Positions 1 through 64,000 of a stretch of DNA of 64,000 bases are shown here, one piece after another. Position numbers and translations under genes: made by a program. The stretch covers positions 1-64,000 of the forward strand of contig QHYE01000046.1 of assembly GCA_003224055.1 (NCBI GenBank). The letters run 5' to 3'. The notes beneath the pieces were generated by a model. The model did no database searches. It was not told where the DNA came from and saw nothing but the letters and a program-made list of their open reading frames with translations. Each line of letters opens with the position of its first letter. Position 1 is the first letter of the stretch. This DNA is from Acidobacteriota bacterium. GTDB lineage: Bacteria > Acidobacteriota > Terriglobia > Acidiferrales > UBA7541.

Positions 1-63
1 AGGAAGCAAGGGCCGGACCTTCTCCCATTGGGCGTCGGTCAACAGACGACCGTATCGCGCCAT
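1..63 (-). CDS. IS5-family transposase, N-terminal fragment cut by the window edge
   Basis: Read on the minus strand from ATG at 63, the first 21 codons give a short Arg-rich start followed by LLTDAQWEKVRPLLP, which matches the conserved N-terminus of IS5-group (DUF4096-type) transposases. A ribosome site (GGAGGGCC) lies just before the ATG. The rest of the gene, including any DDE catalytic residues, is outside the window. An insertion-sequence end should therefore lie between about 64 and 200, but I could not identify a terminal inverted repeat there. Whether the element is intact cannot be told. Confidence 0.75.
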   Translation of the reverse strand, partial: MARYGRLLTDAQWEKVRPLLP

Positions 64-201
64 CGGCCCTCCAGCGGCGCTGCTGACCTTGTTTATCTCG
101 CATTTCCGTCAACCCAACTACCTCAGAATTCAGGGCTTGCACCCAGTTTTGAAACAGCTTCTAGTAAAGATTGGGACTAATTTCTCTGAGGGAGGAAAGT
201 G

Positions 202-2148
202 ATGCGCAAGTCGTGCCTTGCATTGGCGATGATTGCGTTCTTGGCTTTGCCATTGTTTGCCCAACAAAAGAGCAGCGGGACAAATGATGGGAACACGGGG
301 ACGGCCGTGGCGAAGAGCGCTCCGGCGAGTTCCGCGCCAAAAAATTCCAGTGTTCTGCGCATGAATGGCATGTTTGCATTGTCGGCTGCACCGCGTCCCA
401 CGCCGTTCCCGGGACCTGCAGCAGCCACCGAGGATACACGTCCGCCCGGAAGGCTGGTGCCCAGGCATGAAATTGCTGGCATGTACGACTACATTAATTT
501 TTCGCCTGGCGACCCCTTCGCGAATTTTGGTAACCACGGCGCATCGGGCTCGTTCACATACAATGCCTCAAAATGGCTGGGACTCACTGCAGAACTCGCA
601 GGCTATCAGTTCCAGCGAGACCTCAGCCCGCTAACCGGAAGCAGCTCTTCCGTTAACGGTGGTTTCATGACCTATCTGTTTGGTCCCCGGCTGAACTTGC
701 GGAAGTTTGACTACTTCGTGCCCTTTGCCGAATTCCTCGCAGGCGGCGCGCACGGTGGCACCGATCTGGGCGGGCAGGACCAGAACGCATTTGCGATCGC
801 CACAGGTGGCGGCGTGGACATTGTTCTGACGAAAAACTTCTCATGGCGAATCGCGCAGCTGGACTATCTCATGACGACCTTTTCCGGGGGCGCCGTGGGA
901 GCATCCGGGCGCCAGAACAATTTCCGGGCCGCGACTGGAGTCGTGGTGCGCTTCGGGATTCCGAATCCGCCGCCGCCCCCGAATCATTCGCCGGTAGCGG
1001 CCTGCTCCGTGGACCCGGCGTCGGTCTATGCCGGTTCGGGCGGCACTGTGACGGTGCACGTAAATGCCAGCGACCCGGACAACGATTCCCTGACCTACAG
1101 CTATTCGGCGACCGGCGGATCCGTGGAGGGCACCGGCCCAGAGGCTCGTTGGAGTTCCGCCGGCGCGGCCGTTGGCTCTTACACCGTGAATGTTAAGGTG
1201 GACGACGGCAAGGGCGGCACGGCGTCGTGCTCCGCTGACATTAGAGTAGAAGAGAAGCCCAATCATCCACCGACGGCCTCCTTGTCCGTGGAGCGCAGCC
1301 CGATTCTGCCGGGTGAGCGGACGGGCGTCACCTGCAACGGGAGCGATCCGGACAACGACCCGCTGACCTACTCCTACACAACTACCGGCGGACAAATTGT
1401 CGGCAGCGGTTCGAACGTGCAGTTCGATTCGACTGGCCTCCAGCCGGGATCTTACACCGTGAATTGCTCAGTGAACGACGGACGCGGCGCCTCTGCCGAT
1501 GCTTCGGGCAAAGTGGAAGTGAAGGAGCCCCCGCAGATCAAGCAATTGGAAGCCAAGCTGGCGCTGCACAGCATCTACTTCCCGACGGCGCAACCCACTG
1601 TCGCGAAACCCAGCGGCGGTTTGGCGCCCAGTCAGGCGGCCACTCTGGAGACGCTGGCAAGCGACTTCTTGCAGTATCTCAAGTACCGGCCGGACGCTCA
1701 CTTGATTCTCGAAGGCCACGCAGACATTCGCGGCGCCAAAGACTACAACGTGAAGCTCTCCGAGCGCCGCGTGGAACGCACCAAGAGCTACCTCGTGGAA
1801 AAGGGCGTACCAGCGGATCACATCGAAACCAAGGCGTTCGGATTCGAAAAGAACATGACTTCTGAGGAGGTCAAGCAACTGATCGAAGCGGATCCCGATT
1901 TGAACCCTGCGGAAAAGCAGAAGATTCTGAAAAACCTGCTCACCGTGCGCCTTGCCAACAACCGCCGCGTGGATGTTACCCTCAGCACCACGGGGGAACA
2001 GTCCGTTCGCCGCTTCCCCTTCAATGCCAAAGACGCTCTGACTTTGCTTAGCAGAGCCGGAGGAGAAACCGGGAAGACCGGAAAAACCGGAACGACCGGA
2101 AAGGCCAAGACGCCGGCCCCCGCGCCCAAGAAGAAGACCAATCCATAG
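202..2148 (+). CDS. OmpA-family outer-membrane protein with beta-barrel and two PKD-like repeats
   Basis: A 648-residue exported protein. A signal peptide ends near LPLFAQQ (about residue 21). Residues about 85-250 look like an eight-stranded beta-barrel (alternating aromatic strands, FGPRLNLR, RFGIPN). Two similar Ig/PKD-like repeats follow (about 255-350 and 352-440), each starting NH-P and holding SDPDND. The C-terminal OmpA domain (about 450-600) has LEGHADIRG, LSERRVERTKSYL and NRRVDVTLS, the peptidoglycan-binding signature. The tail is rich in Gly-Lys-Thr and Pro. It probably ties the outer membrane to peptidoglycan. ATG 202 is preferred to GTG 199 because GGAGGA at 191-196 is better spaced for it. 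A strong terminator follows at 2220, so it is probably monocistronic. Confidence 0.88.
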   Translation: MRKSCLALAMIAFLALPLFAQQKSSGTNDGNTGTAVAKSAPASSAPKNSSVLRMNGMFALSAAPRPTPFPGPAAATEDTRPPGRLVPRHEIAGMYDYINFSPGDPFANFGNHGASGSFTYNASKWLGLTAELAGYQFQRDLSPLTGSSSSVNGGFMTYLFGPRLNLRKFDYFVPFAEFLAGGAHGGTDLGGQDQNAFAIATGGGVDIVLTKNFSWRIAQLDYLMTTFSGGAVGASGRQNNFRAATGVVVRFGIPNPPPPPNHSPVAACSVDPASVYAGSGGTVTVHVNASDPDNDSLTYSYSATGGSVEGTGPEARWSSAGAAVGSYTVNVKVDDGKGGTASCSADIRVEEKPNHPPTASLSVERSPILPGERTGVTCNGSDPDNDPLTYSYTTTGGQIVGSGSNVQFDSTGLQPGSYTVNCSVNDGRGASADASGKVEVKEPPQIKQLEAKLALHSIYFPTAQPTVAKPSGGLAPSQAATLETLASDFLQYLKYRPDAHLILEGHADIRGAKDYNVKLSERRVERTKSYLVEKGVPADHIETKAFGFEKNMTSEEVKQLIEADPDLNPAEKQKILKNLLTVRLANNRRVDVTLSTTGEQSVRRFPFNAKDALTLLSRAGGETGKTGKTGTTGKAKTPAPAPKKKTNP

Positions 2149-2219
2149 CCAGTGGCTGTCTCACGCCGGGGGAACCTCGTGCCTCCAGACGAGTGATCCG
2201 ACACGAGTATTCGAAATAC

Positions 2220-2260
2220 AGAAACGGGCTCTTCGAGCAACTCTCGAAGGGCCCGTTTCT
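2220..2260 (+). terminator. Rho-independent terminator after the OmpA gene
   Basis: A long hairpin: AGAAACGGGC and then TCTTCGAG at 2220-2237 pair with CTCGAAGG and then GCCCGTTTCT at 2243-2260 around a 5-base loop, followed by TTTGTT. There is one internal mismatch. The position about 70 bases after the stop codon fits termination of the OmpA transcript. Confidence 0.85.
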
Positions 2261-2572
2261 TTGTTCTGGGAAGAGGCCCCGGATAGGGAAGGGCGGCATT
2301 CCGGATCAGCGCCAGCGGAATTTTTGACCGCTGCTTTCCCAAAAGGGAACTGCCCCGTTCTATTTTTGCAAGTTATAGAAAATAAACCTTCTACGGATTT
2401 TCCTGCCGCGAAGCCAGGCACAGATATTCACAGCGCTTCCCAAACTGGGACTTGCCTTCGAGATATTAGATTAGCTGATGTATTGGTTTATGAATAGAGT
2501 TGGATGGGTTTCCTGAAATGGAATCTAATCTGCAAGTAAGAGCGGGAAGCCGGAAACTTTAGGATTTCAACT
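2261..2572. other. Intergenic region upstream of the sigma-54 activator gene
   Basis: About 310 bases, visibly more AT-rich than the flanking genes between about 2360 and 2560, with no convincing ORF. It should hold the promoter for the regulator at 2573. I looked for a -24/-12 element (TGGCAC-N5-TTGC) and found none that fits. AGGA at 2561-2564 is a plausible ribosome site for 2573. Confidence 0.4.
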
Positions 2573-3959
2573 ATGAGCGAAGAAGCCGCTGTCCGGCGCG
2601 AAGTCGCCCCCATGAACCTCCTCATCGTGGATGACGAGCTCGCCATCCGCGAGACCTGCGCGGTCGTCGCCGAGCAGTGCGGGATGAGAGCTACCGGGGT
2701 GGCCACCGCGGAGGAAGCCTTGGACGTCCTGGAGCATTCCGCGGTGGACATTCTGCTGACCGATTTGAAGCTGCCCCAAGCCAACGGCGTGGAACTTCTC
2801 AAAGTGGTTCACGATCTGCACCCCCAGGTCACCGTCGTGGTGCTCACCCAATACGGCACCATCGAATCGGCCGTGGAGGTTACCCACATGGGGGCTGTGG
2901 ATTATGTGACCAAACCCTTCAGCATCGAAGAGCTTCGTTCGCGGCTCGAGCGCGTGGCGCGCGCCGTCGAGCTCCAACAGGAAAACACTTTATTGCGGGA
3001 ACAGTTGCGGACCCGGCCCGGCTTCGGCGGACTGATCGGCGTCTCCATGAAAATGCAGCGCGTATAAGATGATGGAAAAAGTCAGCCAGCACGAATATCC
3101 CGTCTTGATTTTGGGAGAAAGCGGCACGGGCAAAGAGCTGGTGGCGCGCAGCATCCATTTTTCCGGTCCCCGCAAGGAACGACCGTTTGCGCCGGTGGAC
3201 TGCTCGGCGCTCGTGCCCACGCTGATCGAATCGGAATTGTTCGGCTACGTCAAAGGCGCATTTACCGGCGCCGTGCAAGCCAAGCAGGGCTTGCTGGAGG
3301 CAGCCCAGGGCGGCACGCTCTTTCTCGATGAGATTGGCGACATGCCCGTGGACCTGCAGGCCAAACTCTTAAGGGCTCTCCAGGAGCGCGAGATCAAACC
3401 TGTGGGCTCCACCGAGCGGCGGCGCATCAACGTTCGAATTATCGCCGCCACCAATCGCGACCTGGAGTCCGCGATTCGAACCGGAGCCTTTCGCCAGGAC
3501 CTCTACTTCCGGCTCAATGTTGTCCAGCTTAAGCTGCCGCCCTTGCGCGACCGCAAGAGCGATATCCCCATTCTGGTCACCGCTTTTCTCGAGAAATTTT
3601 CCGACTCCCAGGCTCCCGTTCGAACCATTTCCGAAGAAGCCATGCGGCGATTGATCGCTTATGACTGGCCCGGAAATGTGCGTGAACTGGAGAACGCCAT
3701 TGAACGCGCCGTTGCGCTGGGTTCTGGTCCCATCCTCCATGTGGCGGATCTGCCTTCGAGTCTGCAATATCCGACGAGCGAACGCGCGCCCGACAAAGAT
3801 GAAATCTTGCCGCTCGAGGAACTGGAGCGCCGCGCGATTCTCCGTACCCTCCGCGAAACCAGCGGCGACAAACTCGCCGCCGCGCGCATGCTCGGCATCG
3901 GCAAAACAACCCTCTACCGCAAACTCAAGCAATACCACGTGGAGCACGCCGAGCCGTAA
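2573..3959 (+). pseudogene. NtrC-family sigma-54-dependent response regulator, split by a frameshift
   Basis: The first part (2573-3067) is a receiver domain: VDDE acidic pocket, LLTDLKLPQANG with the phospho-acceptor Asp, and the conserved Lys in VTKPF. The second part (from 3069 in another frame) is a sigma-54 AAA+ domain with Walker A GESGTGKE, the sigma-54 contact loop GAFTGA and Walker B GGTLFLDEIGDMP, plus a C-terminal Fis-type helix-turn-helix (AARMLGIGKTTLYRKLK). The break is at GTATAAG, 3062-3068: family members read MQRVY-K at this point, so loss of a TA dinucleotide (or gain of one base) creates the TAA stop. All catalytic motifs are intact, so this is either a very recent mutation or a sequence error. 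ATG 3069 has no ribosome site, but restart by coupling cannot be excluded. If repaired, the protein is about 461 residues. Confidence 0.85.
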
Positions 3960-4370
3960 AACCAGACTTCAGTTTCGAACAGCCCACGGGTTCTGACTTT
4001 CCTGGTGGTGCGCTCCGCGCGCCTGCGTTTTTGCAGCTCTTTCCGTCGCAGCCGTCCCGAAGCTTGCCGCTTTTCTGCGCCCCCGAAACCTTGACCTCTC
4101 GATCCCCTAAACTCTTGCCTGCTTAAACTTCCCTGATGAAAGCGCTCTGTTTCGCGGCCCACTCTGGGAAGAACCCCCACCACAGTCTCGACATGGAATC
4201 CCGCGCGGTATTTTCTCTCCTGTGGCCTTCCCTAAGTGATTGATTCTTTGGACCCATTTGGCATCCCGCGATGGACTTGTCGGTGCACAGGCAATTGTTG
4301 AGGTCTGGCCCTGGGTTCTGGGTTTTAGGTGTGCGCGGTGGCCAGCGGCAACAAACCGCAGAGCGAAGTG
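3960..4370. other. Intergenic region between the two signalling genes
   Basis: About 410 bases without a supportable gene; reading frames here are short and lack family motifs. I see no clear terminator or consensus promoter. A GTG at 4329 could extend the next gene by 14 codons, but it has no ribosome site. Confidence 0.4.
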
Positions 4371-5692
4371 ATGAATATCTGGGGAACGAGGACGGACAGC
4401 ACCGAAGGCATTCGGGGAGTGGCGCGCGCGGCCGTGTCCGGGGCTTCGCGCAAAGAACTCTTGAAAGAGGCGCTACACGCTCTGGGAAAAGTTGGAAGCG
4501 TCGACCGCATCGGCGTTTGGATAGAAGCGGAGCCGGGCCAAAGCTTGCAGAGTGATGCTCCCGGCCAGTTTCAAGGATTGGTATGGGATCGAGAGAACGG
4601 CGAAATGCCCGCGGAGTGGGCAAACATATCGGTAGAGCCTCCGCTGCCGGAGAAATCCTTGTTCCCTGGGAAATGCGTCGTGCAGGACCTGGAGGCCGTG
4701 CCGACCCGGCCGATTGTCGGACCGCTCGTCGAACTGCGGCGCGCGGCGTGGATTCCTATCGAGAGAAACGGACAGCTGAAAGGAGTGATCCTGGCAGGAA
4801 GCCGGGGAAAGCAAGCCTTCGGTTCCCTGGACTCGATGCAATCGGTTGCGGCGGAATTGGCACTGGCCATCGGACTCGAAGAGGAACGGGGGATTGCGCG
4901 GATCCGAAATGTGGATTTGCGCGCGGCCCGGAATATCCTCGAAGCGCGCCGCACCAGGAATCCGGCAGGGATGATGCTCGCAAAGCTGGCGGATAGCTGC
5001 ACGGAAAAGGGGTCTGGGGAGCAGGGTCCCGGTGCAGCGTTTGCCGTGATCGACGCGCTCGTGGAGCACGAAGAACAGTCCAGCAAAAAAGAGGAGATCG
5101 AATTTCGCTGGAGGAGCGGAGACGAGGAGTGGGCGCGCGCGGTCGCAAGTGAACCGCTGGCGGGCATTTGGCGCCGCGCTTCGAACTCGAGGAGACTTCG
5201 GCCGCCGCGGATGCCGGAGGGACGCGGGGAAGCATGCCGCGGTTCGATGCCATCGTGAGCTCGTTTACCGTGCATGCCCCGGTGGTGGTGATCGGGTCGG
5301 CGGAGCGGCGCAAGGGGCTATCCGCGCTGATCGCCAGCGGCGCTGCGGACTTTGTGGCGCGCGACGAGGAGCACTGCCTTCCGGAAACGCTGGACGTCAT
5401 CCAGCGGCGATTGCGCCAGACCGCGGCCGTCGTGGGCGAGAGTTCCGAACCATTTGCTGCGAGCCAAGAAGATTTCGGAGAAGTGCTGCGGCACGAATTG
5501 AACAATCCGCTGACGGGCATCCTGGGAAACGCGGAATTGCTGCTCGCGGAAATCCGCAGAAGAGACGACGGCCAACTTCCGGAGGGCGGACGGCAGCGCG
5601 TGGAAACCATCGCCGTGCTGGCAGTGCGTTTGCGCGAGACGGTGCGCCGCCTGAGCCTGGAGTGGGAAGCGCGCCAAGCCCCGAAGCGCTGA
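4371..5692 (+). pseudogene. GAF / receiver-like / HisKA sensor protein, split by a frameshift
   Basis: The first frame (4371-5258) resembles a GAF-type sensory domain (about residues 20-190; AAWIPIERNGQLKGVILAG is the typical core strand pair). From about 5168 the downstream frame gives a degenerate receiver-like half (VVVIGSAERRKGLSALIASG) followed by a histidine-kinase dimerisation helix with the phospho-acceptor His in LRHELNNPLTGILGN. The change of frame (one base lost) lies about 5130-5250; out-of-frame sequence past it is unusually Arg-rich. No HATPase domain follows: the protein stops right after the DHp helices. It may phosphorylate or scaffold with a separate ATPase. It follows the NtrC-type gene on the same strand, so the two may be partners. 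The start is uncertain (ATG 4371 chosen over GTG 4329). Confidence 0.6.
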
Positions 5693-5714
5693 ACCTCGCG
5701 CTCAGCGTGCTGGA

Positions 5715-7388
5715 CTACGGCAACAGCCGGAAATTCACACTGATCGTGGTGTCGATTTCGATGGGCTCCCCGTTCAGGAGCGTTGAAGCGTAGCGCCACT
5801 GGCTGACGGCTTCGATGGCGGCGCGAGCCAGCCGCGGGTCTACCTGACTGTTCATCACCTGCAGTGACAGCGGTTTGCCGTCCATACCAATGACCGCATG
5901 CAGTACCACGGTGCCCTCCACGCCCGAGGTCTTGGCCGCGTCAGGATAGACGGGTTGCACCTTCTTCAGAATTCTTGCCGCCTGCACGTTGCCACCGATG
6001 CGTAGCCGAGTGGGCTTGGGTTTTTCCGCGGACTTCGCTGAAGCTGGAGCCTGAGCGGCCCCTTCCGCTGGGACGTCCACAACCTGAGTGATAGCCTCGA
6101 TGTCCAACCGGATGTTCAGCGAAAGATCGCGGTTCGGCTCCAGAACGATTTGCGGCGCCCGGTACGGATCGAAGCCCGGCTTCAGCACTTTCATCTCGTA
6201 TTCTCCGGCCGGCAAAGCCTTGAAACTGAAACTGCCCTCGGCGCCCGAGGCCGTCATGTCGATGGTCTTCGCTTTGTGGCTGGTCATCACGATAGTCGCA
6301 TTCGGCACAGCGGCGCCGCTGACGTCAAAGATGGTGCCCGTGAATTTGCCGGCGAGGTTCTGTGCCGGCAGGCGAACAGCCGCAAGCGGAAGCAGTACGA
6401 CCAAGGCAACGAGTTTGGCAATGCGCCCCGCTCGCGGCGACACTCCGCGGCGGTTGGTGCAGGGATTCAGCATGGCAAGAAATCTCCTTTCAAGATGTGA
6501 GGGGCGTGCAATGGCTAGAGCAACCGACCAGCCTCGTTCAGAGCTTTTGAGAGTGCGGGCGAGTTCGAGCAATTGACTTGCGTAGTCGGAAGCATCGAGT
6601 CCGGAATTTAAGACGGTATCATCGCAGGCGCGTTCGCTTTCCTGTCGCAGCCGCGCGGCGGCGATCCAAGCAAGAGGATGGAACCAATAGAAGGCCCGGA
6701 CGAGTTCGGCACAGATCTGTACCGGCCAGTCCTGACGAGCAATGTGCGCGAGTTCGTGGGTGAGCACGATCCGCCGGCGGTCCGAAGACCATTCGATGGC
6801 ACCGGCCGGAAGAATGATGCGCGGCCAGAAGACTCCCCACGTGACTGGCATGGCTGCGGGATTGCTGCACTGCAGGACGGACACGCGGCGCGCGATTTCC
6901 AGTGACCTGGAAATATCGGCCAGGCTGCCCGCCCAATCGTCCGCGGTGACTGTCACCGAATGCGCGGATACCCACGCCGTCCGCGCGAGACCGCCGAGCA
7001 GCCGCAGCACAATGAGGAAAGCACCCACGGTCCAACTCAGCACGAGCCAGCCGCGCAATTGGCTTAACAGCGGAGACGCGGAAGCGGCGTCTACGACCAT
7101 GGAAGGCAGTCTTTGCGAATTCGGATGGGCCGCGACTGGATGCGCCAGGCTCAAGAATCCGGCTGCGTCGCCCAGTACGGCCGAATGCCACGCGGGAAGC
7201 AGAAACGTGAGCACGGGTAGAGCGAGCGAGGCGAGAATTCCCACGGCCCACACTTGATGCCGTAATGCGGCCGAGCGACGGCGCAGGGGGCTTACCGTCA
7301 AGATCGTCAAAACGAGCAAAACAGTGGCCTTAACGCTGCAAGCGAACAGGAATCCAAGTGCCGGTTGGGCGCCGTCGAGCAGGGTCAT
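5715..7388 (-). CDS. BlaR1-type M56 peptidase fused to a carboxypeptidase-regulatory domain and a TonB C-terminal domain
   Basis: A 557-residue membrane protein. Hydrophobic segments at about 12-32, 48-66 and 113-135 precede the M56 zinc-protease core with HELAH (211-215) and a downstream Glu in RQESERACDD. A transmembrane segment at about 320-340 is followed by a carboxypeptidase regulatory-like beta-sandwich (about 345-430; GTIFDVSGAAVPNATI) and a TonB C-terminal domain (about 460-555; QPVYPDAAKTSGVEGTVVL and YASTLLNGEPIE). Its start overlaps the stop of the BlaI gene (ATGA at 7385-7388), so the two are translationally coupled. By analogy with BlaR1 it may cleave BlaI after sensing an envelope signal, but the usual penicillin-binding sensor is replaced by domains that would face the periplasm. 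The product's ligand is unknown. Confidence 0.88.
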   Translation of the reverse strand: MTLLDGAQPALGFLFACSVKATVLLVLTILTVSPLRRRSAALRHQVWAVGILASLALPVLTFLLPAWHSAVLGDAAGFLSLAHPVAAHPNSQRLPSMVVDAASASPLLSQLRGWLVLSWTVGAFLIVLRLLGGLARTAWVSAHSVTVTADDWAGSLADISRSLEIARRVSVLQCSNPAAMPVTWGVFWPRIILPAGAIEWSSDRRRIVLTHELAHIARQDWPVQICAELVRAFYWFHPLAWIAAARLRQESERACDDTVLNSGLDASDYASQLLELARTLKSSERGWSVALAIARPSHLERRFLAMLNPCTNRRGVSPRAGRIAKLVALVVLLPLAAVRLPAQNLAGKFTGTIFDVSGAAVPNATIVMTSHKAKTIDMTASGAEGSFSFKALPAGEYEMKVLKPGFDPYRAPQIVLEPNRDLSLNIRLDIEAITQVVDVPAEGAAQAPASAKSAEKPKPTRLRIGGNVQAARILKKVQPVYPDAAKTSGVEGTVVLHAVIGMDGKPLSLQVMNSQVDPRLARAAIEAVSQWRYASTLLNGEPIEIDTTISVNFRLLP

Positions 7389-7777
7389 GGTTGGCCTTCC
7401 TTTTTACTCTTCGCGATGAGGCGGGAAAGACGATCCAGTTCTTCCGAGGAGATTCGCGAAATTTCCCCGCCCAGAAGGGTGGCAACCGTCTTTTCTGTAG
7501 ACCCCTCGAAGAACGTCTCCACCAGGTGACGAAGAGCGGAACGGCGCGCAACGTCGCGCGGTACGGCCGGAATGTACACATAGCGCAGCCCTTGTTCTTC
7601 GTGGCGGACGTGACCTTTTTCCTCGAGCACGCGCAGTTGCGCGCGCACCGTCGAATAGCTTGGTTTGTCGGCCAGCTTGGCGAGCACCTGGCCAACGGTA
7701 GCGCGCTCGAGTTTGTAGAGAACGTCCATGATCTGGCGTTCGCGGCGCGTAAGGGAATGCGGTTTCGCTTTGCTCAT
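7385..7777 (-). CDS. BlaI/MecI/CopY-family transcriptional repressor
   Basis: A 130-residue winged-helix repressor. LTRRERQIMDVLY and ATVGQVLAKL, with recognition-helix sequence PSYSTVRAQLRVLEEKGHV, are typical of the BlaI family; the C-terminal half (ALRHLVETFFEGSTEKTVATLL) is the dimerisation and cleavage region. It is the first gene of a two-gene operon with the M56 peptidase that would inactivate it. Two dyads just upstream (7786-7823) overlap the promoter, so autorepression is expected. Confidence 0.93.
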   Translation of the reverse strand: MSKAKPHSLTRRERQIMDVLYKLERATVGQVLAKLADKPSYSTVRAQLRVLEEKGHVRHEEQGLRYVYIPAVPRDVARRSALRHLVETFFEGSTEKTVATLLGGEISRISSEELDRLSRLIAKSKKEGQP

Positions 7778-7785
7778 TGCTGTGT

Positions 7786-7842
7786 GTGCTAGTTCTCTAG
7801 CACATATGCTAGAAATCTAGCACCTGGGGCCGGGCGTGTCAA
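7786..7842 (-). promoter_or_regulatory. blaI-type promoter with two tandem operators
   Basis: Two near-identical 18-base dyads, GTGCTAGTTCTCTAGCAC (7786-7803) and ATGCTAGAAATCTAGCAC (7806-7823), have centres 20 bases apart (about two helical turns). On the minus strand TTGACA (7842-7837), a 17-base spacer and TAGATT (7819-7814) form a promoter whose -10 box lies inside the upstream dyad. This arrangement is what a BlaI dimer pair would need to repress its own operon. Spacing and symmetry are seen directly; the binding protein is inferred from position. Confidence 0.8.
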
Positions 7843-7861
7843 CTGATTTCATACCCAAGCT

Positions 7862-8872
7862 TCAATTCTTGATTGGAGTATCCGTTGCGCTCTTGGCCGC
7901 AACTTCGCCGAAGAAGGCGAGGACGCGGCGGCGAAATTCCACGGGCTGAAAGCCGAGGGCCGCGGTGTGAAACGCGCCCGGGACGACCCAGAGCTGCCTG
8001 GGGCCGCGGGCGGCGGCGTAAATCCTCTCCGTGTGGCGGCAGGGGAGTGCGACATCTTTTTCGTCACAGATGAGAAGGACGGGGAAGGCGCGCGCGGCCA
8101 CGGATTTTTCCGGCGACACTTCGGCGGCATGGAACCCCGCGAGAGATTCGTCGCGATAGAGAAGCGTCCAACTGAAAGGCGCGAAGAAAGTTTTTCCGAG
8201 CCAGGGATATTTTCGGAGCCCAGCGTAATCGTAAGTTGCTTCGCGAAGGCTTGCGAAAGACGCTTCGGCGACGACTGCTTTGATGCGCGGATCGGCCGCG
8301 GCGGATTGCAACGCAATGCCCGCGCCCATGGATTCGCCCAGTGCGAATAGGTGGAAGGCGGGCCGCGGCACAATCGGCAGGTCCGGATTGATGCTCATTT
8401 GCCTGGTGACGTATTTATGTTGCTCAGAATAGAAGAGAGCGTCGATGATGGCGCGGGTGTCGTTGCGTTCGAGCCAGCCGTAGGTGGCCGCGGGGCCTTC
8501 GCTGGCGCCATGGGCGCGGGCGTCCATCATGACGACGCCGTAACCGGCGCGCAGGAGAAATTCGGACTGGCCGATGACGCCGACGCGGTTATCGGCAACG
8601 CCGTGAAAAAGAAGCACCCAGCTCCCATTGGGCTGGGGCGCGGAGACTTTCCAGCCGCGGAGCATGACGCCGTCAGGGGCGCGAACGTTGAAGTCCTCGC
8701 GATGTCCGCCGGAGGCGACGAAGGAAGCGTCCGCTTCGCGGATCAGATCGGGAGTTAGTTCGCGCCGGATGGGGTGGAGGTAGGCGGGACCGACCAACCA
8801 GCCGGCCAGAGCCGCCAGGAACGGCGGAAAGAGCAGCAGGATGAGAGCAATGCGGATCAGGCGGCGGCGCAT
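7862..8872 (-). CDS. Membrane-anchored alpha/beta hydrolase (serine-peptidase/esterase-like)
   Basis: A 336-residue protein with an N-terminal membrane anchor (about residues 5-27). The alpha/beta-hydrolase fold is shown by the oxyanion strand WVLLFHG, the nucleophile elbow GESMGAG, an acidic residue in LLICDEKDVALP and the catalytic His in PGAFHTAAL. DARAHGASEG and the overall order resemble the BEM46/acyl-aminoacyl-peptidase group. The substrate cannot be read from sequence. It lies downstream of, and oriented away from, the blaI promoter region, with only a short spacer to the stop, and is probably transcribed alone. Confidence 0.85.
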   Translation of the reverse strand: MRRRLIRIALILLLFPPFLAALAGWLVGPAYLHPIRRELTPDLIREADASFVASGGHREDFNVRAPDGVMLRGWKVSAPQPNGSWVLLFHGVADNRVGVIGQSEFLLRAGYGVVMMDARAHGASEGPAATYGWLERNDTRAIIDALFYSEQHKYVTRQMSINPDLPIVPRPAFHLFALGESMGAGIALQSAAADPRIKAVVAEASFASLREATYDYAGLRKYPWLGKTFFAPFSWTLLYRDESLAGFHAAEVSPEKSVAARAFPVLLICDEKDVALPCRHTERIYAAARGPRQLWVVPGAFHTAALGFQPVEFRRRVLAFFGEVAAKSATDTPIKN

Positions 8873-8953
8873 GTGTTGTCTCTACAGAAGGATACGAGAA
8901 CGGAACGGGTGCAGTTCAAGTAAAACTTGAGATCGGAGCAGGAGGGCTGGATT

Positions 8954-9110
8954 CTCCCCACCCCCCGTGTTTTTGAAAGAATGTGATTCCATTGGGGTTA
9001 GCTGTGATTTCAAAGGGCTTATTTGAGCGTCCGTCTTTCAGCGGAGAACTGAACTGCCCTCTACCCCCACCCCCGTGTTTTTTGCAAGTGTTGATTCTAA
9101 AGAACTTAGG
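8954..9110 (+). repeat. Imperfect direct repeat of a C-rich element
   Basis: Two copies of a C-run (CCCCACCCCC with one optional extra C) followed by GTGTTTTT, a GATTC-containing stretch and a GGGG/TTAG end lie at about 8954-9000 and 9061-9110. The second copy is more diverged after the T run. They fall in a gene-free stretch (8873-9342). The function is unknown; the pattern looks like a dispersed intergenic element rather than a terminator. Confidence 0.55.
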
Positions 9111-9207
9111 GGACGAGACTTCGGCTAAAACCCGACAAAACGCGGTGTTCGTCCAGAAGTGCGGATTCTGAGGGACTTAACCGCGAAACCAGCCAATAAA
9201 ACAAAAA

Positions 9208-9226
9208 CGCCAGCAAGATGCTGGCG
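9208..9226. repeat. REP-like hairpin
   Basis: A perfect 7-base stem, CGCCAGC and GCTGGCG, with loop AAGAT, preceded by an A-run and followed by CTACGGG. The layout (GC stem, short A/G loop, trailing CTAC) recurs at 11590-11605 with a different stem, suggesting a family of mobile palindromes. Confidence 0.6.
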
Positions 9227-9342
9227 CTACGGGCTGCGATCAAGATTATTCCTAGACGTTACTGTACTTGAACGATTAGTCTCTGTCAAGGAGAAATCGG
9301 AGGAGTTTGCGATTGGCCGATTGCTGATGGAAAGCGGATTTA

Positions 9343-9528
9343 TCAATCCGTATGACCGCCGCGAGCTCTCTTCTTCTCCATCGCCTCAGCCGCGGAAAGC
9401 TTCCGCTCTACGTGTGGTTCTGTGCGAGGGCTACCTGAATGCAGCAAACAGGGCTCCCCAGCACCGACACCGCAGGTGGGACAAGGGACGGATGACAACT
9501 GCTCCGGCGTCAAGTCGCTCATCTTCAT
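9343..9528 (-). CDS. Small zinc-finger-like protein
   Basis: A 61-residue protein. CPTCGVGAGEPCLLHSG plus a following His (EPHVER) resembles the Cys-rich signature seen in small phage and actinobacterial zinc-finger proteins (CPTCG-x-PG-x-PC-x-H-x-G-x-PR). A longer reading frame reaches 9684, but the part upstream of 9528 has no family character and no ribosome site. Starts at 9528 and 9522 are both possible. Possible roles are nucleic-acid binding or phage-derived; neither is shown. Confidence 0.6.
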   Translation of the reverse strand: MKMSDLTPEQLSSVPCPTCGVGAGEPCLLHSGSPRTEPHVERKLSAAEAMEKKRARGGHTD

Positions 9529-9768
9529 TCGGATAGGGTAGGATAAAACAAGCTCAAGAACTGTTCGCTTTGGTACAGTTTCGGGAACAGAGCCTACCAC
9601 CAGGTACTGGATTGCAAGCGACAAAGGGGTATCTCGACAGTACCGTACTCTGCGAGCACTAGACAAACCTGTCCGGAATCGCACATAAATTTCGCACGAA
9701 GTCTGCTATTCATTTGCTCGTGAAAACGGCACCCCACTAAGCTCAACAGCGGGGTCTTTGAGACCGCC

Positions 9769-10458
9769 ATGACTCGCCAGGGCCAGCGGTCTTTTCAAGC
9801 TGCGGTATTTCTAACAAAAATGGGCGCGAAAAGCGTTATCGCACTATTTCGCGAGGGGCAGGCCATCTGCTCACAGGGCGACGCCGGCAAGCAAGTGTTC
9901 TATATCGAGAAGGGGCAAGTGAAAGTCACAGTAAAGTCGAAGCGCGGTAAGGAGACGGTCCTCGCGATTCTCCATCGTGGAGACTACCTGGGTGCGGGAT
10001 GCATGACGGGTCAAACTTTCCTCACGGCGACCACTACCGCACTCACACGATGTACGATCCTGGTCATCGAAAAGAAGGAGATGACGCGCGCGCTCCACAA
10101 TGGTCATGAGTTCTCAGACCATTTCATCGGCTGCCTGCTTGGACGGAACATCCCGATCGAAGAGGACCTAATCGACCAACACTTATGCTCCTGTGAGGAA
10201 CGGCTGGCTCGTGCCCTATTGCTAATCGCCCGCTACGACAAGATACGCAAGCCAACCGCGGTCATCCCGAAAATCAATCATGGGACGCTCGGGGGATTGA
10301 TTGGTTCAACCCGCAGCCGGGTCTGCTATTTTATGAATAAGTTCAAGAAGCTTGGGTACATCGAGTATGGGGAACGACTACGAGTTCACAATTCTTCGCT
10401 CAGCGGGGTCTTGAAGGACTCGATATTCGCCGATCTGCATGCTTCTCGGCCGAACTGA
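9769..10458 (+). CDS. Crp/Fnr-family transcriptional regulator (paralogue 1)
   Basis: A 229-residue regulator. The N-terminal cyclic-nucleotide-like beta roll shows FREGQAICSQGD, FYIEKGQVKV and ILHRGDYLGAGC; the C-terminal winged helix shows LGGLIGSTRSRVCYFMNKF. The Arg/Ser pattern expected for cAMP contact is not clear, and there is no N-terminal Fe-S Cys cluster, so the ligand is unknown. It is close in sequence to the genes at 45710 and 46552, sharing EEDLIDQ, SRVxxFMNKF and RLARxLLL stretches. It stands alone between repeats and small genes. Confidence 0.9.
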   Translation: MTRQGQRSFQAAVFLTKMGAKSVIALFREGQAICSQGDAGKQVFYIEKGQVKVTVKSKRGKETVLAILHRGDYLGAGCMTGQTFLTATTTALTRCTILVIEKKEMTRALHNGHEFSDHFIGCLLGRNIPIEEDLIDQHLCSCEERLARALLLIARYDKIRKPTAVIPKINHGTLGGLIGSTRSRVCYFMNKFKKLGYIEYGERLRVHNSSLSGVLKDSIFADLHASRPN

Positions 10459-10691
10459 ACACCGGGGCAACTTGGGCGCAAAAGAGCCTGATGCATCTTA
10501 GCCAGCAGCCAATTCCCAAACGCGCTGCACGGGTGGCCGCTGTGACCCCTTCGTTCGACGGGGCTTCAGAACCATTATCCAATTTTGTACAGGTCGAGTG
10601 TAGAATTCTTGGAGTGTGGGACACTCCCGCCCGCATTTTAAGCGTGTTTCAGCCTCTCGATTCTGTTCTGTTTTACATATGGTTAGGGGCG

Positions 10692-10697
10692 TATACT
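10692..10697 (+). promoter_or_regulatory. -10 box for a probable leaderless mRNA
   Basis: TATACT lies six bases before ATG 10704, so transcription would start at about the A of the start codon. A weak -35 (TTTACA or CTGTTT) lies 14-18 bases upstream. No ribosome site precedes the ATG. Confidence 0.5.
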
Positions 10698-10703
10698 GCG
10701 CCC

Positions 10704-10910
10704 ATGCCACGCAAGCTGGTGTGGACTGAGAAGCAGAACTTTCAGGGCTTCGGTTGCTCCGAGTGCAACTGGGTGTTTAAGCCTTCTGGCGCGCCCCTTC
10801 ACGAATCACTGGATGAAATGAAGGAGAAGTATGAAGGCCAGGGCGACAAAGAGTTTTCTGCCCACGTTTGTGCCAAGCACTCAAGAGCCAGGAGGCCAAA
10901 GACTGGATAG
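10704..10910 (+). CDS. Small Cys/His protein, possible zinc binder
   Basis: A 68-residue protein. CSECNW and a later HVCAKH give four potential metal ligands; the rest is charged (SLDEMKEKYEGQGDKEFSAH). The frame is open further upstream to 10491, but that part lacks codon character, and the -10 box at 10692 argues for start at 10704. The function is unknown. Confidence 0.6.
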   Translation: MPRKLVWTEKQNFQGFGCSECNWVFKPSGAPLHESLDEMKEKYEGQGDKEFSAHVCAKHSRARRPKTG

Positions 10911-10953
10911 GTCGCAGCGGTCATCAAGGACATTGCAGGCACAGGCCACAAAC

Positions 10954-11160
10954 ATGCGAGACGAAGACTGGATCAAAACACTAGAAGACGCCAGAAGAGT
11001 GAAATTCATCTACCAAGAACTGCCGGAAGACGGGGCGTTTATCACCGCGCAAATTGAAGGTAATGAGGTCGTCTATTCGATCGTATTGACCAAAGCAAGA
11101 AACCCGCTTAGTCGTGAAGAAGTTGAAAACCGTTTCAAGAGTGAGCTTTCAAAGAAGTAG
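10954..11160 (+). CDS. Hypothetical small protein
   Basis: A 68-residue acidic and amphipathic protein (MRDEDWIKTLEDARR...RFKSELSKK). There is no recognised domain. Codon use looks like its neighbours, but the ribosome site is weak and the upstream in-frame extension (to 10831) overlaps the preceding gene out of frame. It may be translated from the same transcript as 10704. Confidence 0.4.
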   Translation: MRDEDWIKTLEDARRVKFIYQELPEDGAFITAQIEGNEVVYSIVLTKARNPLSREEVENRFKSELSKK

Positions 11161-11198
11161 TAACACTTAATTTGGGACCCTAGCCGCGGACCCGCCGT

Positions 11199-11426
11199 TT
11201 ACTTGGGGGCAGTGACGAGTTTGCTGGCAGAGGAGGCGGCACGTTGCTCGGCGCGTCTTTCTTGTTCGATGTGCGGGGTGCACTCGGCAATTTCGTCATC
11301 GAGGTCCTTGATTTCGCGGGCGAGGTGAAAATTTTGGGGATCTTTCGAATACGTTTCGAAGAGCGAGTTTCTCCGGGCTTTCAAATCGTCACGTTTTTTC
11401 TTCCAGAGACTGGCAACTGCCACCAT
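11199..11426 (-). CDS. Hypothetical small coiled-coil protein
   Basis: A 75-residue, strongly charged protein with heptad-like spacing (LWKKKRDDLKARRNSLFETY, REIKDLDDEIAECTPHIEQE), probably a helical hairpin. No family is recognised. It is convergent with 10954. Confidence 0.5.
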   Translation of the reverse strand: MVAVASLWKKKRDDLKARRNSLFETYSKDPQNFHLAREIKDLDDEIAECTPHIEQERRAEQRAASSASKLVTAPK

Positions 11427-11812
11427 GGGTTAAACCTCGCAACCAGTGTGCGCTCTTTTATCGTTTGCCGATAGAGGCATAAAGCGGTGTGTTTAGATTC
11501 GCACGCAAAGGTTCCAGTGGCTGTGATGCAAGATGGGACAGAAGCACACAGTCAGGAATGGCTGTGCCGCGCAGGAAAAGAAAGAAGCACCGGTCTGAAG
11601 ACCGGCCACTACAACGGAGCTGGCAGCGATGCGGGCGCTACAGTTGGTACTCTTCCGCCGCGTAGGCCGGAGTTGAGGTTGCCGCTGCAAAAGCGGGAAC
11701 CGAGCTGCCACACTCCTCTCCAGAAACTTGTTGATAAGTTCTTTCGAATCAACAAATCGGTCCCGACAAGTTTCTGGCACTAGCGACGCGTCGAAGACGC
11801 AGTCGGGGCTAA
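11427..11812. other. Gene-free region with palindromes
   Basis: Contains a REP-like palindrome at 11590-11605 (CCGGTCTGAAGACCGG, followed by CCACTAC) and a second structured element: CCAGAAACTTGT (11720-11731) and ACAAGTTTCTGG (11766-11777) are perfect 12-base inverted repeats separated by 34 bases. Reading frames through here follow the repeats and are not supported as genes. The 12-base pair could end the minus-strand ABC operon transcript, but it lacks a T-tract. Confidence 0.55.
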
Positions 11813-13027
11813 TCAGGAGCGGAAGAGGACAGATTCGCGCTGGAACATTTTGATAGCGAGGAAGAGGGCGGCGGCGGCGTAGACGCAGGTCGAGGTGAAA
11901 ATGATGGCGATGAAATTCCAGTGGTAGGTGCCGGCGACAAGCTCTTTGCAGAGAAGGCTGACGTTGAGGATAGGAATGAGCGAAAGTTCGGGAGTAAGCT
12001 CGACGCCGGGAAGCATGGCGGCGACGGCAGGGATGATGACGACAAAGGTCATCGGCGTGAGATAGCTCTGGGCCTCTTTGTAGGTCTTGGCGAAGAGAGC
12101 GATGGTCATCAAGGTGGCGGAGAACAGAACGGCGACGGGAAGAGCCATGAGGAAGACGGAGATGACCGTTTTGGGTCCGAGCTTGAGGAGAAGTCCCGAG
12201 GCCGCGGCGCGTCCGCCTGCAGATTGTGCAGTGTAGTGGGCCAAGACGGAGAAAGAAACGCCCATCGACAAGACGGAGAGAGCGGCCGTACCCAGTGCGG
12301 CCGTGAGGACCAGAAAAAATTTGCCCAGGACGAGATGCATGCGAGAGATGGGACTGGAAAGGATGGTTTCCATTGTGCCGCGCTCTTTTTCGCCAGCGGT
12401 GAGGTCCATGGCGGGATACATCGCGCCGCTCATGCAGAGAAGGATGACCATATAACCGATGATGCCGCCGAAAGCGGCGCCGCTGACTTTTTCGGGAGGC
12501 GCGACGTTTTCCTGCTTCACGTCAAAAGGTCTGAGAACGGTTTCCGGGAGATTCTTGGCCGCGAGACGTTCCTTGACCACCTTATCGCGGTAGTCCTTCA
12601 AGTACTTTTCGACCTTTTCGCTCGCGAATTCGGATTTCAATTCTCCTTGATAGTTATAAATTTTGACGGTGTCTGATTTCTCCTGAGCAACGTCGGACTG
12701 GAAGCCTGCGGGGATCTCCACTGCGGCGCGGATTTCCTTATTGATGATCTGGTCTTTCCAGCCAGGGGTCGCGGGAACAATCTCGATTTTGTCGAGCTTC
12801 TTGAGTCCTTCGACAACGGCAGGAGAATCTTCGCCGCCACGAAGCATGACCTTGGGGATTTCTTCCTTGGCTTTGCCGACCAAGGTTACAGCCAGCGCGC
12901 CGAAACCCACGCTGAGAACGGGAAATAGAAAGAGCGGAACGAGAATCGTGGAAATCAGAGTGCGGCGATCGCGGAGGGCTTCGGTGAGTTCTTTTCGATA
13001 GACGATGCCGATGTTGCGCAGGGACAT
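11813..13027 (-). CDS. natB: ABC-2 type exporter permease (NatB-like)
   Basis: A 404-residue membrane protein. It begins with the cytoplasmic IVYRKELTEALRDRRTL signature and a first transmembrane helix, then a large extracellular domain (about 45-210) and five or six helices at the C-terminal half (about 222-395). EKERGTMETILSSPISR, between helices 2 and 3, is the coupling region typical of NatB/ABC-2 permeases. It lies one base after the ATPase gene, so the pair forms an exporter; NatAB moves Na+ in Bacillus, but the substrate here is not readable. Confidence 0.87.
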   Translation of the reverse strand: MSLRNIGIVYRKELTEALRDRRTLISTILVPLFLFPVLSVGFGALAVTLVGKAKEEIPKVMLRGGEDSPAVVEGLKKLDKIEIVPATPGWKDQIINKEIRAAVEIPAGFQSDVAQEKSDTVKIYNYQGELKSEFASEKVEKYLKDYRDKVVKERLAAKNLPETVLRPFDVKQENVAPPEKVSGAAFGGIIGYMVILLCMSGAMYPAMDLTAGEKERGTMETILSSPISRMHLVLGKFFLVLTAALGTAALSVLSMGVSFSVLAHYTAQSAGGRAAASGLLLKLGPKTVISVFLMALPVAVLFSATLMTIALFAKTYKEAQSYLTPMTFVVIIPAVAAMLPGVELTPELSLIPILNVSLLCKELVAGTYHWNFIAIIFTSTCVYAAAALFLAIKMFQRESVLFRS

Positions 13028-13028
13028 G

Positions 13029-13784
13029 TCAATGGGTCTCCGAGGCGGCGTAAAGGGGCGCGACGACTTTAACGAAGATTTCCTCGAGGTCGCGCTCGGC
13101 GTATTTTTCGCGGAGTTGTGGGAGAGAGCCTTCGGTTAGGAGTTTGCCGGACTGGATGATGCCGATGGTGTCGCAGAGTTTTTCGACTTCGCTCATGATG
13201 TGGGTGGAGAAGATGACGGTCTTGCCGTTGTCGCGGCATTCGCGGATGAAAGCGGTGATGGTGCGGGCGGTCATGATGTCGAGGCCGTTGGTGGGCTCAT
13301 CGAAAATCATGACGGGGGGATCGTGGACGAGGGTGCGGGCGATGGAGGTCTTCTGTTTCATACCGGTGGAGAGTTTGTCGCAGCGGCGGTCGCGGAATTC
13401 GTTCATGTCCAGGCGATTGAAAATGTCGTCCACCCGCCTTTTCAGAGTGTTTTCGTCTAAGCCATTGAGGCGGCCAAAGTATTCGACCATTTCCTGCGAG
13501 GTGAGTCGAGGGTAGAGAGCCGTGGCGGTGGAGAGAAAGCCGACGTTGGCGCGGACTTTTTCTGGCTGCTCGACGACGTCGTAGCCAAAGACCGTGGCAG
13601 TGCCATCGGTGGGCTCGAGAATGGTGGCGAGCATGCGGAGCGTGGTGGTTTTGCCAGCGCCGTTGGCGCCGAGAAGGCCGTAAATCTTGCCCGGTTGGCA
13701 GGTGAAGCTAACGTTGTCGACGGCGCGGATTTCGCCGCGCTTCTTGTCCTGGAAGCGCTTGGACAGGCCACGAGCCTCAATCAT
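13029..13784 (-). CDS. natA: ABC exporter ATP-binding protein (NatA-like)
   Basis: A 251-residue ATPase: Walker A GANGAGKTTT, signature LSTGMKQK, Walker B VMIFDEPTNGLD, and His switch IFSTH. The start at ATG 13784 is preceded by GAGAGG at a good distance; an in-frame GTG at 13832 is less likely. It sits directly upstream of the NatB-like permease. The SxxxKxF start and the C-terminal ILTEGSLPQLREKY stretch are usual for ABC-2 ATPases. Confidence 0.92.
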   Translation of the reverse strand: MIEARGLSKRFQDKKRGEIRAVDNVSFTCQPGKIYGLLGANGAGKTTTLRMLATILEPTDGTATVFGYDVVEQPEKVRANVGFLSTATALYPRLTSQEMVEYFGRLNGLDENTLKRRVDDIFNRLDMNEFRDRRCDKLSTGMKQKTSIARTLVHDPPVMIFDEPTNGLDIMTARTITAFIRECRDNGKTVIFSTHIMSEVEKLCDTIGIIQSGKLLTEGSLPQLREKYAERDLEEIFVKVVAPLYAASETH

Positions 13785-13931
13785 CGGAAAACCTCTCGCT
13801 GGGTGTTGCTTAGACAGGGTAAAGGCGTTCACAGTTTACTACGCAAGGGAGGGGGAAATGTTACGAGGACACGGATTTGGAAAATGGAAAAGAGAAAATG
13901 GAAAATTGGAAACAGAAACCTCTCGCGGTGG

Positions 13932-14117
13932 TTAGCCTTTGTGACAGTTGGGGCACTGCTTGGCATCAAACCGATCTGGCGTGACGCGGAACATATTGTT
14001 GCACTGTATGCAGACGCGGTGAATGACAGAGCTGACGACTGCGCCGGGCTGGAGTGGCTTATTGGCCTCCGCAGGATGGGAAGTGGCGGTTTTTTCTGAC
14101 GTATTCTCTGTGGACAT
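13932..14117 (-). CDS. Small zinc-ribbon protein
   Basis: A 61-residue protein with two CxxC pairs (CIQC and CPNC, 17 residues between them), giving a zinc-ribbon-like four-Cys site at the C-terminus. The N-terminal half is polar and probably disordered. No function is known. It is the third such small Cys protein in the first 15 kb. Confidence 0.6.
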   Translation of the reverse strand: MSTENTSEKTATSHPAEANKPLQPGAVVSSVIHRVCIQCNNMFRVTPDRFDAKQCPNCHKG

Positions 14118-14381
14118 GGCAGGATTCTAGCACGCGGAGAGCTGCGCACAAGGGAAACTCAGCGGCATCCCGACGGTACGCAAATTGCATCTTTACAGTG
14201 GGCAAGCACAGAAGCTGCATCCTATATAGAGAAAGCCGCGCGGCTCTTGCTAGAATGAAGTGATTTGGCGTTTACCCGCGTGGGCCAGCAAGCCAGGGAC
14301 AAGTACGAGAGCGCTTCAGGGGAAGGCTGCGCCCTTGTGCGCATCCGATGGCGCGCGGAAGACTGCATAGAATAGGAACGA

Positions 14382-15668
14382 ATGGACCGGCGACTGCGAA
14401 ATCGAATCTTGCTCTGCCTGCTGGTCGCGGGAGTGCTAGCGTTCGTGTTGATTGAGCTGAGCGGGCGGAAACCGGCGGCGAAGATTTCCGCGGTGATGCC
14501 CACGCGGGAAAATCTGGCATCGTCGATCGCCAGCAACGGAAAAGTGGAGCCGATCGAGCCGTACGTGATGCGAGCGCAACTGGATACGTTTGTGGAGAAG
14601 GTACACGCAAAAGAAGGACAACAGGTTAAGAAGGGGCAGCTGCTGCTGGAATTGAACGTGAAGGATGCGTCGGCGCAACTTTCCGAGGCGCAGTCGAAGC
14701 TCCTGCGCGCGCAGGAGGACCTGCGAGCAGCGAAGGCGGGAGGCAGAACGGATTCCGCGGCGCAGGTGACGGGCGATCTGGCGAAAATGCAAGCGGAGCG
14801 AGACCGTCTGCAGAAGAATCACGAAGCGTTGCTGAGGTTGATCGCGCAACAAGCGGCTACGCAGGACGAACTTGCGGCGAACGACCTGGGGCTGGCGAAA
14901 GCGCAAGCGGAAGTGACGCGGCTGGCGGCGGCGAAGCAGGAGTTTGACCGCGGGGTGCGACTGGATGCGGAACGCACGGCGCTACAGGTGCAACAAGCGC
15001 AGCACGAAGTGGCGGCGCTGCAAGACAAGGTTCGGAATGGCTGGATCACCGCGCCGGTGGATGGGACGCTGTATTCGCAGCCGGCGAAGGCCGGGGATTT
15101 CGTGAAGCTGGGGGACTTGCTGGCGGAGATGGCGGACCTGCACAAAGTTCGCGTGCGGGTGTTTATCGACGAGCCGGAACTGGGCGCGCTGGAACCAAAT
15201 CAGCCTGTGAAGATTACCTGGGATGCGCTGCCCAACCAGAGCTGGGCGGGGAAGACGGAAATTATTCCGAAGCAGGTGGTGGCGCGCGGATCGCGGAGCG
15301 TGGGCGAACTGCTCTGCTCGGTGAACAACGATAAGCTAGAGCTGCTGCCGAACACGAATGTGAACGTGCGGATCAATTCGAAGGAACGTCTCGGCGTGTT
15401 GGCGGTGCCGCGCGGAGCGGTCGAGGCCCAGGGCGGGCGGCGGTACGTGTTCGTGGTGAAGAAAAACCAGTTAGGCGTGGGCAAATCGATACTGGAGAAG
15501 CGGGAGATTCACGTGGGCATCGCGGACGCGACGAGTTATGAGGTGGTGAGCGGGCTGCAGGAAGGGGAGATGGTGGCGCTGCCGGGAGATGTGGACCTGC
15601 GCGACGGGATGTATGTGATCGTGGTGAATACGGAAGTTGCGAATTTCCGAGGGAATTCGAATGGTTAA
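14382..15668 (+). CDS. MacA/HlyD-type periplasmic adaptor (membrane-fusion) protein
   Basis: A 428-residue protein with one N-terminal membrane anchor (about 9-27). A lipoyl half-motif at about 60-85 (VHAKEGQQVKKGQLLLEL), a long alpha-helical hairpin (about 90-215), the second lipoyl half (GWITAPVDGTLYSQPAKAGD) and beta-barrel and membrane-proximal domains follow. It would bridge an inner-membrane MacB-like permease and the TolC-like channel encoded downstream. It overlaps the TPR gene by eight bases. AGGAACG before the ATG is the ribosome site. Confidence 0.9.
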   Translation: MDRRLRNRILLCLLVAGVLAFVLIELSGRKPAAKISAVMPTRENLASSIASNGKVEPIEPYVMRAQLDTFVEKVHAKEGQQVKKGQLLLELNVKDASAQLSEAQSKLLRAQEDLRAAKAGGRTDSAAQVTGDLAKMQAERDRLQKNHEALLRLIAQQAATQDELAANDLGLAKAQAEVTRLAAAKQEFDRGVRLDAERTALQVQQAQHEVAALQDKVRNGWITAPVDGTLYSQPAKAGDFVKLGDLLAEMADLHKVRVRVFIDEPELGALEPNQPVKITWDALPNQSWAGKTEIIPKQVVARGSRSVGELLCSVNNDKLELLPNTNVNVRINSKERLGVLAVPRGAVEAQGGRRYVFVVKKNQLGVGKSILEKREIHVGIADATSYEVVSGLQEGEMVALPGDVDLRDGMYVIVVNTEVANFRGNSNG

Positions 15669-16656
15669 GGTGGGAAAAGGATTTTTGACAATCTTGCTGA
15701 TAGCGAGCGCGGCGATGGCGGCGACGAGCGTCAAGCAAGATGCGGATCTTGAAGCGGGGCGGCGTGCGTTCGAGGCCAGCGACTATGCGAAGGCCATTCA
15801 GCCGCTGCAAGCGGCGGCGGCCAAAGATCCGCGAAACGGAGATGTGCACCTGCTGTTGGCGAAGAGTTATTTGGAGATGGAACAGCTAGACGCGGCAATC
15901 AGAAGTGCCGAGAAGGCCGTGGCTATCGATCCGCAGAGTTCGACATACCATGAATGGCTTGGGAAGGCCTACGGCGAAAAGGCCGATAAGGCAAGCTGGC
16001 CCCCTACGAGAATATCGCTGGCGAAGAAAACGGCCAGGGAATTCGAGGGGGCCGTGAAGCTTGATGCCAAGAATTTCTCCGCCCGGCAGGCGTTGATCGA
16101 ATTTTATTGCAGCGCTCCGGGATTTGTCGGAGGGGGAGAGGAAAAGGCGCCGCCCCAAATCCAGCAGCTAGCCGAGATGGATGTCGCGGAGGGGCACTAT
16201 GCCGCGGGAAATTGCCGGCGGCAGAAAAAGGATTATGCGACAGCGGACAAGGAATTTACGAAGGCGCTGGAGAGCGAGCCCAAGTCCGCGGAGCTAATTT
16301 ACGATATCGGCGATTATGCGGTGAAGCGAAGCCAGCCGGACAAGCTGCTTGCGGTGGCGAGCGCCGGGGAGCGCGTCGCGCCCGGCGACCCGAGGCGGCG
16401 CTTCTACCGCGGGGTGGCGCTGGTCTTGAAGAAAGAAGATCCCGGTGAAGCGGAGCGCTTGCTGCGGGAGTACGCGCAAGAAGCGCCGATGCGGACGGGA
16501 TATCCGCGGCCAGCGGCCGCTCATGCCTGGTTGGGGCAACTCTACGAAAATGAGAACAGGCTGGAAGATGCGGTGAAAGAATATGAAACCGCGTTGAAGC
16601 TCGACCCCAAGAACAAGATGGCGCAGGAAGCGTTGAAACGGCTCAAGAAACGCTGA
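15661..16656 (+). CDS. Exported tetratricopeptide-repeat protein
   Basis: A 331-residue protein with a signal peptide (TILLIASAAMAA). TPR units are seen at about 20-55 (AGRRAFEASDYAKAIQPL), 55-90, about 185-215 (KKDYATADKEFTKALESEPKS) and the C-terminus (ENRLEDAVKEYETALKLDPKN). The start at 15661 lies inside the end of the adaptor gene and is served by GAGGG eight bases before, so the two are coupled. A TPR protein within an efflux cluster may assemble or stabilise the pump; this is inferred from position. Confidence 0.85.
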   Translation: MVKVGKGFLTILLIASAAMAATSVKQDADLEAGRRAFEASDYAKAIQPLQAAAAKDPRNGDVHLLLAKSYLEMEQLDAAIRSAEKAVAIDPQSSTYHEWLGKAYGEKADKASWPPTRISLAKKTAREFEGAVKLDAKNFSARQALIEFYCSAPGFVGGGEEKAPPQIQQLAEMDVAEGHYAAGNCRRQKKDYATADKEFTKALESEPKSAELIYDIGDYAVKRSQPDKLLAVASAGERVAPGDPRRRFYRGVALVLKKEDPGEAERLLREYAQEAPMRTGYPRPAAAHAWLGQLYENENRLEDAVKEYETALKLDPKNKMAQEALKRLKKR

Positions 16657-16713
16657 AAAATGAGCCATGGCTGTGACCCTTCGAATTCCCGCAAAAAATA
16701 GCGGTGCGACGCG

Positions 16714-17913
16714 ATGATGGACTGGCGAGAAACAGTGTCCGTGGCGGTCGACGCGCTGCGCGCGAACAAAGTGCGCGCGATGCTGACGTCGCTCGGCGTC
16801 ATCATCGGAAGCGCTTCGATCGTGCTGGTGGTCACCGTGGCGCTGACCAGCAAGAAATTCGTGCTCTCGCAGATTGAAAGCATCGGGTCGAACCTCGTCT
16901 GGGTGGAGCTGGTGCGCCGGCCGGATACGCCGCAGCCGCTAAGCTATGAAATGACGCTGGAAGATTTGGAGGCGGTCAAATCCATCCCCAAAGTGATTGA
17001 AGTCGCGGGAACGCGCGAACTGCCGATGGCGGTCGTCGTGGGGGGAGTGGAGCGTCCGGTAAATTTGGTGGGCGTAACGAATGGGTACCAGGCGATTCGC
17101 CGACTACTGGTCCTGCGGGGGAGGTACTTCGATCCCGGCGACATGGAAATGCGCAGCAAAGTTTGCCTGATCACGACGCAACTGACGGAGAAGATTTTCG
17201 GGCAGGAGAATCCCGTCGGGAAATCGACGCGTGTGGGAGAGCTTACGTTTACAGTGATCGGAGTGTTTCGCGAGCGAGTGGAGACATTTGGACTTTCCGA
17301 TATTCAAGAGAATTCCGTGCTCATTCCATTCACACTGATGAAGTATTACACGGGCGATGAAGTGGTGCGGCTGCTGGACGCGCAGGCGGCGAAACCGGAA
17401 GACGTGGCGTCGGTGCAGCGGCTGGTGGGGCAACTGTTGAAAAGCCGGCATCCGTCCGAGGCGGAGTACAAGGTGCAAACGCTGACGGCGATTCTGGGCG
17501 CGGCGAAAAACATTTCACTGGCGCTGACGATTCTGCTGATCCTGATTGCGTTCATCGCGCTGCTGATCAGCGGGATTGGGATCATGAACATCATGCTGGT
17601 GACGGTGCAGCAACGAACGCGAGAAATCGGCATTCGCAAGGCGATTGGCGCCGCGCGGCGCGAGATCATGTATCAATTCCTGGTGGAATCCCTGGTGATC
17701 AGCGGGGGCGGGGCGGTAATCGGGATTTTGCTCGGAATTGCCATCCCCGTGACGGCACAGTTTTTTCTGCCGGGAAGTCTGCGGGTTCCGGTGTCCCCTC
17801 TCAGCGTGATTGTAGCGTTCGTGGTGTCGTGCTCGACGGGACTTTTCTTCGGGTATCTGCCGGCGAATCAGGCGGCGAGCCTGGAGCCGGTGGAGTCGCT
17901 GCGATACGAGTGA
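16714..17913 (+). CDS. MacB/FtsX-type ABC permease without its own ATPase
   Basis: A 399-residue protein. Transmembrane helix 1 (about 23-45) follows the typical DALRANKVRAMLTSLGVIIG start. A periplasmic MacB-PCD domain (about 50-245) comes next, then three C-terminal helices with the FtsX motif IMNIMLVTVQQRTREIGIRKAIGA. MacB proper carries an N-terminal ATPase that is absent here, and no ABC ATPase gene occurs between 14382 and 20708. It would need an ATPase encoded elsewhere. The adaptor, TPR and TolC-like genes around it are all on the same strand. Confidence 0.9.
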   Translation: MMDWRETVSVAVDALRANKVRAMLTSLGVIIGSASIVLVVTVALTSKKFVLSQIESIGSNLVWVELVRRPDTPQPLSYEMTLEDLEAVKSIPKVIEVAGTRELPMAVVVGGVERPVNLVGVTNGYQAIRRLLVLRGRYFDPGDMEMRSKVCLITTQLTEKIFGQENPVGKSTRVGELTFTVIGVFRERVETFGLSDIQENSVLIPFTLMKYYTGDEVVRLLDAQAAKPEDVASVQRLVGQLLKSRHPSEAEYKVQTLTAILGAAKNISLALTILLILIAFIALLISGIGIMNIMLVTVQQRTREIGIRKAIGAARREIMYQFLVESLVISGGGAVIGILLGIAIPVTAQFFLPGSLRVPVSPLSVIVAFVVSCSTGLFFGYLPANQAASLEPVESLRYE

Positions 17914-17975
17914 AGTCGATTTCGGAAAACAGGAAATTGGAAGCAGGAAATTCTTGGATCGGCGGGAGGCTGGCG

Positions 17976-19304
17976 ATGGTGAAGAGAATTCGAATCGCGG
18001 CAGTGGGTGGTGCAATGCTGGCGATGTTTTCCGCTCGTGCGGGGGCGCAGGAGGCAACCGCACAGGTTTCCCGTACCGCGGCGCCGATCGTACTGACACT
18101 CAAGCGCGCGATCGAGTTGGCGCTGCAGAACAGCAAAGACATCCAAGTAGCAAAAATTCAGGCGCGAGTGGCGGATCACGCCGCACAGATCACGAAAGCG
18201 CAATTCTTGCCGAACCTGTACGCAGGTTCCGGCGCGGGCTATTCCAACGGGATTCCAGAAACGCCGGGAGGACGCGCGCCCTCCGTCTTCAGCGTTTCGT
18301 ACACCGAGCAAGTGTTCAATGAGCCGTTGCGGGGCCAGGCGAAGGAGACGCAGGAGCAATCCAACTCGCAGAAGATCGTGCTCCAGGACGCGCGCAATGA
18401 TGTCATCACGCGAACGGCGATGAGCTATCTGGAACTCGGAAAGGTGCAGCATTCGCTGGAACTGCTGCGCAAGGAGCGCGAGAGCGCGGAGAAAATTCTG
18501 CAAGTGACGCAGCAACGGCAGGGTGAAGGATTTGAGCTGCCGGTGGAAGTCACCAAGGCGCAACTGACCAAGGCGCAAGTGACGCAGAAACTCTTGCAGC
18601 TCGAAGGACGCGAGGACGAGCTGGGAGTTTTTCTGCGGTATCAGCTGGGGTTGGGAGATACGCAGGAGATCCAGGTGACGCCGGAAGAGTTGTCGGGAGA
18701 AGCGGAGCAAGCGGGAGACAATCTGGTGGCGATGGCGTTGACGAATAATACCGGGCTGCAATTGGCGCAGTCCGACGTGCGCGCCAAGGAGTTCCGTTTG
18801 AAAGGGGAGAAGCGCGGACATTGGCCGACGCTGGAGCTGGTGAGCGTCTACAGCGTTCTTGCCAAATACAACAATTACCAGCAGTTCTTTAATGCATTCC
18901 AGCGCAACAATTTCAACGCCGGAGTCAATGTGCAGGTGCCGATATTCAGCGCGCATGTGAAGGCGGCGGTGGGGCTCGCGCAGGTAAATTTGGATGCTGC
19001 GAGGGCGGTCCTTGGCAACAAGAAATCCGAAGTGAGCGCCGAGGTCCGGCAGAAGACGCGCCGAGTGCGGGAGATGGATGCCGCTAAGGAAGTCGCACGG
19101 CTGGAATTGCAGCTCGCGCAGCAGAACGTTAGCGTGCTGCAAGCACAGTTCGCCGAGGGAAAGCTAAACCTCCGCGAAATGGAGAAGGCACGGCTGAACG
19201 AAAATGAAAAGTGGATGGCCTATCTGGATGCAAATTTCCAGAAACAGCAGGCACAGCTCGAATTGCTGAAGACTGCCGGGCAATTGGACAAGGTTTGGCA
19301 GTGA
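17976..19304 (+). CDS. TolC-family outer-membrane efflux protein
   Basis: A 442-residue protein with a signal peptide ending near ARAGAQ. Two repeated helical halves carry the OEP-type ALQNSKDIQVAKIQARVAD and LTNNTGLQLAQSDVRAKEF openings. The start at 17976 is set by GGGAGG at 17964-17969; the open frame extends into the permease gene upstream but without a ribosome site. It completes an exporter with the adaptor and permease genes. Confidence 0.9.
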   Translation: MVKRIRIAAVGGAMLAMFSARAGAQEATAQVSRTAAPIVLTLKRAIELALQNSKDIQVAKIQARVADHAAQITKAQFLPNLYAGSGAGYSNGIPETPGGRAPSVFSVSYTEQVFNEPLRGQAKETQEQSNSQKIVLQDARNDVITRTAMSYLELGKVQHSLELLRKERESAEKILQVTQQRQGEGFELPVEVTKAQLTKAQVTQKLLQLEGREDELGVFLRYQLGLGDTQEIQVTPEELSGEAEQAGDNLVAMALTNNTGLQLAQSDVRAKEFRLKGEKRGHWPTLELVSVYSVLAKYNNYQQFFNAFQRNNFNAGVNVQVPIFSAHVKAAVGLAQVNLDAARAVLGNKKSEVSAEVRQKTRRVREMDAAKEVARLELQLAQQNVSVLQAQFAEGKLNLREMEKARLNENEKWMAYLDANFQKQQAQLELLKTAGQLDKVWQ

Positions 19305-19346
19305 GGAAGTGAATGGTGATTGGTGGCTCGTGACTGGTGACTCGTG

Positions 19347-20708
19347 ATGCTCGAGCAGAGAACGCTGGGCGTGTTTCTGGAGGCGGCGAAAAAACTGGAC
19401 GCGGGCTTCGCCGGGCTGCCAGCGCTGGAAGGCAGCGCAGCGGGAATCGAGCGGGTCGCGGAAGTGCTGAATGCGACCGCGGAAAGGCTGCAGGACAACT
19501 ATCCTTACTTTCATCCCTTGTATGCGGGGCAGATGTTGAAACCGCCTCATGCAGTGGCGCGGCTGGCTTACGCGCTGGCCATGTGGATCAACCCCAATAA
19601 TCACGCGCTGGACGGCGGCCGGGCAACTTCCGCGATGGAGAAGGAAGCGGTCGCGGAGATTGCGGCCATGTTCGGCTGGAAGAATTTTCTGGGGCACCTG
19701 TGCGGCGGCGGGACGATGGCGAATCTTGAAGCCTTGTGGGTTGCAGGGCAACTGCAACCGGGCAAGAAGATTCTGGCCAGCGAGCAGGCGCACTACACGC
19801 ATAAGCGCATCACGGGAGTGCTGCAACTTGAGTTTGAAACCGTGGCGTGCGATGCGCGGGGGCGCATGGACATCGAGGCGCTGGCGAAACGCGTGGCACG
19901 AGGCGGCGTCGGGACCGTGGTAACCACGATGGGAACCACGGCGACGGGTTCGGTGGACCCGCTCCCTGAAATTCTAACACTGCGTGAAAAACATGGATTC
20001 CGAGTTCACGTGGACGCCGCTTACGGCGGCTATTTCGCGCTGGCGGAAAATCTTCAGCAAGATGCAGCGCGAGGCTTTTCGCGAATCGGAGAGGCAGACT
20101 CCATCGTGATCGATCCCCACAAACACGGTCTGCAGCCTTACGGGTGCGGCTGCGTCTTGTTCCGCGATTCCGGAGTGGGCCGGTTGTACAAGCATGATTC
20201 GCCTTACACCTATTTCAGCTCAGCCGAATTACATTTGGGTGAAATCAGCCTGGAATGTTCACGGCCCGGCGCAGCGGCCGCCGCGCTATGGGCGACGCAG
20301 AAACTCTTGCCTCTTGAAAAGGGCGGGGAATTCGCCATGGGGCTCGAACAGGGCAGAAACGCAGCGGTGAAACTTTTCGAGAAAGTGCGTGCGGACTCGC
20401 GATTTGTCGCGGCTTTCGCGCCGGAACTGGACATCGTGGTATTCGCGCCCCGAGCCGGGACCGTCACCAAGTCTTCTTTGTTGACGCGCAAGATTTTTGA
20501 AGCCGCGGCTGAGCGCAATTTGCATCTAGCCGTGGCGGAACTGCCGATTCTATTCTGGGAAGGAAACCTGGGAGCGATGGGGCGCGACCGCGACACGATT
20601 GCATGCCTGAGGTCTGTGCTGATGAAGCCGGAACACTACGATTGGGTGGAACGCATCTGGGAGCTGCTCTCGGCGTCCACGCAGGAAGTTCTCGATCGCT
20701 CACACTGA
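19347..20708 (+). CDS. PLP-dependent group II decarboxylase/aminotransferase-like enzyme
   Basis: A 453-residue fold-type I PLP enzyme. The PLP-binding Lys is in IDPHKHG; HVDAAYGG holds the Asp that contacts the pyridine nitrogen; GGGTMANLEAL and TTMGTTATGSVDP are other active-site loops of the glutamate/aromatic-amino-acid decarboxylase group. The substrate is unclear. The region before the start (19305-19346) is a tandem GTGACTGGTGA-like repeat, and neither GTG 19344 nor ATG 19347 has a good ribosome site. The distance of about 40 bases to the TolC gene allows co-transcription. Confidence 0.82.
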   Translation: MLEQRTLGVFLEAAKKLDAGFAGLPALEGSAAGIERVAEVLNATAERLQDNYPYFHPLYAGQMLKPPHAVARLAYALAMWINPNNHALDGGRATSAMEKEAVAEIAAMFGWKNFLGHLCGGGTMANLEALWVAGQLQPGKKILASEQAHYTHKRITGVLQLEFETVACDARGRMDIEALAKRVARGGVGTVVTTMGTTATGSVDPLPEILTLREKHGFRVHVDAAYGGYFALAENLQQDAARGFSRIGEADSIVIDPHKHGLQPYGCGCVLFRDSGVGRLYKHDSPYTYFSSAELHLGEISLECSRPGAAAAALWATQKLLPLEKGGEFAMGLEQGRNAAVKLFEKVRADSRFVAAFAPELDIVVFAPRAGTVTKSSLLTRKIFEAAAERNLHLAVAELPILFWEGNLGAMGRDRDTIACLRSVLMKPEHYDWVERIWELLSASTQEVLDRSH

Positions 20709-20943
20709 TCCGATCTCTTCCGAAGGCTGCAAGTCCTATTGCCTGCGGTATTTAGCCATTCGATGCACAATTGCGCCATTGGCAGAAAGGTTTTGGGGGG
20801 ATTCCTGGAAGTCAGGTAGACTGGTACCTGGGTTTTGTGGGCTTGGGCAGTGTACGCCGATGGGACTTGTGTTTGGCGGTGCCAGGGGGAATACCAAGGG
20901 GTTCGCATCTCCAAGTTTGTAACTTGAAGGCTGAGGGTGAAGA

Positions 20944-22449
20944 ATGCCGGATGTAATGAAGACGTTGCTGTTGAATCCGCCGAGTTTTGAGAACTTTGAT
21001 GGCGGGGCAAGCTCACGGTGGCCCGCGACGCGTGAGATTGAGTCGTATTGGTATCCAGTTTGGCTGACGTATCCGGCCGGGATGATTCCCGGCAGCCGGC
21101 TGCTCGATGCTTCTCCCCACAAAGTCAATTGGCAGCAGACCGTCCAGATTTGCAAGGACTATGAGTTTCTGATTCTCTACACTTCCACGGTTGGCTTCGA
21201 GAGCGACATCAGGCTCATCCGCAAGATCAAAGAATCCAACCCTGGCATGAAGATTGCGTTCGTGGGGCCGCACGGGCACATCAAGCCGAACGAAACGATG
21301 ATGGCCAGCGAAGACATTGATTTTGTGACGCGCGGGGAGTTCGATCACTCGGTGGTGGAATACGCGCACGGGAAGCCGCTCAGCGAGATTCAGGGCGTCA
21401 GCTACCGCAAAGACAGCAAGATCGTTCACAACCCGGAGCGCCCGCAGTTGCACACCGAAGAGCTGGATGCGCTGCCTTTCGCGACGGACATTTACAAGCG
21501 CGACCTGGAGATCGAGCGCTATAACGTGCCGTTCCTGCTGCATCCGTACGTGTCGTTCTACACCACGCGCGGCTGCCCGGCGCTCTGTACCTTCTGCATG
21601 TGGCCACAAACCATTTCTGGGCATGCCTGGCGGACGCGTTCGACGGAAAACGTGGCGCGCGAAGTGAAACAGGCGCTCGGCCACTTTCCCCAGATGAAGG
21701 AAATTTTCTTCGACGACGACACTTTCAATATCCGCAAAGACCGTGTGATCGATCTTTGCAGCAAGTTCAAGCCGCTGAAGTTCCAATGGTCTTCCACGGC
21801 GCGCGTGCACAGCGACTACGAAACGATCAAAGCGATGGCCGACGGCGGAGCGCGGCTCTTCATTGTGGGCTTTGAATCCGGTGACGCGCAAATTTTGAAG
21901 AACATCAAGAAGGGCGCGACCATCGAGATGGCGCGCAACTTCATGAAGAACTGCCGGAAGGTCGGTATCAGAGTGCACGGCGACTTCATCATCGGTCTCC
22001 CGGGCGAGACCAAGGAAACGATCCAGAAGACTATCGATTTTGCCAAGGAATTGGACTGCGAAACGATTCAGGTTTCCCTGGCGCATGCCATGCCCGGAAC
22101 GGAACTGCACGACACGATGGCAGCGCAGGGCTTCCTGAAAGTGGAAGCATTGGCCGATTCGGGCGGGCATCAACTGCCGCACATCGAGTATCCGCATCTT
22201 TCGAAAGCGGAAATGATGTCCGGGGTCAACCAGTTTTACGATGATTATTACTTCCGTCCCAAGGTCGTGTGGCGCATCGTGAAGGAAGCGCTGTGGGACA
22301 GCAATGAACGGAAGCGGCTGTATCACGAAGCAACGGAATTCCTGAAGCTGCGCGCGGAACGGCTGAAGTGGGCGCAGCAGGGCGGCGAGGATTACAAGAA
22401 GCCGATGATTTCGGTACCCGAGACACCTTCCGCTTCGGCAAACGACTAA
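20944..22449 (+). CDS. hpnJ: Hopanoid biosynthesis radical SAM protein HpnJ
   Basis: A 501-residue radical SAM enzyme with an N-terminal B12-binding-like half (about 1-190; KTLLLNPPSF start, GPHGHIKP) and the core beginning TTRGCPALCTFC, the CxxxCxxC that holds the 4Fe-4S cluster. In characterised hopanoid producers HpnJ turns a glucosamine head group into a cyclitol ether. FIVGFESGDAQILKNIKKG and DFIIGLPGET are typical of this subgroup. The neighbouring HpnI-type genes support the assignment. GAGGGTGAAG before ATG 20944 is the ribosome site. Confidence 0.85.
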   Translation: MPDVMKTLLLNPPSFENFDGGASSRWPATREIESYWYPVWLTYPAGMIPGSRLLDASPHKVNWQQTVQICKDYEFLILYTSTVGFESDIRLIRKIKESNPGMKIAFVGPHGHIKPNETMMASEDIDFVTRGEFDHSVVEYAHGKPLSEIQGVSYRKDSKIVHNPERPQLHTEELDALPFATDIYKRDLEIERYNVPFLLHPYVSFYTTRGCPALCTFCMWPQTISGHAWRTRSTENVAREVKQALGHFPQMKEIFFDDDTFNIRKDRVIDLCSKFKPLKFQWSSTARVHSDYETIKAMADGGARLFIVGFESGDAQILKNIKKGATIEMARNFMKNCRKVGIRVHGDFIIGLPGETKETIQKTIDFAKELDCETIQVSLAHAMPGTELHDTMAAQGFLKVEALADSGGHQLPHIEYPHLSKAEMMSGVNQFYDDYYFRPKVVWRIVKEALWDSNERKRLYHEATEFLKLRAERLKWAQQGGEDYKKPMISVPETPSASAND

Positions 22450-22458
22450 GTTCACAAA

Positions 22459-22887
22459 ATGGCAACTGAGAGAAGACTGAGAATCAAGACGCTGGTCATG
22501 GTCTTGGCGATGGTTGTGTGTGCCAACGCGGGAGATCTGCTGCTGAAGCGCGGGATGACGCAGAACGGGGCCGTGCAATTGACGGGCGCCGGTGTTGCTC
22601 ATGCCTTCCGGCTGACGGTGACCAACGGGACGATTTGGATTGGCATCTTCTTTCTGGGAGGCTTCATGGTCAGTTACATGACGGTACTGAGCTGGGCGGA
22701 CTACAGCTACGTGATGCCGGCGGGCGCGTTCGGCTATGCGCTCCTCACACTGATGGCAGTACTTTTCCTGCACGAATCGGTTTCGCCGCGACGCTGGGTG
22801 GGGGTTGTATTGATTTGCGTGGGAGTTCTCCTCGTTGGTCAGACGAAGCCTCGGACTACCGAAGTGGCAAGCGAGGCCATGGCATGA
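22459..22887 (+). CDS. Small EmrE/ArnE-like four-helix membrane protein (subunit 1)
   Basis: A 142-residue protein with four hydrophobic helices (about 10-28, 52-72, 82-104, 112-130). SWADYSYVMPAGAFGYALL and HESVSPRRWVGVVLICVGVLL are drug/metabolite-transporter half-unit motifs. It starts nine bases after hpnJ and its stop overlaps the start of the next, similar gene (ATGA), which suggests an obligate heterodimer like ArnE/ArnF, the flippase for lipid-linked aminoarabinose. In this setting it may flip a hopanoid-sugar precursor. Confidence 0.8.
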   Translation: MATERRLRIKTLVMVLAMVVCANAGDLLLKRGMTQNGAVQLTGAGVAHAFRLTVTNGTIWIGIFFLGGFMVSYMTVLSWADYSYVMPAGAFGYALLTLMAVLFLHESVSPRRWVGVVLICVGVLLVGQTKPRTTEVASEAMA

Positions 22888-23255
22888 TGCGTGTGATTCT
22901 TGCCCTGGCGGTGTTGATCCTCGGAAGCACCGGGGGCGAGATCGCCATCACCTACGGAATGAAGGCGACAGGAGAGCCTGCGCGGCTGCGGCCGCGTGCG
23001 CTCCTGCAGTTTCTGGGGCGGGCCCTCCGCAACGGATGGTTTTGGGTAGGCGTGCCACTAATGGCGGTATCCTTTTATGCCCTGCTCGTACTGCTTTCCT
23101 GGGAGCCGATCAGCCTGGTGATTCCAGCGTCCGCGCTGAGCTACGTGGTCGGAACCCTGGGCGCGAAGTACGTTCTGCGAGAGCAAATAAGTGCCGCACG
23201 CTGGGCTGGGGTGCTCCTGGTTTGCGCAGGCGTCGCGCTTGTCGCGGCGGGCTAG
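22884..23255 (+). CDS. Small EmrE/ArnF-like four-helix membrane protein (subunit 2)
   Basis: A 123-residue partner of the preceding gene, with four hydrophobic helices. EPISLVIPASALSYVVGTLG and REQISAARWAGVLLVCAGVAL mirror the motifs of subunit 1. ATG 22884 overlaps its TGA stop, so translation is coupled. Together they make an eight-helix transporter; the lipid cargo is inferred from the hpn genes on both sides. Confidence 0.8.
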   Translation: MMRVILALAVLILGSTGGEIAITYGMKATGEPARLRPRALLQFLGRALRNGWFWVGVPLMAVSFYALLVLLSWEPISLVIPASALSYVVGTLGAKYVLREQISAARWAGVLLVCAGVALVAAG

Positions 23256-23310
23256 GGCCCTTTTGATTCTCAAAAGATAGTCATCAGCATCCTAGAAAAA
23301 TGGTGATACG

Positions 23311-23400
23311 ATTTGGGTAACAAGGGGATCCTGGCGAAAGGCAACAGGTCAAGCCTGCCGGCAACCCAGTAAACTCCTTCGGCATCTGAGTCGAAAGTCC
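23311..23400 (+). ncRNA. Possible structured leader upstream of hpnI
   Basis: TGGGT (23314-23318) can pair with ACCCA (23364-23368). Inside, CCTG (23330-23333) can pair with CAGG (23345-23348), or that same CAGG with CCTG (23354-23357), so the two are mutually exclusive. A second stem with AAACT/AGTTT lies just after. I do not recognise a known riboswitch class (GCAAAGCC-like and CGGCAACC pieces are too weak). It could be an unnamed leader or chance. Confidence 0.2.
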
Positions 23401-23486
23401 AGTTTGTGTTTCAAGATTCCTGCGTGACGGGGAAAAATCCCCTCCCATCGGCATTGGCTGGGCAATCGGGATTTGGGGCGATAGGA

Positions 23487-24671
23487 ATGTTGTTGCATAT
23501 CCTCTACCGGATCGTGCTGGTGCTCGCGGTCGCGCCGCTGGCTTACTACCTGCTCTCGTTGTACTGCGTGGTTGGCTATTTCCAGGAGTCGAGAAAATCA
23601 ACACCAGGAACACCCGTGTTCTCGCCGCCGGCGAGTATTCTCAAGCCCGTGCGCGGCGTGGACCACCAAGCGTACGAGAATTTTGCCAGTTATTGCCGGC
23701 TGGACTACCCGGAATACGAGATCATTTTTGCAGTGGCCGATCCGGATGACCCGGTGGTCCCCGTGATTAGAAAACTGCAAGCTGATTTTCCCTCCTGCTC
23801 CATCCGGCTCATCAAGGGAGTGGCGCGTATTGGAACGAACAGCAAAATAAACAGCCTCTGCCGGCTCGTGCAGGAAGCACAGTACGATCTCTTGGTGATG
23901 AGCGACAGCGATGTGCGCGTGGAGTCCGACTACTTGAGGTTGGTGGCCGCGCCATTTGCTAATTCCGAAGTCGGTGCGGTCACCACATTTTGCCAGTGCC
24001 TCAGCGGGGGCCGCATTGCAACGGAGTTGGATGCACTCGGGATGTGCCTGGATTCCGTCCCGAGCGCGCTGGTGGCGCGCAAGCTCGAAGGGAAAATGCA
24101 GTTCGCTTTTGGCTGGACGATGGCCACGACGAAAATGCGCCTGGCGGAGATTGGCGGCTGGGAAGCGATGGTGGATTATCACTCCGATGATTTTGAGCTG
24201 GGGAACCGCATCGCGCGGAGTGGCTATCGCGTGGAGCTGATGCAAAAGCCCGTCTGCATGGTATTTCCACAAGAGTCGGTCGGTCAATTTTTTCGTCATG
24301 AATTGCGGTGGTCCATTGGATTGAAAAATGTGCGTCCAACCGCTTACCGGGGGCTGATCCTGACCTATGGGCTGCCTTGGGCATTACTTGCAGCGGGGGT
24401 GGCCGCGAGAGCGGGATGGACGGGAATCGCCGTGGCACATCTTCTCGCGTACTTCCTGCTCCGCTTCGGGTTGGCGTGGACGACCGGATCGTGGGGGCTC
24501 CATGACCCCGGAACAGGGAAGAGGCTCTGGCTTATTCCACTGCGGGATGCCATTAGCTTTATTGCCTGGGTCAGTGGTTTTTTTTCGGACACGATCGTCT
24601 GGCGTGGTCTGGTTTATCGCGTGCAGAATGGCCATCTCTTCCCCGTGCCTGGTGCAAGCCTCAGGAAGTAA
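23487..24671 (+). CDS. hpnI: HpnI-type hopanoid glycosyltransferase
   Basis: A 394-residue GT21-like (ceramide-glucosyltransferase type) enzyme with an N-terminal membrane helix (about 5-25) and three C-terminal ones. ASILKPVRGVDHQAYENF is the family start, MSDSDVRV the DxD-like site, YHSDDFELGNRI the third Asp motif, and HELRW the terminal QxxRW-like motif. In hopanoid producers HpnI adds N-acetylglucosamine to bacteriohopanetetrol. ATG 23487 is preceded by GATAGGA and matches family length; the upstream in-frame GTG at 23406 is unlikely. Confidence 0.85.
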   Translation: MLLHILYRIVLVLAVAPLAYYLLSLYCVVGYFQESRKSTPGTPVFSPPASILKPVRGVDHQAYENFASYCRLDYPEYEIIFAVADPDDPVVPVIRKLQADFPSCSIRLIKGVARIGTNSKINSLCRLVQEAQYDLLVMSDSDVRVESDYLRLVAAPFANSEVGAVTTFCQCLSGGRIATELDALGMCLDSVPSALVARKLEGKMQFAFGWTMATTKMRLAEIGGWEAMVDYHSDDFELGNRIARSGYRVELMQKPVCMVFPQESVGQFFRHELRWSIGLKNVRPTAYRGLILTYGLPWALLAAGVAARAGWTGIAVAHLLAYFLLRFGLAWTTGSWGLHDPGTGKRLWLIPLRDAISFIAWVSGFFSDTIVWRGLVYRVQNGHLFPVPGASLRK

Positions 24672-24924
24672 ATCGTTGCAGGGTAGGCACCGGCATCACA
24701 AGCTCCGCGAATTTTCTAAAAGCGAGTTCGTAAGTTCGCCAGGCTTCTGCGCTGCCCGCGAATGGTCTTACCGGTCAGCACCCGCCGTTTCTAGGCAGAT
24801 ACCTTTCCTGCATTTCGCCAACAGACCAGTTCGCTGGTGAATTTCCCATTTAGCGGAGACCTGTTAGAGTTGCGGCTAACCTAAGAACGCACAGAGATCT
24901 GGCGGCGATGACGAGCAAACCTGC

Positions 24925-26124
24925 ATGACAATTCACCCAGGGGCGTGGCGCGACGCGGTGCTGCTGCTTGCGGCGGCTCCGCTGGTTTATTACATGTTGG
25001 CGACAGTGGCGGCGCTGCGTTTCTTCCGCAGGGAACGTGCGCGAAAACTTCCGAACTACACTCCTCCCGTCAGCTTGCTCAAGCCGGTCCGCGGTCTCGA
25101 TTTTGGCACCTACGAAAATTTCGCCAGCTTCTGCCGGCTGGATTATCCAGAGTACGAGATTCTATTTGCGGTGAACGACGAATGCGATCCCGCCATGCCT
25201 GTGATCGAGCAGGTCATGGCGGAGTTTCCGGGACGGCGCATACGCTTGCTGGTGGGCGCCGAAGATCTCGGAGCGAACCGCAAAGTCAACAAGCTGGCGC
25301 GGCTCGCCAAGGAAGCACAAAATGATGTGCTGGTGCTGACGGACGGCGATGTCCGTGTCGGCTCGAATTTCTTGCGAGAAGTCGTGGCGCCGCTGGCGGA
25401 CGAGAAGACTGGGGCGGTCACTTCGTTCTACCGCGGGATCGCCGAGCGAAATCTTTGGGCGGAACTCGAAGCAGTGGGCGCATCGGGCGATTTCTTTGCC
25501 GGAGTGCTGGTGGCGGACTGGACGGAGGGCATTCACTTCGGGCTGGGCGCGTCCATTGCGACGACGAAGAAGTGGATCAGCAAGATGGGCGGATTCGAAG
25601 CCATTGCGGGGACCTTGGCGGATGACTACGAATTGGGAAACCGGATCGCAAAAGCCGGTGGAGTGGTGATGCTCTCTCGCGAAGCCGTTTGGACGATGTA
25701 CCCGGCGCAAACGCCGACTAGTTTCTGGAGTCATCAGATGCGGTGGGCGCGAACAATCCGGCTACTCCGGCCGTGGTCCTACGCGGGGCTGCTGTTGACG
25801 CACGGACTACCCTGGACGTTGCTTGCAGCGTTGGTTGCGCCGGCAAGATGGATGGCGGCCAGCTACCTGGTTGCGTATGCGGTGTTGCGTCTCACGATGG
25901 CGTGGACGGTCGGTGTTTGGGGGGTAAGAGATGACGTCTTGCGGAAGAAAATTTGGCTGGTACCGCTTCGTGATGCGTTTTATTTTGTAATTTGGCTGGC
26001 AGGTTTTGGATCAAATCGCATCACATGGGGAAATGACGAATACCTGGTTCGCGATGGCCAGATGGTGCCGGTTCTTGCAGACAAGCCATCAGAGGGAAAT
26101 CCTGCAGCTCCAACGCCCCGATAG
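24925..26124 (+). CDS. Second HpnI-type glycosyltransferase (paralogue)
   Basis: A 399-residue paralogue of the preceding gene with the same layout: N-terminal helix, SLLKPVRGLDFGTYENF, TDGDVRV, LADDYELGNRI and HQMRWARTIR, then three hydrophobic segments. Its acceptor or sugar may differ, since the loop between the DxD and third Asp motifs is diverged. About 250 bases separate the copies, so it may have its own promoter; none is obvious. Confidence 0.82.
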   Translation: MTIHPGAWRDAVLLLAAAPLVYYMLATVAALRFFRRERARKLPNYTPPVSLLKPVRGLDFGTYENFASFCRLDYPEYEILFAVNDECDPAMPVIEQVMAEFPGRRIRLLVGAEDLGANRKVNKLARLAKEAQNDVLVLTDGDVRVGSNFLREVVAPLADEKTGAVTSFYRGIAERNLWAELEAVGASGDFFAGVLVADWTEGIHFGLGASIATTKKWISKMGGFEAIAGTLADDYELGNRIAKAGGVVMLSREAVWTMYPAQTPTSFWSHQMRWARTIRLLRPWSYAGLLLTHGLPWTLLAALVAPARWMAASYLVAYAVLRLTMAWTVGVWGVRDDVLRKKIWLVPLRDAFYFVIWLAGFGSNRITWGNDEYLVRDGQMVPVLADKPSEGNPAAPTPR

Positions 26125-26255
26125 AGCTGAAGATTTGCGGTTTGCAATTGCCAGCGAGTTGACCGTTTCAGGAATCCCGACTAAATTAGATGTGTAGAGT
26201 CGTTGCTGCATTGGTTTCCAAAGATGTGCCACGACTCGTTTTCTGCCGCAACGGG

Positions 26256-26329
26256 TGGGAGATCGTCCAACGGTAGGACTCCAGATTCTGGATCTGGCTA
26301 TCCTGGTTCGAATCCAGGTCTCCCAGCCA
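26256..26329 (+). tRNA. tRNA-Gln (anticodon CTG)
   Basis: Acceptor stem TGGGAGA (26256-26262) pairs with TCTCCCA (26319-26325); discriminator G and an encoded CCA follow. The D-arm has CAACGGTAGGA, the anticodon loop TTCTGGA reads CTG, and the T-arm has GGTTCGAATCC. All arms pair. The gene reads codon CAG and stands alone between the hopanoid cluster and the glycosidases. Confidence 0.97.
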
Positions 26330-26465
26330 CTTCTTCCCAGTCAGCGCCATTTCTTCTGCGTGTTTGCAGAACGTGCTGGAACGGGCACGGTTTTCTCCGG
26401 CGATGGTGCAGCATTTTGCAAAAAGTGCGACCATAACTAACTCTCGCGCAGAGGACCAGCCAATC

Positions 26466-29201
26466 ATGCCACGAATCCAGACCACGGAAGACCGCCGGCT
26501 TGAAGAAGCACGCACTCGAAAAAAACATTGGAAGCGGTGGGGACCCTATCTCTCCGAGCGCCAGTGGGGGACCGTCCGCGAAGATTACAGCGCCGATGGC
26601 ACGGCTTGGGAATTCTTTCCGCACGATCACGCTCGCTCGCGCGCCTATCGCTGGGGGGAGGACGGAATCGGAGGGATCTGCGACCGGCACCAGATCATGT
26701 GCTTTGCGCTGGCCTTCTGGAATGGACGCGATCCCATCCTGAAAGAACGTCTCTTCGGCCTCACAGGCAACCAGGGCAATCATGGCGAGGACGTGAAGGA
26801 GTATTACTTCTACCTTGATTCAACTCCCACGCACAGCTACATGCGGATGCTTTACAAGTATCCGCAGGCGGAATTCCCTTATGAATATTTGGTCGAAGAG
26901 AACCAGCAGCGAGGCCGGCAAGCGCCGGAATTTGAATTGCTGGACACCGGAGTTTTCCACGAGAACCGCTATTTCGATGTGCTTGTGGAGTATGCCAAGG
27001 CCGACGTGGAAGACATTCTCATCCGAATCACGGTTTCGAATCGCGGCCCGGAAGCGGCCACGGTGCACATGCTGCCGCAACTCTGGTTCCGCAACACATG
27101 GTCCTGGGGCAGGGATTTGCGGCGCCCGGTCGCGCGCAAAGGGACCTGTGTGCCAGGGAGCGCGTGCGTCGAGCTGCAGCACTGGCAATATGGCAAGCGC
27201 TGGCTGTTGTGCGCCGGGAAGCCCGACTTGCTCTTCACGGAAAACGAGACGAACAACGCGCGGCTTTTCTCCGGAAGGAACCGCACACCCTATGTGAAAG
27301 ACGCTTTTCATGAGTACGTCATTCGCGGTAACAAGGCCGCGGTGAATTCGGAACACCTGGGGACGAAGACGGCCGCGTATTATCCGCTGCAGCTTGGTTC
27401 CGGCCAGTCGGCTACGTTAAAGCTGAGGCTGACGGATCTAGAGCCACTCGAAGGGATGGACGTCGGTTCCGGCAAGGTCGGCGGTGTTGTTTCTCCAGGA
27501 GAGCCGGACCGGCCAGAGGATGTTCCCGGTACAAATGATTTTGCCGAAGGATTTGACCGTTTGTTTGCGACACGTCAAGAAGAAGCCGATGAATTCTACG
27601 CTTCCCGCATTCCCAAGGATCTCTCAGACGACGCGAAGGCCGTCATGCGCCAGGCATTTGGCGGCATGCTCTGGTGCAAGCAGTTTTATCACTACGATGT
27701 TCACACCTGGCTGGAGGGGGACCCTGCTGGCCCCAAACCTCCTGAGGAGCGCTGGAACGGCCGCAACAAGGATTGGACGCACCTCTACAACGAAGACATC
27801 ATTTCCATGCCGGACAATTGGGAATATCCGTGGTACGCCGCCTGGGACCTGGCATTTCACTGCATCCCGCTGGCGTTGGTGGATCCTGATTTCGCCAAGG
27901 AACAGCTCATCCTGCTGCTTCGCGAATGGTACATGCATCCCAATGGCCAGTTGCCCGCCTATGAATGGGCGTTTGGTGATGTAAATCCGCCGGTGCATGC
28001 CTGGGCCGCGTGGCGTGTTTACAAAATAGAACGGCGCCTTCGCGGCGTAGCGGATCGCGGGTTTCTGGAAAAAGTGTTTCACAAGCTGCTGCTGAATTTC
28101 ACCTGGTGGGTGAACCGCAAAGATCCCGACGGCGCGAACATTTTTCAAGGCGGATTTCTCGGGCTCGATAACATCGGAGTCTTTGACCGTTCGGCGCCGC
28201 TCCCCACCGGCGGCCATCTCGAGCAATCCGACGGCACCAGCTGGATGGGCATGTATTGCCTGAACATGCTGGCGATTGCGCTGGAATTAGCAAAAGAAGA
28301 TCCCGCTTACGAAGATGTCGCCAGCAAGTTCTTTGAGCACTTCGTCTACATTGCGCGAGCTATGAATGATTTCGGCAGCGGCGGGCGCTCTCTCTGGGAT
28401 GACGAAGATGGGTTTTACTACGACGTGCTGAAACTCCCCAACGGCGAAGAACACTTCCTGAAAATCCGTTCGATGGTGGGATTGATACCGCTCTTCGCTG
28501 TGGAAACGCTGGAGCCGGAAATTGTGGATCGCTTGCCGGGCTTCAAGCGCCGCATGCAATGGTTCATCGACAATCACCCGGATGTGCCGGAGCACATCGA
28601 AATGACGCAACGTTCTGCGCGCGGCGTGCGCCGGCTCCTCTCGCTCGTGAATCGCAAGCAGCTCAAGCGCGTGCTCTCTCGCATGCTGGACGAAACGGAA
28701 TTTCTATCGTCCTATGGCGTCCGTGCGCTTTCGCGCTACCACAAGGATCATCCCTACGAAGTTCAGGTGAACGGCAATGTGAACCGCGTGGAGTATGAGC
28801 CTGCGGAATCCTCGACCGGCGTCTTCGGCGGAAATTCCAACTGGCGTGGACCCATCTGGTTCCCCGTAAACTATCTGCTCGTCGAATCTCTGCAAAAGTT
28901 TCACCACTACTACGGCGAGGACTTCAAGGTGGAGTGCCCCACGCATTCGCCGGAGGAATCCGATCTCTGGCAAGTAGCAGGAGAAATCTCCCGCCGGCTC
29001 ATCCACATCTTCCTTCGCGATTCGAGTGGCCGCCGTCCCGTCGCCGGCGGACTTGAGATTTTCCAGAATGATCCGCACTGGAAAGACCTTATCCTCTTCC
29101 ACGAATACTTTCATGGCGACAATGGGGCCGGGATCGGCGCCAGCCATCAAACCGGTTGGACTGGTCTCGTCGCAAAACTGATCGAACAAAGCGGTGAGTG
29201 A
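26466..29201 (+). CDS. GH63-type glycoside hydrolase (MGH1-like)
   Basis: A 911-residue soluble enzyme of the family that includes processing alpha-glucosidase and mannosylglycerate/glucosylglycerate hydrolases. [19 protein letters not shown] is the conserved N-terminal substrate loop; the (alpha/alpha)6 barrel carries YAAWDLAFH with the probable acid Asp, [13 protein letters not shown], and the C-terminal [18 protein letters not shown]. The substrate cannot be fixed from sequence. No signal peptide is seen, so it acts in the cytoplasm. ATG 26466 is chosen because homology begins with [12 protein letters not shown]. It is followed at once by a debranching enzyme gene. Confidence 0.85.
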
Positions 29202-29266
29202 CGTGTCCGCTTTTGTCATTCGGGAAGCCACGCCATGCATCATCGTGTGCCAGGAAGGAGCGCCCG

Positions 29267-31270
29267 ATGTCCGAACAGGCGGAAATTCAGTTTGGCAGGG
29301 AGATCTGCGGCGATCTGGACTCGGCCGAATCGCGCGAATGGCTCGTCACTAATGGTATTGGCGGCTACGCTTCCGGCACCGTTGCCGGAAGCCAGACGCG
29401 CCGCTATCACGGTCTCCTCGTGGCTGCCTTGAAGCCGCCCGTTGACCGTACCCAGCTCGTCTCCGCTGTCGACGAAATCGTTCACTACGCGGGAATGGAC
29501 TATTCTCTCGCCACGCACCGCTGGGCAAGCGGCGCGGTCGAGCCCAAAGGATTTCTCCTCGTCGAAGATTTTCATCTGGAAGGCACAACACCCGTTTGGT
29601 CTTACGCTTTGACCGATGCTCTTCTCGAAAAACGCATCTGGATGCGCCAGGGCGAAAACACCACCTACATTCAATACACGCTCGTTCGCGGAAGCAGCGT
29701 ACTGGAATTGGATCTGAAGGCGCTCGTCAATTATCGCGACTTCCATTCGCTCACACGCGCGGGTGACTGGCGGATGAAGATCGAGCCAGTAGAGCATGGC
29801 ATCACGGTGCAGGCCTTTGATGGCGCAACTCTCTTCTATCTGAAAACTGATTCGGGAACCTGCGAGCCCCGCCACGAGTGGTACCTCGGCTGTTATTTCG
29901 GCGAAGAAACCGCACGAGGACTCGAGGACCGCGAAGATCGCCTGTTTGCCGCGCTGTTCCGTGCAAAATTGCAAGCTGGCACAAGCGTGACGCTCGTTGC
30001 GGCCATGGAAGCGAATGCTTTGCTGGATGGAGAAACAGCCGCAGCCGAGCGCGCCAATCGCGAAATGAAATTGTTCACTGCTTGGCAGGAAAAAAACGAA
30101 GCACTCGCTGCTGAAGCTCCTTCCTGGCTCTGGCAACTCATTCTCGCGGCGGACCAATTCATCGTGAAGCGCAGCCTGTCGGAAGAGCCGGACGGCCGCA
30201 GCATCATCGCGGGCTATCACTGGTTTGGAGACTGGGGCCGCGACACGATGATCGCTTTGCCGGGATTGACGCTGGCCACGGGCCGCACTGAGGTTGCGAA
30301 GCAGATCCTTCTGGCATACTCCCGCTACGTCGATGGCGGCATGCTCCCAAATAATTTCCCGGATGCCGGAGGCAAGCCGGAATACAACACCGTGGATGCG
30401 GCGCTTTGGTATTTTGAAGCTATCCGCCAATATTTCGCGGCTACGCAGGACTCCGCAACGCTACAGAAACTCTTTCCGGTTCTTGCCGGAATGATTGACG
30501 CCCACGTGAAGGGCACGCGCTACAGCATTCACGTGGACCCCGCGGACGGTCTCCTCTTCGCCGGCGGCCCCGGTGTGCAGCTCACCTGGATGGATGCCAA
30601 GATCGGCGATTGGGTCGTCACGCCGCGCACGGGGAAGCCCGTGGAAATCAATGCGCTTTGGATCAACGCGCTCGAAACGATTGCGCAATTTGCGCGCCTG
30701 TTCGGAAAGCCGGGCGAAGGCTACGAGATTCTAGCCGCCAAAGCTACGAAGAGTTTTCAGAAATTCTGGAACGCGGAACGCGGCTGTTGTTATGACGTGA
30801 TTGGCGTTCCGGGCATGGGTAACGACGGCGCCCTGCGCCCCAATCAGATCTTCGCCGTTTCGCTTCTGGGCAATCTGCTCACGCAGGAACAGCAAAAATC
30901 CGTTGTCGACGTCTGCGCCCGGCAGCTCCTCACCTCACACGGCCTCCGCAGTTTGGCGCCCGGTGAACCCGGCTATGCGGGGCACTACGGCGGCAGCCCC
31001 AGCGATCGCGATGCCGCCTATCATCAAGGCACCGCTTGGGGCTGGCTGCTTGGCCCCTTTGCGCTGGCGCACTTTCGCGTTTACAAAGACCGCGAGGCGG
31101 CATTGCGTTTCTTGGAGCCCTTGGGACGTCAGATTTACGCGAGCGGCCTCGGCACCCTCAACGAAATCTTCGATGGAGACGCCCCGTTCACTCCACGCGG
31201 TTGCATCGCCCAGGCCTGGACCGTCGCGGAGCTCGTTCGTGCATGGCAGCGGCTCGCGCGCGAACAGTAG
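29267..31270 (+). CDS. Glycogen-debranching-type amylo-alpha-1,6-glucosidase (GH133)
   Basis: A 667-residue cytoplasmic enzyme. The N-terminal domain holds NGIGGYASGTVAGSQTRRYHG, a hallmark of the bacterial/archaeal GDE family. The (alpha/alpha)6 domain holds YHWFGDWGRDTMIALPGL with its catalytic Asp, and the later HQGTAWGWLLGPF. GGAAGGAG before ATG 29267 sets the start; the frame overlaps the GH63 gene upstream but without support. The pair probably processes alpha-glucans or related storage/compatible-solute sugars. Confidence 0.9.
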   Translation: MSEQAEIQFGREICGDLDSAESREWLVTNGIGGYASGTVAGSQTRRYHGLLVAALKPPVDRTQLVSAVDEIVHYAGMDYSLATHRWASGAVEPKGFLLVEDFHLEGTTPVWSYALTDALLEKRIWMRQGENTTYIQYTLVRGSSVLELDLKALVNYRDFHSLTRAGDWRMKIEPVEHGITVQAFDGATLFYLKTDSGTCEPRHEWYLGCYFGEETARGLEDREDRLFAALFRAKLQAGTSVTLVAAMEANALLDGETAAAERANREMKLFTAWQEKNEALAAEAPSWLWQLILAADQFIVKRSLSEEPDGRSIIAGYHWFGDWGRDTMIALPGLTLATGRTEVAKQILLAYSRYVDGGMLPNNFPDAGGKPEYNTVDAALWYFEAIRQYFAATQDSATLQKLFPVLAGMIDAHVKGTRYSIHVDPADGLLFAGGPGVQLTWMDAKIGDWVVTPRTGKPVEINALWINALETIAQFARLFGKPGEGYEILAAKATKSFQKFWNAERGCCYDVIGVPGMGNDGALRPNQIFAVSLLGNLLTQEQQKSVVDVCARQLLTSHGLRSLAPGEPGYAGHYGGSPSDRDAAYHQGTAWGWLLGPFALAHFRVYKDREAALRFLEPLGRQIYASGLGTLNEIFDGDAPFTPRGCIAQAWTVAELVRAWQRLAREQ

Positions 31271-31873
31271 TCAGTGGGCCGTGGTTGTTAACGTCTGCGG
31301 AACCGCGGGGACTTCATACAGTTCGATCAGCACTTTTCCGCCAGCGGGTGTCGGGACCAGGAAGAAGTTGACTCGTGTACCGTCGGCGCCTGGCCGGGTC
31401 GCCGGGTAGACGGGCTTGACGTTAAATTTTTCTTTCAGAATTTCCGTCGCGCGATCCACATTCTCGCAGCGAAATTCCACCTGCTGCGCGCCTTCCCCAA
31501 ACTTGGCCAGATAGCGCGCAATCGCTCCGGAGCCGCCCGGCTCCCGCGTCGTGAGCACGTCGAGCAGGACGCCATCAGGAAAATGAAGCTCAAACTCTTC
31601 CGCATCCTGCTCCGCCGGCACCTCTGCAAGTCTCGGCGTTCCATTCGCCACTCGAATTCTTCCAAATGTCGCCCGTTCGACCGCCAGCCCTACGGTGACG
31701 ACGGGACTCGGCCCCAGAAGCAGGCCAGCCAATTCGGCATCTTTCCACCATAAGGAAACGGCCACGTCTGCAGAAGTGCGGCCAGCGCGATAAATCGTGT
31801 CCGCCGCGGCTTTTCTTTCCGAGGGGTCGGCTAACGCTAGCCCGGTGATCGCTGAAGTAAGAGGACTGGACAT
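31271..31873 (-). CDS. VOC-family (glyoxalase-like) protein
   Basis: A 200-residue protein. VVTVGLAVERA opens the first beta-alpha-beta-beta-beta unit, and VEFRCENVDRATEILKEKFNVKP the second, with the end KVLIELYE typical of methylmalonyl-CoA epimerase-like VOC proteins. Metal ligands are not certain. It is convergent with the debranching enzyme with no gap: stop codons are adjacent (31268-31273). Confidence 0.72.
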   Translation of the reverse strand: MSSPLTSAITGLALADPSERKAAADTIYRAGRTSADVAVSLWWKDAELAGLLLGPSPVVTVGLAVERATFGRIRVANGTPRLAEVPAEQDAEEFELHFPDGVLLDVLTTREPGGSGAIARYLAKFGEGAQQVEFRCENVDRATEILKEKFNVKPVYPATRPGADGTRVNFFLVPTPAGGKVLIELYEVPAVPQTLTTTAH

Positions 31874-31979
31874 GGATACGCAAGGAATTGTAGCGTGAGG
31901 ACGCCAGCAAGAGAAGTTTTGCCGGGGCGTCCTTCAGTTCCGGACGCAACGAATTCGAATCTCATTTCATCTGAAGGCT

Positions 31980-33653
31980 ATGCCTAAGCCAGTCTTATTG
32001 ACCGTAGATGACGACCCCGAGGTGCTCCGGGCCATTGAGCGCGACTTGCGAAGCCGCTATGCGGACCGCTACCGCGTCATGCGCGCAAATTCCGGCAGCG
32101 CCGGCCTGACCACCCTCCGCGAGTTGAAGGCGCGCAACAATCCCGTCGCTTTGCTCCTGGCGGACCAGCGCATGCCCCAAATGGATGGCGTGCACTTCCT
32201 CTCCCAAGCCACGGAGATGCACCCGCTCGCCAAGCGCGCACTGCTCACCGCCTACGCGGACACCAATGCGGCTATTGATGCCATCAACGAAGCCCGCATC
32301 CATTACTACCTCATGAAGCCTTGGGATCCTCCCGAAGAAAAACTCTACCCGGCCCTCGATGACTTGCTCCACGATTGGACCTCGACGTTTCACCCGCCCT
32401 ATGAAGGCATCCGCGTTCTTGGCACGCGTTGGTCCAATCGCTCCTACGAACTGCGCGAATTTCTCGCCAGGAATCAGGTGCCCTACCAATGGATTGACGT
32501 GGAACTGGCGCAAGCCGATCCGGAAGTGCGCGGGCTGGTGGATTCGCTTGGGCCGGAGGCGCAAACGCTCCCGCTCATTCTCTTTCCGGATGGCACACGT
32601 TTGCCGGAGCCGCCTCTGCCGGCGGTGGCGGACAAGCTCGGCCTCCGCACGCATGCACAGACGAATTTCTACGACCTTATGATCGTCGGTGGAGGTCCCG
32701 CGGGACTTGCCGCAGCGGTTTACGGCGCAAGCGAAGGTTTGCGCACCGTGATCATCGAGCGCGAAGCGCCCGGAGGCCAGGCTGGCCTGAGCTCGCGTAT
32801 CGAAAATTATCTGGGTTTTCCTTCCGGACTGAGTGGAAACGATCTGGCCCGGCGTGCCGTTGCCCAGGCGAGGCGCTTCGGCGTTGAAATCCTCGCTCCG
32901 CAGGAGGCGGTCGGCATTCGCTCCGAAGGGCCGTACCGCTTCCTCAGGCTGGCCGATGGCACGGAAATTTCCTGCAACGTTCTCTTGCTGGCGATGGGCG
33001 TCCAATGGCGTAGTCTCGACGTGCCCGGCATCGACCGCTTGCAAGGCGCAGGCGTGTATTACGGCGGCGGAACCTCCGAAGCCATGGCCTGCAGGGGGGA
33101 AACGGTTTATATCATCGGCGGTGCGAATTCTGCGGGACAGGCCGCGATGCACTTTTCGAAGTTCGCCGAGAAAGTCATCGTGCTCGTGCGCGGCGCGTCG
33201 CTTGCCAGCACGATGTCTCACTATCTGATCGAACAAATCGAAAAGACAGCAAACATTCAAGTCTGGACAAGTACCGTGGTGACCGAGGTCTTCGGCGAAT
33301 CCCGGCTGACGGACATCACCATTCAGCGAACCGCCACGGGCGAAAAAGAGAAGCTGCCTGCCAGCAGCCTGTTCATTTTCATCGGCGCGCAGCCGCGCAC
33401 GGAGTGGCTGGGCGATCTCGTCGAGCGCGACGAGCGCGGATTCATTCTTTCCGGGCCGGACCTGCTCCGAAACGGAAAGAGACCCACGTCTTGGACCCTC
33501 GATCGCGATCCCGGTTTGCTCGAAACCAACGTGCCGGGTATTTTCGTGGTCGGCGATGTGCGCCACGGCTCGGTCAAGCGCGTGGCTTCGGGTGTAGGCG
33601 AAGGAGCCGTGGTTGTGCAATTCATGCATCAGTATTTGGCGAAGGTCCAATGA
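31980..33653 (+). CDS. Response-regulator receiver / thioredoxin-reductase-like flavoprotein fusion
   Basis: A 557-residue three-part protein. Residues 1-125 form a complete receiver (acidic pocket DDD at 10-12, phospho-acceptor Asp62 in LADQRMP, Lys113 in LMKPW). Residues about 143-220 are glutaredoxin-like but lack the CxxC (RWSNRS instead). Residues about 231-555 are a thioredoxin-reductase-type FAD/NAD(P) oxidoreductase: FAD motif GGGPAG at 237-242, NAD motif IIGGANSAGQ, and the C-terminal FVVGDVR. The redox CxxC of TrxB is reduced to one Cys (MACRG, C371). ATGA links it to the following kinase. I infer phosphorylation-controlled redox activity or redox signalling; its substrate is unknown. 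Confidence 0.85.
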   Translation: MPKPVLLTVDDDPEVLRAIERDLRSRYADRYRVMRANSGSAGLTTLRELKARNNPVALLLADQRMPQMDGVHFLSQATEMHPLAKRALLTAYADTNAAIDAINEARIHYYLMKPWDPPEEKLYPALDDLLHDWTSTFHPPYEGIRVLGTRWSNRSYELREFLARNQVPYQWIDVELAQADPEVRGLVDSLGPEAQTLPLILFPDGTRLPEPPLPAVADKLGLRTHAQTNFYDLMIVGGGPAGLAAAVYGASEGLRTVIIEREAPGGQAGLSSRIENYLGFPSGLSGNDLARRAVAQARRFGVEILAPQEAVGIRSEGPYRFLRLADGTEISCNVLLLAMGVQWRSLDVPGIDRLQGAGVYYGGGTSEAMACRGETVYIIGGANSAGQAAMHFSKFAEKVIVLVRGASLASTMSHYLIEQIEKTANIQVWTSTVVTEVFGESRLTDITIQRTATGEKEKLPASSLFIFIGAQPRTEWLGDLVERDERGFILSGPDLLRNGKRPTSWTLDRDPGLLETNVPGIFVVGDVRHGSVKRVASGVGEGAVVVQFMHQYLAKVQ

Positions 33654-35056
33654 GCCCCGTCGATCCAACACGCATCCCATCGCTCGTTTCGGATTTGCGC
33701 AAAGTCCCTGCGTTTGCGGACCAGCCGCAGCCCGATCTCGAGTGGTTCGTCTCGCAGTCCGAAGAACGCCGAGTCGCCCCGGGCGAGATTACAGTGCGTG
33801 AAGACACACCTGCCGACAAGATGTTTGTGTTACTTGAGGGAGAAATCCGCGCGCGCCGCGAGAGTGGTCCGGCGGATGGCTTCGTGTTTACCGGGAAGGC
33901 CGGCAGCGTCGCAGGGGTTCTTCCATTTTCTCGGATGAAATCTTTCCCCGTCACCGGCCGGGCGGTCGGCACGGCCCGGATTCTAGATTTTCCCTCAAAG
34001 CTATTTCCGGAACTTTTTCAGCGCATGCCGGAGCTCTCGGCGCGTCTGGTCGGCATGCTTACGGACCGTGTGCGTGACTTTACGCGCACCGAGCAGCAGC
34101 ACGAGAAGCTCGCCGCGCTGGGAAAATTGTCCGCGGGCCTCGCGCACGAATTGAATAATCCTGCGGCCGCGGCACGCCGGTCCGCGGGAGCGTTGCGCGA
34201 TTGCCTGCAGCGCTTGCGCGATGCGGGGCGCACCTCCACTTTGGGACCCGAGGATTGCGGGCTGCTGGCCCAGCGCGAGGAAGAGATTCGCGCCACGTTA
34301 AAGCCCCCCGAATACAAAGACGAATTCGCTCGCGTCGAACGTGAAGAAGCGATCCAGGCCTGGCTGGAAGCCCATAAAGTCGCTGACGCCTGGAAGCTGG
34401 CCCCGCTCCTCGCCGATGCGAATTTTGCTGACACACATCTCGAAAGTTTTGCGTCAGCCGCTGGGGCTTCGCTCGGCCCGGAACTCACCAGGTTTGCGAC
34501 CCTTCTCGAAATGGGACGCATCGCGAACGAACTCGAAAACAGCACGGCGCGCATCTCGGAGCTCATCAAGGCCATCAAGGAATATTCCTACATGGACCAG
34601 GCGCCCCTCCAGGAAGTGGACATCAAGCACAGCCTGGAAACCACCCTCACGATCATGAACCACAAATTGAAGCGCGGCATTTCCGTCACGCGCGAGTATG
34701 CCCCCGATCTCCCCAAAGTGATGGCTTATGGCAGCGAATTGAATCAGGTCTGGACCAACCTCATTGACAACGCCGCGGACGCCATGAAAAACAACGGAGA
34801 GCTCCTTGTGCGCGCCGTCCGCGAAAACGAATACGTGCTCGTCGAGATCGCCGACAACGGCCCGGGAATCCCTCCCGAGATCCAGTCACGCATCTTCGAC
34901 CCGTTTTTTACGACCAAAGGAGTAGGCGAGGGTTCCGGGCTCGGCCTGGATCTCGTGCATCGCATCGTCCAAAAAATGCGCGGGTTTATCACCATCAAGT
35001 CCGTTCCCGGCGACACGCGGTTCCGCGTGCGCATTCCGATTCACGGCGCACTCTAA
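33650..35056 (+). CDS. Cyclic-nucleotide-domain histidine kinase
   Basis: A 468-residue soluble kinase. Residues about 20-135 are a cNMP-like sensory fold (VAPGEITVREDTPADKMFVLLEGEI, RAVGTARILDFP). The dimerisation helix has LGKLSAGLAHELNNP with His166, followed by an unusually long insert (about 190-290), and the ATPase domain has N (NLIDNAADAM), G1 (DNGPGIPPE), F (DPFFTTK) and G2 (GEGSGLGL) boxes. It overlaps the receiver-flavoprotein gene by ATGA, so its receiver partner is very likely that protein. No membrane segment is seen. Confidence 0.9.
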   Translation: MSPVDPTRIPSLVSDLRKVPAFADQPQPDLEWFVSQSEERRVAPGEITVREDTPADKMFVLLEGEIRARRESGPADGFVFTGKAGSVAGVLPFSRMKSFPVTGRAVGTARILDFPSKLFPELFQRMPELSARLVGMLTDRVRDFTRTEQQHEKLAALGKLSAGLAHELNNPAAAARRSAGALRDCLQRLRDAGRTSTLGPEDCGLLAQREEEIRATLKPPEYKDEFARVEREEAIQAWLEAHKVADAWKLAPLLADANFADTHLESFASAAGASLGPELTRFATLLEMGRIANELENSTARISELIKAIKEYSYMDQAPLQEVDIKHSLETTLTIMNHKLKRGISVTREYAPDLPKVMAYGSELNQVWTNLIDNAADAMKNNGELLVRAVRENEYVLVEIADNGPGIPPEIQSRIFDPFFTTKGVGEGSGLGLDLVHRIVQKMRGFITIKSVPGDTRFRVRIPIHGAL

Positions 35057-35073
35057 GTTCCCAGGAGGCCCAC

Positions 35074-35334
35074 ATGGCCGAAACGTGCACGCACCTCAAT
35101 CAGATCCGGCCCGTCAAACCAAAGACCAAGGGATGCGAAGAATGCCTCAAGATGGGCGACACTTGGGTTCATCTGCGCTTGTGTCTGAGCTGCGGTCACG
35201 TCGGTTGTTGCGACTCCTCGAAAAACAAGCACGCCACAAAACATTTTCGCGCCGTGAAACATCCCGTCATCCGCTCGCTGGAACCGGGGGAGAACTGGAT
35301 GTGGTGCTACGTGGACGAACTGATGTTCGAGTAA
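35074..35334 (+). CDS. UBP-type zinc-finger protein
   Basis: An 86-residue protein that is almost entirely a ZnF-UBP domain: CTHLN, CEECLKMGDTWVHLRLCLSCGHVGCCD, HATKHF and HPVIRSLE give the Cys/His zinc ligands in order, with WMWCYVDELM closing it. In eukaryotes this fold binds the ubiquitin C-terminus; bacteria lack ubiquitin, so its partner is unknown. AGGAGG nine bases before the ATG and a 17-base gap from the kinase place it in the same operon. Confidence 0.88.
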   Translation: MAETCTHLNQIRPVKPKTKGCEECLKMGDTWVHLRLCLSCGHVGCCDSSKNKHATKHFRAVKHPVIRSLEPGENWMWCYVDELMFE

Positions 35335-35343
35335 GAATAAAAC

Positions 35344-36261
35344 TCAGCGCTTTTTCTTTGCGGGAATGAGAAGTGAAGCTAGCAGCGCGATCAGCAGTAT
35401 GCCTCCTACTACTCCGAGGGAGACACTCACCGGAATGTGTACCCAGCGCTCGCCGATCATCTTTCCGCCAATAAACATCAGCACCAGCGCCAGTCCGGCG
35501 TCCAAATAGCGCAACCGGTCCAGAACCCCCGCCAGCAAAAAATACAGCGCACGAAGCCCCATAATCGCAAAAACATTCGAGGTGTACACGATAAACGGGT
35601 CGCGCGTGATGCCGAAAATGGCCGGAATCGAATCGATCGCCAGCGTCAAGTCCGTGATTTCCACAACCAGAAGAACAAGAAACAAGGGAGTGGCGAACAG
35701 CTTGCCCGCGTTGCGCACAAAAAAATGCTCACCCTCGTACGCGTGCGTCACGCGAAGATGCTTGCGCGCGAACCGGAATATCCTGCTTTTTTCAGGATGC
35801 ACTTCCGTCTTCTTGGCGAGCACCATGTGCAGCCCGGCATAGACGAGAAACGCTCCCAGGAGATACATCACCCAGGAAAAGTGCTGGATCAGTTCCGCGC
35901 CCACCGCGATCATGATCCCGCGCATGACCAGCGCGCCGATCACACCCCACTCCAGCAGCCGGTGCTGAAACCGCTCATCCACCGCAAACGCGCGAAAAAT
36001 CACCAGGAAGAGGAAAAGGTTGTCGACGCTTAAAGCCTTTTCGATCAGGTAGCCCGTAAAATATTCGAGCGCGGGTTGTTCGCCGTAGTAGTAGAGGACC
36101 GCCAGCCCGAAGAGCACCGAAATGCCAATCCAGCCGAAGCTCGCGATCGCGGCCTCGCGCACGCTGATCTTGTGCGCTTTGCGGTGGAACACGCGCAAAT
36201 CGAGCGCAATCGTAATAAGCACGAAGACGTTGAACGCCAGCCATTGAAGCGGTGTGCCCAT
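35344..36261 (-). CDS. TerC/Alx-family membrane protein
   Basis: A 305-residue integral membrane protein with about nine helices. EKALSVDNLFLFLVIF, DLTLAIDSIPAIFGITRDPF and the paired Asp residues are the TerC signature; related proteins export Mn2+ or protect against metals in the envelope. The open frame reaches 36567, but that part overlaps the next gene and is Arg/Gly-rich noise. It lies 20 bases after the minus-strand gene at 36282. Confidence 0.9.
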   Translation of the reverse strand: MGTPLQWLAFNVFVLITIALDLRVFHRKAHKISVREAAIASFGWIGISVLFGLAVLYYYGEQPALEYFTGYLIEKALSVDNLFLFLVIFRAFAVDERFQHRLLEWGVIGALVMRGIMIAVGAELIQHFSWVMYLLGAFLVYAGLHMVLAKKTEVHPEKSRIFRFARKHLRVTHAYEGEHFFVRNAGKLFATPLFLVLLVVEITDLTLAIDSIPAIFGITRDPFIVYTSNVFAIMGLRALYFLLAGVLDRLRYLDAGLALVLMFIGGKMIGERWVHIPVSVSLGVVGGILLIALLASLLIPAKKKR

Positions 36262-36281
36262 GGTCGTGGAGCTTAGCTGCA

Positions 36282-37136
36282 CTAGGGATTGCTGCCGTGC
36301 GCGTCGGTGGAGTTCAAGTTCAACAGTTCGACTCGCGTCGTCTTGCCCGGCTGAATCACCACCGGCACATCCCAGCGCAACCGCATGTCGCCGGCGGCGG
36401 CATCCAGGTTGAGCGAGCTGATCCAGTAATTGCCCGGCGCGAGGCCTGAGACCGAACCTCGCCCGTCCAGGTCGGTGTCCGCCCTGGCAGCGAGGAACTT
36501 CGTCTGCGCGATGTCCGGCGCGGCGCGCTGCACCCGCTTGCGTCGTTCGTTCTGAATCGCCGCCCACTTTCTCTGCGGGTTGACGCCTTCCAGCTCCAGC
36601 TCCACTCCGGAAACCGTTTCCGGATGCGCCTGGATGAACTTCTTGAGTGCCGCCAGATATTCATTGACTTGCTTTTCGTACTTCTGGGAATTTCCCGTTT
36701 TGTCCGCGTCCGCATATTTTGGCTTGGGGATGCCGGAGGACACGCCGCCGCTGTTCGAGCGCTGATAAGCCAGCAAGAATTCCGGAACGTGAATGATGTC
36801 ATCCGGCGTCATCGCTTTGTCCACATCGGGCAGCGTCAGATCCATGATGTCGTGGTTCTTCAGCCAGGCGCGAAGTTCGGGAGAAAGTTTGAGTCCTTCG
36901 ATGAATGCATCCCGCGGAGGGATTGCATCCTTCTCTTCTACTTCCTTCACGATTTCCGCATAGCTCTTCGTCAGAATACAAAACGTAAACTGGCGAACCG
37001 GTTCCGGTCGCGCTGCCGTCGGCGTAATTCGCGCCACGAATTCCAGCGTCCCGGTCGTGCTTTGCGCGGACGCCCCGCCCGCGAGTCTCAAGGCCCACAG
37101 CACAACAGTGATGCTGAAAATGGCTGCTTTTCTCAT
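36282..37136 (-). CDS. Exported protein of unknown function
   Basis: A 284-residue protein with a signal peptide (VVLWALRLAGGASAQ). The middle is charged and helical; the C-terminal 90 residues look like a beta-sandwich of the carboxypeptidase-regulatory type (DLDGRGSVSGLAPGNYWISSLNL). It contains a Ser/Gly linker (RSNSGGVSSGIPKPK). No family is recognised. The -10-like TACGAT lies six bases before ATG 37136, so the mRNA may be leaderless. Confidence 0.65.
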   Translation of the reverse strand: MRKAAIFSITVVLWALRLAGGASAQSTTGTLEFVARITPTAARPEPVRQFTFCILTKSYAEIVKEVEEKDAIPPRDAFIEGLKLSPELRAWLKNHDIMDLTLPDVDKAMTPDDIIHVPEFLLAYQRSNSGGVSSGIPKPKYADADKTGNSQKYEKQVNEYLAALKKFIQAHPETVSGVELELEGVNPQRKWAAIQNERRKRVQRAAPDIAQTKFLAARADTDLDGRGSVSGLAPGNYWISSLNLDAAAGDMRLRWDVPVVIQPGKTTRVELLNLNSTDAHGSNP

Positions 37137-37216
37137 GCAGGAATCGTAGCAGACTGCGGGGAAAGCCTGGAAGCGAAGAGAAAGAGTGTGCGCAAGGCTT
37201 TGGTAGCTCGAACCGA

Positions 37217-37456
37217 TCAATGCCCGGCAAACAGCAGGAAAAATATCATGGCAGCTAGGCCGGCGAGAAGCAATCCGGCCGCGATGCGCCAGAGCAAGCT
37301 TGTGGGTGCGGAGGGGATTGGTCCGACTGGTCGTTTCGGAGGGCGCGGCGGATCGAGCACGCCAATGCCAGTGAATTTGCACGGAGGGCCGCCGCCGCGC
37401 GCAGACGAAGCTTGCGGCTCCAGCTCCGGTTCGTATTCAGCGAAATCGTGAGGCAC
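37217..37456 (-). CDS. Small tail-anchored membrane protein
   Basis: A 79-residue protein. The first 50 residues are Pro/Gly-rich and probably disordered; a single transmembrane helix (about 56-77, WRIAAGLLLAGLAAMIFFLL) ends the protein. The function is unknown. It lies between the exported protein and TonB genes, all on the minus strand. Confidence 0.55.
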   Translation of the reverse strand: MPHDFAEYEPELEPQASSARGGGPPCKFTGIGVLDPPRPPKRPVGPIPSAPTSLLWRIAAGLLLAGLAAMIFFLLFAGH

Positions 37457-37491
37457 TGAAACTGAATGTTACCCCCAGCCGCGCCAAGCGT

Positions 37492-38436
37492 CTAGAACAG
37501 CCGGAATACCGCTTCGACGGTCACCCAGGCTGGCACGGCGCGGCGCGATGCGTCCAGCGCCGGCACAAATTTCCAGCCGCGAATGGCCTGCACGGCCCGA
37601 TCATCGAGTCCCAATCCAATTCCTTTCACAACGCGAATCTGCGACGCCCTGCCGTCCACGCCAACCAAAACCAGCAGCGTCACAACCCCTTGCAGCTTCG
37701 CCTCGCGCGCTTCGTCGGAGTATTGCGGATCCGGGCAATACGCGCATTTGGGCCACGTGACGCCCGGCCGGTACGGTCCCCGCGACACGCCCGTGCCCGC
37801 CTCTTCACCTGGAGACCTTCCGATGGAATCATCCGGACCGTCGCCAATCGTGTTGCCTTTTCCCCGGCCGGACGAATTGTTTCGATCTGGCATCCAAGGC
37901 AAGCCAATGTTGTCCACAGGCTTCAGCTCGCGCGGAGCCGAGGGGTCCAGAATCGTCGGCGGAATCGGCGGCTCCGGATTCTGGTTTTGTGGCAGCGTGG
38001 GTTTCAAGAACTGGATCGATGACCGCGGAGGAAGATTCCCCTGAGTCGGCGGGAGAAGATCATGTCCCGTGCCGCTCCCTCTCCCGCCATTAGGATCCTG
38101 GCCTCGAAGAATATCGAGCAGACCTGCAGGTACCGAAATGATGGGCGGAGTTTTTCCTCCAGTTGGAAGCGGATCGCGCTTAGAGCCGGGCGGGTGCACG
38201 GCAAGAATCATCGCAGCACAAACAATCGCGGCATGAATTACGGCGGAAACGCTCTGGGCGCGACCAGAGCGTGCGGACTTCTCCCATCGCAGCAAATGAA
38301 TCGGCGCGCCGTTTGCCGAAGAAGGAAAAAGCGGCACTGCTGTGAAAAGCTGGCGAAGATTTTCACGAACACGCAGAAACCACGAATCGGACGAAGATTG
38401 CAGGGAAGTGAAACGCCCCGAAAGCGGATCGCGCAT
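37492..38436 (-). CDS. TonB-family energy transducer (paralogue A)
   Basis: A 314-residue protein. One membrane helix (about 62-80, SAVIHAAIVCAAMILAV), a long Pro/Gly-rich periplasmic spacer, and a TonB C-terminal domain (about 228-314; YSDEAREAKLQGVVTLLVLVG and VQAIRGWKFVPA). It would couple the proton-motive force to outer-membrane receptors, or span the envelope for another purpose. No exbB or exbD is in the window. Confidence 0.85.
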   Translation of the reverse strand: MRDPLSGRFTSLQSSSDSWFLRVRENLRQLFTAVPLFPSSANGAPIHLLRWEKSARSGRAQSVSAVIHAAIVCAAMILAVHPPGSKRDPLPTGGKTPPIISVPAGLLDILRGQDPNGGRGSGTGHDLLPPTQGNLPPRSSIQFLKPTLPQNQNPEPPIPPTILDPSAPRELKPVDNIGLPWMPDRNNSSGRGKGNTIGDGPDDSIGRSPGEEAGTGVSRGPYRPGVTWPKCAYCPDPQYSDEAREAKLQGVVTLLVLVGVDGRASQIRVVKGIGLGLDDRAVQAIRGWKFVPALDASRRAVPAWVTVEAVFRLF

Positions 38437-38622
38437 GGGCTGGCCTCCCCGCGCGCCTCAGATTGGCCCCGGCTCCTCGACGAGGCGAGCGGCGAATGCG
38501 TGTTGAGAATCCCAGTCCCTCAAATTGGTTGCCCGAAGAAATCGTTGGGAGATCACAGCAAGCAAGGAGTACGAAAAGAACTGCGCAAGAAAATAACCAG
38601 CAATGTTTGAATCGAAACGTAT

Positions 38623-39837
38623 TTAGAAGAGCCGGAAAGTAACTTCGATCGGCACAATCGTTGCCACGGGCTTCCCGCTTGGTCCAGCCGCCGGCTTGCA
38701 ACGCCACGTCTTCACCGCAGCCACGGCGTTTTCGTCCAGACCCATCCCGACTCCCTTGACGACGCGGATGTTGCTGATTTTTCCATCCAGGCCGATGATG
38801 CCTTCCACCACCACCGCGCCCTGGTATTTCACCTTGCGCGCTTCATCGGAATATTCCGGTGGAGGCTGGTAGAAACAAACTGGAATTCCGACTCCATTGA
38901 TGCCCGCGCGGAAGACTCCGCCGCCCGTGCCACCGCCCTCGCCAGGTCCAAGACCGCCGCCCGACCCGCTGCCAATACCGGTGCCATTGCCATTTCCGAG
39001 AGAATCGGTGACGCCCTTGGCCAGGGGATCGCCGAAATTCGCCATGTTGGGACTGGGAACCTTCAAGTCCGGCGGACCCAGTAGGGAAGGGTCCATCGCC
39101 AGCTTGGGATTCAGATTCTCAATCTTTGCCTGAGGTGGCGTGAATTGCGTCCACTTGAACTTGGGGAGCTTCCCCTTCGACGTCGGAGTCAGGGTATGGT
39201 TGTTCGCCCCGCCTCCTCCGCCCGCCTTGTCAGCGCCCGCAGGCAGCTTTGCGACGTACGGCGAAATATCCAGCGGCGTCATGTCGATTTGTTTGTTTTT
39301 CGCTTCGGTGGAAGGCAAAACGCGCGTCAAGATCGGAATCACCAGCAATCCGAACAGCAACGCACCATGCAGGCCAAAAGCGATCGCCTGGCTCCAGCCA
39401 AACTTTTCATCCTTCGACCAGATTTCCTTCACCTTGATCGGCTTCACCGCGAAGGGCAGGGGCGCCTGCCTCGGAGGCGAGAAGAATTCCTTGATGCGTG
39501 TCCCAAACCCGCCGAAATTCGATCCCCAGGCGACGGCCAATCTGCTATTCACCGGACCTTTCGGAACTGGGCCGGAACTAAAGAAATCCTTGAGGTTGTC
39601 GCCTACACCCGCGCCAAACGACGTCTTCGTGAAAGGCGCGTCCGCGCGCTCGCGCACCTTGATAGGCCGTTCTATGAAGAACTGCTTCAGGTTCGACCAA
39701 AAATTATCGGGGATAAGAATATCCGGATTGACAAATTTCGGGACCGCCGAAGAAGGCACGGGAATCGCCGGCAGCGAGCCCGACACTCTCGGCCTCGTAA
39801 TTTCAGGCGGCAGAAGGTTGATAAACTTGTGCGGCAC
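38623..39837 (-). CDS. TonB-family energy transducer (paralogue B)
   Basis: A 404-residue paralogue of the neighbouring gene. Here the single membrane helix is at about 150-170 (AIAFGLHGALLFGLLVIPIL), after a 145-residue cytoplasmic part containing the repeated KEFF/KQFF/KDFF element. A Gly-rich spacer (about 270-310) and a TonB C-terminal domain (YSDEARKVKYQGAVVV, VAAVKTWRCKPA) follow. The start is GTG 39837 with AGAGGG five bases before. The extended cytoplasmic part is unusual for TonB. Confidence 0.85.
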   Translation of the reverse strand: MPHKFINLLPPEITRPRVSGSLPAIPVPSSAVPKFVNPDILIPDNFWSNLKQFFIERPIKVRERADAPFTKTSFGAGVGDNLKDFFSSGPVPKGPVNSRLAVAWGSNFGGFGTRIKEFFSPPRQAPLPFAVKPIKVKEIWSKDEKFGWSQAIAFGLHGALLFGLLVIPILTRVLPSTEAKNKQIDMTPLDISPYVAKLPAGADKAGGGGGANNHTLTPTSKGKLPKFKWTQFTPPQAKIENLNPKLAMDPSLLGPPDLKVPSPNMANFGDPLAKGVTDSLGNGNGTGIGSGSGGGLGPGEGGGTGGGVFRAGINGVGIPVCFYQPPPEYSDEARKVKYQGAVVVEGIIGLDGKISNIRVVKGVGMGLDENAVAAVKTWRCKPAAGPSGKPVATIVPIEVTFRLF

Positions 39838-40021
39838 CGTTTCCCTCTTACTTTAGACGCAAATCTCCGTAAATTGGTGCACCCATCCGATAAGATTCGC
39901 GCAGGCCGGGAAAGGTTGCGCGCCCCAACGGCTGACACCAGCCTGCATTCATTGTAACATACGTACTTACACTGCTTTCCGATGTTTCTCACCGTACACC
40001 TGAACCACCGTACGGGAAGTT

Positions 40022-40040
40022 CGAACAACACTTTTGTTCG
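40022..40040. promoter_or_regulatory. Inverted repeat upstream of ileS
   Basis: CGAACAA and TTGTTCG are perfect 7-base arms around a 5-base loop, 65 bases before ileS and 185 bases before the divergent tonB gene. It may be an operator or a weak RNA hairpin; there is no T-tract. Confidence 0.35.
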
Positions 40041-40104
40041 GTAAACACAGGCTAACGCACGAAAGCACGCACGCAAATCAGGAGTTATCCGAACGCTCAG
40101 ACCA

Positions 40105-42954
40105 ATGGCCGAACCACTCGAACTGAAGAAAACACTCAACCTTCCGAAAACCGAGTTCTCCATGAAGGCCGGTCTGCCTCAGAATGAGCCCAAGCAGCTC
40201 GAAGCTTGGTACGGCTCCAACATCTACGAGCGCATCCTCGAAGCCCGCAAAGGCAAGCCGCTCTTTGTCCTGCATGACGGCCCGCCCTACCCCACCGGGG
40301 AAATCCACCTGGGTACCGGTCTCAACAAAATTCTCAAAGATTTGGTCGTCCGGACCAGGAGCATGGCAGGGCATTACGCCCCGTACGTCCCCGGATGGGA
40401 CTGCCACGGCCTGCCCATCGAAACGCAAGTGGAAAAAGAGCTTGGCGGAAAGGGAAAAGTTCCACCGGCTGAGTTTCGAAAGCTCTGCCGGCAATTTGCC
40501 ACGCGCTACGTCGAGCAGCACAAGAAAGATTTCAAACGCCTTGGCATTTTCGGCCGCTGGAATGATCCCTATCTCACCATGAGCCATGAGTATGAGGCCA
40601 CCATCGCCGGCGCTTTCCTCGATTTCATGGAGAAGGGCTACGTCTACCGTGGCCGCAAGCCCGTCTATTGGTGCATCCACGACTACACCGCGCTCGCCGA
40701 AGCCGAGGTCGAATATGAGGACCATACCAGCCCTTCGATCTGGGTGAAGTTTGGCGTCGTGGGCGGCGGCAAAGGCGATGCGTCGAGAATTGGCAGTGAC
40801 GTAAGCGCTGTCATCTGGACCACCACGCCCTGGACGCTGCCTCATAATCGCGCCCTCACCTTTCATCCCGATTTCGATTACGCCGTTGTCGAAACCGAAA
40901 AAGGCGCGCTGCTCATCGCCGCGGACCGCGTCTCTGCTCTCCAGTCCGAGTGCGGCATCAAGGAAGCCAAAATTCGCGCCACGTTCAAGGGCCGCGATTT
41001 CGAAGGCATGAAATTCCAGCATCCGTTCGTGCCCATCCAGGTCCCCGGCATCCTCGCCGATTACGTCACCCTCGATCAGGGCAGCGGCATTGTTCACACG
41101 GCTCCCGGCCACGGTGCCGACGACTTTAATTCCGGCCAAAAGTACGGTCTGGAAATCTATGCGCCGCTCGACGACAAAGGCGTCTACCTCGAAGGCCTGC
41201 CTGAATACAAAGGCAAAGACATTTTCACTGCGAATCCCATCATAGTGAAATTGCTCGCTGATCGCGGCGCGCTACTCGGCCATCACGAATACAAGCACAG
41301 CTATCCGCATTGCTGGCGCTGTCACAATCCGGTGATCTTTCGCGCCACCGAGCAGTGGTTCATCAAAATGGACCAGGCCGCGCATGGAAAACAAAAGACT
41401 CTTCGCCAGGAAGCCCTCGAAGAAATTCATCAGGTGAAGTGGTTTCCCGCCTGGGGCGAGGACCGCATGTACGAAATGATCGAGAAGCGCCCGGACTGGT
41501 GCGTCTCGCGCCAGCGCTTCTGGGGCGTGCCCATCATCGTTTTCTACTGTGATGCCTGCGGCACGCGCCTCGAAGATTTCGCGGCGCTGCGCAACGTTGT
41601 GAAATGGTTCGAAAAGGAAGGCGCCGACGCCTGGTATCAGCACACGCCCGAGGAATTGCTCCCCGCGGGAACGAAATGTTCCTGTGGCGCGTCGAAGTGG
41701 CGCAAGGAAAACGACATTCTCGATGTCTGGTTCGATTCCGGCTCCTCAAATTTGTCGGTCCTGAAAGGCCCCGAGTGGCCCGCCGACGTCTACCTCGAAG
41801 GTCCCGATCAATACCGCGGCTGGTTCCACAGCTCGCTGCTCGTCGCCACCGGCGTGCGCGACGCTTCGCCCTATCGCGGCGTCGTCACGCACGGTTGGAC
41901 CCTCGACGAGCAGGGCCGCCCGATGTCCAAATCGCTTGGTAACGCGCTCTATCCCATCGAAATCTGTGAGAAGTGGGGCGCGGACTTGCTCCGCCTCTGG
42001 GTTGGCTCCGTCGAGTATCAAGCCGACGTGAAAATGAGCGAGCGCGTGATGACCCAGCTCGGCGAAGCCTACCGGAAAATTCGCAACACCTTCCGCTTCG
42101 CCCTCGGCAATCTCAGCGATTTCGATCCTTCGCGTGACGCTCTTTCGAACGACCAGCTCGAGGAAATCGATCGCTGGACGCTCGATCGCACCGCCGAACT
42201 CCTCACCAAGTGCCGCGACTGGTATTCCGTTTACGAATTCCACCGCGTCTACCACGCTATCCACGACTTCTGCGTCGTGGACTTGAGCGCATTCTATTTC
42301 GACGTCCTGAAGGATCGCCTCTACACCAAGGCGCCCAAGAGCAAATCCCGCCGCTCCGCGCAAACCGCCGTCTGGAAAATCACCAGCGCCCTGGTCCGTC
42401 TCATCGCGCCGATTCTCGTTTTCACTTCCGAAGAAATCTGGAAGTATTTGCCAAAGTCCGCGGGCGAACCCGAAAGCGTCCACATCTCCTTGTTCCCGGA
42501 ATCCCAAGCCCTTGCCTCCGGCCTCGACAAGGACGCGTCTGAAAAATGGGCGCAGCTCGCGCAGGTCCGCTCCGCCGTTCTCGTTGCCCTCGAGCAAGCC
42601 CGCGCCGCAAAAACCATCGGCGGTGGTCTTGAGGCCAAAGTGTATTTGCACGCCGGCCCGAAGGCAGCGGGGCTGCAGAAACTTCTCGAAGAAAAGAAAT
42701 CCATGCTTCCCGCGCTTTTCATCGTTTCCCAAGTCGAGGTCACGTCCTCGGCCATCCCCGCATCGTTCCCGGCCGAATCGCTCCCGGAGCTCGCCATAAA
42801 AATCGCGCACGCCGAAGGCGCGAAATGTGAGCGCTGCTGGAACTACTCCAGGCATGTCGGCGAAAACCAGCGCTACCCAACCGTCTGCGAGCGCTGCACC
42901 GAAGCCCTCGCCGAAATCGAACGCGACGGGTCTTCAAGCGCGGCGGTCACCTAA
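40105..42954 (+). CDS. ileS: Isoleucyl-tRNA synthetase
   Basis: A 949-residue class I synthetase of bacterial type. The HIGH-equivalent is HLGT (PTGEIHLGTGLNK), a known variant; KMSKS is present as RPMSKSLGN. The editing domain lies at about 215-420 (WTTTPWTLPHNRALTFHP), the catalytic core resumes with PDWCVSRQRFWGVPI, and the C-terminal zinc site has CERCWNYS and CERC. No T-box leader is recognisable. It is followed after 48 bases by lspA, a common pairing. Confidence 0.97.
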   Translation: MAEPLELKKTLNLPKTEFSMKAGLPQNEPKQLEAWYGSNIYERILEARKGKPLFVLHDGPPYPTGEIHLGTGLNKILKDLVVRTRSMAGHYAPYVPGWDCHGLPIETQVEKELGGKGKVPPAEFRKLCRQFATRYVEQHKKDFKRLGIFGRWNDPYLTMSHEYEATIAGAFLDFMEKGYVYRGRKPVYWCIHDYTALAEAEVEYEDHTSPSIWVKFGVVGGGKGDASRIGSDVSAVIWTTTPWTLPHNRALTFHPDFDYAVVETEKGALLIAADRVSALQSECGIKEAKIRATFKGRDFEGMKFQHPFVPIQVPGILADYVTLDQGSGIVHTAPGHGADDFNSGQKYGLEIYAPLDDKGVYLEGLPEYKGKDIFTANPIIVKLLADRGALLGHHEYKHSYPHCWRCHNPVIFRATEQWFIKMDQAAHGKQKTLRQEALEEIHQVKWFPAWGEDRMYEMIEKRPDWCVSRQRFWGVPIIVFYCDACGTRLEDFAALRNVVKWFEKEGADAWYQHTPEELLPAGTKCSCGASKWRKENDILDVWFDSGSSNLSVLKGPEWPADVYLEGPDQYRGWFHSSLLVATGVRDASPYRGVVTHGWTLDEQGRPMSKSLGNALYPIEICEKWGADLLRLWVGSVEYQADVKMSERVMTQLGEAYRKIRNTFRFALGNLSDFDPSRDALSNDQLEEIDRWTLDRTAELLTKCRDWYSVYEFHRVYHAIHDFCVVDLSAFYFDVLKDRLYTKAPKSKSRRSAQTAVWKITSALVRLIAPILVFTSEEIWKYLPKSAGEPESVHISLFPESQALASGLDKDASEKWAQLAQVRSAVLVALEQARAAKTIGGGLEAKVYLHAGPKAAGLQKLLEEKKSMLPALFIVSQVEVTSSAIPASFPAESLPELAIKIAHAEGAKCERCWNYSRHVGENQRYPTVCERCTEALAEIERDGSSSAAVT

Positions 42955-43002
42955 AATGTCCACCTCCTCGGCCTCCCTTACTTCCTCTACCTCCTTTACT
43001 TC

Positions 43003-43509
43003 ATGACTCTTCCTTCTCGCCTCCGCTTCCTCTGGCTCACCCTCGCCGTCGTTCTTCTCGACCGCGCCACCAAGGCCTGGTTCGAATCGCAAACCACCGA
43101 AGGCTGGCGTCACGAAGTAATTCACCATTTCATCTATCTCGTTCGCGCCAGCAATCCCGGCATCGCTTTCAGTTTTTTCGCCGATTCCACTTCTCCCTGG
43201 ACGCGCATCATTCTCATCGCCGGCTCGCTCATCGTCATCGCCGTTCTCGCCTGGCTCCTCGTCGCAAGCCATAGCGGCGGCCGTCTCACCGCCGCGGGCT
43301 TCGCTCTTCTTCTCGGCGGCGCCACCGGCAACGTCACCGATCGTATCCTCCACGGCGCCGTCACCGATTTCTTCGAAGTCTGGTTCGGCTCGTACCATTA
43401 TCCCGCCTTCAACGTCGCCGACTCCGCCATCACCATCGGCGCTATCCTGATTATTCTGGAAGTCCTATTTCCTCCTCGCGTCCAGTCATCGCAAAGCGTA
43501 AAATCCTGA
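43003..43509 (+). CDS. lspA: Lipoprotein signal peptidase
   Basis: A 168-residue integral membrane protein with four helices. Catalytic Asp residues are in GAVTDFFEV and FNVADSAI; GNVTDRI and NPGIAFSF are the other conserved stretches. It removes signal peptides from lipid-modified prolipoproteins. The 45 bases before ATG 43003 are a pyrimidine-rich TCCTCTACC-type repeat with no purine-rich ribosome site, so translation may depend on ileS. Confidence 0.95.
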   Translation: MTLPSRLRFLWLTLAVVLLDRATKAWFESQTTEGWRHEVIHHFIYLVRASNPGIAFSFFADSTSPWTRIILIAGSLIVIAVLAWLLVASHSGGRLTAAGFALLLGGATGNVTDRILHGAVTDFFEVWFGSYHYPAFNVADSAITIGAILIILEVLFPPRVQSSQSVKS

Positions 43510-45039
<1,530 letters not shown>

Positions 45040-45181
45040 GTGGCTTGAACACCATCACCAGAAACCGCTCCTTGGGAATATACTTTGAATCTGCAGAACC
45101 GTTGCGTGACTCGACCATGCTACATTCGCCTTCGGGCCGGTGAATTTTTGACTCTTCTCGGCCGCCGATTGAGGCAATCCA

Positions 45182-45661
45182 ATGGCTTTTCGCGAAGAGC
45201 TCGTGGCGCGACTGACTCGCGCCGCCCCGAACTTCCTCCGCTACATTTTCATCTTCCAGGCCTTCGCGGGCCTGCTTCTCATTGGCCTGGGCTATTTCAT
45301 GGGTGCCTCGCATTTCCATCTCGTTCGCGTAGGAATCAGGGCGCCCGGAAAAATCGTCGGCTACAAACAGCAGTACTTCACGAGCTCATCCGGAAGCACC
45401 TCTTCCACTACCACTGGCTATATGCCCATTGTGGAATTCCAAGCGGGGGATCGCGTCGTCCAATTTCAAGATTGGCTGGGAGCCAAAATCGCCGGAACCG
45501 CAAATGTCTCGGTGACTGTCTTGTACGACCCTGTCAATCCCTCTGTCGCCACGATTGATCGCCCAGTCTGGAATTGGATCCCTTGGGCCCCGACTTTCGC
45601 CGTCGGTGTCTTCCTGATTCTGGTGGCCGTCAGAGGCGCATTCCGCTTACTTTCTGTGTAA
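45182..45661 (+). CDS. DUF3592-type membrane protein
   Basis: A 159-residue protein with helices at about 20-42 and 134-153 and a soluble beta-rich part between. APGKIVGYKQQYFTSSSGST, MPIVEFQAGD and VTVLYDPVNPSVATI are the order seen in DUF3592 proteins. The function is unknown. Confidence 0.75.
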   Translation: MAFREELVARLTRAAPNFLRYIFIFQAFAGLLLIGLGYFMGASHFHLVRVGIRAPGKIVGYKQQYFTSSSGSTSSTTTGYMPIVEFQAGDRVVQFQDWLGAKIAGTANVSVTVLYDPVNPSVATIDRPVWNWIPWAPTFAVGVFLILVAVRGAFRLLSV

Positions 45662-45709
45662 GGGGCGGGCTTCAGGCCGCTATCCTTCCGTACCGCGCGA
45701 AAGCTAACT

Positions 45710-46417
45710 TTAGTCGTGCAGGACCACACTTAGCAGGGAATTGTTGACGTGGATCTCGCCGTTGTATCGGATGAACCCGAGTTTCCTGAATTTGTTCATG
45801 AAAAAATTGACCCGCGACCGCGTTGTCCCGATCATCTCCGCCAGCATCTCTTGCGACACTTTGGGTAGTACCTTTTGCGGCTGGCCTTGCGCGCCATAGC
45901 GCGCCAGCAGCAGCAGGGTGCGCGCCAGCCGTTTCTCGCTGGAGTTGAAGAGCTGGTCGATCAGGTCCTCTTCGACGCGTATGTTTCGCGCCAGCATATA
46001 CGCGATGAAGCGGTCGGAGAACTCGTGCTCTTCGTGGAGCACGCGAATCATCTCGTCCTTCTCAATGACCAGCATGGTGGTAGGTGCAATCGTCGTCGCC
46101 GTCGCCATGCAAATGGATTGGCCCGCCAGGCACCCTTCGCCCAAAAAATCGCCCGGTCCAAGGACAGCCACAACTGCTTCCCTGCCGGTCTCATTGACCA
46201 CCCTAAGCTTCACCCCGCCTTCCTGAATGTACATGACACTCTTCGCGGGATCGCCCTGCCCGAAGACGGTTTCTTTTCCCCGAAATTTCTCTACTTTTCT
46301 CCGCAGACCCGCCGAGTCCAGAAACAATTGCACATCGAACGCAAGGCTTCTCGAATTCGCTTTTTTAGGAGAGCGACGAACGGGAACGGGTGCACGTCGA
46401 GCTGCGGAAGACACCAT
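45710..46417 (-). CDS. Crp/Fnr-family transcriptional regulator (paralogue 2)
   Basis: About 235 residues. The beta roll shows RGKETVFGQGDPAKSVMYIQ and VLGPGDFLGEGCLAG; the DNA-binding part shows LAEMIGTTRSRVNFFMNKFR. ATG 46417 is preferred; a TTG at 46441 lies inside the palindrome upstream and is unlikely. TATTCT lies five bases before ATG 46417, so the mRNA may be leaderless. The palindrome at 46436-46466 suggests autoregulation. The next regulator is transcribed towards it. Confidence 0.9.
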   Translation of the reverse strand: MVSSAARRAPVPVRRSPKKANSRSLAFDVQLFLDSAGLRRKVEKFRGKETVFGQGDPAKSVMYIQEGGVKLRVVNETGREAVVAVLGPGDFLGEGCLAGQSICMATATTIAPTTMLVIEKDEMIRVLHEEHEFSDRFIAYMLARNIRVEEDLIDQLFNSSEKRLARTLLLLARYGAQGQPQKVLPKVSQEMLAEMIGTTRSRVNFFMNKFRKLGFIRYNGEIHVNNSLLSVVLHD

Positions 46418-46435
46418 GCGCCAGAATACCACGAA

Positions 46436-46466
46436 GTTCAATTCTGTACGCTGTACAATAGTGAAC
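46436..46466. promoter_or_regulatory. Long palindrome, probable Crp-like operator
   Basis: GTTCAATTCTGTAC (46436-46449) and TGTACAATAGTGAAC (46452-46466) are the two arms of one dyad, each with GTTCA, four variable bases and TGTAC. It lies directly before the paralogue 2 gene. A matching single arm, GTTCAATACTGTAC, occurs at 47501-47514, upstream of the His-rich protein and paralogue 3. Confidence 0.65.
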
Positions 46467-46551
46467 AGTACTCGCCGATTTGCACAGTTCTCCCTGGCCT
46501 GGAGTTACGCGCCAGCAAGTCTTTAGAATTCAATGGATTCCAGGTAATACC

Positions 46552-47205
46552 CTAACGGCCCTGCAGAACCTTCCGCAACGACTGGCGCACTTCTAATCCC
46601 CCATCATAGTTGATGAATCCCTGCTTCCGGAACCGATTCATAAACAGATTCACTCGCGGCCGCGTGGTGCCCACCATCTCCGCCAGTACTTGGTGACTTA
46701 CGACGGGAATCTCAACAACCGCCGGACCGCTTTTATCCAAGTGCGCCAGCCGCAGCAGCACGCGCGCCAGGCGTTGTTCCGCGGAGGAAGTCAGCAGATC
46801 CGCCACGTGATCCCGGTACTTCTTGACGCTGGACAGCAGGTACGCCACCAGGGAATTTGACGTCTTATTCTTTTTGCGAAGCATCTCCAGCATCTTTTCT
46901 TTCTTGATGGTGCGTATGGAGCTGGCCGTCAGCGCGACCGCCGTGGACATCCGAAGGGGATAGCCTGCCAGGCAAAGCTCGCCAAAAAAATCATGCACCC
47001 CCAGGATCGCGGTAACTGCGGATGCTTGATGTTTCGTTTTCGTGGAGAGCCGCACTCCTCCTTCTTGGATGTAGAAAAGCGTGTAAGCAGGCGCTCCCTG
47101 CTTGTAGATGTTTTGTTTGTCCCGATAGTGCGAAACCTTGCCGCCCAGGCTCGCTCCTGAATTGAAACCACTCAGGTGTGAATTCGTCTTGTTCATGCGT
47201 TTCAT
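46552..47205 (-). CDS. Crp/Fnr-family transcriptional regulator (paralogue 3)
   Basis: A 217-residue protein. LFYIQEGGVRL, ILGVHDFFGELCLAG and LAEMVGTTRPRVNLFMNRFR align with paralogues 1 and 2. ATG 47205 follows GGAGTG at a usable distance. The small His-rich gene precedes it on the same strand with 35 bases between, so the two may share a transcript starting near 47500. Confidence 0.9.
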   Translation of the reverse strand: MKRMNKTNSHLSGFNSGASLGGKVSHYRDKQNIYKQGAPAYTLFYIQEGGVRLSTKTKHQASAVTAILGVHDFFGELCLAGYPLRMSTAVALTASSIRTIKKEKMLEMLRKKNKTSNSLVAYLLSSVKKYRDHVADLLTSSAEQRLARVLLRLAHLDKSGPAVVEIPVVSHQVLAEMVGTTRPRVNLFMNRFRKQGFINYDGGLEVRQSLRKVLQGR

Positions 47206-47240
47206 GAATCGCCACACTCCCGCGGCGCGGTCACGCCACT

Positions 47241-47444
47241 CTATGATTTTCCCGCTGACTTCACGGACTTCCCATGCGCTTCTTGCGACCACTGGAATGC
47301 CTTATTGGCATATTCCATGGCTTGCTTGGAATGCTCGTGCCCAGTCCGGTGATCTTCTTTCCCATGGTGCGCGGCGGCAGCACGGTGCGCGTGTGCGGCG
47401 AGTTCGTGGAACTCCGCAGCTCTTTGGTGCGAGTCATTTGGCAT
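47241..47444 (-). CDS. Small His/Ala-rich helical protein
   Basis: A 67-residue protein with repeated His and Ala (AAEFHELAAHAHRAAAAHHG, HRTGHEHSKQAMEYANKAF), like the small stress-type proteins with HAAHH repeats; possibly metal binding. Starts at 47456 and 47516 are also open; 47444 has a GGATGG site nine bases upstream. It lies before Crp-like paralogue 3, and the GTTCA-N4-TGTAC half-site at 47501 is just upstream. Confidence 0.6.
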   Translation of the reverse strand: MPNDSHQRAAEFHELAAHAHRAAAAHHGKEDHRTGHEHSKQAMEYANKAFQWSQEAHGKSVKSAGKS

Positions 47445-47500
47445 AGTGCTACCCATCCCCTGCGACCGCTCCATCTTAGAATCATTCCATTTTCCAAACT

Positions 47501-47514
47501 GTTCAATACTGTAC
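47501..47514. promoter_or_regulatory. Half-site matching the Crp-like palindrome
   Basis: GTTCAATACTGTAC differs by one base from the left arm of the dyad at 46436. It sits about 57 bases before the start of the His-rich protein gene. The second arm is not conserved. Confidence 0.45.
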
Positions 47515-47534
47515 ACTCGCGCCGCGCTGCGTTT

Positions 47535-47586
47535 TTCACTCTTTCACTTTTGCACTCTTTGACTCTTGCACCCCTTCACTCTTTTT
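47535..47586. repeat. CACTCTTT-type short-unit array, copy 1
   Basis: Tandem degenerate units of about 8 bases (CACTCTTT, CACTTTTG, GACTCTTG) fill the gap between the His-rich and PilZ genes. Related arrays lie at 47998 and 49612. They are too short and lack spacers for CRISPR. Confidence 0.7.
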
Positions 47587-47662
47587 CGCCCTGCGATTTA
47601 AGGTAAATACCGGATTGACGGAATAACTCTCTAACCGATAATGCGGATGAGAAAGGTAACAA

Positions 47663-47989
47663 ATGTCCCCACCCGACGAAGTGACCGCTGGTACCAACGG
47701 AGGCATCCGGAGGGACGCGCGAACTATCTTGGCCGAGCCAGTAGAGCTTGCCGACCTTAGCCGCAGTTGGAGCGCGGAGACTACTTCAACGCATAACATC
47801 AGTTCCCATGGTGCTCGCGTGACCACCCAGCGAGTTTGGGAACCCGGAAGTTTTGTGCTGCTTAAGTCTCTCCGGGGCGACTTCTGGGCGCGGGCGAGGG
47901 TAGTCTATTGGCGGTCCTTCTTAAGCAGCAGGGCTAGCATCGGATTAGAGTTCATCGTACAGGGCGGTCATTGGCCGGCGGCCAATTAG
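47663..47989 (+). CDS. PilZ-domain protein
   Basis: A 108-residue protein. RRDAR near residue 16 and NISSHGARV match the two c-di-GMP-binding motifs of PilZ (RxxxR and D/NxSxxG), and the beta-barrel ends with SRASIGLEFIV. It probably responds to c-di-GMP. ATG 47663 has AGAAAGG upstream. Confidence 0.75.
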   Translation: MSPPDEVTAGTNGGIRRDARTILAEPVELADLSRSWSAETTSTHNISSHGARVTTQRVWEPGSFVLLKSLRGDFWARARVVYWRSFLSSRASIGLEFIVQGGHWPAAN

Positions 47990-47997
47990 CTCCGCTC

Positions 47998-48044
47998 CAT
48001 CACTCTTTGACTCTTCCACTCTTCCACTTTTGCACTCTTTCCCT
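47998..48044. repeat. CACTCTTT-type short-unit array, copy 2
   Basis: Same unit as 47535-47586, between the PilZ and HtrA genes; it shares the run CACTTTTGCACTCTTT. Confidence 0.7.
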
Positions 48045-48112
48045 CCTTGCCGTTGTACTCTAGCCTCCCACCACGCATCAATGGATTGAGGACGGTTTGG
48101 AGGAGACTAGCC

Positions 48113-49576
48113 ATGTTCGAGTCCAGCAGCCACCCCACTATAGGCCGGCGTCCAACGTTGCGCCTTGTCAGAGCCCTCTGCGGCAGCGCGTTATTTCTGC
48201 TTGTCCATTTGCCGGCAGCAGGTGCGCAATCCCGGGATCGTTCCACCGACGCACTTCGAAAGCTCAACGAATCCGTGGATGCGCTTATCAAAAAGGTTTC
48301 GCCCAGCGTGGTCCAGATTCTGGTAACGGGGTATGGACCGCTCGAAGACGCTGAGCGCGGAAACACAACTGCGGTCATCGGCAGGCAGCGGGCGATTGGC
48401 TCCGGATTTGTGATCGATCCCAGTGGGTACATTGTCACGAACGCGCACGTGGTGAAGGGTGCGCAGCGAGTCCAGGTGGTGCTGCCGCCGGCGAACGCCG
48501 ATGGGTCGCTGGATGCCGCGCTGTCAACTCGAACGATACTCATGCCGGCGCGTATTGTTGGAGTGTCCAGCGAGATCGATCTCGCGCTGATCAAAGTTGA
48601 TGCGGATAACCTTCCGGCGCTGGCGCTTGCAACATACCGGAAACTGGGCCAGGGGGAGATCGTTTTTGCCTTTGGGAGTCCGGGAGGATTGCGCAATACG
48701 GTCACCATGGGGGTGGTTTCGGCCGTGGCACGCCAGACGGAACCGGATTCGCCAATGATCTACATCCAGACGGATGCCCCGATCAATCCCGGGAACTCCG
48801 GTGGTCCGCTTGTGAATGCGGATGGAGAAGTCGTGGGAGTGAATACATTTATTCTGTCGCAATCGGGTGGAAACGAAGGCCTGGGATTCGCGATCCCCAG
48901 CAATGTGGTGAACATCGCTTTTCGCCAATTGCGGAAGTTCGGTCACTTGCACCGCGCTGAAATTGGAATCGGAATCCAAACGATCACGCCAAGCATGGCG
49001 GCGGCCCTGCGCCTCCCGCGGACGTACGGGGTGGTCGTCTCCGACGTTCTGCCGGGCAGCCCAGCCGAAGCGGCAGGCGTTCACATCGGAGACGTTCTGG
49101 CAGGCGTCGATGGAAAGGCAGCGGACAGTCTGCCGTTGGTGGCATTTCATTTCTATTTGCTGGAGACCGGAGACAAAGTCCGCCTCGACATCTTGCGCGG
49201 AAATGACCGGCTGGTTTTCAATGTCCCTGTGATGGAACCGCCGCGCGATATGGACCAGATCACCGGGCTGGCCGACACAGAGAAAAATCTCGTGCCGGCG
49301 CTCGGGATTCTTGGGCTGGAGATTGACAAGAGGATCGCCTCGGTGATTGCAGAATTGCGCGATCCGTTTGGGATTATCGTTGCCGCTCGCTCCGCGGGCG
49401 CTGGTGTGGAAGTGCCGTTGAACGCCGGAGACGTGATTCGCACGCTGAATGGCCAGCCCATGACTACCCTGGAGCGTCTGCGTAGTGCGCTCAAGGCTCT
49501 GCCGCCAGGAGCGCCGGTCGCTCTGCAGATCCAGCGCGACCAAAAGCTCTTGTTTATTTCCTTCACCCTCGACTAG
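48113..49576 (+). CDS. HtrA/DegP-type periplasmic serine protease
   Basis: A 487-residue exported protein. A signal peptide ends near LPAAGAQ. Catalytic triad: His in VTNAHVV, Asp in SEIDLALIK, Ser in INPGNSGGPL. Two PDZ domains follow (about 285-375 with GVVVSDVLPGSPAEAAGV, and about 390-485). The start at 48113 is set by GGAGGAG; the open frame before it runs into the repeat array. It handles misfolded envelope proteins. Confidence 0.92.
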   Translation: MFESSSHPTIGRRPTLRLVRALCGSALFLLVHLPAAGAQSRDRSTDALRKLNESVDALIKKVSPSVVQILVTGYGPLEDAERGNTTAVIGRQRAIGSGFVIDPSGYIVTNAHVVKGAQRVQVVLPPANADGSLDAALSTRTILMPARIVGVSSEIDLALIKVDADNLPALALATYRKLGQGEIVFAFGSPGGLRNTVTMGVVSAVARQTEPDSPMIYIQTDAPINPGNSGGPLVNADGEVVGVNTFILSQSGGNEGLGFAIPSNVVNIAFRQLRKFGHLHRAEIGIGIQTITPSMAAALRLPRTYGVVVSDVLPGSPAEAAGVHIGDVLAGVDGKAADSLPLVAFHFYLLETGDKVRLDILRGNDRLVFNVPVMEPPRDMDQITGLADTEKNLVPALGILGLEIDKRIASVIAELRDPFGIIVAARSAGAGVEVPLNAGDVIRTLNGQPMTTLERLRSALKALPPGAPVALQIQRDQKLLFISFTLD

Positions 49577-49611
49577 TCGTAAGACTCTTTTGGAGCAGGA
49601 AACCGAAAGCC

Positions 49612-49660
49612 TCTCACCTTTGCACTCTTTCACTCTTTGACTCTTTCACTTTTGCACCTC
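49612..49660. repeat. CACTCTTT-type short-unit array, copy 3
   Basis: Third array of the same unit, directly downstream of the HtrA gene, sharing TTGCACTCTTT and TTTCACTTTTGCAC with the others. Confidence 0.7.
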
Positions 49661-49680
49661 TCCTTGATTCTCACTCCGCT

Positions 49681-49747
49681 CTGCCGCAAGCGCCGTAGGC
49701 GCGGCAGACGTTAGCCCAGCGCGCCTGCCCTGAGCGGAGTCGAAGGG
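49681..49747. repeat. Two adjacent intergenic palindromic elements
   Basis: CTGCC and then GCGCC pair with GGCGC and GGCAG at 49681-49707 (hairpin with a 3-base loop). Next to it CCCTGAGCGG and AGTCGAAGGG (49728-49747) form a second, imperfect palindrome of a type seen scattered in many bacterial genomes. No gene covers them. Confidence 0.55.
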
Positions 49748-49770
49748 TAAGCATTGGGTCCGTGTGCTGC

Positions 49771-49998
49771 CTAGCCCAAGTCCATCTCGGAGATCGTGGC
49801 TCCGGCGCGTGCTAATGTTTCCAGGACCAGCCGCCTCTTCTCTGCAACGGCTGTATCCGGACTCGATAGCCGTGACATCTGCTCTTCTGTCAGATTGGCC
49901 ATAAGGGCATCGAGTGTGTTTCGCATCCTTACAAAAGAATCCCGCGCTGTATCTAGAGGATGGTGCGGTGGCTCATCCGGGTGGGTAGGATTAAGCAA
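49771..49998 (-). CDS. Hypothetical small protein
   Basis: A 75-residue protein, largely helical and charged (DSFVRMRNTLDALMANLTEEQ), without a known domain. It is divergent from the ORF at 50006. Confidence 0.45.
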   Translation of the reverse strand: MLNPTHPDEPPHHPLDTARDSFVRMRNTLDALMANLTEEQMSRLSSPDTAVAEKRRLVLETLARAGATISEMDLG

Positions 49999-50005
49999 TG
50001 CCCTA

Positions 50006-50263
50006 ATGCTTTACGAACAGTGGGAAGAGACACATCGGAAAGTTCCTACAAAAGGCAGTTTTGCCATTGACCCACATTCAGGATCCCTGATTGTGAGCCG
50101 CAATTGCCCTGAGGTTGAAGAGAATGTCTACCTGTCGCACGTCATTCAGGGCAGGTGGAAGAATGAGTCGGCACGGATAGTCACTGCAAATCGGCTGTAT
50201 GCTTGGAGTGATGTGTCAGATAAAGCTGCATATATACTGTCGGCTATCGCGCTCCCTAGCTGA
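50006..50263 (+). CDS. Hypothetical protein, weakly supported
   Basis: An 85-residue frame (MLYEQWEETHRKVPTKGSF) of lower GC than its neighbours, without recognised motifs. The frame is open further upstream, but that part is antisense to 49771-49998. GTAGGATTAAG precedes ATG 50006. It could be transferred DNA or a chance ORF. Confidence 0.3.
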   Translation: MLYEQWEETHRKVPTKGSFAIDPHSGSLIVSRNCPEVEENVYLSHVIQGRWKNESARIVTANRLYAWSDVSDKAAYILSAIALPS

Positions 50264-50669
50264 ACACGCTGCTCCCGGTGGCATTGCCACCCAACAGTTC
50301 CAAAGCTTTTTCAAATCCCACCTCTCCCGCAAGCCCTTCCCATTGCCCCACGTACGCCCCACTGTGTCCCAAATACGACATTCATTCGAATCACTAAGTC
50401 GTTAGTAGTTGACATTCGGTATATTCCGTGCTACCCTGTCGTATGAACTCGGCCTTACAATCTGGTTCCCTCCCTAACGGTTCACCAGCCACTGGTCACG
50501 GGCCGCTAACTCCTGTATTTGCCACTCATACGAAAACAACCGGGGTGTATACCAACTCTTCCCAAAATGGAACGCGCCGGCTCCGCCGGAAAGGAACTCC
50601 CTGGCTCTACCTTCTGTATTCTGCCTTCTGCCTTCCGCTTTCAACCTCCCCCCTTGCTACAATCTTTCC
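50264..50669. other. Intergenic region with a consensus-like promoter
   Basis: TTGACA (50409-50414), a 17-base spacer and TACCCT (50432-50437) form a good promoter on the plus strand. An ATG at 50443 lies just after, but the frame it opens has no coding character. A pyrimidine-rich repeat (TCTGCCTTCTGCC, about 50615-50640) fills the end, and TACAAT at 50658-50663 serves the next gene. Confidence 0.55.
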
Positions 50670-51698
50670 GTGTCTTCATCCGCTTCCGCCACGCATCGCG
50701 AACTCCTCGCCTCCGCCTCCGATTCCGGCGCGCGTCTCGACCGCTTCATCGCCTCCCATTGCCCCGAGCTCAGCCGCACTCGCGTCCAGGAATTGATCGT
50801 GTCCGGCCTCGTCCAAATCAATGGCCACGCCGCGAAGAAAGGCTCGCTGCATCTTCACGGCGGCGAAAAAATCACTCTCGAAATCATCGAGCGCCCGCCC
50901 ATCCGCGCCGAAGCCGAATCGATCCCCCTCGAGGTCCTCTACGAAGACGAAGACGTCATCGCCATCAACAAACCCTCTGGCATGACCGTGCATGCCGGCG
51001 CCGGCGCAATCTCCGGCACGCTCGTCAACGCACTCCTCGGCCGCGGCCAGTCTCTTTCGCAGTCCGCCGATCCACTGCGTCCCGGCATCGTGCATCGCCT
51101 GGACAAGGAAACTTCCGGCGTGATTCTCGTCGCCAAAAACGACGCCGCCCACGCCAAACTCGGCGAGGCTTTCCGCCAGCGCAAAGTGAAAAAAATCTAC
51201 ATCGCACTCGTGCAGGGCCAGCTCAAGGAAAAAACCGGCCGCATCGAGCTGGCCATCGGCCGCGACCCCATCCATCGCACGCGCATGGCGGTGGAGCGCA
51301 AGGCCTGGCACGGTGCCGCCATGACCAATCCCCGCGCTGCACGCACCGATTGGCGTTCCCTCGCCACCATCGCCACTGCCACGCTCGTCGAAGTCCAACT
51401 CCACACCGGCCGCACGCATCAGATTCGTGTGCACTTCTCCGCGCTCAAACATCCCGTCGTCGGCGACACGCTCTACGGTGCCGCCAGCCAATTGCGTGTC
51501 GAGAAAACGGAGCTAGCCCCGCTCGGCCGCAATTTTCTCCACGCCGCAAAACTCGGCTTTGCGCAGCCCCGCACCGGCGAATGGATCGACGTGCGAGCCC
51601 CGTTCCCCAGGGAGCTTCACGATTTCTTGAAAAAACTTTCTGCCGCCTCCGGCGAGCCGCCAACCCGAATTGACGCTGCGCTTGCGGGATACCTATAA
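50670..51698 (+). CDS. RluD/RluA-family pseudouridine synthase
   Basis: A 342-residue enzyme. An N-terminal S4 RNA-binding domain (about 18-75; LDRFIASHCPELSRTRVQEL) precedes the catalytic domain with HRLDKETSGVILVAKN (catalytic Asp) and GRTHQIRVHFSAL. It probably modifies 23S rRNA. The start is GTG 50670, six bases after TACAAT, with no ribosome site, so the mRNA is probably leaderless. Its TAA stop (51696-51698) lies within the -10 box of the next gene. Confidence 0.92.
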   Translation: MSSSASATHRELLASASDSGARLDRFIASHCPELSRTRVQELIVSGLVQINGHAAKKGSLHLHGGEKITLEIIERPPIRAEAESIPLEVLYEDEDVIAINKPSGMTVHAGAGAISGTLVNALLGRGQSLSQSADPLRPGIVHRLDKETSGVILVAKNDAAHAKLGEAFRQRKVKKIYIALVQGQLKEKTGRIELAIGRDPIHRTRMAVERKAWHGAAMTNPRAARTDWRSLATIATATLVEVQLHTGRTHQIRVHFSALKHPVVGDTLYGAASQLRVEKTELAPLGRNFLHAAKLGFAQPRTGEWIDVRAPFPRELHDFLKKLSAASGEPPTRIDAALAGYL

Positions 51699-51699
51699 T
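51670..51699 (+). promoter_or_regulatory. Consensus promoter for the VWFA gene, overlapping the end of rluD
   Basis: TTGACG (51670-51675), an 18-base spacer and TATAAT (51694-51699). The rluD stop codon is embedded in the -10 box. Transcription would start at about 51706, next to ATG 51708. Confidence 0.75.
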
Positions 51700-51707
51700 C
51701 AATGCAC

Positions 51708-52805
51708 ATGCGACGCTTACTCACTTCGATTTTTCTGACCGTGATCTTGCTGTTGGCTCCGCTCATGGACCGTGCTCGGCAAGCCCCGGCCGCTCCCAAG
51801 CCGCAATCCACTCCTCCGGCACAGTCCCCGGCCCCGAGTCAGGAACCTGCCCAGCAAAGCGGTCAAAAGATCGGCGTCCGCGTCAACCTCGTCGACGTCC
51901 TCTTCACTGTTCTTGACCGCCGCAACAAGCTCGTCCCTGCGTTGGAAAAAACCGACTTCAAAATTTTCGATGACAAGTTTCCCCAGGAAATCCGTTATTT
52001 CAGCAAGCAGTCCGATCTCCCCCTCCGCATCGGCATCTTGCTGGACACTTCCAACAGCATTCGCGATCGCATCAAGTTCGAGCAGGACGCCTCCATCAAT
52101 TTTCTTTTCACCGTCCTCCGCCGCAACAAAGACGAAGCTTTCGCCATGACCTTTGACGACGAGCCGCAAATCATCCAGCCCTTCACCGGCGATGCGGGAG
52201 CGCTTCGCGACCAGATCACCAAAACGCGCGCCGGCGGCGGCACTGCGATTTACGACGCCATCTACGAAGCCTGCGTCAAGGAATTGAGCCACCCGCCACG
52301 GCCTCCCGGCGACCAGCCCGACGTGGTCCGCCGCGTCATGGTTCTAATCAGCGACGGCGAGGATAATCTCTCAAACCACACGCGTACCGAAGCCATCGAA
52401 ATGGCCCAGCGCACCAGCGTCGTCATCTACACCATCAGCACCAGCATCCAGTGGATTTCCCTGACGCAGAATAATGAACCGGCCAAGTCCGGCGACCGCA
52501 AGTATCACCTGACCGATGGCGACAAGATTCTTCAGGAACTCGCGGAAGAAACCGGCGGCCGCTCCTTTTATCCCTATCACGTGGATGATCTGGATCAATC
52601 GTTCCAGGACATCGGCGACGAGCTGCGCAATCAGTATTCGATCGCCTATCTTCCGAACAATTACGTTCTCGACGGCCGCTACCACAAGATCCGCATCGAA
52701 GTCCCAGAACATAAGGGCTACCAGGTGCGCGCCCGCCGCGGCTACTTCGCCAGCGCCAACGCAAACACGCCGGCCGCAACCAGTCCCTCCGGCGGCGTCA
52801 AGTAA
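51708..52805 (+). CDS. Exported VWFA-related protein (Acidobacteria type)
   Basis: A 365-residue protein with a signal peptide (LTSIFLTVILLLAPL) and Pro/Gln-rich linker. The von Willebrand factor A domain carries the MIDAS start ILLDTSNSIRDR, the Thr in GGGTAIYDAIY and the Asp in LISDGEDN. The end (SQYSIAY-like NQYSIAYLPN, YHKIRIEV, VRARRGYF) matches the VWFA-related family known mainly from Acidobacteria. ATG 51708 fits the promoter better than ATG 51702. Its partner and role are unknown. Confidence 0.88.
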   Translation: MRRLLTSIFLTVILLLAPLMDRARQAPAAPKPQSTPPAQSPAPSQEPAQQSGQKIGVRVNLVDVLFTVLDRRNKLVPALEKTDFKIFDDKFPQEIRYFSKQSDLPLRIGILLDTSNSIRDRIKFEQDASINFLFTVLRRNKDEAFAMTFDDEPQIIQPFTGDAGALRDQITKTRAGGGTAIYDAIYEACVKELSHPPRPPGDQPDVVRRVMVLISDGEDNLSNHTRTEAIEMAQRTSVVIYTISTSIQWISLTQNNEPAKSGDRKYHLTDGDKILQELAEETGGRSFYPYHVDDLDQSFQDIGDELRNQYSIAYLPNNYVLDGRYHKIRIEVPEHKGYQVRARRGYFASANANTPAATSPSGGVK

Positions 52806-52884
52806 TTTGTGCTTTGATTTTTCTTGACCGGTTTGGTTCGCAAGCCGAAAGCTTACACTCGGTGAACGGCGGGCGAGGGCAGGG

Positions 52885-53709
52885 CTAGTAGAAGACTTCC
52901 TTTTCGCCTTTTTCGGCGATGAGGGTTTGGAACGTGGCGACGATTTTATCGCGGCGGGCCATCACGCTTTTCACCTCATCCTTGTTCAGATAGTTTTTGG
53001 TTTTTTCCGCCACTTCTTCGGCTTTGAGGGCTTTCAGTTTTTCGAAGAGCTGGCGGTCGCATTTCACCAGGTTTTTTGGGACGCGCAGGTCCTTGTTCGT
53101 GCGGAAGGCGCGGCTGAAGTCGACGCGCCAGACAGTCCAATCTTCGCCAATTTGAACGTTGGTGAGGTTGGGATCGGTATCGTAGACCAACTCGTCGAAA
53201 ACGCGGATGCGGTACATCTGACTGTTCCACTTATCGGGATCGGGAGGCTCGAGCTTTTTCTGTGCGCGTTCGGCTTCGTCCATTTTTGCTGGGAGCCACC
53301 AACTGAGCGAACCGGTTTTGCCCTCCCATTTGCGTTCGACATAGACCGGCAGCATGTCGTCGAGGCCCAGGAGTTCGGCCAGCCGGTAGGCCGCGATGTT
53401 GTACTTGTAGGAGTCGACGAAATTGAGTTCGACCTTCCCGTTCGCGAACTTCATCTCGGTCTTGTGCTCGTCGATCGTTTGGAAAGAAGCGTCGTGGGTG
53501 ATAGTGCCGTTGCTGAGGGTGAGTAGCGGGGGATGCGTGACGCCTTTGCTCGAGGGCTTGCTCTTGATGACCTGGGCAGTCTGAAGAAACTGCTTGATCT
53601 GCTCTTTGGTCAGCGGAGTGTCGTCGGCCGCATGGAGAGACAACGGAAAAATAAAGCAAGCTAGAACAACGAAGAGAAGTCTCGCCAAAGGCCTCGGCAA
53701 TTCCTGCAC
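52885..53709 (-). CDS. Exported atypical-kinase-like protein (paralogue A)
   Basis: A 274-residue protein with a signal peptide (RLLFVVLACFIFPLSLHAADD). The order GVTHPPLLTLSNGT, then FDELVYDTDPNLTNV (171-185), then WRVDFSRAF (195-202) resembles atypical kinases of the HipA/PI3K/FAM20 kind, where a D-x-x-N catalytic loop (here Asp179, Asn181, Asn184) is followed by a metal-binding Asp (here Asp197). At the place where those kinases usually have an ATP-binding Lys (FK) this protein has Gln (DASFQ, Gln76). The start GTG 53709 has GGAGGA seven bases upstream. It is similar throughout to 59501-60322. The kinase fold is inferred from motif order alone. Confidence 0.7.
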   Translation of the reverse strand: MQELPRPLARLLFVVLACFIFPLSLHAADDTPLTKEQIKQFLQTAQVIKSKPSSKGVTHPPLLTLSNGTITHDASFQTIDEHKTEMKFANGKVELNFVDSYKYNIAAYRLAELLGLDDMLPVYVERKWEGKTGSLSWWLPAKMDEAERAQKKLEPPDPDKWNSQMYRIRVFDELVYDTDPNLTNVQIGEDWTVWRVDFSRAFRTNKDLRVPKNLVKCDRQLFEKLKALKAEEVAEKTKNYLNKDEVKSVMARRDKIVATFQTLIAEKGEKEVFY

Positions 53710-53906
53710 GGGATGTCCTCCGGAAATTGCCTCAAACTGTACTCCCCGGCCACGCGGGGAGACAACACCAATCGCTGCGTGGAAGTTATCGTTTTGCGAT
53801 AGATTCTTCTTTACACTTCCCCTTCGCCGCATTATCCTCTCCCCGCGTGTTCCTTCCCTTTGTGGGGCGGTCGAGACCCAGGCGTTATTCCAACATGGAG
53901 GATGCA

Positions 53907-54275
53907 ATGAAGGTTTTCCCAACTTTACTTTCGCTAGCACTTGCAGGAGCGTTATTTGCTGCCATGCCTGCGGGCGCCAATCAGGCCGCGGCCGAAGATA
54001 AAAAAGCACCGGCTGCGAAAAAAGAGACGAAATGGCAAGGCCACGTCGTCAGAATTAATAAAGACGAGTCGCAGATGGACATCCGCGACGCCAAAACCAC
54101 CATGGCCGGGCATTTGAAGAAGGTCGCCTATGACAGCTCGACGGAATGGACGAAGCTTGGAAAGCCCGGGAAACAAGACGACGTCAAGGAAGAATCGTTT
54201 GTGATTGTTCTGGGCCAGGTAGACGATAAGGGCGTGCTGCACGCGAAGCGCATAGACCTTCGGCTGCCGCGATAA
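53907..54275 (+). CDS. Small exported protein A (possible OB/DUF5666-like fold)
   Basis: A 122-residue protein with a signal peptide (SLALAGALFAAMPAGANQ). The rest alternates beta strands: WQGHVVRINKDESQMDIRD, VAYDSSTEWTKLG, VIVLGQVDDKGVLHAKRIDL. The same order (WEGKVQR, YDSSTKWVSQ, YVICKGTAEKAGEIHATLI) occurs in 58926-59291. It is next to kinase-like paralogue A but on the opposite strand. GGAGG eight bases before ATG 53907 sets the start. Confidence 0.7.
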   Translation: MKVFPTLLSLALAGALFAAMPAGANQAAAEDKKAPAAKKETKWQGHVVRINKDESQMDIRDAKTTMAGHLKKVAYDSSTEWTKLGKPGKQDDVKEESFVIVLGQVDDKGVLHAKRIDLRLPR

Positions 54276-54380
54276 CTTTTTCGAGATGTGATGCGCGGGT
54301 TCCAGCCGCGGCGCATATGCGTTAGCCTTCCGCGCGCATCGGCGGCGGAGCGTGACAGATTTGCTCGAGGCCGCGAAGGG

Positions 54381-57152
54381 TTAAGACTTCGCGGCGAGGG
54401 CTTCCAGGCGGAGTTTCGCGGCACGCGCCGTTTCGCGCAGCAGCGGGTCTGCTTCGTTCAGGCACCCATCTAATTGACCTTCCAAAGATTTTATCCCCAG
54501 GGCTCCGATGGCATAGGCTCCGCACGACTTCAACCACGGATCATCGCTAGCAACGAGTTCTGCCACGGCCTGTTCCTGGCTTTCGATTTTGGCGCGCACC
54601 AGCCGTTGTGCGATCTGGGCTCGTTCTGCCACGGTGATCTTGCTGTCCAACAAAGGAACGAGCATATCTCGCAATTGCGATTTCAAGACGTTATCGAGGA
54701 ATTCCAAGGCATTGTCGTGCACGGCGACGCTCGTGGACTGCAGACCTACATAGGCACTGTGCAAATCGAGCCGGGGATGCAGGAGGTTCAGCAGACGAAA
54801 GATGCGCTCTAGTTCCTGTTGCATGGCCTCCTTCAGTGCCCGCGCGAGAGGATCGACGCCGTCTGTCGTCGCGCCGATGGTGGCCAAAATCTGGTAGGAC
54901 CGGTAGTGCCCCAGAATCTCGGCCGCCAATACGGTCTCCAGCATCTGAGCGTCCAGCACGATCTGGGGATTCAGTCGGCAAAGTTTGTTGAGAGCGGCAA
55001 TAGTCCGAAAGCGCAACGTGGTATCGCCCTGCAGGAGGTTGTCAAGCAGTACGCTTGCGGCGGCTGACGTTCCGAGAGCCACCAGTACGCTGGGAATTTC
55101 TCTGCGTGCTTGGATAGGAACGGCAGAATCACAGAGGTGGTCGCGTAAACCTCCTACAATGGAGTCCCCGAATCGGCCCAGTGCCTGCGCGGCCGCAGGG
55201 GCTAGTCGATGGTCTGCGAGCCGGTCTAATAACTCGGGGACCAGCCGGCGCTTTCGCAGCATTCCGACCGAATGGATGGCCTCGCACACCACGTGAGTGT
55301 CGGAATCGGTAAGAAGCTTGGAGAGCAAAGGATCGAAACAGTCCGGCAACTCTCCGAGGAGCCGGGCAGCTTCCACCCGGTTACGCAGGCCTTCTTCTCC
55401 TGCTTCGTTGACCATCGAGTCCAGGATATTCCGCGCGGCTTCCAAGTTATGAGCTTCGCCGGGCTGCGCCAGAAAGGCGACGACAGCCGACCGGACCGAG
55501 AAGTCGGGGAAATCGCCAAGTTGCTCTATGACCGTCAGAGGATCGATATGTCCATGATGGCTCAAGAAAAGCAGGGCTTCGGTGCGCACACTGAGTTCCG
55601 GGTCCCGCAGTAGTTGTTGCATTTCTGGAACGGCGGCTTTGTCGCTCGCCGCGGAGAGAATGGCGATTGCCTTCTGCCGCACTTCCGGTGCGGAATGACT
55701 CAGCAAAGCCCGTATCCCCGGATGGGCAGCTCTTTGCTGTTCCATTTCAAAAAGGGACAGCGCGTAAAGAATGTCCTTGGGATCGGATGCGGAAAGATTG
55801 TTGGCCAGAAGATCCGTAGTCGACCGGTCCAGCACTGGCGCACTGGCTTGTTCCACATCGAGGCGATGCTGGCTAATGCTTTCCCTCAGCGTAGCGACAT
55901 ATTGTCGTCGTGCGACAGAAACCGCCACAAGCCAGCCGCTAACCAGCAGCAGCACGATCCAGCTCATTTGACGCGCCGGCCAGTGCAGCGAAGTGGCAAA
56001 GATGAGAACCGCTAATCCGGATAGCCCATCGCCCAGCCGCCAGATCACCGTATCGATGAACCATTTCACTTGTAACTTCACACCGCCAGGGATCGGCAGG
56101 TAGAGCAACTCGGCCGTGGATTTGTCAACCGAATAACGCAGCACCTGGTCGCCGCCCCTCAGCGCCACTGCGGAGGCCAGCGTGCCAAAAGCCAGCAGGC
56201 CGGCCGAGCCCAGGAGTATAGTGACGGGAAGAACGAACAGCGCGGTGCCAATCCCGAACCGGCGCAAAAACCTTGCGGTCAACAGCAACTGAAACAACAG
56301 CCCCAGCACGCCCACGTAAAAATAAAAGTCGCCAAAAAAAATGGCCATGGCGTCTTTCTTGACCAGGAACTGCTGACCAATGGCTAAGAACTGCCAGCCC
56401 GTCAACGTCACTACAAAGTTCGAAATGCAGATGACCGCTGCGATGGCCCGCAAATAGGGCGAGGCGAACAACAGGCGCATGCTTGCGAGCAGGTTCCGCG
56501 AGCTTGTTTCCGCGGACTCTCCCGGCTTTCCTTGCGCGTCACCCACCAGCACCCGACCGCTGCGCCACACCAAGATCACCAGCCCGGCGCAGATGAAGAC
56601 GAACAGTGTCATGGCCAGGAGCAGGCTCTCTGTTCCGAACCTCTTGGCAATGGTCTTGGAGAGGAAACCGGCAAAAATCCCTCCCGCAATGGCGCCCCCG
56701 CCTACCATCCCGAAAATCCGCTTGGCCTCGCGGGTGGTCAGGACGTAATTTGCCAGTGTCCAGATCTGCGTGCCGGCGAGCACGCCGAAAATTTTTACCC
56801 AGACGTAGAACGCAGGAAAAACCCAGATCAGATGGGAATAGTAATGGGCCAGCCACCAGAACAGCGCCCAAGTCGCAGCGAAAAATATCATGCTGCCTAC
56901 CAGCAGATCGCGGAAAAGAACTCGCCGCGCGATAACCACGTAGCCCGCAATGACCGCCACCACCAGCACCGAACTGGAAATATCGGCGTAAGCAAGCTGA
57001 CTTGCCCGAAAACGCGACAGGAATAGGGCAGCCCCCGCTACTCCGCCCATTTTGTAGCTGGCGATAACTAAGAACAGGCAGGAGCAGAGAAGAACGCCGC
57101 GTCCCAAATCTCCCGGGTGAACGTTCAGAGCCCGCTCGATCCACCGTTTCAT
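54381..57152 (-). CDS. Nucleotide-translocase-like (NTT/MFS) membrane protein with C-terminal HEAT repeats
   Basis: A 923-residue protein. Residues about 10-430 form some 11-12 membrane helices. LRYSVDKSTAELLYLPIP followed by VKWFIDTVIWRLGDG resembles the region of ATP/ADP translocases (NTT family) that reads FD-x-TKE-x-x-YxPL and then AID-x-x-x-R-x-G. Residues about 470-920 are HEAT-type helical repeats (PEVRQKAIAILSAASDKAAV, LSVRTEALLFLSHHGH, and others). It may move nucleotides or be a related carrier; substrate residues are only partly conserved. GAAGG before ATG 57152 sets the start. It lies 31 bases after the phosphatase gene. Confidence 0.75.
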   Translation of the reverse strand: MKRWIERALNVHPGDLGRGVLLCSCLFLVIASYKMGGVAGAALFLSRFRASQLAYADISSSVLVVAVIAGYVVIARRVLFRDLLVGSMIFFAATWALFWWLAHYYSHLIWVFPAFYVWVKIFGVLAGTQIWTLANYVLTTREAKRIFGMVGGGAIAGGIFAGFLSKTIAKRFGTESLLLAMTLFVFICAGLVILVWRSGRVLVGDAQGKPGESAETSSRNLLASMRLLFASPYLRAIAAVICISNFVVTLTGWQFLAIGQQFLVKKDAMAIFFGDFYFYVGVLGLLFQLLLTARFLRRFGIGTALFVLPVTILLGSAGLLAFGTLASAVALRGGDQVLRYSVDKSTAELLYLPIPGGVKLQVKWFIDTVIWRLGDGLSGLAVLIFATSLHWPARQMSWIVLLLVSGWLVAVSVARRQYVATLRESISQHRLDVEQASAPVLDRSTTDLLANNLSASDPKDILYALSLFEMEQQRAAHPGIRALLSHSAPEVRQKAIAILSAASDKAAVPEMQQLLRDPELSVRTEALLFLSHHGHIDPLTVIEQLGDFPDFSVRSAVVAFLAQPGEAHNLEAARNILDSMVNEAGEEGLRNRVEAARLLGELPDCFDPLLSKLLTDSDTHVVCEAIHSVGMLRKRRLVPELLDRLADHRLAPAAAQALGRFGDSIVGGLRDHLCDSAVPIQARREIPSVLVALGTSAAASVLLDNLLQGDTTLRFRTIAALNKLCRLNPQIVLDAQMLETVLAAEILGHYRSYQILATIGATTDGVDPLARALKEAMQQELERIFRLLNLLHPRLDLHSAYVGLQSTSVAVHDNALEFLDNVLKSQLRDMLVPLLDSKITVAERAQIAQRLVRAKIESQEQAVAELVASDDPWLKSCGAYAIGALGIKSLEGQLDGCLNEADPLLRETARAAKLRLEALAAKS

Positions 57153-57183
57153 CCGCAGAACCTTCTTTCGTAACCTTTCTGTC

Positions 57184-58515
57184 TTATTGCGGTGCGGCCG
57201 TCGTTCCAGAACATATTCGGTCGGGCGGCGAGACGGCCAACTTTTCCGAAACTGTTGTACCATTCCCCATCCCGGGCCCTCCAATTTGAGGCGAAGGCCC
57301 AGCGGAATCGAGAAGTACTACCTGCTGGTCCAGATACACAGCGATGAATTTGGCATAGCCGCAGATTTCCAGAGCTGACGGCCTGCCCCCTGGGTAGTAG
57401 CTGCTGAGCATGCCGGTGTCGATCAAGAACACTTTGTTGCCAAAGCGAGGCCGGATGCGACCACCCTTCTGCACCGTGTGCCCTACCACAACGTGTGTCG
57501 CCTTGTAAGCCTCCAGCACCTTGCTCACCTGCGGCGTGCCCTCTTCGTCGCTCCACAGGTCGTAACCGCGAAACCATAGCGGGCCGTCAACCCGCAAACT
57601 GAGCCAATCTTGATGCTTCAAAAATTCCAGTATTTTGGCGTGGCGTTCATTGGTGGGGGGGACACGCGACTTGAGCTCAGTGATGACCTCTGCCTGAAGT
57701 ACATTATTGACTTCCTGCATAGTAAAGAAGGGCAGAATCAACTTTTCATTCTGCAGATACTGTTTCGAGGCATCAAATTCCTTGACTTCGTCGTGGATCC
57801 GCTTATTCATCGTATCCAGTTTCGTTTTGGCCAGGTCAGGATAAATTCCCCCGTGCAAGAAGATGACCCCATCAATTTCGGCCACGGCGTCATGTCCTCG
57901 CAGCCACGCACCGTATTCTCCCTTTGGACCAAACGCCTCGCGCTGCTCAATGAAGCCTGCCAGATGGCGCGCCATCCACTCTGCCTCCGTCAACTCCATC
58001 GGCTGGGGGAGCTCGGCCAGTAAGGATGCATGACTACCCCTCCATTTCACATACTCCTCATACGCAGCTTTCTGCCGCTTCTCGGAATTGCCGTCGGCAA
58101 AACTGGCATAGTTCACGGGAGTGACGTACCGCAGGTCACCCATGATATTCATCACTTCGTGGTTACCGAGCAGGCCCACGACCCGGCCGCCTGCTTGCGC
58201 CGCTTCTTTCTCGAGCGCCATCATCAAGTCCATGACCTCGCGCGGTTTGGGGCCGCGATCCAGCAGGTCCCCGGTCTGGACGAACGTTGTTTTACCGGCC
58301 GTCCAATGGTTCTGCTTGTCTGTAAGACCGGTGCGCCGGAGAATGGCGACGAAGTCGTCAAAGTCATTGTGGACATCGGCGATGGCGACTACCGATTCCC
58401 GCGATTCCGCTGGAGCCTTTGCTGGTCCCGCCCACGCGAGCACCGCCGACACTAGGACCAGGAGGACGGAAATACAAGCGCGGTGGGGAGGATCACAGAC
58501 CGGAGGGCGGACCAT
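57184..58515 (-). CDS. Exported calcineurin-like (Shewanella-type) phosphatase
   Basis: A 443-residue protein with a signal peptide (ISVLLVLVSAVLAWAGPAKA). All metallophosphoesterase motifs are in order: ADVHND, GDLLDRGPKP, GNHEVMN, LHGGIYP and VVGHTVQKGG. Such proteins can remove phosphate from proteins, including phospho-Tyr. AGGAAA before ATG 58515 is the ribosome site. It lies upstream of the NTT-like gene, close enough for one transcript. Confidence 0.88.
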   Translation of the reverse strand: MVRPPVCDPPHRACISVLLVLVSAVLAWAGPAKAPAESRESVVAIADVHNDFDDFVAILRRTGLTDKQNHWTAGKTTFVQTGDLLDRGPKPREVMDLMMALEKEAAQAGGRVVGLLGNHEVMNIMGDLRYVTPVNYASFADGNSEKRQKAAYEEYVKWRGSHASLLAELPQPMELTEAEWMARHLAGFIEQREAFGPKGEYGAWLRGHDAVAEIDGVIFLHGGIYPDLAKTKLDTMNKRIHDEVKEFDASKQYLQNEKLILPFFTMQEVNNVLQAEVITELKSRVPPTNERHAKILEFLKHQDWLSLRVDGPLWFRGYDLWSDEEGTPQVSKVLEAYKATHVVVGHTVQKGGRIRPRFGNKVFLIDTGMLSSYYPGGRPSALEICGYAKFIAVYLDQQVVLLDSAGPSPQIGGPGMGNGTTVSEKLAVSPPDRICSGTTAAPQ

Positions 58516-58925
58516 TTTCCTGTCTCCTGTAGGCAAGCAGCAGAATTTTAGCGAGAACATTGCGTTCCGCAAGGCATCCTCGATTGCGGTGCATCTTAGG
58601 CTGCCAGAGTCGCACAAGTCAACAAGCTGAAAATACGCATGGAGGAACCACGCAAATACGGCCAAGGCCGGCAAGCAGGCGGCCTGCGGTCCGTCGGAAC
58701 AACTCCATCTTCACAGACCAAGGGTGTCCAATCAGAAATAAGAACGCTCTCACTTCTCTTGGACCAAAACGTCGGTACGGTCACTTGTCGCGGCAGTTCG
58801 CGGCTGGCCACACGGAAAGGCCCACTCGCGGAGCCATCACATGAAGGCTCCGCGAGCTGGTTACTGCGTGAACTTCGCTTACAACCGATCGGCGTGTTCC
58901 AACTTGCGTTACAGACCGAACTGGT
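58516..58925. other. Intergenic region upstream of the phosphatase
   Basis: About 410 bases with no supportable gene. It should contain the promoter for the minus-strand phosphatase/NTT-like pair, but I see no clear -35/-10 pair or palindrome. Confidence 0.35.
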
Positions 58926-59291
58926 CTACTGGGGGGAGTGGGAGAGCCGCTTAGAGATTAGCGTCGCGTGGATTTCGCCGGCCTTCTCTGCAGTGCCCTT
59001 GCAAATCACGTAGTCCCCGTCTTTAACCTGGCTGGCGTCAATGTCGTTGACCTTCTTGTCGCCATGATACTGACTGACCCATTTCGTCGAGCTGTCGTAC
59101 ACACAGCTCTTCTCTAAAGTCGAGCCCGACTTACGAACAGTCAGAGAAGACTGCTCCTTACTACTTCTTTGAACTTTACCTTCCCAGCGCGCCTCCTTCG
59201 GCTTGGCAGGAGCCTTTTGCGCGAACACCGCCATTGCCAGCGGGAAGGTAAGTACCAAAGCGAACAGCACCGTGAGTTGCTTCTTCAGCAT
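58926..59291 (-). CDS. Small exported protein B (paralogue of 53907)
   Basis: A 121-residue protein with a signal peptide (LFALVLTFPLAMAVFAQ). The mature part repeats the pattern of protein A: WEGKVQRSSKEQSSLTVR, CVYDSSTKWVSQY, VKDGDYVICKGTAEK, IHATLI. AAGGAG before ATG 59291 is a good ribosome site. It lies between the phosphatase and kinase-like paralogue B, all on the minus strand. Confidence 0.7.
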   Translation of the reverse strand: MLKKQLTVLFALVLTFPLAMAVFAQKAPAKPKEARWEGKVQRSSKEQSSLTVRKSGSTLEKSCVYDSSTKWVSQYHGDKKVNDIDASQVKDGDYVICKGTAEKAGEIHATLISKRLSHSPQ

Positions 59292-59500
59292 TTTTTCTCT
59301 CCTTATTCACCGGGATCACCGGGAAGATGTGATGCGTAGCACGAACACTAGACCCAGGAGACCAAAAAGTGCAAGCTATTAAACTTGGGCTTCCAATCCA
59401 ACATCTCCGCTGCATCCCACGTACTGCCCCTGCCAGAACCTGATCCCGAAGAGCTGCTCACGCAGTGGAGCGGTGCAGTTTACTTCCGTGGCCAACTAAT

Positions 59501-60322
59501 TCAGTACAACACTTCGCTCTCACCTTTTTCAGCGATCAGCTTCTGGAAGTGCGCCACCATCTCGTCCCGTCGCGCCATCACCGCCTTCACCTCATCCTTG
59601 CTGAGATAGTGGCTGGTTTTTTCTGTTAGCGCGTTCGCGTCCAGCGCCTTCAGTTTCTCCAGCAATTGCCGGTCGCAGTGTACCAACTCTTTAGCAGGGT
59701 CTTTCAGATCCTTGCTGAGGCGAAATGCGCGGCCGAAATCAATCCTCCAGATCTTCCAATCCTCACCGATTAGCACGTTGGTCAGATTGACATCAGTATC
59801 GGCGACCAATTGATCGAAGACCCGAATCTTGTACATCTGATGGTTCCAGGCCTCCGGATCCGGCGCCGTTAATTTCTGCTTGTGGCGCTCCACTTCATCC
59901 ATCTTCACCGGCAACCACCAACTGAGCGAGCCCGGATTCCCTCCCCATTTGCGTTCGACGTATACCGGCAGCATGTCGTCCATGCCAATCAACTCAGCCA
60001 GCGCATAAGCTGCGATGTTGTATTTGTAAGAGTCCACGAAGTTTATTTCGGTGCCCGAGCCAAGCTGCTTCTGGGCTTTGTGTTCATCAAGACCTTGGAA
60101 AGAAGCGTCGTGAGTCACGGTGCCGTCGGAAAGCGTAAGCCGCTTAGTGTTAGTGATGCCCTTCTTGGCATCCTTACTGCCCACCACCTTAGCGGTGAGA
60201 AGGAACTGCTTAATCTGCTCCTTGGTCAGGGTCGGCTCGTCCGCAGCAACGGCGAAGAGTCCGCAAGTCAGATACACCACCGCGACAAGAATCAAACGCC
60301 AGCGCAGATGAAGTGGGTTCAT
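59501..60322 (-). CDS. Exported atypical-kinase-like protein (paralogue B)
   Basis: A 273-residue protein very similar to 52885-53709. The signal peptide is followed by TLTKEQIKQFLLTAKVV, GITNTKRLTLSDGT, FDQLVADTDVNLTNVLI (169-185) and IWRIDFGRAF (191-200); here the metal-site Asp195 is followed by Phe-Gly, as in a DFG motif. The Lys-to-Gln change (DASFQ, Gln75) is shared with paralogue A. GGAGGA before ATG 60322 is a strong ribosome site. Confidence 0.7.
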   Translation of the reverse strand: MNPLHLRWRLILVAVVYLTCGLFAVAADEPTLTKEQIKQFLLTAKVVGSKDAKKGITNTKRLTLSDGTVTHDASFQGLDEHKAQKQLGSGTEINFVDSYKYNIAAYALAELIGMDDMLPVYVERKWGGNPGSLSWWLPVKMDEVERHKQKLTAPDPEAWNHQMYKIRVFDQLVADTDVNLTNVLIGEDWKIWRIDFGRAFRLSKDLKDPAKELVHCDRQLLEKLKALDANALTEKTSHYLSKDEVKAVMARRDEMVAHFQKLIAEKGESEVLY

Positions 60323-60458
60323 GGGAGATCCTCCACAGAGTTGGTGGGACTCTACTCCTTTGCGCCCTAATGGACAACCTAAAAAAAGGGAATGGTCGGC
60401 GCAGGGGACTCTCTGCAAGCGCGAGCAGTGATCGTGGCGAGGAGACAAGAAAAACTGC

Positions 60459-60488
60459 TTGACACATTCCCATATGGGAATGTATTGT
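60459..60488 (+). promoter_or_regulatory. ArsR-type promoter and operator
   Basis: TTGACA (60459-60464) and TATTGT (60483-60488) are 18 bases apart; the spacer is filled by a perfect 18-base palindrome CATTCCCATATGGGAATG (60465-60482). The start ATG 60495 follows six bases after the -10 box. A repressor bound here would block polymerase, so autorepression by the ArsR-type product is likely. Confidence 0.8.
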
Positions 60489-60494
60489 TGGTCC

Positions 60495-60887
60495 ATGGCA
60501 CGAGCAACGACAACCTCGGATGTGTTTAACGCCGTGGCGGAGCCGCGGCGGCGCGAGATTTTGAATTATCTGGCGCTGCAGGAGCGGCCAGTGGGGGAAA
60601 TTGTGGACTCGTTGGGGCTGGCGCAGCCCTCGGTTTCGAAGCACCTGCGCGTTTTGCTCGAGGTGGGCCTTGTCGACGTACGCCGCGACGGCCGGCGGAT
60701 GTTTTATCGAACCAACGCCGAGGCGATACGGCCGCTTCACGAATGGACGGAAACGTTCGAGCGCTTCTGGCGTCATCAATTGAGCCGCGTCAAGGAACGT
60801 GCCGAACGGAAAAGCAATGCGTCAAAGGAAGGGGAACCGGATTTCAGCTCAAGGAGGAAACATGATCTCGACAGCAGCAAGAATTGA
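60495..60887 (+). CDS. ArsR-family transcriptional regulator
   Basis: A 130-residue winged-helix protein: VFNAVAEPRRREILNYLAL, VGEIVDSLGLAQPSVSKHLRVL and VDVRRDGRRMFYRT match the ArsR subgroup that pairs with SRPBCC genes. No metal-binding CxC is seen, so it probably senses something else. Its 3' end overlaps the SRPBCC gene by 26 bases. Confidence 0.92.
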   Translation: MARATTTSDVFNAVAEPRRREILNYLALQERPVGEIVDSLGLAQPSVSKHLRVLLEVGLVDVRRDGRRMFYRTNAEAIRPLHEWTETFERFWRHQLSRVKERAERKSNASKEGEPDFSSRRKHDLDSSKN

Positions 60888-61320
60888 GGATTTGACGTTG
60901 AATGTCACAGAGGAAATCCACGTGCGTGCGACGCTGGACGCAACGTTCACCGCGCTGCTCGAGCAGCTCGGGCCGCAGAATGACACGCCCGACGGCAAGC
61001 CGATGCCTATGAAGCTTGAGCCGTGGCCAGGCGGCAGGTGGTACCGCGATCTAGGCGACAACAATGGCCACTTCTGGGCAGTTGTGCAGGCCATCAAGCG
61101 GCCGACATTGCTCGAATTCGCCGGGCCGTTGTTCATGTCTTATCCGGTCGTTTCGAATGTCCAGTATCGCTTGAGCGAAGTGGATGGCGGAACGCTGATC
61201 CGGTTTCGGCACTCGGCACTCGGCCTGATCGAGGAAGACCATCGAAAAGGAGTCACGAAAGGCTGGGGGCATATCCATGAGGGGGTGCGGAAACGTGCGG
61301 AAGCGAAGCGTTCGCGGTGA
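60862..61320 (+). CDS. SRPBCC-type (AHSA1-like) protein
   Basis: A 152-residue protein with the START-like order: IHVRATLDATFTALLEQLG, LEPWPGGRWYRDLG, VQAIKRPTLLEFAG, YRLSEVDGGTLIRF. The fold binds hydrophobic ligands. AAGGAGGAAA precedes ATG 60862. ArsR plus SRPBCC gene pairs are common in soil bacteria. Confidence 0.85.
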   Translation: MISTAARIEDLTLNVTEEIHVRATLDATFTALLEQLGPQNDTPDGKPMPMKLEPWPGGRWYRDLGDNNGHFWAVVQAIKRPTLLEFAGPLFMSYPVVSNVQYRLSEVDGGTLIRFRHSALGLIEEDHRKGVTKGWGHIHEGVRKRAEAKRSR

Positions 61321-61347
61321 ACGGCGGCGCCGCGAGAGGAAGAACCG

Positions 61348-61467
61348 ATGTGTCCATTTTGCATCAGCAGCGCAGTGCTGATGGCCGGAAGCGTGATGTC
61401 GACGGGCGGATTGACCGCGCTGGTAGTGAAGAGGTTTCGTCCAAAGAGAGAGACAAAAGGAGCAGCC
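61348..61467 (+). CDS. Small CxxC membrane peptide, in frame with the DinB gene
   Basis: MCPFCISSAVLMAGSVMSTG opens a 40-residue stretch with a CPFC pair and one hydrophobic segment. It resembles small peptides that follow ArsR/SRPBCC genes, but has no stop of its own and runs directly into the DinB start at 61468 (which has its own AAAGGAG). Either it is fused, or a frameshift has removed its stop. Confidence 0.4.
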
Positions 61468-61964
61468 ATGAAACTTGTAGATTCCATCTTGATTGAAATT
61501 GATCAGGAAGCACAAACGACCAAGCGAGTCTTGGATCGAATTCCGGAAGACAAACTCGCCTGGAAACCCCACCCGAAATCCTTTCGCTGGGCCAGTTGGC
61601 CCTGCACATTGCGTCCGTGCCGGGCAGCGTTGCTGCGGCAGCGGTGCCGGACAGTATCGAAGCCCCGAACTTCTCGCAGCCGGAGCCCAAGAGCCGCCAG
61701 GAGGTTTTGGACACTTTCTCGAAGAGCCTCGAGAGTGCAAAGGACACCCTCAAGAAAATGGATGATGCCCGGCTGACCTCCATGTGGAGCTTGACGAAAA
61801 ACGGAAAGGTCCTGATGTCGGTCCCGCGGATCGGCTTCATTCGCTCGGTCCTCATGAATCATAACTATCACCATCGCGGGCAGCTCTCGGTCTATCTGCG
61901 AATGCTGGGTGTTCCAGTGCCGTCGATTTACGGGCCCAGCGCGGACGAAAATCCGTTCGCCTAG
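61468..61964 (+). pseudogene. DinB-family protein, split by a frameshift
   Basis: From ATG 61468 the frame gives LVDSILIEIDQEAQ and IPEDKLAWKPHPKS; in the next frame it continues as LSLGQLALHIASVPG through VLMNHNYHHRGQLSVYL. The switch at about 61580 is explained by loss of one C from a CCC run in AAATCCCTTT. DinB metal ligands (first His in LHIA, last two in NYHHRGQ) are all present across the join, so the gene is functional if repaired. About 165 residues. Confidence 0.85.
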
Positions 61965-62008
61965 TTCCGCGAAAAACAAGCCTACAATCCAAAACCAAAG
62001 GAGGAAAC

Positions 62009-62485
62009 ATGGGAGAAGTAACGAACGAGCAGGTGAATTTGATGTTGCGGCTGTTCGAGGAGCGGCGGGAGACCCGATTGCGCGAAGCGCGTGAGTGGTT
62101 CGGCGCCAATTTCCATGTGAAAAGCATGGAGGAAGTGACGCGAGTCTGTCCTCCCGGTAGCAAGGAAAACGCGTACGTGCGCATGGTGCTCGGTTATTGG
62201 GAGATGGTGGCGAGCATCGTGAACCGCGGGCTCATCGACGAAGACTTCTTCTTCGAAAGCAACGGGGAACAGTGGGTTGTTTGGGAACAGGTAAAGCCGG
62301 TGATCGGCGCGTGGCGCGCGATGTTCAGCAGCCCAAACTTCCTCGCGAATCTCGAAGAACAAGTCAAGCGGCTGGAGGCCTGGAGAGAAAAGCGCAGCCC
62401 AGGGTCCAACGAAGCCATTCGCAAAGTACTCGCGCAAATGCGAGAGGCAACGCAAACGGCCAAGGCGCAGGCCGCAGGCGGCTAG
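62009..62485 (+). CDS. DUF4760-like protein of unknown function
   Basis: A 158-residue helical protein: NLMLRLFEERRETRLREAREWF, MVLGYWEMVASIVNRGLIDEDFFF and WEQVKPVIGAWR resemble DUF4760. AAAGGAGGAAAC precedes ATG 62009. It is the fourth gene of the ArsR-led group. Confidence 0.6.
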   Translation: MGEVTNEQVNLMLRLFEERRETRLREAREWFGANFHVKSMEEVTRVCPPGSKENAYVRMVLGYWEMVASIVNRGLIDEDFFFESNGEQWVVWEQVKPVIGAWRAMFSSPNFLANLEEQVKRLEAWREKRSPGSNEAIRKVLAQMREATQTAKAQAAGG

Positions 62486-62544
62486 AGTTGTACATGCTCG
62501 AAGTCCGCTCCATTTCGGTACATGGCCGGTGAATGCCGGAGTAT

Positions 62545-62563
62545 GTTGGGGCAAGTCCCCAAC
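62545..62563. repeat. Short perfect hairpin
   Basis: GTTGGGG and CCCCAAC form a 7-base stem around CAAGT, between the DUF4760-like and DUF899 genes. No T-tract follows. Confidence 0.5.
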
Positions 62564-62657
62564 AGCCTTCCGCATTCACTGAGCGCACTGCGTACGACCA
62601 AGTTTCTGTGGTCATCTGTCTTTCCGCGAGTGGCCAAACACAAAAGGAGAATCAGTC

Positions 62658-63467
62658 ATGGCAACGAGAGCGATGGAACAGTCGAAAGTGGTATCGCCGG
62701 CAGAATGGCTTGCTGCGCGAAAGCAGTTGTTGAAAAAGGAAAAGGAGTTCACGCGGTTGCGCGATGAGCTGAGCCGGCAGCGCCGTGAACTGCCTTGGGA
62801 AAAAGTAGAGAAGCAGTATGTTTTCGACGGGCCTGGCGGAAAGGAGTCGCTGGGCGACCTATTCGGCGGCAAGAGTCAGTTGATCATTTATCACTTCATG
62901 TTCGGACCGGACTGGAAGGAAGGCTGCCCAAGCTGCTCGTATATTTCAGACCATACTGACGCCAGCGTGGTGCACCTGGCGGCGCGGGATGTCCGGCTGG
63001 CGGTTGTTTCGCGCGCGCCGCTGGCGCAGATCGAGGCGTTTAAGAAACGGATGGGCTGGCGCTTCCATTGGGTCTCGTCGAATGCGACGGACTTCAACTA
63101 CGACTATCAGGTGTCCATGACCAAGGAAGAACTGTCGAAGGCCGAGGTCTATTACAACTATACGATGCAGAAGTTTCCCAGCGAGGAACGGCCCGGCACG
63201 AGCGTGTTTTACAAAGATGCAGCCGGGAACATTTTCCACTCGTATTCGAGCTACGGTCGGGGACTGGACATCCTCATCGGAGCCTACAACTGGCTGGACC
63301 TCACGCCCAAAGGACGCGACGAGGAAGGCTTGGCTCATACCATGGCCTGGGTGCGCCACCATGACAAGTACGGCGAGGGCTACCAGGTGGACGCGAAGGC
63401 GGAGTACGTGCAGCCCGCCAAGGCCTCGGCCTCTTCGGGCGATTGCTGCGAACATCACCGCTCATAA
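62658..63467 (+). CDS. DUF899 thioredoxin-like protein
   Basis: A 269-residue protein of the DUF899 family: VVSPAEWLAARKQLLKKEKE, LIIYHFMFGPDWKEGCPSC (CPSC is the redox-like pair), WVSSNATDFNYDY and SYSSYGRGLDILIGAYNWLD. The enzymatic role is unknown. AAAGGAG precedes ATG 62658. The tail has CCEHH, possibly metal binding. Confidence 0.9.
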   Translation: MATRAMEQSKVVSPAEWLAARKQLLKKEKEFTRLRDELSRQRRELPWEKVEKQYVFDGPGGKESLGDLFGGKSQLIIYHFMFGPDWKEGCPSCSYISDHTDASVVHLAARDVRLAVVSRAPLAQIEAFKKRMGWRFHWVSSNATDFNYDYQVSMTKEELSKAEVYYNYTMQKFPSEERPGTSVFYKDAAGNIFHSYSSYGRGLDILIGAYNWLDLTPKGRDEEGLAHTMAWVRHHDKYGEGYQVDAKAEYVQPAKASASSGDCCEHHRS

Positions 63468-63493
63468 ATTAGTTTGATTGCCTCGAGGTGCAC

Positions 63494-63517
63494 GGCTTCG
63501 GCGGCAACGCCGAAGCC
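63494..63517. terminator. Hairpin between convergent genes
   Basis: GGCTTCGGCG and CGCCGAAGCC form a perfect 10-base stem with a GCAA tetraloop, between the DUF899 gene and the minus-strand VWFA gene. It is well placed to end both transcripts, though without a T-tract. Confidence 0.65.
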
Positions 63518-63527
63518 ATTCGCAAGC

Positions 63528-64000
63528 TCAGCCCTTCGGCGCGTAGTAGCCTTTGCGGGCGAGCACCTTCAAGTCGTGATTGGCAGTCTCGACTTTGATC
63601 TTGCGGAATTTGCCGTCGCGCTGGCTGTTGGTCGGGTAGTAGCCCAGCGTGTACTGGCTGCGCAGTTCCGCCGAAATCTCATCGAACGCTTCCATGAGCT
63701 TTTTCTCCGAGCTTGCGTTGAGCACCCGGCCGCCCGTTTCTTCCGCAAGTTTCTTTGCGGCGCCGGTATTCGCTCCAAAGCGCGGATCGGCAACGAGGAT
63801 GACATGTATTACCGTGTCCGTGCGTTGCGCGGCTTCGATGGCCTCTTCAATGCGTACTTTGCTGCCTTCATCCTGGGCGTCCGTGACGATCACCACCGCT
63901 TTCCGTCCCGCTTCCGTATTCAGTTTTTCGCCGCAGGCCAGATAGATCGCATCATAGAGCGCCGTGCCGGTGATCTGCCGCGACCCCACCGGGCCTGGAT
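63528..64000 (-). CDS. VWFA-related protein, C-terminal part (gene runs off the right edge)
   Basis: At least 157 residues are in the window. GTALYDAIYLAC, VVIVTDAQDEGS, KLAEETGGRVLN and SQYTLGYYPTNSQRDGKFRKI match the C-terminal half of the VWFA-related family, as in 51708-52805 (LAEETGGRSFY there). The signal peptide and MIDAS start would lie beyond 64000. It is convergent with DUF899. Confidence 0.85.
   Translation of the reverse strand, partial: PGPVGSRQITGTALYDAIYLACGEKLNTEAGRKAVVIVTDAQDEGSKVRIEEAIEAAQRTDTVIHVILVADPRFGANTGAAKKLAEETGGRVLNASSEKKLMEAFDEISAELRSQYTLGYYPTNSQRDGKFRKIKVETANHDLKVLARKGYYAPKG

Follow-up and report, generated by a model that had tools for sequence, protein, structure and literature searches.

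Fam20A, Fam20B and Fam20C are kinases of the animal secretory pathway, and the family is described as metazoan (PMC9758233, PMC7948968). Fam20C needs Lys271, as the K271A variant shows no ATP binding (PMC5413348). Psychrophilic phosphatase I of Shewanella (2zbm, 1v73) represents the Shewanella-like (Shelph) type of PPP-family phosphatases. In NTT-HEAT proteins a TLC/NTT domain is followed by HEAT repeats, and some of them have a neighbouring cNMP-binding domain, according to the extract of Major et al. 2017 (PMC5381601) used here. CotH, the Bacillus spore-coat kinase, is an atypical kinase working outside the cytoplasm, and TIGR03843 (SCO1664) is a family named only as hypothetical. The periplasm of bacteria is widely regarded as free of ATP, which leaves exported kinases with an energy problem.

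Here we analysed a 64,000-nucleotide stretch of Acidobacteriota DNA (the window), in which six genes are grouped within 7.5 kb (gene starts are the best by Shine-Dalgarno). Two encode exported Fam20-like kinase-fold proteins, A1 (52885..53709, minus strand, 274 aa, with a GTG start, the Shine-Dalgarno sequence GGAGG and the kinase motifs) and A2 (59501..60322, minus strand, 273 aa), which are 69-70% identical. Two others encode the small secreted proteins B1 (53907..54275, plus strand, 122 aa) and B2 (58926..59291, minus strand, 121 aa), which are approximately 35% identical and are both matched by one HMM. Between B1 and B2 lie the genes of an NTT-HEAT protein (54381..57152, minus strand, 923 aa) and of a phosphatase (57184..58515, minus strand, 443 aa). 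The N-termini of A1, A2, B1, B2 and the phosphatase all resemble signal peptides, as judged by a simple heuristic of our own and not by SignalP. The source genome has two kinase-like genes and one NTT gene in total, all inside these 7.5 kb, and the set recurs in the phylum; the grouping is therefore far beyond chance. All the components named in the preliminary description (two paralogous secreted kinase-like proteins, two paralogous small secreted proteins, a nucleotide-translocase-like membrane protein and an exported calcineurin-like phosphatase) were found in place.

We show computationally that the A proteins have a kinase fold homologous to Fam20. The AF2 model of A2 was a confident kinase fold (pLDDT 91.7, pTM 0.89), and Foldseek ranks 1 to 13 were all Fam20, as were all of the top nine entries. 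The structural Z score was 20.1 against hydra Fam20 (5xoo; 3.8 Å over 234 residues) and 19.2 against DrFam20C1, followed by PI4K-II (17.6), HipA (12.1) and CotH (10.8). Direct searches with A1 and A2 gave nothing above cut-off in Pfam, PHROGs and PADLOC, and nothing relevant among PDB sequences; a profile of the window's class alone had no Fam20 match in the PDB, and Fam20 was reached only by the broader profile A5, built from diverse relatives. The top PDB matches of A5 were all six Fam20 sequences (E-values from 6.7e-15 to 1.6e-8; Fam20A 6.7e-15, Fam20C 1.9e-10, ceFam20 1.4e-9, hydra Fam20 1.6e-8), with PI4K-II at 3e-4. The A1 profile matched A5 at 8.9e-74, which ties the window's class to it. 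The Pfam Fam20C family (PF06702) was not reported for A1 or A2 at its gathering cut-off; against it a fused relative scored 13 bits (cut-off 26.8), and the best of 16 members had an E-value of 0.0017. HipA, also considered as an identity for the A proteins, ranks structurally below Fam20, PI4K-II and CtkA; the best HipA_2 profile match among 16 relatives was 1e-5, and the member shown scored 21.3 bits (cut-off 27). The best NCBIfam match of the A family was TIGR03843, over the catalytic-loop region (1.4e-15 for the top-scoring member of the aligned family), but A2 itself scored 26 bits against a curated cut-off of 172. A plasmid search gave one weak match (Microbacterium).

Residue numbers refer to the modelled chain of A2 (residue 1 is the codon 60253-60251), and residues were mapped by alignment and from published work (PMC5865150, PMC5413348). 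Asp154 (codon 59792..59794, minus strand) lines up with the Asp in the DRHHYE-type motif of Fam20, and Asp172 (codon 59738..59740, minus strand) is the metal-binding Asp equivalent to Fam20C Asp478, which is Asp in 93 of 93 aligned domains. Gln53 (codon 60095..60097, minus strand) occupies the position of Fam20C Lys271; this residue is Gln in A1, A2 and the rest of the window's clade (the Gln class), while elsewhere in the family it is Lys (36/93 members) or Arg (10/93). In the Gln class, 45/45 members retain the catalytic Asp154, Asn159 and Asp172 together with Asp74, the counterpart of the ion-pair acid of Fam20. Throughout the class, Lys is replaced by Gln and the helix-C Glu by Asn (or Asp). 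We rejected the helix-C change (Asn79) as a loss of the ion-pair acid, since in Fam20 that role belongs to an acid of the preceding loop (Asp152 in hmFam20, Glu213 in ceFam20; PMC5865150), here the retained Asp74. The C-terminal helices are also collinear with those of Fam20. By contrast with Fam20, the A proteins are bacterial, and the Fam20 disulfides are impossible in modelled (mature) A2, which has a single Cys. With Gln where Fam20C needs Lys271, the catalytic activity of A1 and A2 themselves is, judging from their sequences, uncertain.

The Gln-class proteins might accordingly be pseudokinases or kinase-fold proteins of altered chemistry, binding nucleotide and acting as regulators of the phosphatase or of some other enzyme, with true kinase activity in the Lys-class members of other families, a reading that we regard as rather unlikely. 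It would agree with the replacements at the Lys and helix-C positions and has a precedent in Fam20A, which regulates Fam20C (PMC5413348, PMC7948968); moreover, a separate clade elsewhere that lacks the catalytic Asp (placed by a quick tree) is encoded next to the phosphatase or fused with it, with tandem copies of the Lys class alongside. However, the Gln class, unlike that clade, retains the catalytic residues and Asp74, and the window's genome, with kinase-like copies of the Gln class only, still keeps the phosphatase and the NTT beside them.

The phosphatase has a Metallophos match, and computation shows that it is of the Shelph family: it matched psychrophilic phosphatase I with an E-value of 2.2e-30, and the PPP metal-ligand residues Asp7, His9, Asp43, Asn78, His79, His181 and His306 are invariant in alignment A4. 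It differs from the Shewanella enzyme in being the exported partner, or the fusion partner, of a kinase-fold protein. A signal-peptide count of 4/26 among its relatives was discarded as an artefact, because the HMM spans the signal region and only residues before the HMM match had been inspected. Its identity bears on the substrate, which could be an envelope glycan or lipid instead of a protein (as with the xylose kinase Fam20B or PI4K-II), the phosphatase removing that group or acting elsewhere. The best fold match, hydra Fam20, is a Fam20B-like glycan kinase, though tied with Fam20C (PMC5865150); PI4K-II is the next best after Fam20, and the A family has weak profile matches to Kdo kinase and PI3/PI4 kinase. 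We nevertheless consider a glycan or lipid target unlikely, as the partner enzyme comes from a family of protein phosphatases in which the characterised bacterial enzyme acts strictly as a tyrosine phosphatase (PMC5658161), and no glycan or lipid gene family is recurrent in the neighbourhood.

In the NTT-HEAT protein, Pfam identified a TLC domain (4.9e-19; 68.9 bits, cut-off 21) followed by HEAT_2 repeats (6e-18), and the protein matched the solved NTTs AtNTT1 (9j3j, 3.7e-15) and CpNTT1 (9j3n, 9.4e-14). The positions of AtNTT1 E245, E385 and K527, which from mutagenesis we take to be critical in the plant protein, are Lys, Gly and Asp in the window's NTT; as none of the three is kept, ATP transport by this protein is only inferred. 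NTT genes were present in 79/80 kinase-positive and 46/316 kinase-negative genomes (odds ratio 464 in a 396-genome sample; such counts ignore phylogeny, and the kinase-NTT association holds in 28/29 families). For CotH, a control family separate from the A family, the odds ratio with NTT was just 2.7. The NTT-HEAT protein may not be an ATP supplier at all: it could import nucleotides or another solute, or serve as a sensor or scaffold, the link with the kinase reflecting nucleotide scavenging or signalling. The unconserved residues, the 46 kinase-negative genomes with NTTs and the description of NTT-HEAT proteins as functionally uncharacterised in the extract of PMC5381601 all speak for this, but it seems improbable to us: the presence of an NTT in almost every kinase-positive genome is easier to reconcile with a demand for nucleotide beyond the membrane than with an unrelated role, and in several more distant NTTs of the module the E385 position is still acidic and the K527 position still Lys. 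The adjoining exported kinase and phosphatase set this protein apart, as no such linkage is mentioned in that extract.

The kinase, phosphatase and NTT set recurs across Acidobacteriota from soil. The phosphatase was found in 65/80 kinase-positive genomes and 21/316 kinase-negative genomes, and 12 of the sampled loci, spread over eight families, encode phosphatase and kinase as a single fused reading frame. Gene order and orientation vary between loci, and in a phylum-wide sample approximately half of the kinase loci have neither an NTT nor a phosphatase within some 9 kb. A search across the phylum for further conserved neighbours of the kinase found no other recurrent gene family. These computations show that the three core families are associated in a conserved manner and that kinase and phosphatase occur as fusions. 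Mere inherited synteny of unrelated genes is very hard to believe: it could draw on the relatedness of many of the compared genomes and on a co-occurrence test that takes no account of phylogeny, but the fusions and rearranged gene orders already contradict it, and no other neighbour family recurs.

The preliminary description had proposed an envelope phosphorylation module, to be abandoned if the A proteins had no kinase-like fold or the neighbourhood was not conserved in relatives. The fold, closest to Fam20, and the neighbourhood, with its recurrence, fusions and near-obligate NTT, both held, while the joint function is something that we infer. On balance we lean towards the locus being a reversible envelope phosphorylation module that is linked with, and may be supplied by, NTT-HEAT. 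The exported A proteins, as bacterial relatives of Fam20, would move phosphate from a nucleotide onto an envelope substrate, although in some copies the role may be limited to binding or sensing nucleotide, and the exported Shelph-type phosphatase would take the phosphate off. The NTT-HEAT protein, whose HEAT part probably faces the cytoplasm, may provide adenine nucleotide across the inner membrane or exchange it, and the module would act in the periplasm, outside the cytoplasm. The B proteins are confined to window-like loci; the B2 model is an OB-fold (pLDDT 86.1), B1 is assigned to the same fold family by homology to B2, and both could be accessory in this version of the module, as substrate, scaffold or regulator.

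For the phylum as a whole, we are evenly divided on whether Acidobacteriota possess an envelope phosphorylation system of Fam20-like kinases with a paired, often fused, phosphatase and ATP from NTT-HEAT. According to these results, the Fam20 kinases, supposedly metazoan, have relatives throughout a large bacterial phylum. Because a gene for a nucleotide carrier nearly always accompanies the kinase in a genome, the energy problem of exported kinases becomes testable. The kinase-phosphatase fusion proteins are directly assayable. If the proposed module is real, it would be a bacterial equivalent of the phosphorylation that takes place in the animal secretory pathway, and would give NTT-HEAT proteins a physiological role in free-living bacteria.

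Six genes occupy positions 52885-60322 of the window, the grouping reported in the preliminary description. The open reading frames are A1, kinase-like (52885-53709, minus strand); B1, a small secreted protein (53907-54275, plus); NTT-HEAT, an ATP/ADP-translocase-like (TLC) membrane domain with HEAT repeats (54381-57152, minus); a Shewanella-like (Shelph) phosphatase (57184-58515, minus); B2, the small secreted paralogue of B1 (58926-59291, minus); and A2, the kinase-like paralogue of A1 (59501-60322, minus). A simple heuristic gave signal-peptide-like N-termini on A1, A2, B1, B2 and the phosphatase, whereas six window proteins of cytosolic type, examined alongside, had none. Both A genes and the single NTT gene of this genome lie inside this locus. 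A second Shelph gene (G000:C136:40264-41382, locus L122) lies away from it, and kinase-like, NTT and B genes were absent from the 16 kb examined around this copy. Two VWFA-like proteins, alike by eye, flank the module (51702-52805 and 63528-63998), and blast matches to them occur near some related loci. At 20944-26124, a radical-SAM protein and two glycosyltransferase-like proteins were seen by eye to cluster, recalling hopanoid-associated genes.

Single-sequence searches with A1 and A2 gave weak leads only (TIGR03843, 5e-6; Kdo kinase; ABC1). The AlphaFold2 model of A2, built from 28 aligned sequences (pLDDT 91.7, pTM 0.89), adopted the kinase fold that had been proposed, and Fam20 structures took Foldseek ranks 1-13. 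Structural Z was best for hydra Fam20 (20.1); DrFam20C1 reached 19.2 (3.1 Å, 229 residues), and PI4K-II (17.6), CtkA (15.5), HipA (12.1) and CotH (10.8) were lower. When a profile of 16 diverse relatives within the phylum (A5) was compared with the PDB, all six Fam20 sequences ranked first (E 6.7e-15 to 1.6e-8), followed by PI4K-II (3e-4); the window kinase profile joined A5 at E 8.9e-74. Fam20 has been described as metazoan (PMC9758233, PMC7948968). Fam20-like is a more apt term here than Fam20 member, because the proteins fall below the Pfam cut-off and lack the conserved disulfides, and A1 and A2 lack Lys at the Lys271 position.

All 93 aligned kinase-like domains carry the metal Asp172 (numbering of the modelled mature A2), and nearly all carry the catalytic Asp154 and Asn159. 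The counterpart of the Fam20 ion-pair acid (Asp152 in hydra Fam20, Glu213 in ceFam20; PMC5865150) is Asp74, a position that is acidic (Asp or Glu) in 89 of the 93 domains. The Fam20C Lys271 position held Lys in 36 domains, Arg in 10, and Gln in the window's class, a single clade of 45 members in a quick tree (support 98) with His48 and Trp112 as class-specific residues. Since the Fam20C K271A mutant cannot bind ATP (PMC5413348), the predicted kinase activity of A1 and A2 is uncertain. Asp74, Asp154, Asn159 and Asp172 are retained in 45/45 members of the Gln class, and the acids among them speak against simple decay. The catalytic Asp has been lost from a separate clade, in families f52, f59 and f73. 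This clade occurs in clusters of two to four kinase-like copies (L104-L109, L115 and L120), where the copy fused to or adjoining the phosphatase lacks this Asp and the intact tandem neighbours retain it. By analogy, these clusters resemble a pseudokinase-kinase pair, as in Fam20A/Fam20C. In several of these clusters, NTT-HEAT genes are accompanied by an NTT of a single domain (~470-520 aa).

Conservation of the neighbourhood in relatives, proposed earlier as a check, was confirmed: both partners accompanied the kinase in 17 of 26 window-like loci (phosphatase in 18, NTT in 20; on the several short contigs a missing gene need not mean true absence) and in 17 of 40 other loci picked by kinase alone (22 and 18, respectively). 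Gene order and orientation varied among the window-like loci, and in 12 of the 40 others phosphatase and kinase formed one open reading frame (f1, f2, f15, f36, f40, f52, f57 and f71). No recurrent further gene family was found around the kinase across the phylum. In L035, the phosphatase and NTT genes (1074-2458 and 2469-5226) are each broken across two frames, which may reflect gene decay in this MAG or an error of sequencing. In L022 (5942-8983), from one relative, the phosphatase-kinase fusion and the NTT gene are separated by a protein of the Omp85 superfamily and a frame of 555 aa with no clear Pfam match.

In one sample of 396 Acidobacteriota genomes, the kinase was present in 80, NTT in 125 and the phosphatase in 86. 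NTT occurred in 79/80 kinase-positive vs. 46/316 kinase-negative genomes (odds ratio 464, p 6e-49) and the phosphatase in 65/80 vs. 21/316 (p 4e-41), both uncorrected for phylogeny; the kinase-NTT association held in 28 of 29 kinase-bearing families. For the control, the extracytoplasmic atypical kinase CotH (54 genomes), the odds ratio with NTT was just 2.7. Evidence of association independent of these statistics comes from the fusions and the rearranged gene orders.

The window phosphatase matched Shewanella psychrophilic phosphatase I (E 2.2e-30), with metal-ligand residues that did not vary among relatives; the bacterial Shelph enzyme that has been characterised acts strictly on phosphotyrosine (PMC5658161). 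In NTT-HEAT, the TLC domain scored far over its cut-off, the HEAT repeats lie C-terminal to it, and the solved relatives are AtNTT1 and C. pneumoniae NTT1. At the positions of E245, E385 and K527, residues important in AtNTT1 that we located by counting along the printed alignment, the window protein has Lys, Gly and Asp. The NTTs of window-like loci show the same pattern, varying slightly; among the more distant module NTTs, an acid (Asp or Glu) is frequent at the E385 position, and Lys occupies the K527 position in several. As the three residues are not kept in the window protein, we infer ATP transport from family and context. Free-living bacteria widely carry NTT-HEAT fusions, a group whose function is uncharacterised (PMC5381601).

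The B2 model was an OB-fold (pLDDT 86.1) neighbouring CusF, CcmE and SSB-type OB proteins (best Foldseek E 0.004, Z 9.6). B genes were present in 21 of the 26 window-like loci and in none of the 40 sampled across the rest of the phylum, so B is an accessory, in a presumed role, limited to the window-like version of the module.

No earlier description of this gene set was found in the open-access PMC papers searched; the component families are each known singly and the system as a whole is not. An earlier note of such a neighbourhood may exist in the paper of Kutuzov and Andreeva (2012) on predicted functions of Shelphs. Computation gave fold, homology, families, association and fusion, which are most simply explained by a reversible phosphorylation module in the envelope, made up of exported kinase, exported phosphatase and nucleotide carrier. 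The A protein would be its phosphorylating arm, with putative catalysis on presumed target molecules; the phosphatase would be the reversing arm, and NTT-HEAT the carrier, with a presumed direction and substrate of transport. An exported kinase would require nucleotide, which agrees with NTT being nearly obligate in kinase-positive genomes.
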